From positions 1 through 39,079 of the forward strand of contig JAFGRC010000079.1 in assembly GCA_016935355.1 (NCBI GenBank): a stretch of DNA of 39,079 bases, in the 5' to 3' direction. The stretch is from Bacteroidales bacterium. GTDB taxonomy: Bacteria; Bacteroidota; Bacteroidia; Bacteroidales; UBA10428. Made by a program: the position numbers and the translations under genes. This document shows, piece after piece, positions 1-39,079 of this stretch. The first letter of the stretch is position 1, and every line of letters begins with the position of its first letter. A model generated the notes under the pieces. The model worked only from the letters and a program-made list of their open reading frames with translations, was not told the DNA's origin and searched no databases.

Positions 1-768
1 AACAAGACTGTTACTGATTTCCGCATCCGTATTATCATAGGTTTCCCAGAACTCAAGTCTGGCAGATCCCTGAAGCAGTTTTCTGACACGTTCTTTTTCT
101 TCGACGCCCGGTAATTCAACCAGGATGCGGTCGCCACTTGCCAGACGCTGCACATTTGGTGAAGTCACTCCAAAATGATTGATACGGGTACTGATGATGT
201 TGAAGGAATTTGAAATCGCCCTGTCGGCTTCTTCACGGATGATCCTTAAGACCTCTTCGTTTGATGTGTTGTAACTGATCTGTTCACGCAATTCAGGAGT
301 GGAAAATATGGCCGACATCCGGGCATTCGGATCGATACTTTCAAAAGCTTCTCCGAACAGGTTCACAAAGTTTTCAGTGGAACCGATCTGCGTTTGCCGG
401 GCAAGTGCCATTGCCCTGTTAAAGGTCGTATCCGCACTGTAACCGGCCATGGAACGGATCACCTCCTCTACCGATACCTCCAGTATCACATTCATTCCGC
501 CCTGCAGGTCCAGTCCAAGATTGATTTCCCGCTCCTGGCATTCACGATAGGTATATTTCTTCAACCATAAGAAATTATATACAGGTTCACTGGCAATGGA
601 ATCCAGATACCGGTCCCTTTTGTTGAGGTCAACAATGTTTTCTTCATTTGTTGCATACCGTTCCGCATCCTTGTTTATTTTATAGGTAACGACCGTAAAT
701 GACAACTGATACAGACAGACAAGAATTAGCGCTATCGCCAGCGTCCATATGGCTCCTTTATTACGCAT
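1..768 (-). CDS. secD: Protein translocase subunit SecD (probably SecDF fusion), N-terminal part
   Basis: The open frame runs from an ATG at 766-768 on the minus strand to the window edge with no stop, giving 256 residues of an incomplete protein. It begins with MRNKGAIWTLAIALILVCL, a single N-terminal membrane helix. A long extracytoplasmic part follows with the SecD signature NLGLDLQGGMNVILEV near residue 82, and later the pieces RINHFGV and RILVELPGVE. SecD works with SecF and SecYEG in the inner membrane and uses the proton-motive force to help release exported proteins. In Bacteroidota SecD and SecF are usually one fused polypeptide of about 1000 residues; the rest would lie before position 1, so the fusion is inference. 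A -7-like box lies 45 bp upstream of the start. The family call is firm. Confidence 0.93.
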   Translation of the reverse strand, partial: MRNKGAIWTLAIALILVCLYQLSFTVVTYKINKDAERYATNEENIVDLNKRDRYLDSIASEPVYNFLWLKKYTYRECQEREINLGLDLQGGMNVILEVSVEEVIRSMAGYSADTTFNRAMALARQTQIGSTENFVNLFGEAFESIDPNARMSAIFSTPELREQISYNTSNEEVLRIIREEADRAISNSFNIISTRINHFGVTSPNVQRLASGDRILVELPGVEEKERVRKLLQGSARLEFWETYDNTDAEISNSLV

Positions 769-812
769 TTCGATGATTATATTAGTTCATAATGTATTTT
801 ATAACAGTGGCG

Positions 813-820
813 CAAATATA
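813..820 (-). promoter_or_regulatory. Possible Bacteroidota -7 promoter element before secD
   Basis: On the minus strand this reads TATATTTG, an exact match to the TAnnTTTG consensus. A weak -33-like TTTAG sits at 842-838, about 17 bp further upstream. Transcription would start near 807, leaving a leader of about 40 nt before the secD ATG. The match is short and the region AT-rich, so this is a plausible site only. Confidence 0.45.
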
Positions 821-856
821 TAAAATTTTCGTAAGGGCTAAAGGAGTTTATTTGAA

Positions 857-1342
857 TTACGGTATGTTATTCAAACTGAAGCGGTCCTTAAAGAATTCAA
901 GTGCTTCATGATGATTGAAAGCCAGGTCCATTTTCAGGGCTTCCTCCAGGGAGAACCATCCGGCTTCTGATACTTCATCCGGACTGGGTATGAGCTCATT
1001 GGATGTCTCACCATAGAATAACAGCACAACATTATGAATTTGACGGTCTTCAAATATTTCATCCACATAAGTCAGGAAAACAGGTCTGAAATCCAGGTTG
1101 GTTTCCTCCTTGATTTCACGAATTACAGCTGCCACGGCATTTTCATAAAGTTCAATATGTCCTCCGGGGATGCACCACATGTGTTTAAAAGGTTCCACAT
1201 TGCGCCTTGTAAGCAATATCTCAACTTTTTCATGCTGCGTACGGGAAATGATGCCACCGACTGTTGTTTTTACCGTAATCATGGATTTTTGCTTGTTTGG
1301 TTTATACAACATTACTAATTTATTTTCAAGCCTGGCCAGCAT
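857..1342 (-). CDS. NUDIX hydrolase
   Basis: This 161-residue protein carries a NUDIX box at residues 61-83: Gly61, Glu67, then REIKEETNL at 75-83. It fits GX5EX7REUXEEXGU except that the usual second glycine is Asn82. The catalytic and metal-binding Glu76, Glu79 and Glu80 are intact, so an active Mg2+-dependent pyrophosphohydrolase is expected. NUDIX enzymes cleave nucleoside diphosphates linked to another group; the substrate cannot be read from this sequence. The start is uncertain: Met11 (1312) or Met21 (1282, beginning MITVKTTVGG) may be the true start, because the fold begins about there. It lies upstream of secD on the same strand, but 88 bp and a promoter-like box separate them, so they may be independent. 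Confidence 0.88.
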   Translation of the reverse strand: MLARLENKLVMLYKPNKQKSMITVKTTVGGIISRTQHEKVEILLTRRNVEPFKHMWCIPGGHIELYENAVAAVIREIKEETNLDFRPVFLTYVDEIFEDRQIHNVVLLFYGETSNELIPSPDEVSEAGWFSLEEALKMDLAFNHHEALEFFKDRFSLNNIP

Positions 1343-1368
1343 TCTCTATGTTTTTTCGTTTGAAGACG

Positions 1369-1376
1369 TATTTTTG
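1369..1376 (+). promoter_or_regulatory. Possible -7 promoter element before the DUF3109 gene
   Basis: TATTTTTG matches TAnnTTTG exactly and ends 19 bp before the ATG at 1396. A T-rich tract at 1349-1356 is roughly at the -33 distance but lacks a clear TTTG. It would give a very short leader of about 12 nt. It lies upstream of, and on the opposite strand to, the NUDIX gene. Confidence 0.4.
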
Positions 1377-1395
1377 CAACACAGCATAAGTCAGA

Positions 1396-1977
1396 ATGAT
1401 TGATATCAACAATACCATAATCAGCCGTGACGTAATTATATGTCCCTTTGCATGTAACCTGTCAGCCTGCAGGGGTGCATGCTGCGTCCATGGTGATTCG
1501 GGAGCTCCCCTTGAAGAAGAGGAATCCGGAATTTTACGGGAAATATTTCCCGACATCTTACCATTTCTCAGAAAGGAAGGGATTGATACCATTCATGCTT
1601 CAGGAACATCAGTTACCGATTGTGAAGGTGATATTGTCACGCCTCTGATCAACAATCAGGAATGTGCATACGCCATATTCGAAAAGGGGATTGCGCGTTG
1701 CGGAATCGAAAAAGCCTATCTTGCAGGTGCAGTCAGTTTCAGAAAACCTGTTTCCTGCCACCTTTATCCTGTCAGAATCCGGAGATACGATACTTTCTAT
1801 GCCGTAAATTATGACCGGTGGGAAATTTGCGAACCGGCCATAACACATGGACAAGGTACACAAACTCCGTTGTACCGGTTTGTCGAAAAAGCCCTGATCA
1901 GAAAATTCGGTCAGGAATGGTTTGATCAGCTCGTGATCGTTGCGCGTAAACTCGAAAAAGATGAAAATCCTTTCTAA
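1396..1977 (+). CDS. Cysteine-rich DUF3109 family protein
   Basis: This 193-residue soluble protein matches my recollection of the DUF3109 family common in Bacteroidota. It has ten cysteines. Five cluster at the N-terminus as Cys16, Cys20, Cys25, Cys29 and Cys30 (CPFAC, SAC, GACC); the others are at 77, 91, 103, 122 and 146. The early cluster resembles that of YkgJ-type zinc- or iron-cluster proteins, so metal or Fe-S binding is likely, but no reaction is established to my knowledge. There is no signal peptide or membrane segment, so it should be cytoplasmic. It is divergent from the NUDIX gene and is followed by 162 bp of very AT-rich DNA before glnN. Family call fairly sure; function unknown. 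Confidence 0.85.
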   Translation: MIDINNTIISRDVIICPFACNLSACRGACCVHGDSGAPLEEEESGILREIFPDILPFLRKEGIDTIHASGTSVTDCEGDIVTPLINNQECAYAIFEKGIARCGIEKAYLAGAVSFRKPVSCHLYPVRIRRYDTFYAVNYDRWEICEPAITHGQGTQTPLYRFVEKALIRKFGQEWFDQLVIVARKLEKDENPF

Positions 1978-2104
1978 AAATCGTTCTGTTTAATTTATTT
2001 TATATATTTATATTATACCCCCTATTATTTTAATGTCAAATTCATTTTTTTATATTTTTTTTACATAATAGATCATTTTTTTCAGGGGGAATGTTAATTT
2101 TATT

Positions 2105-2112
2105 TATATTTG
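2105..2112 (+). promoter_or_regulatory. Probable -7 promoter element of glnN
   Basis: TATATTTG matches TAnnTTTG exactly, 27 bp before the ATG at 2140. A T-rich stretch ending TTCAG at 2077-2084 lies at about the -33 distance. The whole 1978-2139 interval is strongly A/T-rich, as expected of a Bacteroidota promoter region, which also means chance matches are likely. No operator could be recognised. Confidence 0.5.
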
Positions 2113-2139
2113 TCGCTATAAATTAAAACGATATTTGGT

Positions 2140-4329
2140 ATGGCAACAATTAGATTTAAAGCGCTGGATGATGCATATAAAAGAAGGCCGAAATCTTATG
2201 CACCTCCCGCAAACCTGATTTCGGAATATTTCGGCATGAATGTTTTTGACAAGGTCAAAATGCGGAAATATCTTTCAGAAGAAGCCTTTAATCATGTGAT
2301 GGAAGCAATTGAGCAAGGTACAAGAATAGACCGGAAAATAGCCGATCAGGTTGCTTCCGGTATGAAAGCATGGGCTGTGGAATTGGGAGCAACGCATTAT
2401 ACGCACTGGTTTCAACCTCTTACTGAGGGTACTGCAGAAAAACACGACACCTTCATTGATTTTTCATCCGACGGAACGGTAATTGAATCATTTTCAGGCA
2501 AGCTCCTTGCCCAACAGGAGCCCGATGCATCAAGTTTCCCGAGCGGAGGTATACGCAACACTTTTGAGGCCCGCGGTTATACTGCCTGGGACCCTTCATC
2601 TCCTGCGTTCATTGTGGGAAAAACGCTCAGCATACCAACGATATTTGTATCCTATACAGGTGAGGCGCTTGACAATAAAACACCATTGCTCAAAGCACTG
2701 CACGCAATAGACAAAGCTTCGGTTAACGTGTGTCAGTATTTTGACAAGGATGTGACCAAGGTAATTGCAACACTGGGATGGGAACAGGAATATTTCCTCG
2801 TTGATGAAGCCCTTTATAATGCACGTCCAGATCTGGTATTGACACAACGCACATTACTGGGACATGCATCCGCAAAAGATCAGCAGCTGGAGGACCAGTA
2901 CTTTGGTTCAATACCCGAGAGGGTTTCTGCTTTTATGAATGAATTTGAAATTGAAGCATATAAACTGGGTATACCGGTAAAAACAAGACATAACGAAGTA
3001 GCCCCGAATCAGTTCGAATGTGCGCCCATATTTGAAGAATGCAATCTGGCAGTTGATCATAATATTTTGTTAATGGATCTGATGAGGAGGGTGGCCAGGC
3101 ATCATAATTTTGCAGTAATTCATCATGAAAAACCCTTCAATCATATTAACGGATCGGGGAAACATTGCAACTGGTCACTTGCCACAAACACTGGTGTGAA
3201 TCTTTTATCACCCGGGAAAAATCCCAAAAGCAACCTGCAATTTCTTACCTTTCTGGTCAATATACTTAAAGCTGTTCACAGGCATTCCGACCTGCTCAGA
3301 GCCAGCGTGGCCACTGCCGGAAATGCACACAGACTGGGAGCAAATGAAGCTCCGCCGGCAATTATTTCAGCCTTTATCGGAACACAGCTTACAGAGATGC
3401 TTGATAAAATAGAAAAAAAGGTACCCAGCAGAAAAATGACACCGGATCAGAAAACTGAACTGAAGCTAAACATCATTAAAGTCCCCCAGATTCTCCTGGA
3501 TAACACTGACAGAAACCGTACCTCACCTTTTGCTTTCACGGGCAACAAATTTGAATTCAGGGCTGTTGGCGCTGCTGCCAGTCCGGCCGTTTCCATGATC
3601 GCACTCAATGCAGCCGTCGCTGAACAGCTGATCGAATTCAAGAAAGATGCTGATAAACTGATTGATAATGGATTGAAAAAAGATGAAGCCATATTCCAGG
3701 TTTTGCGGCAATACATTATCGATTCAAAAGCAATACGTTTTGAGGGAAACAATTATTGTGAAGAATGGATACAGGAGGCTCTGGAGAGAGGCCTGACCAA
3801 TGTTACCAATCCGATTGAGGCTTATGATGCTTATCTGACTGAAAAATCCCGGAAACTGTTTTCCGGTTTGGATGTAATGACCCCCCGTGAAAATGAAGCC
3901 CGGACAAGCGTCAAGATGGACAATTATACCAAGCGGATTCAGATTGAAGCCCGTGTGCTGGGTGATCTGGTAATGAACCATATTGTTCCGGTTGCCATTC
4001 GTTACCAGACCGAACTGATAAAAAATGTTAAGGGACTGAAAGAGCTCTATGATGAGAAAAATTTTAAGGAACTGGCAGGTTCAAGACTGGAACTTATTCG
4101 CACCATTTCACACCATGCAAGCTATATTAAGTCCAGGGTCCATGAAATGATTGAAGCCCGTAAAGTAGCCAATAAGATCGAAGATGAGCGCGAAAAAGCC
4201 TATGAATACTCCACAACGATCCTGAATTATCTTGACGACATCCGCTACCATGTGGACAAGCTTGAACTGATCGTTGATGATGAATACTGGCCCCTGCCCA
4301 AATACAGGGAATTGCTGTTCATCAGATAA
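2140..4329 (+). CDS. glnN: Glutamine synthetase type III
   Basis: At 729 residues this has the length of GSIII enzymes, first characterised in Bacteroides fragilis and much longer than GSI (about 450). It makes glutamine from glutamate, ammonia and ATP in the cytoplasm and is a main route of ammonium assimilation. Recognisable motifs are the substrate/ATP-site block NHINGSGKHCNWSL near residues 334-347, AGNAHRLGANEAPPA near 400, and RTSPFAFTGNKFEFR near 455, all typical of type III. The C-terminal 150 residues are helical, as in the GSIII-specific extension. The start follows a -7-like box and a TTTGGT leader. It stands alone, closed by a hairpin terminator at 4432-4468. The identification is very secure. 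Confidence 0.97.
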   Translation: MATIRFKALDDAYKRRPKSYAPPANLISEYFGMNVFDKVKMRKYLSEEAFNHVMEAIEQGTRIDRKIADQVASGMKAWAVELGATHYTHWFQPLTEGTAEKHDTFIDFSSDGTVIESFSGKLLAQQEPDASSFPSGGIRNTFEARGYTAWDPSSPAFIVGKTLSIPTIFVSYTGEALDNKTPLLKALHAIDKASVNVCQYFDKDVTKVIATLGWEQEYFLVDEALYNARPDLVLTQRTLLGHASAKDQQLEDQYFGSIPERVSAFMNEFEIEAYKLGIPVKTRHNEVAPNQFECAPIFEECNLAVDHNILLMDLMRRVARHHNFAVIHHEKPFNHINGSGKHCNWSLATNTGVNLLSPGKNPKSNLQFLTFLVNILKAVHRHSDLLRASVATAGNAHRLGANEAPPAIISAFIGTQLTEMLDKIEKKVPSRKMTPDQKTELKLNIIKVPQILLDNTDRNRTSPFAFTGNKFEFRAVGAAASPAVSMIALNAAVAEQLIEFKKDADKLIDNGLKKDEAIFQVLRQYIIDSKAIRFEGNNYCEEWIQEALERGLTNVTNPIEAYDAYLTEKSRKLFSGLDVMTPRENEARTSVKMDNYTKRIQIEARVLGDLVMNHIVPVAIRYQTELIKNVKGLKELYDEKNFKELAGSRLELIRTISHHASYIKSRVHEMIEARKVANKIEDEREKAYEYSTTILNYLDDIRYHVDKLELIVDDEYWPLPKYRELLFIR

Positions 4330-4431
4330 AAATAACTGTGACCATACATTCACGGTCCCTGAAATATGAATTCAGTTCCAGATTTGTAACAGCTGTAGTA
4401 TAACGAATCCGTTGAATCTCTTTGTATTAAT

Positions 4432-4468
4432 ACTCCGGATGCAGCCTGCGCTGCCGTCCGGAGTTTTT
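4432..4468 (+). terminator. Rho-independent terminator after glnN
   Basis: ACTCCGGA (4432-4439) pairs perfectly with TCCGGAGT (4457-4464), with an inner GCAG/CTGC pair (4441-4444, 4451-4454) extending the stem. It is followed at once by a run of T (4464-4468). It lies about 100 bp after the glnN stop and 120 bp before the porE-like start. On the minus strand the same hairpin is not followed by a T run, so it should act on glnN transcripts. It also argues against any porE start upstream of it. Confidence 0.85.
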
Positions 4469-4515
4469 ATGATCACGGTATTCTGTGGGTATGGCTGTGA
4501 ATATCTTCTTTTTGC

Positions 4516-4523
4516 TATTTTTG
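4516..4523 (+). promoter_or_regulatory. Possible -7 promoter element of the porE-like gene
   Basis: TATTTTTG fits TAnnTTTG and lies 65 bp before the chosen ATG at 4589, downstream of the glnN terminator. No convincing -33 TTTG is seen at the right distance. Confidence 0.4.
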
Positions 4524-4588
4524 TTTTTATATTACTTTTACATACGAAGCTTGTTCTCTTATCGTTTATCAATGAAACAAAGATACCC

Positions 4589-6586
4589 ATGAGAATTTTG
4601 CAGTATTTGCTTGTTTGGATCGTTACCCTGTCATTTTCAACAGGATTATGCGCACAAAACAAGAAGTCCATCAGGGCATATGAGACTTTTAACGCAGGGG
4701 AATATTACGTCGCAATCGACCAGCTTAAAGACGCTTATCAAAGAACGACCGACAGGGATGAAAAGCTCCACATCGCTTTTTATGTGGCAGAATCCTACCG
4801 GATAACCGACAATCCGGCACAGGCAGCGCTCTGGTACAGCAAAGTGGTTGCCCGAGATTATGGGAATCCGCTTTCCATTTTGTATTATGCAGATGCCCTG
4901 CTCAAGAATGAAGAATATGAGGAGGCTAAAGCACAATACCAGCGATATAAAGGAATTGTCCCCGGTGATCCGCGTGCCTCCGATGGCATCCTGTCATGTG
5001 AATATGCACTGCAGTGGATCGAACAGCCAACAGGTTACCAGGTTGAAGAAATGAAATTTCTCAACTCCAGATACGATGATTTCAGCCCGTATTATTCAAA
5101 GGATGATTATCAGGAACTTTTTTTCACTTCATCACGCGATGAAGCTGCCGGAAAAAGGGAACATGGGGCAACAGGACAGGAATTTGCCGATATATTTTAT
5201 TCCGCTATGGACAATAAAGGCAAATGGAGCACACCCCTGCCCCTTGGTCCTTCTGTGAATACGGACGCTGAAGAAGGAACTCCCGTATTTTCTGCAGATT
5301 ACACCACCATGTATTTTACGCGTTGTAATATAAGCAAACGGAAAACAATGGGCTGTGAGATCTTTCAGGCGGCCAGGGACGGGGAGCGGTGGACCAATGT
5401 GAGGTCACTGCAGCTTGGTCCGGATTCCATAGTAATCGCTCATCCGGCAATTTCCCGTGATGATCTGATCTTGTACTTCGTTTCCGATATGGAAGGCAGT
5501 ACCAGAACGCCAGAAGGCAGAAACAGCAAGGATATCTGGATGATTACCCGTACAAGTCCCAACGCTGAATGGGGCAATCCGGTCAACCTGGGTACTGCTG
5601 TCAACACACCCGGAGAAGAGCTTTTCCCTTATGTTCATGCTGACGGAACACTGTATTTCTCGTCTGATGGTCATATCGGCATGGGGGGACTGGATATCTT
5701 CAGAGCTGAGAAAAATGAAAGCGGACAGTGGACTGTTGAAAATATGAGGTATCCGATCAATTCCCCGGCCGATGATTTCGGTATTGTTTTTGAAAATGAC
5801 CGTGAAAGCGGGTATTTCAGTTCCTCAAGAAAGGGGAGGACCGGTGCCGATATATACTCATTTTTATTGCCTCCGTTAAGATTCAACGTCATTGGTGTTG
5901 TAAAGGATGAAAAAAGCGATGAAGTGATCCCTGATGTTCTTGTTAAATCCATTGGAAGTGACGGGATCACTCTGGAAACAAACACCGGAAACAACGGAAC
6001 CTTCAGGTTCAATCTCAATCCCGGTACTGATTATGTGTTCATTTCGGAAAAAGAGGGCTACCTGAAGGGTAAGGAACGGGAATCTACCAAAGGACTGTCA
6101 CAGAATGCTGAATTCAGGACCGAAATTTACATGGCTTCCATAGAAACACCAGTAGAAGTGGAAAATATCTTTTTTGACCTTGACAAGGCAGACCTTCGTC
6201 CCGAATCCATGGTTGCTCTTGACAGACTCGTGGAAACTCTTAATGATAATCCCAGCATCGTTATTGAACTCGGTTCACATACCGATTCAAGGGCAAGCAA
6301 TGAATATAACGATGACCTTTCAAGAAGAAGAGCCCAGTCTGTTGTAGACTATTTGATTGAAAAAGGAATATCGGGAGACCGGTTGCTGGCAAAAGGTTAT
6401 GGTGAAACACAGCCGAAAACAGTCGATAAAAAAGATCATGATGCTTATTCTTTTTTGCCAGTCGGAACCGTTCTCACGGAAAGTTATGTAAACAGTCTGG
6501 GAGACGAGGACCGGCAGGAGATGGCACATTTCCTGAACCGCCGTACGGAATTTAAAGTACTGCGTACGGATTACAACCAGGAATAG
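4589..6586 (+). CDS. PorE-like OmpA-family protein (TPR, PD40 propeller, CarboxypepD-like, OmpA)
   Basis: The frame is open from 4412, but I place the start at 4589 (665 residues). There a clean signal peptide begins, MRILQYLLVWIVTLSFSTG, with cleavage likely near the CAQ at 21-23; upstream codons run through the glnN terminator. Domains in order: TPR-like helices (about 25-135), a PD40/WD40-like propeller with repeated YFSSDG/FFTSSRDE-type blades (about 140-430), a carboxypeptidase-regulatory-like fold (about 435-520), and a C-terminal OmpA peptidoglycan-binding domain (about 525-665) with FFDLDKADLRPES and HTDSRASNEYNDDLSRRRA. This is the architecture of PorE, a periplasmic/outer-membrane component of the type IX secretion system in Porphyromonas gingivalis. 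Paralogues with this architecture occur, so PorE orthology is probable, not proven. No other core T9SS gene adjoins it. Confidence 0.85.
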   Translation: MRILQYLLVWIVTLSFSTGLCAQNKKSIRAYETFNAGEYYVAIDQLKDAYQRTTDRDEKLHIAFYVAESYRITDNPAQAALWYSKVVARDYGNPLSILYYADALLKNEEYEEAKAQYQRYKGIVPGDPRASDGILSCEYALQWIEQPTGYQVEEMKFLNSRYDDFSPYYSKDDYQELFFTSSRDEAAGKREHGATGQEFADIFYSAMDNKGKWSTPLPLGPSVNTDAEEGTPVFSADYTTMYFTRCNISKRKTMGCEIFQAARDGERWTNVRSLQLGPDSIVIAHPAISRDDLILYFVSDMEGSTRTPEGRNSKDIWMITRTSPNAEWGNPVNLGTAVNTPGEELFPYVHADGTLYFSSDGHIGMGGLDIFRAEKNESGQWTVENMRYPINSPADDFGIVFENDRESGYFSSSRKGRTGADIYSFLLPPLRFNVIGVVKDEKSDEVIPDVLVKSIGSDGITLETNTGNNGTFRFNLNPGTDYVFISEKEGYLKGKERESTKGLSQNAEFRTEIYMASIETPVEVENIFFDLDKADLRPESMVALDRLVETLNDNPSIVIELGSHTDSRASNEYNDDLSRRRAQSVVDYLIEKGISGDRLLAKGYGETQPKTVDKKDHDAYSFLPVGTVLTESYVNSLGDEDRQEMAHFLNRRTEFKVLRTDYNQE

Positions 6587-6613
6587 TTTAAAGTAAGTAA
6601 ACAGAGTTGTAGG

Positions 6614-7117
6614 TTATTTGAATCCAATATCCGAGGTTGATTCCACATTGCTCTGATGCCGGGCGCGGTCGTATATGTAGAAATCATATCTTATGGTATC
6701 GTACGGGGGTGTGATGAAATAATAAATGACCAAACTGATTTCTCCTTTAATCGTTTTGTTTTGTCCGATACGATCCAGCTTTTCGTTATAACGGATCTGA
6801 TATTGAAGGGTATCACCGGGTATCTGACTGTATGACCCGTCGATTTTTTCAAACGGGATCAGGTAAAAATTAATGGAATCGCCGGTTCCGCCGGGTCCCG
6901 TTTTGGCTCCCAGGTCCGCATCACCATCAATGAAATCAAATGTGAGCTCACCGACCTTAATTATATTGCTTAATGTATCGATTTCAGAAAGTTGAAAGTC
7001 CTTAAAAGTAATGTAAGGGACTTCACTTACCTTTTCAAACGGCTCACAGGTTGTAACAGCACCTGCAAACAGTATGACAAATCCGGAGAACAAAAACGAC
7101 TTTCTCATTGCAACCAT
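6614..7117 (-). CDS. Small secreted protein or lipoprotein of unknown function
   Basis: This 167-residue protein starts with MVAMRKSFLFSGFVILFAG; Met4 (7108) is an equally good start. The hydrophobic segment is followed by AVTTCEPFEK. Cys24 could be a lipidation site, but the -1 residue is Thr rather than the usual Gly/Ala/Ser, so lipoprotein status is uncertain. The mature part is acidic and beta-rich with the block LTFDFIDGDADLGAKTG, a pattern I associate with uncharacterised Bacteroidota envelope proteins. No catalytic motif is visible. It lies 27 bp after der and is the last gene of the glmM-to-der run. It converges on the porE-like gene with only 27 bp between stop codons. Function unknown. 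Confidence 0.7.
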   Translation of the reverse strand: MVAMRKSFLFSGFVILFAGAVTTCEPFEKVSEVPYITFKDFQLSEIDTLSNIIKVGELTFDFIDGDADLGAKTGPGGTGDSINFYLIPFEKIDGSYSQIPGDTLQYQIRYNEKLDRIGQNKTIKGEISLVIYYFITPPYDTIRYDFYIYDRARHQSNVESTSDIGFK

Positions 7118-7144
7118 ATGATCCGGGTAATTATCAAACCAAAA

Positions 7145-8467
7145 TTATTTCTTTCTCATGAATATTTGTACAGGAACTCCTGTAAAATTAAAATGATCTC
7201 TGATTTTATTCTCAAGGTACCTCTTATAAGGCTCCTTTACATACTGGGGAAAATTACAAAAGAAAGCAAATGCCGGTGCATGAGTCGGCAATTGTGTAAC
7301 ATACTTGATCCTGATCTGTTTTCCTTTAACAGCCGGAGGCGGATATTCCTTAACCGCTTTCAGCATGATCTCATTCAGAACGGATGTTGTAATTTTTTGC
7401 TTCCTGTTATTATAAACTTCCATGCCTTTTTCAAGGATCTTATGTATGCGCTGTTTATGAACAGCCGAAATGAACAGTACCGGTACATCACGGAAAGGTG
7501 CGGTCCTGTCTTTTATTGCTTTCTCAAATTCTCTTGCAGTATTGACTTCTTTTTCAACGAGATCCCATTTGTTCACCAGTATGATCAGACCCTTGTTGTT
7601 GCTGATGATGATATTCAGGATGGCCAGATCCTGTGATTCCAATCCCCGCAGCGCATCTATCATGAGCAGGCATATGTCGGCATTTTCAATAGCCCTTATG
7701 GAACGCATTACCGAATAAAATTCAATATTCTCCGACACCTTGCTTTTTTTCCTGATCCCGGCAGTATCAACAAGTAAGAAATTATAATGATACTTGTTGT
7801 ATTCTGTATAGATTGAATCTCGTGTTGTACCCGGAACAGGTGTTACAATATGCCTTTCCTCGCCCAGGAAACTGTTAATGAGCGTGGATTTTCCCACATT
7901 TGGCCTGCCCACAACAGCAAAACGGGGCAGTTCAGGGAAGTCTTCAGCTGAACCCTTTTTAAAAAGTTTCACCATGTCATCGAGTAAATCACCTGTACCG
8001 CTTCCGTTTATGGATGAGATCTTATAAGGCTGCCCAAGCCCGATTGTGTAAAAAACATCAGCATCCCATTGCCTGTTGATGTTGTCCACTTTGTTTACAA
8101 CAAGAAGAATGTCTTTATTGCTTCTGCGCAACAGGTCGGCAACCGATTGGTCGAGCGGGTGTAAGCCTTCAGTCGCATCCACCAGAAAAAGAAACACATC
8201 CGCCTCCTCAATGGCAAGATGAACCTGTTTGCGTATTTCTTCCTCAAATACATCACCGGAGCCTTCCACATATCCACCGGTATCAATAACTGAAAAGTCA
8301 ATCCCGTTCCACACCGACTTTCCATAATGTCTGTCACGTGTCACGCCGCTTGTCTCATGTACAATAGCTCCCCTCGTCCCGGTCAGCCTGTTGAAAAGGG
8401 TCGACTTGCCCACGTTGGGACGCCCTACGATCGCTACAATATTACCTTCCGAAATACGCTTTGTCAT
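7145..8467 (-). CDS. der: Ribosome-associated GTPase Der (EngA)
   Basis: This is a 440-residue double GTPase, the expected length in Bacteroidota. Both G domains have complete motifs: GRPNVGKST near residue 15 with DTGGY and NKVD, and a second GRPNVGKST near 187 with DTAGI and NKWD. The last 90 residues form the KH-like domain that packs between the G domains. Der is essential for maturation of the 50S ribosomal subunit in the cytoplasm. It starts 11 bp after the era stop, so the two GTPase genes are almost certainly co-transcribed, and a small envelope-protein gene follows after 27 bp. Identification is certain. Confidence 0.98.
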
Positions 8468-8478
8468 GAATCAGGAAA

Positions 8479-9363
8479 TTATTTTCCGGAATATCCGAAT
8501 GATTTTAAATATTTCTCACTGTTCCTCCAGTCAGGTGCAACCTTGACCTTCAAACCGAGAAAGACCTTTTTGCCCAGGAATTCCTCAATGTCTTTCCTTG
8601 CTTCTATGCCGACTTTTTTCAATGCTTCGCCTTTGTGACCGATAATGATCCCTTTTTGTGATTCCCGGATTACATGAATGACCGCTTCAATGCGCACAAT
8701 ATCAGCCGCCTCTTTAAATCCTTCCACAATCACTTCACATGAATAAGGGACTTCCTTTTTATAATTCAGGAATATCTTCTCCCTGATGATCTCGGCGACA
8801 AAGAAGCGTTCGGGTTTGTCCGTCAGATCACCATCAGGATAATAAGACGGGCCCGGAGGCAGAAAGTTCAGAATAATCTCAAAAAGACGGTCCAGGTTAT
8901 ATTTATAAAGGGCTGAGATCGGCATTACGGTCGCTCCGGGAATCAATTCTGTCCATTGAAGCCTGATCATTTCAATCTCGCCAGGGTGAGAAAGATCCGA
9001 CTTGTTGATGGCAATGATGACGGGAATTTTTACATATTTCAACTTTTCAATAAATTGCATATGCATATCGGCTTTTTCCGTCACATCTGTCAGGTACAAC
9101 ATGATATCCGCATCGGTGAAGGCAGTCCGTACCGACTTCATCATCGCATGATGCAGCTTATATGCAGGTTTTACAATACCCGGCGTATCCGAAAAAACAA
9201 TCTGAAAATCCGGTCCGTTTACAATACCGAGTATCCTGTGTCTTGTTGTCTGTGCTTTGCTTGTGACAACAGAAAGCTTTTCGCCTACCAGTGCATTCAT
9301 CAGGGTTGATTTACCCGTGTTTGGATTTCCGATTATATTGACAAATCCTGATTTATGGGTCAT
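8479..9363 (-). CDS. era: GTPase Era
   Basis: At 294 residues this matches the Era family. G motifs are GNPNTGKST (residues 12-20), the switch TTRHRI, DTPGI and NKSD, with MPISALYK as G5. A C-terminal KH domain follows, with the IIGHKGE loop near residue 240 that binds the 3' end of 16S rRNA. Era is needed for late 30S assembly and acts in the cytoplasm, often near the membrane. The Met chosen is 13 bp after the stop of the DUF5686 gene. The order DUF5686 gene, era, der on one strand points to a single transcript. No key residue is missing. Confidence 0.98.
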   Translation of the reverse strand: MTHKSGFVNIIGNPNTGKSTLMNALVGEKLSVVTSKAQTTRHRILGIVNGPDFQIVFSDTPGIVKPAYKLHHAMMKSVRTAFTDADIMLYLTDVTEKADMHMQFIEKLKYVKIPVIIAINKSDLSHPGEIEMIRLQWTELIPGATVMPISALYKYNLDRLFEIILNFLPPGPSYYPDGDLTDKPERFFVAEIIREKIFLNYKKEVPYSCEVIVEGFKEAADIVRIEAVIHVIRESQKGIIIGHKGEALKKVGIEARKDIEEFLGKKVFLGLKVKVAPDWRNSEKYLKSFGYSGK

Positions 9364-9376
9364 TTGCCGAACGGTT

Positions 9377-11899
9377 TTATATATTGAGCTGCAATGTCAG
9401 TTTGAACGCAAAATTATCAATAGTTTTGCTAAATGCATACGGTCCGTATCGGTAAAATACACCCAGCCCGTAACGAAAGATCTGTATCCGCAACAAATTA
9501 TTGATGAGCAGTCCGGCTTCAAAAAAGCCTTTTTCAAGGGTATTGAACGCAATATTCTCATGCCCGGCTATATTCTTCAGGGTTCCGAAACCCAGATTGT
9601 GAACGGCAACGATTTCCGGCCTGAATTTACCTGATGGTCTGAAAAGCAGGTTTCCGAAATCATGTTTGAGGAAAAAAGAAATAAAACGGTCTGAAAGAAA
9701 TTCATTAAACCGCATCGTCCCGAAGGATGCTTCCGTCTCGACGGCAAATTTCCTGTAGCTGCCCGGTCCGGCATATAATTTACTATAAGGCACATCACGG
9801 GTGACCATTCCTGCTTCCAGAACGACCCTCGTTTTCCCTGCAAGCCTTGTTTCAAATGTCCTGGTCACTTTGATTTCCGTCCGGTAGTATGAATATCCTC
9901 CGCCCATTGCGGCCAGTCCCCTTGCCAGGTTCAGGTACAATACAGGATATTTCGTACCCATTGAAAACTTGTTTCCGCGTGGTGTCTTCATAAAGGTCTC
10001 ATTATAGGCATAACGCAGATGAAAACCTGCTTCCGTGTAATCGAACCGGGTGAGGGAAATACCCGGATTCAGTTCACTGACTACATATCTGTATTCGTTG
10101 GATGGGATCATACTGCTGCGTTTAAGGTACAAATCACCGGTCAGGAACCTGAACGCCCGGAAACCAAGTGAGATCTCTGCCTCACTTGTAATATCCATTA
10201 CCTCAACCATATAATTTCTGAAAAAGGCTGAACCCGTCATGTTCCATATATCTTTATATTGTATCCCTCCCGATTCATTGACATCCTGCATGTATGAAAC
10301 ACGGATACCAAGTTCCCTTTCCGGTAATATGTTCACGGTCATTCCTGCTCCGTATTTAAACGCTTTATCCCTCAGGCTGTAAGCCAGGTACCCGTCCCAT
10401 ACAAAGATTTCTGATACATCCCGGGTGGTTTTGCCTCCCAATCCGAAACGGAATCCTTCAAATTTGTTGTAATCAATGAATTTCATAATATCCAGGTTGA
10501 TGTATCGTCCCGGTAGATATCCTGTAAGCAGGGTCTCTAAGGAAAGGATTGTCCGGTCGATATTCTGTGCCCTGCCTATGCTGTCAATTACCCTGTAAGT
10601 TTCAAGCTCTTTTGCATTCAAAGAGTCCACCCGGTAAATGTTCCACAGTTCTTCAGGTTGCCTGTGCGCATCCGGGTTCACTTCGATCCCTACTTCATTG
10701 AAATCATCCGCATCAATTACCGGTAAAAAATTCACATTTGTAAAGCTCGATTTACCCATGCCGATCAGTTCCATGGGCCCCGGCTGGCCCGGGAACTGTG
10801 CATTGTTCAACCTGATGATCGTGCTCAGAGAGGCCGGAAACCACCTGGTTCCATCCACCAGATTATACTCCTGCTGAATGGAAATGTCAAAGAATTCATT
10901 GCTCTGACCGTAACCCGTGGCGATTACATTTTGCAAGGCATATCCGTTGGAATTGATGTACAGGATTCCTTCCATACCGTCAAAATTCCGGTCAGGTTGC
11001 GGCCTGAAAGAGATGATGAAAACCGTATCAAGCATTTCGGTAAAAAGCGTATCCTCTATCAGGAAAAAATACCTGTCCGTACTTCCGGAACTGATTGGAT
11101 TGACATACTGCCTGTTCGCAATGGTGATCAGATTGTCATAAAATGAAAACGATTGCAGCTGTCTGTCCAGTATGGCAAATGCAGGCTGGGAAATGCCCGA
11201 TATCCTTGATGCAATGATCTCTTCCTTATCCTTGTCAGGTGAAAGAAACTTACGACTGCTGATGGATTCCATTAAAAAAAGATGCTGTTTTTCCAGAAAC
11301 CGTTCGACATCAATTGTGCTTTCCATGTTTCTCCCGAACCGTATTGAATCGGGAAGATTTTCAGTTGTATCCGTTGTGCCATCATGATCATCAATGCCTG
11401 CAGAATCCCGGACAATGGTAAAGATCACCTTTTCATAGGAAACATAAGAAAAAGGTCCCGTTTTCTCAGGATGATTGTTAAGCCTGTTTTCGGATGCCAG
11501 TCTGATAATACGATGCGCAGGATTTTCTGAAGGATAGATAGCCACCTCATCAATATCATAGGAGATTCTGCCGAGTTCTGCCCTGATGTCATTTCCGTCT
11601 CCCAGCTCCTCAACCGGGATGATTTTTCGCCCATAGCCCATATACCGGAATTCCAGAAATTCAATCCTGCTTGTCCTCAGAATCCTGAAATTTCCCTCAA
11701 GGTCAGCAACCACACCCTGTCCGTCACTGTTATAAATGATGTTGACGAACGGCAGGCCCGCCTGCGTCATGCTGTCCACCACACTTCCCGTAATGTATTG
11801 TTGCTGTTGTGATAATACAGGTGGGTACAGGAGGACCATCATAAACACCAGCACAACATACCTTATCAATATATAATATCGATTGAACATGCCTGTCAT
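9377..11899 (-). CDS. Outer-membrane protein with CarboxypepD-regulatory-like domain, DUF5686 family
   Basis: This 840-residue protein has a hydrophobic N-terminus (about 10-28) followed by LSQQQQYITG, a signal peptide with cleavage near Gln31. Residues 34-110 form a carboxypeptidase-regulatory-like (CarboxypepD_reg) beta sandwich (VVDSMTQAGLPFVNI, DLEGNFRI). The rest matches the DUF5686 family of Bacteroidota. From about residue 460 the sequence alternates polar and aromatic residues in beta-strand rhythm and ends in FAFKLTLQLNI, as expected for an outer-membrane beta-barrel closing strand. Function is not established; the N-terminal domain recalls those of TonB-linked transporters, but I see no plug domain. 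It sits between glmM (59 bp upstream) and era (13 bp downstream). Met4 (11890) is an alternative start. Confidence 0.85.
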   Translation of the reverse strand: MTGMFNRYYILIRYVVLVFMMVLLYPPVLSQQQQYITGSVVDSMTQAGLPFVNIIYNSDGQGVVADLEGNFRILRTSRIEFLEFRYMGYGRKIIPVEELGDGNDIRAELGRISYDIDEVAIYPSENPAHRIIRLASENRLNNHPEKTGPFSYVSYEKVIFTIVRDSAGIDDHDGTTDTTENLPDSIRFGRNMESTIDVERFLEKQHLFLMESISSRKFLSPDKDKEEIIASRISGISQPAFAILDRQLQSFSFYDNLITIANRQYVNPISSGSTDRYFFLIEDTLFTEMLDTVFIISFRPQPDRNFDGMEGILYINSNGYALQNVIATGYGQSNEFFDISIQQEYNLVDGTRWFPASLSTIIRLNNAQFPGQPGPMELIGMGKSSFTNVNFLPVIDADDFNEVGIEVNPDAHRQPEELWNIYRVDSLNAKELETYRVIDSIGRAQNIDRTILSLETLLTGYLPGRYINLDIMKFIDYNKFEGFRFGLGGKTTRDVSEIFVWDGYLAYSLRDKAFKYGAGMTVNILPERELGIRVSYMQDVNESGGIQYKDIWNMTGSAFFRNYMVEVMDITSEAEISLGFRAFRFLTGDLYLKRSSMIPSNEYRYVVSELNPGISLTRFDYTEAGFHLRYAYNETFMKTPRGNKFSMGTKYPVLYLNLARGLAAMGGGYSYYRTEIKVTRTFETRLAGKTRVVLEAGMVTRDVPYSKLYAGPGSYRKFAVETEASFGTMRFNEFLSDRFISFFLKHDFGNLLFRPSGKFRPEIVAVHNLGFGTLKNIAGHENIAFNTLEKGFFEAGLLINNLLRIQIFRYGLGVFYRYGPYAFSKTIDNFAFKLTLQLNI

Positions 11900-11958
11900 A
11901 TTCTCAAAATCAACGGGAATCCGTTATCCTGAATCGCTTCATCCGGTAAGACCAACAA

Positions 11959-13347
11959 CTAGCCAGTCAACTTGTTCACATCATCAATGATTTGCAGGGC
12001 CAGTTTCCTTGCTCTTTCCATGGTCCTGCTTTCACTGATGATCCGCATGATGGGTTCGGTGTTCGATTGTCGCAAATGAACCCATTCCGAATCAAAATCG
12101 ATCCTGATACCGTCTGAATCGTTTAATTCCGCATTCTTATACTTGTTTTTTATATGCTGTAAAATACTTCCAATATCCGCGTTGCCTGATAATTCCAGCT
12201 TATTTTTTGAAATATAATAGTCGGGGTACCTGCGTCGCAAATCAGAACATTTCAAACCCGAACCGGCCAGATGCGATAAAAACAGTGCAATGCCTGCAAG
12301 GGCATCCCTTCCGTAGTGAAGTCCCGGAAATATAACACCTCCGTTACCTTCACCTCCGATAACGGCATGTACCCGCTTCATTTCCTGCACGACATTCACC
12401 TCCCCCACGGCAGCCGCAGAATAAGTCCCGCCGTATTTTAAAGTCACATCTTTCAGCGCACGCGAAGAAGAAAGATTTGATACTGTATTTCCCGGGGTTC
12501 TCTGAAGCACATAATCTGCTACCGCGACCAGCGTATATTCCTCTCCGAAAAAGGAACCGTCCTCATTTATAATGGCCAGCCGGTCGACATCCGGATCAAC
12601 TGTAAAACCGACATGAGCTCCGTGGCGGACAACAGCTGAGGCAATTTCATTTAAATTTTCGGGTAAAGGTTCGGGATTGTGCGGAAATATACCCGTTGGT
12701 TCGCAATAGAGCTCAATAACCTCATCAACTCCCAGTGCACGGAGCAACCGTGGTATGATCAATCCGCCCACCGAATTTACACCGTCCACGGCAACTTTCA
12801 GTCCGGCATTCCTGATGCGTTCCACATCAACCAGTTCAACATTCAGTATCTTTTTTATGTGCATCTGGTCCGCTTCCCGGTATGCGGCAATCCTGCCGAT
12901 CCGTTCCGCAGTTTCAAAGTGATGGTCTCCCTTGCTGATAACATTCAGCATTTCAACACCATCTTCAGCCGAAATGAACTCTCCATCGGCATTTAGCAGC
13001 TTAAGGGCATTCCAGTTACCGGGATTATGACTTGCGGTTATAATAATGCCCCCGTCAGCTTTCAGGTGGGTGACGGCAATCTCGACAGTGGGTGTGGTTG
13101 CCAGTTCCAGATTGATCACATCAATTCCCATTGCGGTCAGTGTAGCAGCTACAAGTTGCGATACCATCTCTCCCGAAATCCTTGCATCACGTCCAATCAC
13201 AACAACATAACGCGTCTTGTTCATTTTTTTCTTTAAAAGGGACCCGTACGCAGCAGTGAAATGGACAATATCGACGGGTGATAGTGAATCACCCGGTCTT
13301 CCGCCGATGGTTCCACGTATTCCTGAAATAGATTTTATTAAAGCCAT
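11959..13347 (-). CDS. glmM: Phosphoglucosamine mutase (phosphohexomutase family)
   Basis: This 462-residue enzyme of the alpha-D-phosphohexomutase family has all four active-site signatures. These are the phosphoserine loop TASHNPGN with catalytic Ser106, the metal loop DPDVDRLA near 245, the sugar-binding loop GEGNGGVIFP near 335, and the phosphate-binding loop RQSNTEPIMRI near 435. GlmM converts glucosamine-6-phosphate to glucosamine-1-phosphate on the way to UDP-GlcNAc, used for peptidoglycan and LPS. Family members with phosphomannomutase or phosphoglucomutase activity look similar; the N-terminal SISGIRGTIGG and single-copy context favour GlmM, so the substrate is assigned with moderate certainty. 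It is first in the run to era and der, and divergent from the pseudouridine synthase gene across 142 bp. Confidence 0.9.
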   Translation of the reverse strand: MALIKSISGIRGTIGGRPGDSLSPVDIVHFTAAYGSLLKKKMNKTRYVVVIGRDARISGEMVSQLVAATLTAMGIDVINLELATTPTVEIAVTHLKADGGIIITASHNPGNWNALKLLNADGEFISAEDGVEMLNVISKGDHHFETAERIGRIAAYREADQMHIKKILNVELVDVERIRNAGLKVAVDGVNSVGGLIIPRLLRALGVDEVIELYCEPTGIFPHNPEPLPENLNEIASAVVRHGAHVGFTVDPDVDRLAIINEDGSFFGEEYTLVAVADYVLQRTPGNTVSNLSSSRALKDVTLKYGGTYSAAAVGEVNVVQEMKRVHAVIGGEGNGGVIFPGLHYGRDALAGIALFLSHLAGSGLKCSDLRRRYPDYYISKNKLELSGNADIGSILQHIKNKYKNAELNDSDGIRIDFDSEWVHLRQSNTEPIMRIISESRTMERARKLALQIIDDVNKLTG

Positions 13348-13489
13348 ATGAATAATTTTATACTTTTTTAACAGTAAAAAGCAATTTAATTTTTCTATAT
13401 TTAGTCAGTATAATATCCTGATTTCTCATTTTACCGGCCCTTTATACCAGGGAAATAACAAGCTAAAATATAAATTAATTCGGAACAAA
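13348..13489. promoter_or_regulatory. Divergent intergenic region between glmM and the RluB-type gene
   Basis: This 142-bp A/T-rich interval should hold promoters for both genes, since their starts face away from each other. On the plus strand TATATTTA (in CTATATTTAGTC, about 13398-13405) misses the TAnnTTTG consensus by one base. No exact match was found on the minus strand. No hairpin or operator was recognised. Confidence 0.35.
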
Positions 13490-14356
13490 ATGGTAATGGC
13501 CAGAAGGAACCGAAAATCGGGCAGCTCAACCAAAGGCAGCGGTACATTTTCATCATCCAGAAACATTAAAAGCCTAACCCGGAAAGTCATTGGCGACCGG
13601 AAAAAATCCAAAGAGATTCCAAAAACCGGTCATGACGGCGACCTGATCCGGCTGAATAAGTATATTGCCAGCACAGGACTTTGTTCGCGGCGTGAAGCAG
13701 ATGAGCTCATCCGCGAAGGACTGATCTCCGTTAATGGCAAACCGGTTATGGACATGGGTGTAAAAGTGAGTGTTTCGGATGCAGTGAAATATAACGGTGA
13801 AAGAATTAAGGAAGAGCGGAAAGTATACGTACTCATGAACAAACCCAAGAATTACATTACGACTGTTGAGGATCCCCATGCAAAAAATACCGTTATGGAT
13901 CTTGTACGGGGAGCCTGCAAAGAAAGAATATATCCGGTAGGGCGACTGGACCGTAATACAACCGGTGTTCTGCTGCTTACCAATGACGGGGAAATGACAA
14001 AAAGGCTTACACATCCGAGGTTCAATAAACTGAAAATTTATCATGTTCAACTGAACAAGAACCTGCAGGCAAACGATTTTGAGAAGATTTCGACCGGCAT
14101 GATGCTTGATGACGGTTTTATAAAAGCAGATTCCATTCAATATCCTGATCCGGCCGACAGATCACAGGTCGGGATCGAACTTCACTCGGGCAGGAATCAT
14201 ATAGTAAAAAGAATTTTCGAACATCTGGGATATGAGGTGCTCAAACTCGACCGGGTTTATTTTGCGGGACTGACCAAAAAAAACCTCCGCAGGGGCGAGT
14301 GGAGGTTTCTCACGCAGAAAGAAATTACCATGTTAAAAATGAATGCTTTTAAATAA
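13490..14356 (+). CDS. rluB: 23S rRNA pseudouridine synthase, RluB/RsuA family
   Basis: This 288-residue protein has a basic, low-complexity N-terminal tail (about 1-45, rich in Arg, Lys and Ser). An S4 RNA-binding domain follows (about 48-105, RLNKYIASTGLCSRREADELI), then an RsuA/RluB-type catalytic domain with GRLDRNTTGVLLLTNDGE. Asp154 is the catalytic aspartate. Enzymes of this branch convert uridine to pseudouridine in rRNA: RluB at 23S position 2605, RsuA at 16S position 516. RluB is the better fit by overall look, but the target position is inference. The start could be Met3 (13496). It is tail-to-tail with the SpoIIE-phosphatase gene, with only 8 bp between stops. Confidence 0.88.
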   Translation: MVMARRNRKSGSSTKGSGTFSSSRNIKSLTRKVIGDRKKSKEIPKTGHDGDLIRLNKYIASTGLCSRREADELIREGLISVNGKPVMDMGVKVSVSDAVKYNGERIKEERKVYVLMNKPKNYITTVEDPHAKNTVMDLVRGACKERIYPVGRLDRNTTGVLLLTNDGEMTKRLTHPRFNKLKIYHVQLNKNLQANDFEKISTGMMLDDGFIKADSIQYPDPADRSQVGIELHSGRNHIVKRIFEHLGYEVLKLDRVYFAGLTKKNLRRGEWRFLTQKEITMLKMNAFK

Positions 14357-14364
14357 CAGATCTT

Positions 14365-17300
14365 TTATATCTTTATTCCCATAAACAATACATCATCAAT
14401 CTGGTCATAGTTTTCCTTCCATTGGTTAAAGGAGCTGCTTACATGATTGTATTGTTCTTCCATAGATTTGTCATGAATATCCTGCAACAGGTTCTTTAAC
14501 CTGACCATCTTGAATTTTTTACCCATTGGTCCGCCAAACTGATCGGAATACCCGTCCGAAAACATGTATATGATATCACCCTTGCTCAGCTGTATGCCCT
14601 CATCCATGAATTCATTATCCTCCCGGTCATAATGACCCCCGACTGAACTGCGACTGCCTTTTATGAAGACTTCCTCGCCGTTCCTGTAAATGATCATGGG
14701 ACGCATGGCTGAAGCATACCGTACATAGTATGTTTTCAGATCGATCTCGCAAACGATGATATCCATTCCGTCACTGGGTTTTGTCCCGTCATCCAGGTTC
14801 TGATTGAGCATTTTGCTCAGTTCAGAATCAAGTGCCTTTAGTGCCTGTGAAGGAGATTGACACGCTTTGCGTGTACAAATATCCTTGATCAGTGTTGAAC
14901 CGATCATCGACATAAAGGCTCCGGGAACACCGTGTCCCGTTGAATCGGCACAAACGATGACGAATTTGTGCTCATTGATCCTGTCAAACCAGTAAAAATC
15001 GCCGCTGACAATATCTCTGGGACTGTAAAATACAAAACATCCCGAGAAGTATTGCTGCATTTTTTTAACAGGCGGTAACAGGCTGGTCTGGATCCGCTTT
15101 GCATAGTTAATGCTGTCGGTAATGTCCCTGTTCTTGATCTCGATCACTTCCTTCTGCTCAACAACTTCTTTGGTCCTCGCTTCAAGCTCCCTTTCCAAAT
15201 ATTCCTGTAACTGCTTCTGTTTTCTTTCCCTTATTTTAATATAGAAATATATGGAAAGGAAAACCACTAAAACAGATAGTGCGATAAACCAAAAAGTTTT
15301 CCAGAAGGGCAGCTTGACCCTTATTGTGAAGGAAGCCGGTATTTTCTCGGTAAGTCCTTCATTGCTGTAAGACCTGACATAGAAAGTATATGTGCCGTCC
15401 TCTATTCTCGGGTATGTGGCATAATTCAGATTGCTGATGTCAGACCAGTCAAGATCATAACCTTCAAGTTTGTACTGATATGTCACGCTTTGCGGATCGC
15501 TGTAATCCAGACCAATGAAATCGATCCTGAGTTTATAGATGCTATAGGGAAGAATGATCTCCCGGTTAAAATCATACACCCGGTCAGAGATAAGAAGGCC
15601 TGTAATATTGGTGAACGGAGGCTGCCGGTCAGTAATTTCCCGGTCCGGATCATAAACCAGCAATCCTTCGGTAGTCCCGAACAAGGTCCTGCCCGAACGG
15701 TCAGTAAATACTGCATTTTGATTGCAATCACCCGTAATGCCAATGTTTACATCGTATACACTTACCTTGTAAGTTTTTATATTGATCCTGCTGATGCCCA
15801 GTCTGTGTCCCACCCATATATTCTGATTACCTGTATAAACCAGACTGTAGCAAAAGTTTGATTTTAATCCTGTTTCTTCACTGAACCGGTAGATTGAATC
15901 GCCGTCAAAATATAAAATGCCGTCACCGTATGTTGCAGCCCAAATTCCTCCGTTTTCATCCTGGACTATTGACATGAAATCCAGTTCAGCAGAGGTTGCC
16001 GGATACAGATTCACACTGCCGCTTTCTTCAACGAACAGATACTGATAAATTCCGCTTGCCTGTGTGGCAAAAAGAAGTTTCCCCTGACGATCAATAAAGA
16101 CATGCTGAATGTTGTTGTGTGGTAATCCTTCAGCTGTCGTAAAATGTAACACACCGGAATAATCGTGATCCAGAATATAGATCCCGTCTTTCGTGCCCAG
16201 GTAAATATGTGCTGCATCTGCAGCTATGGAATTAACGGATCTTCCGGGTGAATTTGTACTGTAAGGTATTGCCCGAAGGACGGATGTCGGAAGATGCAAC
16301 GCAAATAATCCGCTGTTCTCCGTTCCGATCAGCAGATTGTCATTGTTCTCCCGCAAAGCAGTCACCCTGTCGGCCGGCAATCCGTTAATCTTAACTGTCT
16401 TCTGGTCCGGTCCGCCTTCCACCCTGTAAAGGCCTTCCCTTCCTCCCAGGTAATAAGTATCATCATCGGTTACAAAAACCGATTGAATGTCATTGTCAAG
16501 GGCTGTTTCTTTAAAAGTATAAATGGAAAAAGCCTGGGGTATCAGCAAATTTAATCCTCCCCCATAGGTGGCGATCCAGATATTTCCTTCAAGGTCCTGA
16601 AATACTTCCTTAACAAGATTGCTTGTCAATCCGTTATCCGTACTAAAATGATATATTTCGTCAGATTGTCCGGGAGCACCGGAAATCCGTAACCTGTAAA
16701 CCCCATTGCGCAGTGAGCTCAACCATAAGGTTCCGTCCGGATCCTCATAAACGGACTGAATATTCTCATGTCCGAGGTTGAGTCCGGCCCCTACTGTTGA
16801 TATTTCATAATCCCTGCCATCAACCGACAGTTTGAACAATCCCTGATCTTCCGTTGCAATCCAGTAGGCATCTTCACCGTCAACTTTTTGAATATCCTGA
16901 ACTTTCGTATATTGAAGCTCAGGTACTGCCAGATTGAATACTGCTTCGTTACCCTGTCCGGAAAGCTCGTATATGGCAAGACCTTCCTGCTTTCCAAGCA
17001 ACAGCAGATCATCCGAAAGCAACAGGGAAGTGTACAGGTACTGCTCTATTCCCGCGACAGCGGAAATTTCTCCCGAGGAGGAATTCAACAGGAAGATGCC
17101 GTTACTTTGTGTTGCAAAGATCATTTTGCCGTCATTTAGCTCTGCAAATCCTGTTATCAGGCTTATAATCTCATCACCTGTCTTGATGATCCTGACATCC
17201 TCACCATCATAGCTGATGATGTCTCCACTTTGGTATCCGAACCATAAAGTGCCCCCGCTGTCTTTAAAACTGATGGCAACCACTGCACCGGCAATGGAAT

Positions 17301-17529
17301 CCTGAATGATGTCCGTTGCAAATTCAAAACCGTCGAACCGGCAAAGACCTTCTCCGGTCCCTGCCCAGATAAAGCCTTTTGCATCCTGGTTAACAGTATA
17401 GACAAAAGGGTGCGAAATACCTTCCCGGACCCCGTATTCCCTGATCCTATATTCCTGTGAAATACCTGAACTGCAGGCAAAAATTAGTGCCAGTATAAAT
17501 ATCAGATTGTTGAATCGTCTGTACATCAT
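14365..17529 (-). CDS. Propeller-sensor SpoIIE/PP2C-family serine phosphatase
   Basis: This 1054-residue membrane protein starts with a signal peptide (about 1-25). Some 640 residues of Reg_prop two-component-regulator propeller repeats follow, with recurring blades such as GFIWAGTGEGLCRFDG, GTLWLSSLRNGVYRL and GNIWIATYGGGLN. A Y_Y_Y domain (about 675-738), one membrane helix (about 743-763), a coiled coil (about 765-810) and a cytoplasmic PP2C/SpoIIE domain (about 815-1054) complete it. Phosphatase metal motifs are intact: RDIVSGDFYWF, CADSTGHGVPGAF, FSDGYSDQFGG and the terminal DDVLFMGIKI. The outer half resembles hybrid two-component sensors, but the output is a phosphatase rather than a kinase. 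By analogy it would dephosphorylate an anti-sigma-antagonist-type protein; no such partner is encoded in the window. It follows the unknown secreted protein by 9 bp and ends the adhesin run. Confidence 0.92.
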   Translation of the reverse strand: MMYRRFNNLIFILALIFACSSGISQEYRIREYGVREGISHPFVYTVNQDAKGFIWAGTGEGLCRFDGFEFATDIIQDSIAGAVVAISFKDSGGTLWFGYQSGDIISYDGEDVRIIKTGDEIISLITGFAELNDGKMIFATQSNGIFLLNSSSGEISAVAGIEQYLYTSLLLSDDLLLLGKQEGLAIYELSGQGNEAVFNLAVPELQYTKVQDIQKVDGEDAYWIATEDQGLFKLSVDGRDYEISTVGAGLNLGHENIQSVYEDPDGTLWLSSLRNGVYRLRISGAPGQSDEIYHFSTDNGLTSNLVKEVFQDLEGNIWIATYGGGLNLLIPQAFSIYTFKETALDNDIQSVFVTDDDTYYLGGREGLYRVEGGPDQKTVKINGLPADRVTALRENNDNLLIGTENSGLFALHLPTSVLRAIPYSTNSPGRSVNSIAADAAHIYLGTKDGIYILDHDYSGVLHFTTAEGLPHNNIQHVFIDRQGKLLFATQASGIYQYLFVEESGSVNLYPATSAELDFMSIVQDENGGIWAATYGDGILYFDGDSIYRFSEETGLKSNFCYSLVYTGNQNIWVGHRLGISRINIKTYKVSVYDVNIGITGDCNQNAVFTDRSGRTLFGTTEGLLVYDPDREITDRQPPFTNITGLLISDRVYDFNREIILPYSIYKLRIDFIGLDYSDPQSVTYQYKLEGYDLDWSDISNLNYATYPRIEDGTYTFYVRSYSNEGLTEKIPASFTIRVKLPFWKTFWFIALSVLVVFLSIYFYIKIRERKQKQLQEYLERELEARTKEVVEQKEVIEIKNRDITDSINYAKRIQTSLLPPVKKMQQYFSGCFVFYSPRDIVSGDFYWFDRINEHKFVIVCADSTGHGVPGAFMSMIGSTLIKDICTRKACQSPSQALKALDSELSKMLNQNLDDGTKPSDGMDIIVCEIDLKTYYVRYASAMRPMIIYRNGEEVFIKGSRSSVGGHYDREDNEFMDEGIQLSKGDIIYMFSDGYSDQFGGPMGKKFKMVRLKNLLQDIHDKSMEEQYNHVSSSFNQWKENYDQIDDVLFMGIKI

Positions 17530-17538
17530 CCATTACAA

Positions 17539-18516
17539 TTATCTGGATTTCTCGACTGTAATGTCGTATTTATATTTTGGCACACCACCAATCGGTATCA
17601 CATAGAAAGGCAAAAGCTCGCCGATCTGGTTTCTGACGTTCACGACAACATTGTTGTTCTTAACGGCAGGAGATTTTCGTTTTATAAACTGTATATCAAG
17701 AGATGTGTTCTTTTCTTCTTCAAAAATCGTGAATTCGTCCTCAATCCAGTGGTCTTCACCTGAAACTTTGCTCATCTGGCTTTTACGGGCGACAGATACC
17801 GTCCGGATAAATCCGTCACTGTCCCAGTCAAAATTTGACAGCTTCACTGATATGGTGCGGTTATCAACAAACGGATAGATGTGTGAAACTTCATTCGGAT
17901 CGTCATACATCCGGAAAGAATATTCATATGCAAATGCATTGGCACCTTCAATTGACTTGTTATTGTCGGGCATGGTGGAAAGATAATACCGGTAAAGATT
18001 GCCGTCATCACCCGATGTGCCGTCCAGAATGATCTTAAAAACATATCCGTCGAAATCCTCTACGAATTCTCCTTCTGACGGATTGAACGGTCCGAATGTA
18101 TACCAGTTTTTATCATAAGCAGGATCCACTCCGAATGATTTTGAAGCAAGCAGGTTCCCGCTCTTATAATTTCCTGCAGGTGATGTCTCCTGCGCATCAT
18201 CATGCGTATAGCACTCCCGTCCCCCGTAAACCGAAAACGTCATTCTCGTATCAAATACTCCGTTGATCTCATCGATATCCCCTCCCGTATCAGGATCGTA
18301 TACCCTGATGTATACAGGCTGGCTAAATCCTTTTGGTATCAGAAAGAAAAAAGTCTGGGAAAAATCATCATCTCCCCAGGATGTTTCTGCCCTTGGGCCA
18401 AAAGTCATGAGATACGGAATATTTTCGTCTCCTGCCGGTACGGGTTGTGCGTTGATACCCAATTCCACTGCCGCAATCAGTAATAACAATACAAATAATC
18501 TCATACGTCCGGACAT
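17539..18516 (-). CDS. Secreted protein of unknown function in the adhesin cluster
   Basis: I do not recognise this protein. The frame is open from 18567, but the signal peptide MRLFVLLLLIAAVELGINAQ makes Met at 18516 (MSGRMRLF, 325 residues) or 18504 the likely start. The mature part is acidic, rich in aromatic residues and predicted all-beta. It contains FFFLIPKGFSQPVYIRVYDPDTGG near its start, which suggests a jelly-roll or Ig-like fold, and a KYKYDITVEKSR tail. There is no lipobox, no membrane segment after the signal, and no CHU_C or Por sorting domain, so it is probably periplasmic or released into the outer-membrane leaflet space. It lies 9 bp before the SpoIIE phosphatase gene, suggesting coupled expression and possibly a role as ligand or accessory of that sensor (inference). 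Confidence 0.75.
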   Translation of the reverse strand: MSGRMRLFVLLLLIAAVELGINAQPVPAGDENIPYLMTFGPRAETSWGDDDFSQTFFFLIPKGFSQPVYIRVYDPDTGGDIDEINGVFDTRMTFSVYGGRECYTHDDAQETSPAGNYKSGNLLASKSFGVDPAYDKNWYTFGPFNPSEGEFVEDFDGYVFKIILDGTSGDDGNLYRYYLSTMPDNNKSIEGANAFAYEYSFRMYDDPNEVSHIYPFVDNRTISVKLSNFDWDSDGFIRTVSVARKSQMSKVSGEDHWIEDEFTIFEEEKNTSLDIQFIKRKSPAVKNNNVVVNVRNQIGELLPFYVIPIGGVPKYKYDITVEKSR

Positions 18517-18669
18517 TTTATATACACTATAATAGCTATACGATAAAACGCTGCATAAGATACACATCTTCTTAATTTTCTTTGTTTATCAGTATTTATG
18601 ACGACTCCCTCCTGATCCGTTTATTTCTCTGCGGACTGTCTGGATCAACCTGTCCTCCTTCCGGAAATA
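18517..18669. other. Largest gap inside the adhesin run
   Basis: This 153-bp gap (102 bp if the longer start of the downstream frame is used) separates the PKD protein gene from the unknown secreted protein gene. It holds a 6-bp inverted repeat, TGATCC (18613-18618) with GGATCA (18642-18647), around a 23-nt loop and without a T run. No exact TAnnTTTG box was found on the minus strand. A second promoter for the last two genes could lie here, but the sequence does not show one clearly. Confidence 0.4.
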
Positions 18670-20100
18670 TCAGTCTTTTTCCAGAACCACTATTTTTCGT
18701 GTTACACATTTCTTTTCAAACATTGAATCAAAATTTTCAGCAGGACTCGTAAGTCCCAGCTCTACAACGTATATTCCCGGCCTGCTGTATATGTGCCTGG
18801 CTTCGACAGATGCTGCCCTGCCGCCATCGCCAAAATTCCAGTAATAGCCTCCGATCTCAAATTCCTTGAAAAAGCTTTCCTGTCCGCTGAAAGTGACCGG
18901 CTCACCGACAAAAACGCTGTCCGGTGCAGTTATATATGGTTGTTCAATATTTTCCACAACCAGCCTGTAACTGGCCTGACTGAAATACACCTCGTTGGTA
19001 AGTTTATCGATCACATTTAATTCCACATTATAGATGCCTGTAGACGGATAACAATGATCAACCCTGAGTGATCTGACTTTTGTCCCGTCACCCAGATCCC
19101 ATTCATAAGCAAAGGCTGTTGTATCCAGTTCTGCATTGTTTGATTCATAGAAGATGTAACAATAGCTGTTCTCTTCCTGCGGCTGGCAAGCCGAAAATGT
19201 GGGAATGGTCGAATAAACCTGAAGAATATCCGGAGAACCTGCCCGGTCAGAAACAAAATAACCTGTATCCATTGCCGGATTCATGATCAGGCCATAGTCG
19301 TCATAATCTGAGTTAATGGGATCCGGCAGGACCACAGGAATGCCCCATTGACCGTTGAAGTATTCAGAATAGTAAATTTCCAGGTCTCCTTCCTTTTTAT
19401 ATCCCCTGGAAGCAAAAAACAACCTGCCATTTTCATGCAGAAAAGGAAAAACTTCATTCTCCGGAGTGTTAACAGTATTCCCAAGATTCTCAGGTTTGCT
19501 CCAGGTTCCGTTTTCCATGCGGGTTACATACAAATCAAATCCTCCCGTACCCGAAGGGTCATTGCTGCAAAAGAACATTTGCATTCCGTCGGGTGAGAGG
19601 CAGGGGTACCCGACATTGCAGTCCGTACTGTTATAAGGAAACGGTTCGACATTTGTCCACTGTCCATTAACCAGCTCAGCAGTAAAGATACCAAAGGTCG
19701 TATCCTCACGGACCTGCTTGCGCAGACCGGGGAACGGATCAATACTCCGCGTAAAATACATTTTTTTTCCGTCCCTGGTGAACGTGGCGGGACCTTCAAA
19801 CAAACGTGTCGTGATATCCCTTGAGAATAACTGCGGGTACTCAAATTTACCGGATCTTTTTATCCCGGTTATGTACAGGTTGGTCAGTGGATTGTCCTGC
19901 ATATCGGTATAGCTGACAAACCATTCATTTTTTCTGTCAGAACAAAAAACAAGGCCGTTTTCATAAAATGCAGGTGCAAGCTCTTTTGCCGGGGTATTTA
20001 CAGAAAGGGGAATTGCCTCGTAGAACTGCTGGGAAAAAAGTGCACTGCTGCAAACAAATGCCAGCATGATGACAGCGTATGTTATTTTCTGAATGGTCAT
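18670..20100 (-). CDS. PD40-repeat and PKD-domain secreted protein
   Basis: This 476-residue protein begins with a signal peptide (MTIQKITYAVIMLAFVCSSA, cut near Gln24). Residues about 30-310 form a PD40/WD40-like propeller with repeats such as LVFCSDRKNEWF, MFFCSNDPSGTGGFDLYV and RLFFASRGYKKEGDLEIYY. Two PKD-type Ig domains follow, one around 315-395 (YEWDLGDGTKV) and one around 395-470 (YYWNFGDGGRA). The propeller is the same type as in the PorE-like protein at 4589-6586, but here PKD domains replace the peptidoglycan-binding OmpA domain. It starts 6 bp after the PorP/SprF gene, so a T9SS-linked periplasmic or outer-membrane partner role is plausible by context. The precise role is unknown. 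Confidence 0.85.
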   Translation of the reverse strand: MTIQKITYAVIMLAFVCSSALFSQQFYEAIPLSVNTPAKELAPAFYENGLVFCSDRKNEWFVSYTDMQDNPLTNLYITGIKRSGKFEYPQLFSRDITTRLFEGPATFTRDGKKMYFTRSIDPFPGLRKQVREDTTFGIFTAELVNGQWTNVEPFPYNSTDCNVGYPCLSPDGMQMFFCSNDPSGTGGFDLYVTRMENGTWSKPENLGNTVNTPENEVFPFLHENGRLFFASRGYKKEGDLEIYYSEYFNGQWGIPVVLPDPINSDYDDYGLIMNPAMDTGYFVSDRAGSPDILQVYSTIPTFSACQPQEENSYCYIFYESNNAELDTTAFAYEWDLGDGTKVRSLRVDHCYPSTGIYNVELNVIDKLTNEVYFSQASYRLVVENIEQPYITAPDSVFVGEPVTFSGQESFFKEFEIGGYYWNFGDGGRAASVEARHIYSRPGIYVVELGLTSPAENFDSMFEKKCVTRKIVVLEKD

Positions 20101-20106
20101 TTTCTG

Positions 20107-21015
20107 TCAGAATATTGTCGGATTTGAAGCTTTAATGCGGTATCCGAAATTATATTCAATGGCAACCTCAACTGAACTCCTGTTATATTCATTAATACCT
20201 TTGAATCCGTAGTCATATGCAAAGCCGACCTTCAACTGGTATGTTATTTTGTAATCCATGATCATAATCAGTGCGCCTTTGCTTCTGTAAGAAGCTCCCA
20301 CGCGCAGTATATCTTTATACAACAGACTTATTCCGCCATCAGCGATGAGACCCGACCCCTTATCATACTCCAGCAAAGCTGCAGGATGTATCTTCCAGTT
20401 GTCAGCAATTCTTGCTTTTATACCTGCCGTAAGGTAATATGCATATTTGCTGAAATCATGGTAAGGAATTACTTCACCGGCAACGTTTGCCTCATAACCC
20501 AGAATCATAGGCACCGAAAGTCCTGCATAAAAACTGTTTGTATAGTAGTATAACCCAAAGCCGAAATTGGGGAGTAAATAATCATCCGTATTTTCATTGA
20601 AAATATAATCATCATTGCCCAGATCGATCTGCTCATAAGATCCCGCGGACACACCAGCTTTCAGTCCCAGGGCAAGTTTACCGGGTCCAAGCTCCAACCT
20701 GTGTGCATAATTCAGATAAAACCCCGTGTTTTTACGAAGGCCCATGCTTTCATTCATAACGAGGATGCCCAGACCCATTTTTGTGTTGCGCAATGGTGTA
20801 TGAAGACTGACAATATTATAAGCGGGAGCCCCTTCAAATCCGATCCACTGGCTGCGGTGTGACAGACCTATGCTGAGCATTTCAAGACTGCCGCTGTATG
20901 CAGGGTTCATGGCCAGACCATTGAAACCGTAATGGCTGTAAAGGATAGCTTTTTCCTGCGCTGCCGCAGGTAATGCCATGAATATTATAAATATGATACA
21001 GGTTGCAATGCGCAT
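20107..21015 (-). CDS. PorP/SprF family type IX secretion membrane protein
   Basis: This 302-residue outer-membrane beta-barrel protein has a signal peptide (about 1-19, MRIATCIIFIIFMALPAAAQ). Next come AILYSHYGFNGLAMNPAYSGS and LSIGLSHRSQWIGFEGAP, the family hallmark (NPAYAG and RxQW). The rest is alternating beta-strands ending VEVAIEYNFGYRI. In Flavobacterium johnsoniae SprF is needed for surface delivery of the adhesin SprB, and PorP-like proteins dock type B CTD cargo. Here the gene starts directly after the stop of the giant CHU_C adhesin, with no base between TAA and ATG. The pair therefore mirrors the sprB-sprF arrangement, and this barrel probably serves that adhesin specifically. 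The family call is firm. Confidence 0.94.
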   Translation of the reverse strand: MRIATCIIFIIFMALPAAAQEKAILYSHYGFNGLAMNPAYSGSLEMLSIGLSHRSQWIGFEGAPAYNIVSLHTPLRNTKMGLGILVMNESMGLRKNTGFYLNYAHRLELGPGKLALGLKAGVSAGSYEQIDLGNDDYIFNENTDDYLLPNFGFGLYYYTNSFYAGLSVPMILGYEANVAGEVIPYHDFSKYAYYLTAGIKARIADNWKIHPAALLEYDKGSGLIADGGISLLYKDILRVGASYRSKGALIMIMDYKITYQLKVGFAYDYGFKGINEYNRSSVEVAIEYNFGYRIKASNPTIF

Positions 21016-24000
21016 TTATCTAAGAATTTCAACAAATGACTTAAAAATTACTTCCCTGTCCCTGCCCGGCACTTTCACTTCAGCTATATAAAAATAAGTA
21101 CCTTCAGGCAACTCGACCCCGTTCATGTTTCGGCCATCCCAGAGATCGGAACCGGTATAATCATCTGACTCATAAACCAGTATACCCAGACTGTTAAAAA
21201 TTTTAATTTTGATCCATTCCGCATTTGCAGAACCTATTTCAAAAAAGTCGTTCTTCGTGTCTCCGTTTGGTGTAAACCCTTTACCGATGACAAGTGGCGT
21301 TACCATAATTACGACACTGTCGCTTTTTGCATCGCATACACCATTTATTACGGTCCAGCGCAGTAAATTGTTATCATCAAGATTCGTTACTCCGGTGACC
21401 GGGGCCGATGGATCGTTGAAAACACCATTCCCCGAAACAACCTGCCATGATCCGGTACCTACATCCGGTGGCAATGCTTCAAGCGTTGTGGCATAAGTAA
21501 ACTCAAGCACCTGATCAGGACCTGCATCCGGAACCTGCGGCTGTTCATAAAAAATGACTTCCACCTGATCCTCATCAGCACACTGCCAGTTGGTTTCGGT
21601 CCACGTAAAGGTAAACGGACCGTAACTGCCAACGGTGACAATGGCCGCTGGATTTTCAGGATCATCAAAATCCGTATTCGTTGCGGTCCATAAACCATCT
21701 GATCCTGTTACGCTTTTTATCGCTCCAAGCGTAAATACATTACCGCATACTTCGCTGTCTGCACCTGCATCCGCCACAGGAACCTCAAACACAACAGCTT
21801 CTGCAAGACCAGTATTCCCCGTCAGATCGGCATAACACAAGCTGTCGTCCACAATGGAAACCATGGTAAGCTGGCTGTTCCCGGTCATCATGAATGCAAT
21901 CGAATCGGGTGATGAAGCAATATTGTCCTTTGACTGTGTCAGGGAACCGTTACCAATTGAGACCTCAAAGGGACCGTTTGCTCCCGAAACAGTAAATGCC
22001 ACATACAGGGTTTCACCGGCACACAGGGTGTCCCTTGCAGTGATCACATCACCGGAAGGAAGCGGATTGATCCGGATCTCTACCAAATCACTGGTATCAA
22101 TACATTCCTGTCCCGAAAAGGAAGAAAACACAATCCTTCTGAAATAGGTTAAATCCGACAGGGATCCGGTCTGATAATCCATTCCGTCATTCGGAATTTC
22201 AGATGCAGTCACCCAGTCGATACCGTTGCTGCTTTCTTCCCATAAATAGGCATATTCACCTGTTTTCCCATCAACAGGCAGGGTTCCTCCAAGGGATTTT
22301 TCTGTATTGAAGCAGGTATACTGTAAAGCGGCACCCAAAATGCTGTTGTTCTTAATGGCCGGATATACCGTGATATTAATGGTATCACTGATGCTGGTAC
22401 AAATATCGGAATATACTTTTCGTGCAAACAGCATGGAATTTTCGAGTTGAACGGACGTATAGGAAGCCAGGCCAGCTATACCCGATGCCATATTCCATTC
22501 CGCAGATCCTTGCTGCTGCTGGATCCACTCATAAGTGATGCCATTCAGTCCTCCGCTTGCAGGTGAAGCTATAAAAGGATCAGGGGCGGTAAACTGGCAA
22601 ATAATCTGATCATCCAGTCCCAGTTCATTGATGATGTAAGGAATGACCGTCAGTCCCAAAGCATCCGAAGTGTCGATGCATGCATTGTAGATACCTGATA
22701 TCACGATCCGCCTGAACTCAGTATTGGCCTCAACAATCTCATCCGGCAAATAGTCCTCATTGAATGCATCCGTAATATTCTGCCATGATCCGGAAATACG
22801 CTGCTGCCATTCATAATTATAACTTCCCGACCCGCCTGAAGGCTGTTCGCCATTGATTGTCAGCGGGATATCTCCTGCACAATACCGGCTCGAATCCGTT
22901 ATCAGTATGTTGTTTGCGATTGCCGGCAGCACACTGATTGTTTTCACAGTGGCTGAAGTGTCGATACAGGCATGATCATTACCTGAATAGACGATCCTCC
23001 GGAATAATGTCGTCTGGCTGAGTTGTCCGGGATCATACTGCAACACATTGCTTGACGCCACATCCTGCCATGAACCTGTTTCCGGCCGGCTCTGCCATGA
23101 ATACATATAACTGCCGTCACCTCCACCCGGGTTTGTCGCATTCAGCAGTCCGGGTCCCAGATTTTCACAGATCACGGTATCCTCAGTTATGAATTGGTTG
23201 TTTGTAATGTCCGGCAGCACGGTGATCGTAATGTAACCGCTTGTATCATGACAATAAGCTGTTGAACTTACCAGTCGCCTGTAATTACTGGTTGCTGTGA
23301 GTATGCCCGGATCAAACATTATGTTTTCATATACGGGATTTCCGATATTGTTCCAGTCCGATAAATTTCCGCTGATCTGCCACTGGTATTCAAATTCGCT
23401 GTTACCTCCCGAAGGCAGTGAGCCGGTCAGCTGGTCCCCATGATCCTCAAAGCATATCGTATCGTTGCCCGCAATAATGTTATTTGAAATGGCCGGGTAC
23501 ACGAATATTTCAATGATCCGGCTTGTATCGGCAATGTCAGCTGAGTTTACGATCCTTCTGAAATATGTTGTCTGATAAAGCGCTTCAGACTGAAAGGCGG
23601 TAAGTTCAGGAGTGCCGAATGCACTGATCCATGTTGTCTGATCGGTACTTTGTTCCCACAAATAACTGTAAAAACCATCGCCTCCTTTCGGCCAGGTTCC
23701 CGTGATCGGTTCCGGAACCTGTCCGGCACACAGGGTATCGACCCCCCTGATGGTATTGAACAGGAATCCCGTCAGGGGCATCAGCAGGTTTTCGAGTGAC
23801 GCTCCTTCATACCCTCCGTTGCCCGTATGAAAAATGCAGGGGGATGAAACATAACCCTGTTGTCCTTCGGTCAGGTCTACTGTGATGGAAGGAATTGAAG
23901 TGCCTGAATGCCAGAACACCCCGCCACTGCCACCACCACCTGATCCGGTACAGTTATCGTTTGTACTTCCGCCATCACCGCCCTTTGCGTAAATGTTAAA

Positions 24001-25137
24001 AGCATCCCCGTAAACCGTGGCATCGATCAGTATTGTTCCTCCTGCACCTCCACCGCCACCGCTTCCTGCAGCCGTACCTGCATTTTCGCCATCAGCCAGT
24101 ATGGAATTACCGTTACCATCAATGATCTCAGTGATCAGAATAACAATGCCTCCGCCATCACCACCTTTTGAAGCTGTAGCAGATGATGATTTAACACCCG
24201 AACCGCCGCCGCCTCCCATAATGATCTGACGCCTTACGGGAGTGTAGATCAGATAACATCCGTATCCGCCCCATGCAGGTGTAAGATACGCTCCACAGTT
24301 AGATGACTGCTGTCCGCCATCACCTCCGAGGCTATAATTGCTTCCACCGGCACCTCCAGAAAACAGGCCATTACCTGCACCTCCACCATTCAGTGCAAAG
24401 CCGGTGCCTTTGGTATAAGGCCAGTTCACCGTTATGATCCCTTCACCTTTGTTACCCGAACGATTCAGGTGTGTGGGAAGAAAATATAGCGTATCCACGA
24501 CGGCTCCGTCTATATCCTGCCTGCATCCGGCCGTATAGTTCTCGGAAGGGACCGCACCTCCCCTGAATCCCTGATGACTGACATCAATGTTGGCATTCAG
24601 CTTAATGGAATCCATCCCGATAATGGCTACAACACCTCCCGTTGCGCCATCCCAATCCCTGGCAGTTACCGTTCCGGTCACCGTGACCGTTTCTCCTTCT
24701 ATAAACCTGACCAATTGTATCTTTTCTCCCTGATCATATGTATTTGAAAGGTTGTCTGTGAAAACGACAAATTTTTTTCCTTCGCTTTCAACAATTTCAT
24801 CCAGCTGCAATACTTCAAATTTACCGGTATTGTTAAACGTCTTATGCACCCTTACATTCTTCGTCAGGAAATTTTCCCAGCCGGTATCATCTTCGTCATT
24901 CAACTCTCCCCCCGTTATCTGTATGATGAGGACCTTATCTCCGGGTTCAAAATATGCCAGTTCCGCCGTTTCAATGACACCTACCCGGTCGGGCAGCACG
25001 GCATCTACAGCAAGATAGTGGTTCACAATGCCCGAAATGGAAATATCCTGTGAAAATCCGCGAGAAAGAAATAGAATTGTGTTTACAATAATGAAGATCA
25101 GCCTTTTCAATCTTTTATCAGGTTGGTTATTACTCAA
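21016..25137 (-). CDS. Giant T9SS-exported adhesin with CHU_C (type B) C-terminal sorting domain
   Basis: This is a 1373-residue surface protein. A signal peptide (about 10-30, LIFIIVNTILFLSRGFSQ) leads into a beta-rich N-terminal domain, then a very Gly-rich region (about 245-410, with GGGGSG, GSGGGGGAGG and GGDGGS tracts). Six tandem repeats of about 94 residues follow (about 461-1028), each with a Cys after the linker, PSGGSGSYNYEWQ-like and fRRIV strands, CIDTS and a P.I.NN linker. Further Ig-like domains fill 1030-1285. The last 88 residues (1286-1373) are the gliding-motility-associated CHU_C domain: GFTPNGDTKNDFF, VYES, LWDG and LPEGTYFY. That domain directs export and attachment by the type IX system. 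Ligand unknown. It is followed with zero spacing by a PorP/SprF gene, its likely dedicated helper, and preceded by a sensor kinase 10 bp upstream. Confidence 0.93.
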   Translation of the reverse strand: MSNNQPDKRLKRLIFIIVNTILFLSRGFSQDISISGIVNHYLAVDAVLPDRVGVIETAELAYFEPGDKVLIIQITGGELNDEDDTGWENFLTKNVRVHKTFNNTGKFEVLQLDEIVESEGKKFVVFTDNLSNTYDQGEKIQLVRFIEGETVTVTGTVTARDWDGATGGVVAIIGMDSIKLNANIDVSHQGFRGGAVPSENYTAGCRQDIDGAVVDTLYFLPTHLNRSGNKGEGIITVNWPYTKGTGFALNGGGAGNGLFSGGAGGSNYSLGGDGGQQSSNCGAYLTPAWGGYGCYLIYTPVRRQIIMGGGGGSGVKSSSATASKGGDGGGIVILITEIIDGNGNSILADGENAGTAAGSGGGGGAGGTILIDATVYGDAFNIYAKGGDGGSTNDNCTGSGGGGSGGVFWHSGTSIPSITVDLTEGQQGYVSSPCIFHTGNGGYEGASLENLLMPLTGFLFNTIRGVDTLCAGQVPEPITGTWPKGGDGFYSYLWEQSTDQTTWISAFGTPELTAFQSEALYQTTYFRRIVNSADIADTSRIIEIFVYPAISNNIIAGNDTICFEDHGDQLTGSLPSGGNSEFEYQWQISGNLSDWNNIGNPVYENIMFDPGILTATSNYRRLVSSTAYCHDTSGYITITVLPDITNNQFITEDTVICENLGPGLLNATNPGGGDGSYMYSWQSRPETGSWQDVASSNVLQYDPGQLSQTTLFRRIVYSGNDHACIDTSATVKTISVLPAIANNILITDSSRYCAGDIPLTINGEQPSGGSGSYNYEWQQRISGSWQNITDAFNEDYLPDEIVEANTEFRRIVISGIYNACIDTSDALGLTVIPYIINELGLDDQIICQFTAPDPFIASPASGGLNGITYEWIQQQQGSAEWNMASGIAGLASYTSVQLENSMLFARKVYSDICTSISDTINITVYPAIKNNSILGAALQYTCFNTEKSLGGTLPVDGKTGEYAYLWEESSNGIDWVTASEIPNDGMDYQTGSLSDLTYFRRIVFSSFSGQECIDTSDLVEIRINPLPSGDVITARDTLCAGETLYVAFTVSGANGPFEVSIGNGSLTQSKDNIASSPDSIAFMMTGNSQLTMVSIVDDSLCYADLTGNTGLAEAVVFEVPVADAGADSEVCGNVFTLGAIKSVTGSDGLWTATNTDFDDPENPAAIVTVGSYGPFTFTWTETNWQCADEDQVEVIFYEQPQVPDAGPDQVLEFTYATTLEALPPDVGTGSWQVVSGNGVFNDPSAPVTGVTNLDDNNLLRWTVINGVCDAKSDSVVIMVTPLVIGKGFTPNGDTKNDFFEIGSANAEWIKIKIFNSLGILVYESDDYTGSDLWDGRNMNGVELPEGTYFYIAEVKVPGRDREVIFKSFVEILR

Positions 25138-25147
25138 AAATAATATG

Positions 25148-28100
25148 TTATTTCATCACATCCCGACTGCTGTCCCTAAAAACAGGCAGCTCGACTAAAA
25201 ATGTCGTACCTACATTAACCTCTGTCTTAAACGTAATGTTGCCCTGAAAAGATTCAATAATATTTTTTGTTATGGATAAACCCAGTCCCATACCACTTGA
25301 TTTGGTGGTGAAACTGTGGGTAAAAAGTTTCTTTTGTATTTCTTCCGACATACCCTTTCCGTTGTCCTCAATGCTTACCAGTGCTCTGCCATCCTTCACC
25401 TCCAGCCTGATTTCAATCCTGCCTTTCTGAAATTCCGGAATGGCCTGAATGGCATTTTTGATCAGGTTGATGAATGCTCTTGACAGTTGCTCCTGGTCCG
25501 CATAAACCCTTACATCATCCTGTTCCGGCTTAAACGAAATATCCACGTTTTCGGTATTTGAAAACAATGACAGGGCAGACCGGATCGCTTTCACCAGACT
25601 TATGTCTGTACTGGTAGCTTTGGGCATTTTGGCAAAATTTGAAAATTCTGATGCGATAAATGAAAGGTTATCAATCTGTTCGATCAAGGTGCGGGTGAAT
25701 TTTTCAAGATATTCATCAAAATTTTCCCTGTTGTCTTTCCATGTTCGTTGTAAATGCTGTATACTCAACTTCATGGGTGTTAACGGATTTTTAATCTCGT
25801 GTGCGATCTGCTTGGCCATTTCGCGCCATGCAATTTCCCGTTCCGACCGGGAAAGCATTTCCACACTTTTTGCAAGCTCTTTCACCATCCGGTTATATTC
25901 ATTCACCAATGACGCAATTTCATCTCTTTTATTATAGGAAATTTCTTCATTCATTTTGCCAAGTTTGATCTCTCCGAATTTTTGCTGGATCAGTTTCAAC
26001 GGTAAAACGATCTGGTTGGAAATGAAGATGGTCATAATGAAAGTCAGCAACAGCAGCAGAACAAATATGTTCACCATTGCAACAATCAGGGTTGTTGTTT
26101 CATTTCGTTGTTCATTCTCCTTGGTAAAATACGGAAGGTTGAGAAACGCCAGCAGACTGTTTTCCGTATTTACAAACGGAACGTAGGCAGACAAAAATTC
26201 CAGATTCCCGATGTTTTCCTGGTGGATGTATTCAGGCTGTTTCTCCGTTACCATCTTATAATATGCAACAGGATCCATTTTACTGCCCATGATTCCCTGA
26301 TTAAAAATCTCTGCACGGGAAGTGGCCAGCATATTTCCTTCAGGATCATACAGGTTGATGTCAGTATAGAACACATCGGACAGACTGATCAGAAACTGGT
26401 TGAGGTTATCATACCCGTATCCCTGCCATGCGGGAGACAACCTGCTCAGTGTGGCCAGCATGTTGTGGAGCTCAAGATAAACCGACTGGATCTTTTCGCT
26501 TAAGTTATTATACTGGGTGGTCTTATACTGTTCAATGCTCAGATAAATCGTACCGCCACCGACCATCAAAAGGGAAAGCAATAAAATGGATATGATGGCC
26601 AGGCGGATCTTGTTTTTGAAATTAAAGGCCATGCCTTTACTGTATCTTGAAAAGTATCGGAAAGCCATGGATAATATAACAAGCAGGTAGTAGAACAGGA
26701 ATATATATGAAAACGAGATCAGCTGATCAAAGAAAGTGATCACAGGTTTGCTGATCATGATCACGTTTTCATTTGCAAAACGGTATATATAGTGTTCATA
26801 GCCATCAAATTTCTCGTATTCAATACTATTTACGCGTGAAATCAGACTGTCGGACACAGTCGAATCAAGCCCATAAGTGTTCAGGTTCAGGCTGTATTGA
26901 AAATCACCGGAACGAGACAGCAACTGACCTCTGTAATATTTGGCATAGGAATACTGCTGAAACAGTCCGGTTTCCTGGTATTTCTTATCCAGAAGCAATT
27001 CCGGGTAACCCAGCTCCTCAGCGATCAATCTCGACTCAAGCTCAAGATAGAAAACACCCTCAATGTCAGAATCCGGCATGGTCCAGGGAATTCTCCCCAG
27101 ATAGTGGATTCTTCCGTCAAGAATGTCCAGGTAATAAAAATTCATTTCCCCAAGTTTCATTCCGCCATTCTCGATAAGATTATCATAATAGTCATAGCAA
27201 TTGTACTTCAGTCTGGTAGGCGGGATCTCCAGCGTATCATAAGCCCTGCATTCAACCGGGTTTAATGTATATTTGCTCCAGTATCCGTTGAAATAACTTT
27301 TCTGCAGGTAGTTAATAATTTCTTCATAAGGTACATTACGATCGAACAAAAACCCGAACAATAGCTCATCCTGAACCATCTGATCATTTATGTCCTGCAA
27401 CAAATATTCCGCCACCGGGTCATGCTGTTCGGCGAGCTTTTCAGCCAGAACTTTCATATTACTACCTGTTTTTTGCCTGGTGACGTATGAAATGAATACA
27501 ACACTGTAAACCGAAAAAAAAATGAGTATCAAAACAAGCTGCGTATAATTATATGACAGAATTCCTTTAAAATGAATAAGGGCAAGTATGACAAACAGTA
27601 AAATAAAGGCAATATATGACCAGAAATCAAAAGAATAGGGTATGAGTATCAAAATCAGGAACAACGTTGTGGAAATGATCAGAAAGGTTCCCAGTATGGA
27701 TTGAATGCTGCATGATTCTTTACAGATCCTGAAGAATTTATCACACATGAACACAAGGGTGGCAAAATGCATGGCCATGATCAGCAAACTGAGGAATGTG
27801 TATGTATTGAGATTGGCGACATTAGAAATTTCAAAACTGATGGTTGAATGTAATATCAGGTTTGACAGTACGTAATGTGTATAAATAAAAACAATCGCAA
27901 TACTCAGTATAAATCCTGAGATCATTACGTACTCAGGCCGTTCAAGCTTATGGTCATAGAGACTTCCGGTAAACTTTAAATCCTGATTAAACTTAATCCC
28001 AAGAAAAAATAAAAGTGCTGCATTTATTAAAACATCACCAAGTGAAGGAAGCAATGATGAATGAGCAAATGGTACCGGACCAAAAAACTCAAGCTCATAG

Positions 28101-28876
28101 ATGTCTGCTGGAATACGATACCGGCATTGTAACCATCTGATCAAAATGAAAATCAGCGAAAGCAATAGCAAGGCCAGATTCCTGTTCCTTCCTCTTTTAA
28201 AAATACTAATGATATCGTTGATCAATAAAAGGATCGCAATCAAGAATATGAATAACAGCGCCGGGGAGAAATATTGTTCCAGTTGTGCAAATCTGAGTTC
28301 GTCCTTGTTGAACCTCACAGAAAATAAATAAATACCTTCCCAGTCGTAAATTGAATATGTGCCCTCAGTGGTTGTGGTAAGCACCTCGGTCGATTTTGGC
28401 AACCTGAGGTCTTCGTGAAAATTATTTTTCAGGAAGTCATTCTCATAGGGATATTCACTTTTTATTAGATACAATCCGAATGCCCTGACGGAATCATTGC
28501 TGTACTGCTTAATAACATACCAGCCGTTTGATATGAACTCAAAGCGTTTATAATCCAGAGCCTTTACGTTGAATGCAGTAAAAGCAATATTGTTATCCGA
28601 CCAGTATATCAGGCTGTCTTCATCATAAGCCAGTAATAAAATACCCTCGTCAGGAGGTATCAACATGCTTAATTCCCAGTTGGCTGCTTTCACCCGTTCA
28701 TGACAACGGTCAATTTCCTGAAACTTCTGCAGCAACTGTTTCTGTAATTTCCTGTGGTAACCGGCTCCGTAATGGAAATTATTTAAAATAGAATCACCTG
28801 TGATCCAGATCACAAAGATCGCAGCCAATATCAGAATAAATCTGAGAAAATACCGCTTATCTGGATTTGAATTCAA
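25148..28876 (-). CDS. Large multi-pass sensor histidine kinase (NtrY-like)
   Basis: At 1242 residues this is unusually long. A first helix (about 11-28) precedes an extracytoplasmic domain (about 30-200). Some seven further helices span about 203-465, a second outer domain about 470-730, helices near 735-758 and 777-800, a third outer loop about 800-925, and a last helix about 930-955. HAMP, a coiled coil and the kinase core follow. His1026 in AHEIKNPLTPMK is the phosphorylation site. The ATPase has the N box INLIKNAIQAI, VSIEDNGKGM and SSGMGLGLSITKNI. It should phosphorylate a response regulator, but none is in the window and no receiver domain is fused. It lies 12 bp after rlmH and 10 bp before the adhesin gene. 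The signal sensed is unknown. Confidence 0.92.
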   Translation of the reverse strand: MNSNPDKRYFLRFILILAAIFVIWITGDSILNNFHYGAGYHRKLQKQLLQKFQEIDRCHERVKAANWELSMLIPPDEGILLLAYDEDSLIYWSDNNIAFTAFNVKALDYKRFEFISNGWYVIKQYSNDSVRAFGLYLIKSEYPYENDFLKNNFHEDLRLPKSTEVLTTTTEGTYSIYDWEGIYLFSVRFNKDELRFAQLEQYFSPALLFIFLIAILLLINDIISIFKRGRNRNLALLLLSLIFILIRWLQCRYRIPADIYELEFFGPVPFAHSSLLPSLGDVLINAALLFFLGIKFNQDLKFTGSLYDHKLERPEYVMISGFILSIAIVFIYTHYVLSNLILHSTISFEISNVANLNTYTFLSLLIMAMHFATLVFMCDKFFRICKESCSIQSILGTFLIISTTLFLILILIPYSFDFWSYIAFILLFVILALIHFKGILSYNYTQLVLILIFFSVYSVVFISYVTRQKTGSNMKVLAEKLAEQHDPVAEYLLQDINDQMVQDELLFGFLFDRNVPYEEIINYLQKSYFNGYWSKYTLNPVECRAYDTLEIPPTRLKYNCYDYYDNLIENGGMKLGEMNFYYLDILDGRIHYLGRIPWTMPDSDIEGVFYLELESRLIAEELGYPELLLDKKYQETGLFQQYSYAKYYRGQLLSRSGDFQYSLNLNTYGLDSTVSDSLISRVNSIEYEKFDGYEHYIYRFANENVIMISKPVITFFDQLISFSYIFLFYYLLVILSMAFRYFSRYSKGMAFNFKNKIRLAIISILLLSLLMVGGGTIYLSIEQYKTTQYNNLSEKIQSVYLELHNMLATLSRLSPAWQGYGYDNLNQFLISLSDVFYTDINLYDPEGNMLATSRAEIFNQGIMGSKMDPVAYYKMVTEKQPEYIHQENIGNLEFLSAYVPFVNTENSLLAFLNLPYFTKENEQRNETTTLIVAMVNIFVLLLLLTFIMTIFISNQIVLPLKLIQQKFGEIKLGKMNEEISYNKRDEIASLVNEYNRMVKELAKSVEMLSRSEREIAWREMAKQIAHEIKNPLTPMKLSIQHLQRTWKDNRENFDEYLEKFTRTLIEQIDNLSFIASEFSNFAKMPKATSTDISLVKAIRSALSLFSNTENVDISFKPEQDDVRVYADQEQLSRAFINLIKNAIQAIPEFQKGRIEIRLEVKDGRALVSIEDNGKGMSEEIQKKLFTHSFTTKSSGMGLGLSITKNIIESFQGNITFKTEVNVGTTFLVELPVFRDSSRDVMK

Positions 28877-28888
28877 TTTGATTTTTGT

Positions 28889-29362
28889 TTATATATGATG
28901 ATAGGGTTCACCGTTCAGAATGGTCAATGCCCGGTACAATTGTTCAACAAAGACGAGCCGGGCCAGCTCATGTGAAAAAGTCATCCGTGAAAGCGCGATC
29001 ATATCCGGAACAGTATTATAAACCGCATCAGAAAATCCGTATGATCCGCCTATTATAAATCCAAGATGGCGTATTCCCTGGTTCATGGATTGCTGTATGA
29101 ATCCAGAAAAAGCCTCTGAACTCATCTGTTTTCCTTTTACATCAAGCAGCACGGGTAAATCAACATTTGACAATTCCTTCATGATCAGCCTTTCTTCACT
29201 TTCCTTATGCCTGCTTGCCGTCGAAACACCTGTTAAGCGCGGTTTACCAAGTGGTATCATCCTGAACGGGATATAATGCCTGATGCGCTTCTCAAATAAT
29301 ACATAGGCTTCCCGTAAGTTATCACGATCATTCTTCCCGATATAACATACTGAAATCTTCAT
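28889..29362 (-). CDS. rlmH: 23S rRNA (pseudouridine-1915 N3)-methyltransferase RlmH
   Basis: At 157 residues this is a full-length SPOUT-family methyltransferase. The trefoil-knot SAM site shows FIIGGSYGFSDAV (about 101-113), and the C-terminal block SRMTFSHELARLVFVEQLYRA with the terminal EPYHH is diagnostic. RlmH methylates N3 of pseudouridine 1915 in helix 69 of 23S rRNA on assembled 70S ribosomes, using S-adenosylmethionine. It is the first gene of the long minus-strand run. It is divergent from the DUF4783 gene, and the neighbouring DUF4783-nadC order is one I associate with rlmH in Bacteroidota. Identification is certain. Confidence 0.97.
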   Translation of the reverse strand: MKISVCYIGKNDRDNLREAYVLFEKRIRHYIPFRMIPLGKPRLTGVSTASRHKESEERLIMKELSNVDLPVLLDVKGKQMSSEAFSGFIQQSMNQGIRHLGFIIGGSYGFSDAVYNTVPDMIALSRMTFSHELARLVFVEQLYRALTILNGEPYHHI

Positions 29363-29430
29363 ATAATCCTGATATAAAACTCAGATTTTGGCCTGAATTT
29401 TGCTTGATTATATTAATCCAACTAAATCAT

Positions 29431-29438
29431 TAAATTTG
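29431..29438 (+). promoter_or_regulatory. Probable -7 promoter element for the DUF4783-nadC operon
   Basis: TAAATTTG fits TAnnTTTG exactly. TTG at 29404-29406 or TTTG at 29399-29402 could be the -33 part, but the spacing of 24-28 bp is longer than ideal. Transcription would begin near 29444, after the first possible ATG at 29443. This favours the ATG at 29488 as the translation start. Confidence 0.45.
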
Positions 29439-29487
29439 TATTATGAATTGTCTGCATGCCAGTTCAAAAATAAACTTTATTTTGCAT

Positions 29488-29928
29488 ATGCGCATATTAT
29501 ACTTTTCTGTGAAAAACAACTGTTCAAAATTCCTATACATTCTGATCTTTCCCCTGATTTTTTCTGCTGTTTTGTTTGCCGGTCAGCAGACAAGCGATCT
29601 TCCCAAGGATATTATAAACGCTTTAAAAACCGGTAATGCTGAAACTTTGTCCGGGTACTTCAATACCAGTCTGGAACTTGCCATGCCATCTGCCAAGGAT
29701 GATATATACAGCAGTCAACAGTCAAAGCAGATTGTAAGGGATTTCTTTACAAAACATGTGCCAATTGATTTTACAGTCCTGCATAAAGGCGGTCCGGCTG
29801 AATCGCAATATGCCATCGGCAGTCTTTCCACAAAAAATGGTAATTTCAGGGTAACATTACTGATCAAGCTAAGAGACGATAAGCCATATATCCATCAACT
29901 CCGATTCGAACAGGAAAATGCCGACTGA
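29488..29928 (+). CDS. DUF4783 family secreted protein
   Basis: The frame is open from 29443, but I choose the ATG at 29488 (146 residues). A signal peptide then begins MRILYFSVKNNC with the hydrophobic core FLYILIFPLIFSAVLFAG, and a -7 box lies just before 29443. The mature part, LPKDIINALKTGNAETLSGYF and onward, matches the DUF4783 family, small alpha+beta proteins of the NTF2-like type in Bacteroidota with no known activity. It should be periplasmic. Its stop overlaps the nadC start by 11 bp, so the two are translated from one mRNA. The link between a periplasmic NTF2-like protein and NAD synthesis is positional only. Confidence 0.85.
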   Translation: MRILYFSVKNNCSKFLYILIFPLIFSAVLFAGQQTSDLPKDIINALKTGNAETLSGYFNTSLELAMPSAKDDIYSSQQSKQIVRDFFTKHVPIDFTVLHKGGPAESQYAIGSLSTKNGNFRVTLLIKLRDDKPYIHQLRFEQENAD

Positions 29929-30802
29929 CTATTTTGATGAATTCATCGATAATGCGCTGAAAGAAGATATAGGAGACGGCGATCATACTTCATTGGCATG
30001 CATCCCTGAAAACGCAAAAGGCAAAGCACAGCTTCTTGTAAAAGAACACGGCATACTGGCAGGAGTTGTTTTGGCCATCCGAATTTTCAGAAAACTGGAT
30101 CCGGAGGTTAAGATTGAAACTTTTCTCACCGACGGCGACCAGGTCAATCCTTCAGATATCGCATTTGTGGTTGAAGGAAAGGTACGTGCCTTGCTACAAG
30201 CCGAAAGACTGGTATTGAACATCATGCAACGAATGAGCGGCATCGCTACGGTTACCAACAAATATGTAAAGGCTTTGGATGGTATGAAAACCAGGATCCT
30301 GGATACCCGTAAGACCACTCCCGGTATGCGTCTGCTCGAAAAAGCGGCCGTGAAGGCTGGGGGTGGTGAAAATCACAGATTCGGATTGTACGATATGATT
30401 CTGATTAAGGACAATCATATTGATTTTGCCGGCAACATACCCAGTGCAATTGAACGGGCCCAGCAATATATGGAAAAACTGGGAAAGCATCTGCGAATAG
30501 AAATTGAGGCCCGTAATCTGGATGATATAAAAACCATAATGAAAATTGGTGGTATCGACCGGATCATGCTCGATAATTTTTCCGTCGAAGATACCCGCAT
30601 TGCAGTAAAAATGATCAATGGCCGGTTTGAAACGGAATCTTCAGGCGGGATCCGGTTCGAGAACCTCAGGGAATATGCTGAATGTGGCGTTGATTACATT
30701 TCAATCGGATCCCTCACCCATCAGCTGAAAAGCCTCGATCTGAGTCTGAAAGCCCTAAATTATAAACCTGATGAGTTCGGCCCGACCCACACCTACCTAT
30801 AA
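29918..30802 (+). CDS. nadC: Nicotinate-nucleotide pyrophosphorylase (carboxylating), NadC
   Basis: This 294-residue enzyme converts quinolinate and phosphoribosyl pyrophosphate to nicotinate mononucleotide, CO2 and pyrophosphate, the third step of de novo NAD synthesis in the cytoplasm. Signatures are the N-terminal EDIGDGDHTSLA, QRMSGIAT, ILDTRKTTPGMRLLEK near residues 127-142, GGGENHRFGL, IKDNHI, and the barrel end DYISIGSLTHQ. Length and motifs are normal. The start MPTDYFDEF overlaps the end of the DUF4783 gene by 11 bp in a different frame. nadA and nadB are not in the window. The next gene in many relatives would be a YihY-family membrane protein; here only a remnant of it remains. Confidence 0.97.
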   Translation: MPTDYFDEFIDNALKEDIGDGDHTSLACIPENAKGKAQLLVKEHGILAGVVLAIRIFRKLDPEVKIETFLTDGDQVNPSDIAFVVEGKVRALLQAERLVLNIMQRMSGIATVTNKYVKALDGMKTRILDTRKTTPGMRLLEKAAVKAGGGENHRFGLYDMILIKDNHIDFAGNIPSAIERAQQYMEKLGKHLRIEIEARNLDDIKTIMKIGGIDRIMLDNFSVEDTRIAVKMINGRFETESSGGIRFENLREYAECGVDYISIGSLTHQLKSLDLSLKALNYKPDEFGPTHTYL

Positions 30803-31005
30803 AATATTTAACAGCCAGATCCACAAAATGTTTGATTATTTCAAACGCGTCACCTTTCAGGGAACTTTACGGTTCAATTGGAATATTGATCGGTATCATG
30901 CTGTGGATGAATATCAATTCGATTGTGTTGCTGTCGGGATTTGAGCTGAACGCCAGCATCTACAATGCCCATTCCAGGTTGCTGACTGAACCTAGTCTTA
31001 TTTAA
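30803..31005 (+). pseudogene. C-terminal remnant of a YihY/BrkB-family membrane protein
   Basis: Read in the frame of TAC at 30868, this encodes ELYGSIGILIGIMLWMNINS, then IVLLSGFELNASIYNAHSRL, ending at a TAA at 31003-31005. This is the last membrane helix and the GFELNA signature of the YihY/UPF0761 (formerly 'ribonuclease BN') family, whose members are about 300 residues long. The part before it is open back to about the nadC stop but short: only some 45-65 residues remain, without a start codon for a membrane protein. More than three quarters of the gene is therefore missing. No insertion sequence or target duplication was seen, so simple deletion with decay is likely. Similarity is clearest at 30868-30975; the left boundary is uncertain. 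Confidence 0.75.
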
Positions 31006-31029
31006 ACTGTTTAGTAATATACAAAGAAT

Positions 31030-31674
31030 ATGACTGTGTCGGAATTTTTCAATAAAGGAAGGGAATATCGCCTGTCGAGGCTTGAAATTGACATGCTGGA
31101 TCACAATCCGTACGTGCAATTTCAAAACTGGCTCCAGGAAGCCATTCAGGCTGAAATCCCTGATCCGACAGCGATGAGCCTTTCTACTTCCACACCGGGA
31201 GGCAGACCGTCGTCACGTATTATACTGCTTAAAGATCTGAACCCTGAAGGATTTGTGTTTTTTACCAACTACGAAAGTAAAAAAGGTTCACAGATAAATG
31301 AAAATCCTTTGGGGGCATTATTGTTTTTCTGGCCTGAACTGGAAAGGCAGGTGAGAATAGAAGGCAGGATCAGTAAAATAATATCTGAGAAATCCGATGA
31401 ATATTTTTATTCCCGGCCTCAGGGAGGAAAAATCAGCGCATGGGCATCACCTCAAAGCCAGCCCATACCCAACAGGGAATATCTGGAAAACCTGCAGGAA
31501 GATTATCAAAAGCTCTTTAAAACAAGGGAGCTGAAAAGACCCGGGCACTGGGGCGGATATATGCTGAAACCAGACCTTTTTGAGTTCTGGCAGGGGCGGG
31601 CAAACCGGTTACATGACAGATTTGAATACAACCTGAAAGGGCACATCTGGGAGATCCACAGGCTGGCACCTTAA
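31030..31674 (+). CDS. pdxH: Pyridoxamine 5'-phosphate oxidase
   Basis: This 214-residue flavoenzyme has the normal length and hallmarks: RPSSRIILLKDLNPEGFVFFTNYESKKG (given here as parts SSRIILLK, GFVFFTNY and SKKG, residues about 58-88), ALLFFWPELERQVRIEG, ASPQSQPI, and the C-terminal FEFWQGRANRLHDR. It oxidises pyridoxine- and pyridoxamine-5'-phosphate to pyridoxal-5'-phosphate with FMN and O2 in the cytoplasm. Need for O2 suggests the organism meets oxygen at least at times (inference). The start MTVSEFFNKGREYRL is 24 bp after the YihY remnant. It converges on another FMN split-barrel gene with only 4 bp between the stops. Confidence 0.96.
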   Translation: MTVSEFFNKGREYRLSRLEIDMLDHNPYVQFQNWLQEAIQAEIPDPTAMSLSTSTPGGRPSSRIILLKDLNPEGFVFFTNYESKKGSQINENPLGALLFFWPELERQVRIEGRISKIISEKSDEYFYSRPQGGKISAWASPQSQPIPNREYLENLQEDYQKLFKTRELKRPGHWGGYMLKPDLFEFWQGRANRLHDRFEYNLKGHIWEIHRLAP

Positions 31675-31678
31675 AAAT

Positions 31679-32101
31679 TCAGAAAATTATGATCTCTTTT
31701 GGTTTCAGGTTTGTTTCCATAGACCAGAAATGTGCTTCGCCATGCGGGATCCTGAAAATGATCAATCCGGGACTGTCGCTGGTTAATCCGAATTCCTTCA
31801 GGAACGGACGTTCTTTCAGAATCCTTTCCTTTAAGGCTTTGTCATCGACGAATTCAGCTTTGCCGGCAATGCGAAGCATGGTTCCGATCTCATTTTCATA
31901 CCTGCAAAAACATACTTCTGTTTTGGGATTTATTTTGATCTGCCGGTACATGTCCTTAATACTCCCGGTCTGAAAATAAAAACCGGTCTCATCGGCAAAC
32001 CAGAATCCCAGAGCCCTTACACGGGGCTGATCTCCTTCTGCCGTTGCCAGATAGCAAACCGGGTTATCATTGGCAAATTTGATGCAATCACGTTGATCCA
32101 T
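31679..32101 (-). CDS. Small FMN-binding split-barrel protein (pyridoxamine 5'-phosphate oxidase-like)
   Basis: This 140-residue protein has the general stress protein 26/PPOX-like split-barrel pattern: an N-terminal helix, VCYLATAEGDQPRVRALGF (about 16-34), then strands GFYFQTGS, KTEVCFCRYE and LRIAGKAEFV. It lacks the C-terminal RxNRxHDR signature of true PdxH, so PLP synthesis is not expected. Members of this group bind FMN, F420 or haem and reduce or sequester small molecules; the substrate cannot be told. It is cytoplasmic and tail-to-tail with pdxH. It lies 82 bp downstream of valS on the same strand, possibly with its own promoter. Confidence 0.85.
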   Translation of the reverse strand: MDQRDCIKFANDNPVCYLATAEGDQPRVRALGFWFADETGFYFQTGSIKDMYRQIKINPKTEVCFCRYENEIGTMLRIAGKAEFVDDKALKERILKERPFLKEFGLTSDSPGLIIFRIPHGEAHFWSMETNLKPKEIIIF

Positions 32102-32183
32102 ATAATGTGAAAATTTAATAAGAAAAATACCTGCAGAAGTTATTAGTATATTGTATTCTTATCAATTCCCAATTCCTGATTTT

Positions 32184-34820
32184 CTATTCCTGGTTTTTCC
32201 CCATCGTCCTGATGCGTTCTTCCAGAGACCTTATCTTTGCTTCGGTATCTCTCTTTTTCCTTTGCTCTTTTTTGATCACTGCATCCGGGGCATTGTCAAT
32301 AAACTGCTTGTTGTCCAGCTTCATCATAACAGATTTTAAAAATCCCCTGTTGTATTCCAGTTCCTTCCTGAGCTTCTGCAATTCGTTCTCATGATCGTGC
32401 AGGTCTCCAAGCGGAATATAATATTCTGCTGTGGCAGTAATCAGGCTAACTGCTCCGTCAACCCGTCCGGTCGTCATTGTGATTGCCGATAAATTACCCA
32501 GGCGTCTGATCACGGCATCGAATCCGGTGTCATATCCTGCCGCCCGAATCTTCAGTTCCAGCTTTTCTTTTTGCGGAATTTGTTTTTCCTTCCGGGTATT
32601 TCTGATAAAACCAATTATTTCCCTGGCACGTTCAAAGTTGCTTATTGCATCCCTGTCGAATGTCTCGCTTTCCGGCATCCGTTCAAACATAATGCTCGAT
32701 TCAGAAGGCTGGTCTTTCATCAACTGCCAGATCTCTTCCGTGATAAAAGGAAGAAAAGGGTGCAGTAACTTCAGCAGCACCCTGAACATATCGATGGTTG
32801 CCCTTTGTGTATGCCGGTCCATCGGCTTTTGATATCCCGGTTTGATGATTTCGAGGTACCAGGAGGCAAATTCATCCCAGAAAAGCTTATATACGGTCAT
32901 CAATGCCTCTGAGATCCTGTATTGTTCAAAATTATCATTGATTTCGGCAATACCCTGTTTCAGCCTTTCTTGAAACCACCGCATTGCTGTATCTGAAGCC
33001 TCAGGTGTTTCGAGCTCCTGATCAACCTGCCACGATTTCACGAGCCTGAAAGCATTCCATATTTTATTCGTAAAATTGCGTCCCTGCTCAGGAAGACTTT
33101 CGTCAAACAACAGATCGTTACCAGCCGGAGAGCATAACATCATTCCCATGCGAACACCGTCGGCGCTGTATTTTTTTATCAGTTCCAGCGGATCGGGAGA
33201 ATTTCCGAGCGATTTTGACATTTTCCGCCTCTGGGTATCACGTACGATACCGGTCAGATAAACACATTTGAATGGTTTTTCCCGGGTATATTCGTAACCC
33301 GCCATGATCATCCTGGCAACCCAGAAAAACAATATTTCAGGTGCTGTGATCAGATCATCGGTAGGATAATAATATTTCATGTCGGTATTTCCGGGATTCC
33401 TGATTCCGTCAAATACCGATACCGGCCACAGCCATGAAGAAAACCATGTATCAAGCACATCTTCATCCTGACGCAGGTCCGAAACAGAAAGGTTTTTATT
33501 TCCTGTTTTTTCTTTTGCAAGTTCCAGTGCTCCATTCAAATCAGGTGCAACAACATAGTCCTGAGTTTCTCCAATATAATAGGCCGGGATCCGGTGCCCC
33601 CACCAGAGTTGACGCGAAATACACCAGTCCCTGATATTCTCCATCCAATAACGGTAAGTGTTCATATACTTTACCGGTAACAGCCTGATCTGTCCGTTCA
33701 GTACATTTTCCAGTGCGGGGACTGCCATTTCCTTCATCTTCAAAAACCACTGCATGGAAAGCCGGGGTTCAATAACGCATTCCGTACGTTCCGAATATCC
33801 GATTTTATTAATATATTCTTCCTCCTTCACCAGCAATCCTTCCCGCCTGAGCTGCTTCACCACAAGCTCCCGTGCTTCAAAACGGCCGGTCCCGATAAAA
33901 ACTTCAGCTTTACTGTTAAGGGTTCCGTCATCGTTAAAAATGTCAATGACCGGAAGATTGAACTTCAAACCTATTTCGTAATCGTTGATATCATGTGCCG
34001 GAGTAATTTTAAGGCAGCCTGTACCAAACTCCACATCCACATACTCGTCTTCAATAATTGGCACAATGCGGTTTACCAGCGGGACAACCACCTTTTTGCC
34101 TTTCAGGTGTCCGTATCTTTCATCCCGGGGATTGATGCAAACTGCAGTATCGCCCAAAATGGTCTCGGGCCGTGTTGTGGCAACCGTAAGAAATCCGTCA
34201 CCACCTGAGATCCTGTAATTCACATAATACAGTTTTGATTTGACTTCACGGTAGTTCACCTCCTCATCTGATACCGCAGTCTTTGCCTGAGGGTCCCAGT
34301 TCACCATTCGTACAGCACGGTAAATTCTCCCCTTGTTGTATAAATCAACAAACACCCGGATCACACTCTCGCTCATGTCCTCATCCATGGTAAATTTTGT
34401 GCGGTCCCAGTCGCACGAAGCGCCCAGCTTCTTTAACTGCTCAAGTATAATCCCCCCGTGTTTCCGTTTCCATTCCCAAGCATGTTCAAGAAACTGCTCC
34501 CGGGTAATCTGATCCTTTTCAATCCCTTCACTTTTAAGTTTGGCCACAACCCTTGCTTCCGTGGCAATCGAAGCATGATCGGTCCCCGGTACCCAGCATG
34601 CATTTTTTCCAAGCATCCGTGCCCTTCTGACCAGAATGTCCTGAATGGAGTTGTTGAGCATATGTCCCATATGCAAAACGCCTGTAACATTCGGAGGCGG
34701 AATCACAATGGTAAAGGGCTGGCGCCCATCCGGCACCGATCTGAAAAATCCCTTGTCAAGCCAATATGCATACCATTTTTCCTCAACCTGCCCGGGATTA
34801 TACTTGGCTGGAATATCCAT
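32184..34820 (-). CDS. valS: Valyl-tRNA synthetase
   Basis: This 878-residue class I aminoacyl-tRNA synthetase is full length for Bacteroidota. The HIGH-type motif is in [14 protein letters not shown] (His51-Met-Gly-His54). The editing domain shows [22 protein letters not shown] is at 533-537 ([18 protein letters not shown]), followed by the anticodon-binding helices. A C-terminal coiled-coil tRNA arm runs from about 815 to 870 ([37 protein letters not shown]). It charges tRNA-Val with valine using ATP and hydrolyses mischarged Thr-tRNA-Val in the editing site. The start [17 protein letters not shown] is the conserved N-terminus. A promoter-like box about 115 bp upstream implies a long leader. 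Identification is certain. Confidence 0.98.
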
Positions 34821-34934
34821 AATTTTTACTATGTTTTAAGGCAGCCGGCCATCAAAGGATTTGTTTTCATCAGTTACATGATTACCAACCGGTTTGAGAA
34901 CATCCTGAACATGAGATCCGGCATTAAATCCGGA

Positions 34935-34942
34935 CAAAATTA
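34935..34942 (-). promoter_or_regulatory. Possible -7 promoter element of valS
   Basis: On the minus strand this reads TAATTTTG, an exact TAnnTTTG match. It would give a leader of about 108 nt before the valS ATG, unusually long among the genes here. A -33 TTTG is not evident. Confidence 0.4.
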
Positions 34943-35134
34943 AAACTTTTCAGGAATTAACTGCAGGTCATTTACATCAGGTTATCAATACTTCCTGAAT
35001 TGAACTGATTTACATCTTTTAATATTTTGCCATGCACTGTTCTCCGGTTGCCGCCTGTATCCTTTGTCCACTTTTGCGCATCATTAATGTGTATAAAAAA
35101 CAGAATTGTGCAAACAGTTTATGATTTTTTCATT

Positions 35135-35142
35135 TATTTTTG
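35135..35142 (+). promoter_or_regulatory. Possible -7 promoter element of the DUF1573 gene
   Basis: TATTTTTG matches TAnnTTTG and lies 47 bp before the ATG at 35190. The -33 half is not clear. Confidence 0.4.
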
Positions 35143-35189
35143 CATCATTTATAAAATCATTGACGTATCAGAATTAAATTTCACCGATA

Positions 35190-35603
35190 ATGAAAAAATT
35201 CCTTTCTGTCCTGACGATATCTATATTTTATGTTTCACTGAGCTGCTCACAGAGTCTGCAGTCAGACAACAGAAACAATATCGACGGATTGGCAATCCGG
35301 TTCGAGGAAACAGAACATGATTATGGTAACATAGCTGAAGGAGGTGATGGCACATATGAATTTATTTTTCAAAATATTGGCAGTGAGCCTTTGTTGCTGA
35401 ACAATGTCAGGTCTTCATGCGGCTGTACTGTGCCTGAGTGGTCAAAAGAGCCGATCCCTGCAGGAGAAACAGGAATCATAAAGGTCAGTTATAATACCCG
35501 GATCACAGGTTCATTTTCAAAATCCATAACAGTATATACCAGCGCAGATGAAAAGCCTGTAGTTCTAGTTATTAAAGGTAACGTTAAAGAAGCGGCAGAT
35601 TAA
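35190..35603 (+). CDS. DUF1573 family lipoprotein
   Basis: This 137-residue protein has an N-terminal signal (MKKFLSVLTISIFYVSLSC) ending in the lipobox-like VSLSC, so Cys19 is probably lipidated and the protein anchored to the envelope. The rest is a single Ig-like DUF1573 domain: FEETEHDYGNIAEGGDGTYEFIF, NIGSEPLLLNNVRSSCGCTVPEW (in parts), YNTRITGSFSKSITVYTS and VLVIKGNV. The SSCGCT motif at about 83-88 is the family hallmark. DUF1573 proteins are numerous in Bacteroidota and have no defined biochemical role; a fold like ASPM/SPD-2/Hydin domains suggests protein-protein binding. The gene appears monocistronic, with a -7 box upstream and inverted repeats downstream. Confidence 0.88.
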   Translation: MKKFLSVLTISIFYVSLSCSQSLQSDNRNNIDGLAIRFEETEHDYGNIAEGGDGTYEFIFQNIGSEPLLLNNVRSSCGCTVPEWSKEPIPAGETGIIKVSYNTRITGSFSKSITVYTSADEKPVVLVIKGNVKEAAD

Positions 35604-35827
35604 TTACGGGTATGAAACCCAAAAGCAAGCTTTGGTAACTTATTCCGCAGCAAGTTACGGAGAACCGAGTTTACGAGCTGGGCAAAGCCAATTAAACCCT
35701 CCGACTTAATCGGGATGACTCCCTTCGGTTCGGGACAGGCAGTGCAGTAGTTGTTTGACCAACAATTTTAATACGATACACTTTATAATTTGAGTTTCAC
35801 GAATAAATCTTTATAACTGATCACAAA
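35604..35827. repeat. 224-bp gap with clustered inverted repeats
   Basis: No gene is seen. Short inverted repeats follow each other: CCAAA/TTTGG (35619-35623, 35631-35635), GTAACTT/AAGTTAC (35635-35641, 35652-35658), CCGA/TCGG around 35701-35713, and TTGTT/AACAA (35751-35755, 35761-35765) followed by TTTT. Base composition at 35640-35745 is more G/C-rich than other gaps in the window, unlike an A/T-rich promoter region. It might be a dispersed intergenic repeat or terminator relic. A TATAATTTG at 35784-35792 is a degenerate -7 candidate for the aminotransferase. Confidence 0.4.
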
Positions 35828-37075
35828 ATGCCAGATATTTCACGACGCGGACAACTGATGCCCAATTCACCCATTCGCAAACTTGTGCCTCTGGCTGAGA
35901 AAGCCATTAGAAAAGGCGTTAAAGTCTACCGTTTGAACATTGGCCAGCCTGATATCCTCACGTCTCCGAATGCAATACATGCAATTCAGACCTATAATGT
36001 CAATATTATTGATTATGGTCACAGCGCCGGAAATGAATCGCTCCGGAAAAAATTTGCGGATTATTATAAAAAAATAAACATCCCGCTGGAATACGAGGAC
36101 ATCCTGATCACTACCGGTGCTTCGGAAGCCATTACACTCACATTGCTGACATGCCTGAATGCAGGTGATGAAATAATCGTTCCCGAACCTTTTTATGCCA
36201 ATTACTTCAGTTTTGCCACGGCAACAGATGTTGAGGTCATTCCCGTGACTTCCAGTATTGAAAGCGGATTTGCCCTGCCTCCAATTGAAGCGTTTGAAAA
36301 AAAGATCACGCCCAGAACAAAAGCGATCATCATCTGCAATCCCAACAATCCGACTGGTTATCTTTATTCCCGTGAAGAACTTGAACAACTTCGCGATATG
36401 GTCAGGAAACATGACCTGTTTTTCATATGTGACGAAGTTTACCGGGATTTGTGCTATGACGGGGGTATATTTACATCAGCTATGCAAATCGAAGGGATTG
36501 AAAAAAATCTGATCCTGATCGATTCCGTTTCCAAAAGATACAGTGCTACCGGACTCAGGGTAGGTGTGCTGGCTTCCAGGAACCGCGACCTGTTGCAGAC
36601 AGCCCTGAAATTCTGTCAGGCCCGGCTGTGTCCTCCCAATATCGGACAGGTCGCTGCAGAAGCAGCCCTTGATTCTCCACCGGAATACCTTGAATATGTA
36701 TTCAATGAATTTCTGGAAAGAAGAAATTTCGTGGTCGATGCTTTGAACAATATTGAAGGCGTATTTTGTCCCCTGCCCAAAGGATCTTTCTATGTTATGG
36801 TCAAACTGCCTGTTGACGATGCAGAGAAATTTTCCATGTGGATGCTTGAAGAATTTGAATATAAAAAGCAGACGGTCATGCTGGCGCCGGGTTCCGGATT
36901 TTATTACAATACCAGTCTGGGCAAACAGGAAGTGCGGATCGCATATGTGTTGAAACTGCAGGACCTGCAAAATGCCGTGGAGTGCTTGCAGCAGGGACTG
37001 GAATCCTACCCGGGAAGGATCTCACCGGAAACAACCGTTGACCATGCAAAAATAAGGCTGACAAAAAGTATTTAA
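35828..37075 (+). CDS. PLP-dependent aminotransferase (class I/II, aspartate aminotransferase-like)
   Basis: This 415-residue fold-type I aminotransferase has the PLP Lys236 in DSVSKRYSATGLRVG. Other landmarks are the ring-stacking region TTGASEAITLTL (about 97-108), the pocket CNPNNPTGYLYS near 176, FICDEVYRDLCY near 200, and the carboxylate-binding Arg in EVRIAYVL near 377. The enzyme transfers amino groups between amino acids and 2-oxo acids in the cytoplasm. The sequence suggests the aspartate/aromatic branch, but donor specificity cannot be fixed. The start MPDISRRGQLMPNSPIRKL fits related proteins. It is probably transcribed alone, convergent with the dehydrogenase across 48 bp. Family sure, substrate open. 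Confidence 0.93.
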   Translation: MPDISRRGQLMPNSPIRKLVPLAEKAIRKGVKVYRLNIGQPDILTSPNAIHAIQTYNVNIIDYGHSAGNESLRKKFADYYKKINIPLEYEDILITTGASEAITLTLLTCLNAGDEIIVPEPFYANYFSFATATDVEVIPVTSSIESGFALPPIEAFEKKITPRTKAIIICNPNNPTGYLYSREELEQLRDMVRKHDLFFICDEVYRDLCYDGGIFTSAMQIEGIEKNLILIDSVSKRYSATGLRVGVLASRNRDLLQTALKFCQARLCPPNIGQVAAEAALDSPPEYLEYVFNEFLERRNFVVDALNNIEGVFCPLPKGSFYVMVKLPVDDAEKFSMWMLEEFEYKKQTVMLAPGSGFYYNTSLGKQEVRIAYVLKLQDLQNAVECLQQGLESYPGRISPETTVDHAKIRLTKSI

Positions 37076-37123
37076 TGGACTGCTCACATTAAGCAATCTT
37101 TTTTCTTCCCTTCTGCTTCCCTG

Positions 37124-38158
37124 CTAAAAATTGATCATGGCTTTCATCACCCCGTCATGATAACCGGCTACCAGGTCAAAAGCCTTTTGTGTTTCTCCAA
37201 AACCAAACCGGTGCGTAATCATGCTGTCCGCCTTAATCTGTCCGCCAGCCATATAATCCAGCGTTGGCTGAACACAATTTACCTGCCTGCGCACATTCTG
37301 AATGCAGACTTCCTTGTGCCTGGATTTATCAACCGGTACCTTCCATAAATCGAATTCAGGTATGCCCACGATCATGATTTTCCCTCCGGGCTTGAGCAGT
37401 TCAAAGGCCTGTTCAAGTGCTTCCTGTTTACCGCAACATTCAAAAACAACATCCAGTCCGTACGGTTCTTTTTCCAGAATAACGCTTACAATATCCTCTT
37501 TATCAACATTACCGGTCCAGTCAGCCCCCAAATGCCTTGCCAGAGAAAGCCGTTCATCAATCCTGTCTGTCATATATACTGCTTCAGGATTATGCATCCG
37601 CATGGCCAGCAGCACGCTCATCCCGATCGGACCTGATCCGAGAACAGCGGCTTTAGCTCCTTTCATGGACACGGATCCTTTGACTGCATATACACCTATC
37701 GCTAAAGGTTCAGATAAAGCAGCCTGCCCGGTGTTCATATGATGTGCAACCGGAAAACAACTGGCTTCCGGCATAACGATATATTCTGCCAGACATCCCG
37801 CTGCCTGTCCCGGGCAACCCAGAAACCTGAGCTTTCTGCAGGTATGGTGCCTCCCTGCCCTGCACTGGTCACATTCCCGGCACGGCATAGCCGGATCAAC
37901 GGCAACCCGGTCACCTGGTTTAACAACAGTTACTTTACGGCCAACGGTTTCAACGATCCCGGCTCCCTCATGTCCGACAGTAAAAGGGTATTGTACAATC
38001 TGATTTCCGATCCTGCCTGCCGTGTAATAATGAATATCGGATCCACACACGCCGACAGCCGACATCCTGATCTTGACATCTGTTTCATTGATTATCTCAG
38101 GCTCCGGCACATCCATCATTTCCATCTGCCTGATACCGGTTAACATCATTGCTTTCAT
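37124..38158 (-). CDS. Zinc-dependent medium-chain dehydrogenase, sorbitol/xylitol dehydrogenase-like
   Basis: This 344-residue MDR-family enzyme has catalytic zinc ligands Cys38 (GVCGSDIHYY), His63-Glu64 (VGHEGAG) and Glu150-type SEPLA. The structural zinc set is Cys93, Cys96, Cys99 and Cys107 (CRECDQCRAGRHHTC). The Rossmann motif is GSGPIG (174-179), and Asp198 at the end of the second strand predicts NAD+ over NADP+. GSDIHYYTAGRIG is typical of sorbitol/xylitol dehydrogenases, so oxidation of a polyol to a ketose is likely, but L-threonine or other alcohols cannot be excluded. It is cytoplasmic. Upstream lies a C/A-rich tandem repeat, and beyond it the NamZ-like gene on the same strand; no sugar kinase or transporter adjoins it. 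Confidence 0.9.
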   Translation of the reverse strand: MKAMMLTGIRQMEMMDVPEPEIINETDVKIRMSAVGVCGSDIHYYTAGRIGNQIVQYPFTVGHEGAGIVETVGRKVTVVKPGDRVAVDPAMPCRECDQCRAGRHHTCRKLRFLGCPGQAAGCLAEYIVMPEASCFPVAHHMNTGQAALSEPLAIGVYAVKGSVSMKGAKAAVLGSGPIGMSVLLAMRMHNPEAVYMTDRIDERLSLARHLGADWTGNVDKEDIVSVILEKEPYGLDVVFECCGKQEALEQAFELLKPGGKIMIVGIPEFDLWKVPVDKSRHKEVCIQNVRRQVNCVQPTLDYMAGGQIKADSMITHRFGFGETQKAFDLVAGYHDGVMKAMINF

Positions 38159-38173
38159 ATCATAAATCTATTA

Positions 38174-38232
38174 AATCACACTCACACCCACACCCAAATC
38201 ACCCACACCCACACTCACACCCAAATCACCCA
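38174..38232. repeat. C/A-rich tandem repeat
   Basis: About two copies of a 27-bp unit made of CAC, CTCACA and CCCAAATCACCC blocks. CACCCAAATCACCC occurs at 38191-38204 and again at 38218-38231. The plus strand holds no G between 38170 and 38230, a strong strand bias. It fills the gap between the start of the dehydrogenase gene and the stop of the NamZ-like gene, so it would be transcribed in the dehydrogenase leader (as a G/T-rich RNA) if the two genes were joined. Confidence 0.85.
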
Positions 38233-38244
38233 AAAGATGTGACA

Positions 38245-39079
38245 TTATTCATAAAGTAAATATTTTACCCGGATCTGTTTAAATTTATCCAAATCCGGCT
38301 GCCAGCCGTTCCTGATCTCTTCTTCCGTCAATCCGTCAATGATCTGATTCATTAACCTGCCTGTTCCTGCCAGTGTATTAAAATAACTGTTGAAAAAGCT
38401 CCGGCCCATATTCATGCTTTCATAGGCTTGCTGAATCCAGTCAAGATTGATCCTGCTCATGGCAAACAGACTGTCCGCCGGCAATCCGGTCAGATTCACG
38501 CCATAACATTGCTGGTTGTTGTGCAGTGGATCTGCATTTCCGGTATTGGATAAAGGCATATAGGAAAATGACCGGTCGGGATAGTCGGGATGCCCGAACA
38601 GCCTGAACGGAAAATCAGTCCCCCTGCCGACATTCAATATTGTACCTTCAAACAGGCAAAGTGAAGGGTAGAGATAAACCGCTTCCATAGAGGTAATATT
38701 GGGTGACGGATTCACAGGCAATGTGTACGGTGACTTGTGAGAGTACCCGTTGCATGGAATTACTTTCAGATCACATTTAATACCCCCCGCGAGCCAGCCT
38801 TCACCGTTGATCATCAGGGCAAGTTCACCGACCGTCATTCCATGTACGACAGGAATGGGGTGCATGCCGACAAATGATTCAAATCCGTTTTCAAGAATAG
38901 GTCCGTCAATATAATGTCCGTTTGGATTCGGCCGGTCCAGAACAATCAACGGTATGCTATTTTCCGCACAGGATTCCATCACGTAATGCAACGTGGATAA
39001 ATACGTATAAAATCGGGCCCCGACATCCTGTATGTCAAAGACCATGATGTCGATTCCCTTCAGATCATCCGGTGCGGGT
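38245..39079 (-). CDS. Exo-beta-N-acetylmuramidase NamZ/DUF1343 family, N-terminus outside the window
   Basis: The frame enters from the window edge (P A P D D L K G I D I before the internal Met at 39045) and ends with TAA at 38245-38247, giving 277 residues of a family that is usually about 400 long. Conserved pieces are VFDIQDVGARFYTYLSTL, VLDRPNPNGHYIDGP, HPIPVVHGMTVGELA, SPNITSMEAVYLYPSLC, FEGTILNVGRGTDFPF and GVNLTG. NamZ (GH171, formerly DUF1343) removes terminal MurNAc from the non-reducing end of peptidoglycan fragments and supports wall recycling, as shown in Bacillus subtilis and Tannerella forsythia. A signal peptide would be in the missing part. Family call secure; activity inferred from family. 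Confidence 0.93.
   Translation of the reverse strand, partial: PAPDDLKGIDIMVFDIQDVGARFYTYLSTLHYVMESCAENSIPLIVLDRPNPNGHYIDGPILENGFESFVGMHPIPVVHGMTVGELALMINGEGWLAGGIKCDLKVIPCNGYSHKSPYTLPVNPSPNITSMEAVYLYPSLCLFEGTILNVGRGTDFPFRLFGHPDYPDRSFSYMPLSNTGNADPLHNNQQCYGVNLTGLPADSLFAMSRINLDWIQQAYESMNMGRSFFNSYFNTLAGTGRLMNQIIDGLTEEEIRNGWQPDLDKFKQIRVKYLLYE

Follow-up and report, generated by a model that had tools for sequence, protein, structure and literature searches.

A conserved five-gene cassette in Bacteroidales that may couple a type IX-secreted surface adhesin to a transmembrane phosphatase

The window analyzed here (39,079 nucleotides) is the whole of contig C69 of a 2.83-Mb Bacteroidales genome in 173 contigs (94% complete). 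Its minus strand carries, in order, rlmH, a histidine kinase of 1242 residues, a CHU_C adhesin, a PorP/SprF-like protein, a PD40-PKD protein, a conserved secreted protein without a name (UNK), and a propeller/Y_Y_Y/SpoIIE phosphatase. An earlier note on this DNA had proposed that these seven genes specify a surface structure which a single operon would both build and sense, which raises the question of which genes belong together and whether an adhesin could be coupled to a signaling protein encoded beside it. The positions and domains that the note gave for the seven genes were all confirmed (Table 1). That one operon both makes and senses the structure fits the data presented below, and is treated here as a conditional reading.

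Table 1. Genes and the candidate promoter element of the cassette region, in positions of the window.
Feature	Coordinates	Strand	Remarks
T9SS type B (CHU_C) adhesin	21016..25110	-	likely start TTG 25110; ORF open to 25137
PorP/SprF-like outer-membrane shuttle/anchor	20107..21015	-	PF11751 3.6e-60; TIGR03519 215 bits
PD40 propeller with two PKD domains, predicted periplasmic, PorE-like	18670..20100	-	OmpA peptidoglycan-binding domain absent
UNK, unnamed conserved secreted protein	17539..18504	-	likely start 18504; two predicted beta-sandwich domains
Transmembrane phosphatase (predicted)	14365..17529	-	PF07494 8.8e-27; PF07495 1.2e-12; PF07228 4.2e-21
Orphan NtrY/AtoS-like histidine kinase	25148..28876	-	chromosomal neighbor, non-core
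rlmH, 23S rRNA methyltransferase	28889..29362	-	PF02590 4.5e-46; housekeeping neighbor of kinase
Candidate promoter (Bacteroidota -7 box, TATTTTTG) of the five-gene operon	25135..25142	-	TAnnTTTG upstream of adhesin

Adjacency of the five genes from adhesin to phosphatase in relatives, named in the earlier note as the key test, was examined, and the order was conserved in about 100 loci. UNK was present in 32 of 99 relatives. Neighborhoods were taken from 40 regions of UNK-bearing relatives, 80 named loci from GTDB (assemblies of uncultured Bacteroidales/Bacteroidota) and one locus from another order, leaving 102 distinct UNK loci after removal of duplicates. As the loci were gathered mostly via UNK, the following figures are conditional on its presence and the apparent linkage of UNK itself is raised: the SpoIIE phosphatase gene came next after UNK in all 98 loci with downstream sequence, the PD40-PKD gene lay directly upstream of UNK in 96 of 102, PorP occupied position -2 in 84 of 92, and the adhesin position -3 in 78 of 86. 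A check centered on SpoIIE agrees with this linkage despite the sampling through UNK, since the full-length proteins that matched SpoIIE best among the 99 relatives are encoded either beside UNK or at contig ends. Full-length SpoIIE paralogues (28-32% identity) were rejected as cassette members, being found in other contexts, often beside TPR and ribD-like genes.

Median gaps, measured on mechanical ORF starts, were 0 bp for adhesin–PorP, 3 bp for PorP–PD40, 84 bp for PD40–UNK, 14.5 bp for UNK–SpoIIE and 136 bp for kinase–adhesin, and in a locus from another order (L176) stop and start codons overlap at each of the four junctions within the cassette. Furthermore, the five genes duplicate together as a unit. 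Seven secondary cassettes, all lacking the kinase, grouped as a single clade in the trees of SpoIIE, PD40 and PorP and were not recovered as a clade in the UNK tree. In one genome (G084) the unit is split, its adhesin–PorP–PD40 part and its UNK–SpoIIE part lying on separate contigs. Between-gene distance correlations for EngA with UNK, PD40 and SpoIIE were 0.90-0.93; since EngA correlates about equally, such correlations fail to separate co-evolution from shared descent.

Beyond the order, UNK was detected in 49 of 395 genomes sampled across the class, representing 22 genera. Among 39 neighborhoods from other orders, the full five-gene order was present in 10, SpoIIE followed UNK in 31, and a PD40 or PKD protein preceded UNK in 24. 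Conserved order, co-duplication and recurrence in other orders strongly support the adhesin, PorP, PD40-PKD, UNK and SpoIIE genes as a five-gene core module. The same three lines of evidence uphold the earlier idea of a surface module joining adhesin and PorP to signaling as far as the phosphatase is concerned; the kinase falls outside this core.

The kinase (multi-TM N-terminus, sCache, HAMP, HisKA with HEIKNP, HATPase) had been counted as an operon member, and it does lie directly upstream of the adhesin, at position -4 from UNK, in 46 of the 67 cassette loci with enough sequence, spanning several families. This recurrence favors a seven-gene version of the module, with kinase and phosphatase as two arms of one surface-sensing operon. 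However, the sensor half of the kinase (N-terminal 940 residues) had matches in 85 of the 99 relatives, almost invariably as a single copy and mostly in genomes without the five-gene cassette; the kinase is absent from the secondary cassettes, an AI-2E transporter gene intervenes between it and the cassette in L047, and a candidate promoter box separates it from the adhesin. Among 40 kinase loci sampled, almost all of them in genomes that lack UNK and three in genomes that have UNK elsewhere, no cassette gene adjoined the kinase, and rlmH was directly upstream of it in 15. Distribution, secondary cassettes and promoter position together rule out the kinase as a core member and leave the seven-gene version very improbable. 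The kinase may be an older neighbor that could feed into the cassette and is dispensable for it.

Of 62 loci in relatives, 68% have the promoter box, with the pattern TAnnTTTG, ahead of the adhesin and at a consistent distance from it, versus 17% in shuffled sequence. The pattern is depleted before PorP and SpoIIE and somewhat enriched before rlmH and the kinase too, with the strongest signal before the adhesin. Scans for sigma-70 promoters and terminators returned results at chance level. The adhesin start as called (TTG 25137) falls within the box (25142-25135), so the start is probably TTG 25110 (LKRLIFIIVNTILFLSRGFSQ), as also indicated by alignment with relatives, among which TTG adhesin starts are common. 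This start extends the kinase–adhesin gap from the 10 bp previously given to about 37 bp. The PD40–UNK gap, earlier put at about 102-153 bp, becomes 165 bp, with UNK most likely starting at ATG 18504. The position of the box between kinase and adhesin suggests that the five genes are probably an operon driven by its own candidate promoter, and read-through into the cassette from rlmH and the kinase may also occur.

The adhesin comprises an AgmC-N-like N-terminal region, Ig-like repeats and a C-terminal sorting domain (CHU_C 3.1e-18; TIGR04131 38.5 bits, cut-off 35). The AgmC_N-like region was matched at 7e-51, below the family cut-off, and the AgmC gliding protein model NF047640 gave 173.4 bits over residues 37-419 against a cut-off of 275; judged by these profiles, the N-terminus is a region related to AgmC and not an equivalog. 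The sorting domain and the carrier gene abutting directly downstream mark the pair as a probable T9SS type B substrate with its cognate PorP/SprF-like carrier, and the source genome encodes SprA, the T9SS translocon, along with the GldM motor protein. SprB-SprF is similar in that a T9SS adhesin is followed directly by its carrier gene. SprF, however, has a Cys-X-Cys C-tail that links it to the moving GldK track by a disulfide (PMC12635249), whereas this motif is absent from the C-tail of PorP in the window, a protein whose single cysteine (residue 6) belongs to the signal peptide, and from the PorP C-tails of relatives as well. A gliding adhesin of the SprB/SprF type was rejected on these missing cysteines, so that a static complex is expected and sustained movement is not.

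The PD40-PKD protein resembles the propeller of PorE and CHU_0125. It scored 137 bits against the PorE family NF052230 (cut-off 600) and has no OmpA domain; paralogous cassette PD40 proteins in L057 and L176 carry OmpA, making PorE-like descent likely. Signal peptides together with the lack of sorting domains suggest a periplasmic location for both PD40-PKD and UNK. In F. johnsoniae, type B substrates are known to be encoded in operons with a PorP-like carrier and a PorE-like protein, and PorP-anchored, PorE-linked static cell-wall-anchored type B complexes have been proposed (PMC9143113, PMC12618676). The present cassette likewise begins with a type B adhesin, followed by a PorP/SprF-like carrier and a PD40-type PorE-like gene, but differs in its added UNK and propeller-SpoIIE genes and, in the window, in a PD40-PKD protein devoid of the peptidoglycan-binding domain that the paralogous cassettes retain. 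The adhesin–PorP–PorE-like part was already known, while a search of the open literature turned up no description of the UNK–SpoIIE signaling arm; among the open-access papers searched, none combined "SpoIIE" with "type IX secretion".

The phosphatase consists of a signal peptide, a Reg_prop propeller, a Y_Y_Y domain, one transmembrane helix (residues ~746-764) and a cytoplasmic SpoIIE/PP2C domain. The propeller had been described as extracellular, but the signal peptide and single helix indicate that it should be periplasmic. The metal-binding motifs are intact (GDFYW at 843, DSTGHG at 862, SDGYSD at 991, DDVLF at 1045), and the protein has the hallmarks of a PP2C phosphatase with predicted activity. 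The SiaA model NF038263 matched the C-terminal, cytoplasmic half only (3e-48) and at 164.7 bits fell below its cut-off of 700. In P. aeruginosa SiaABC(D), the PP2C phosphatase SiaA acts on the STAS-like SiaC and controls aggregation (PMC7647112). The two systems share the PP2C/SpoIIE phosphatase with its similar cytoplasmic half; they differ in the propeller sensor found here and in the operon's lack of siaB/siaC, SiaC genes lying elsewhere in the genome. The source genome encodes six SpoIIE domains and nine SiaC-family genes, and none of the nine lies in the five-gene operon, which contains no cognate STAS/SiaC gene.

UNK, with a predicted mature N-terminus of QPVPAGDENIP, shared 58-80% identity across the order. 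In 22 main-locus genomes its mean identity was 64%, nearly as high as that of the GTPase EngA (67%), and the means for the other proteins in the same genomes were 47% (SpoIIE), 45% (PorP), 44% (PD40), 43% (kinase) and 39% (adhesin). The AlphaFold2 model used, built on a deeper alignment and replacing an earlier one at pLDDT 74.5, is all-beta with two beta-sandwich domains (pLDDT 91.7, pTM 0.88), and the protein has conserved acidic clusters. Searches of Pfam, NCBIfam, PHROGs and PDB sequences yielded no significant relative of UNK, and a Foldseek search with the model returned weak beta-sandwich resemblance only (TM at most 0.31), nearest to the SIDT1/2 ectodomain, the DeCLIC N-terminal region and the calcium-dependent ColG collagen-binding domain. 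Membership of a known family was accordingly rejected and no family is claimed for UNK, which makes it a target without family assignment whose conservation is near that of an essential GTPase.

Taken as one operon, the five genes would encode a static adhesin complex at the cell surface and, coupled to it, a transmembrane phosphatase that reports the state of the adhesin, a reading to which we give an even chance. The T9SS would export the type B adhesin and the PorP-like carrier would hold it, as established for these families. The OmpA-less, PorE-like PD40-PKD protein would dock on PorP in the periplasm, with UNK bridging it to the propeller of the SpoIIE protein. A loaded or ligand-engaged adhesin could then switch the cytoplasmic PP2C domain, which may dephosphorylate a STAS/SiaC-type partner and thereby change expression or surface behavior. 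We infer from sequence both the direction of signaling (adhesin sensed as opposed to controlled) and the chain of contacts adhesin–PorP–PD40/PKD–UNK–propeller. The nearest case found for cells sensing the display or engagement of a T9SS adhesin is in P. gingivalis, where a surface signal passes from PorA, a surface protein with a T9SS CTD, to PorXY–SigP (PMC7712824). A surface T9SS protein signaling to a cytoplasmic pathway, as proposed here, would be common to both, whereas the P. gingivalis system uses a histidine kinase, an ECF sigma factor and a CTD protein interacting with PorV, and the cassette a phosphatase, a PorP-type anchor and UNK. Compact and conserved across many genomes, the cassette is a candidate relay from adhesin to cytoplasm via a protein phosphatase.

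UNK and PD40-PKD might instead merely aid the adhesin in assembly or in binding calcium or glycans, with the phosphatase gene as a co-transcribed passenger. The all-beta fold and acidic clusters of UNK and its weak resemblance to calcium-dependent ColG domains would suit such a role, but the linkage to SpoIIE (98 of 98 loci within the order, 31 of 39 outside it) includes loci devoid of the adhesin, and this explanation appears improbable. About one third of the other-order loci have UNK–SpoIIE without an adhesin (L269-L275, L277, L278, L280, L281, L284, L287), and others keep a PKD or PD40 protein with UNK in the absence of SpoIIE (L298, L300, L303), suggesting that UNK links both halves of the cassette. 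Since the adhesin-less UNK–SpoIIE loci occur in several families, the adhesin cannot be the sole input.

In a phylum sample of 395 genomes, most of the distant UNK matches formed the N-terminal domain of a protein that could reach ~1650 residues, and those examined had long PKD arrays fused to the UNK domain. Among the neighbors of the UNK-PKD genes were a cyclase with HAMP, or a FecR-type protein together with a HAMP histidine kinase. Adjacency, and for PKD also fusion, ties UNK to PKD proteins and to transmembrane signaling proteins. These distant genes, which lie beside cyclases and kinases with no PorP, and the distant UNK–SpoIIE loci free of adhesin, PorP or PD40 would also suit the opposite direction, in which UNK and the propeller-SpoIIE protein respond to an unrelated cue from the envelope or the environment, with the adhesin complex as a co-regulated output and no physical relay. 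Against this, UNK is bound as tightly to PD40/PKD as to SpoIIE, including in PKD-array fusions and SpoIIE-less loci, and phosphatase-first control would need no UNK beside PD40; this direction is considered rather unlikely. A chance somewhat short of even is given to the broader proposal that UNK founds a new periplasmic adaptor-domain family connecting PKD/PD40-type envelope proteins to interchangeable transmembrane outputs (PP2C phosphatase, nucleotide cyclase or histidine kinase), with the cassette as an outside-in adhesin reporter. In two of the distant loci (L167 and L168), RR-SpoIIE genes lie beside UNK-PKD, accompanied in L167 by a STAS gene.

The apparent start codon of the adhesin gene, at 25110 in the window, was TTG in 35 of 60 loci, and no ATG occurred within the first 40 codons in 25 of these 35. 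The TTG is a weak start, possibly conserved across relatives. Doubled adhesin-PorP pairs were found in the cassettes of L057 and L146, ordered adhesin-PorP-PD40-adhesin-PorP-UNK-SpoIIE (UNK, an unnamed conserved secreted protein); the second adhesin of L057 carries a LamG-like domain and a SprB repeat.

Many relatives retain another full-length propeller-SpoIIE, approximately 30% identical, located directly 3' of a TPR protein of approximately 780 aa and a ribD-like gene (L221, L223-L230, and L233). Together with the TPR and ribD-like genes, this phosphatase constitutes a SpoIIE module separate from the cassette.

Operons of distant Bacteroidota (L167:1233-19000, L168, and L170) encode UNK-PKD giants, RR-SpoIIE, a HAMP cyclase or kinase, and FecR proteins, with an additional STAS gene and LysM domain in L167. 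A PKD-UNK pair in L298 is preceded, at a distance of a few genes, by the gene for a protein of approximately 1900 residues (L298:4595-10306) that matches no Pfam family; a similar protein is a neighbour in L300.

On the cassette's own contig, no PorP gene adjoins the PD40-OmpA gene. The gene for the 167-residue protein adjoins engA, a pairing kept in many relatives.

Other genes of the window contig
Feature	Window position	Strand
PD40-OmpA protein with carboxypeptidase-regulatory-like domain, PorE/Pal-like	4412-6586	+
167-residue protein, no Pfam match	6614-7117	-
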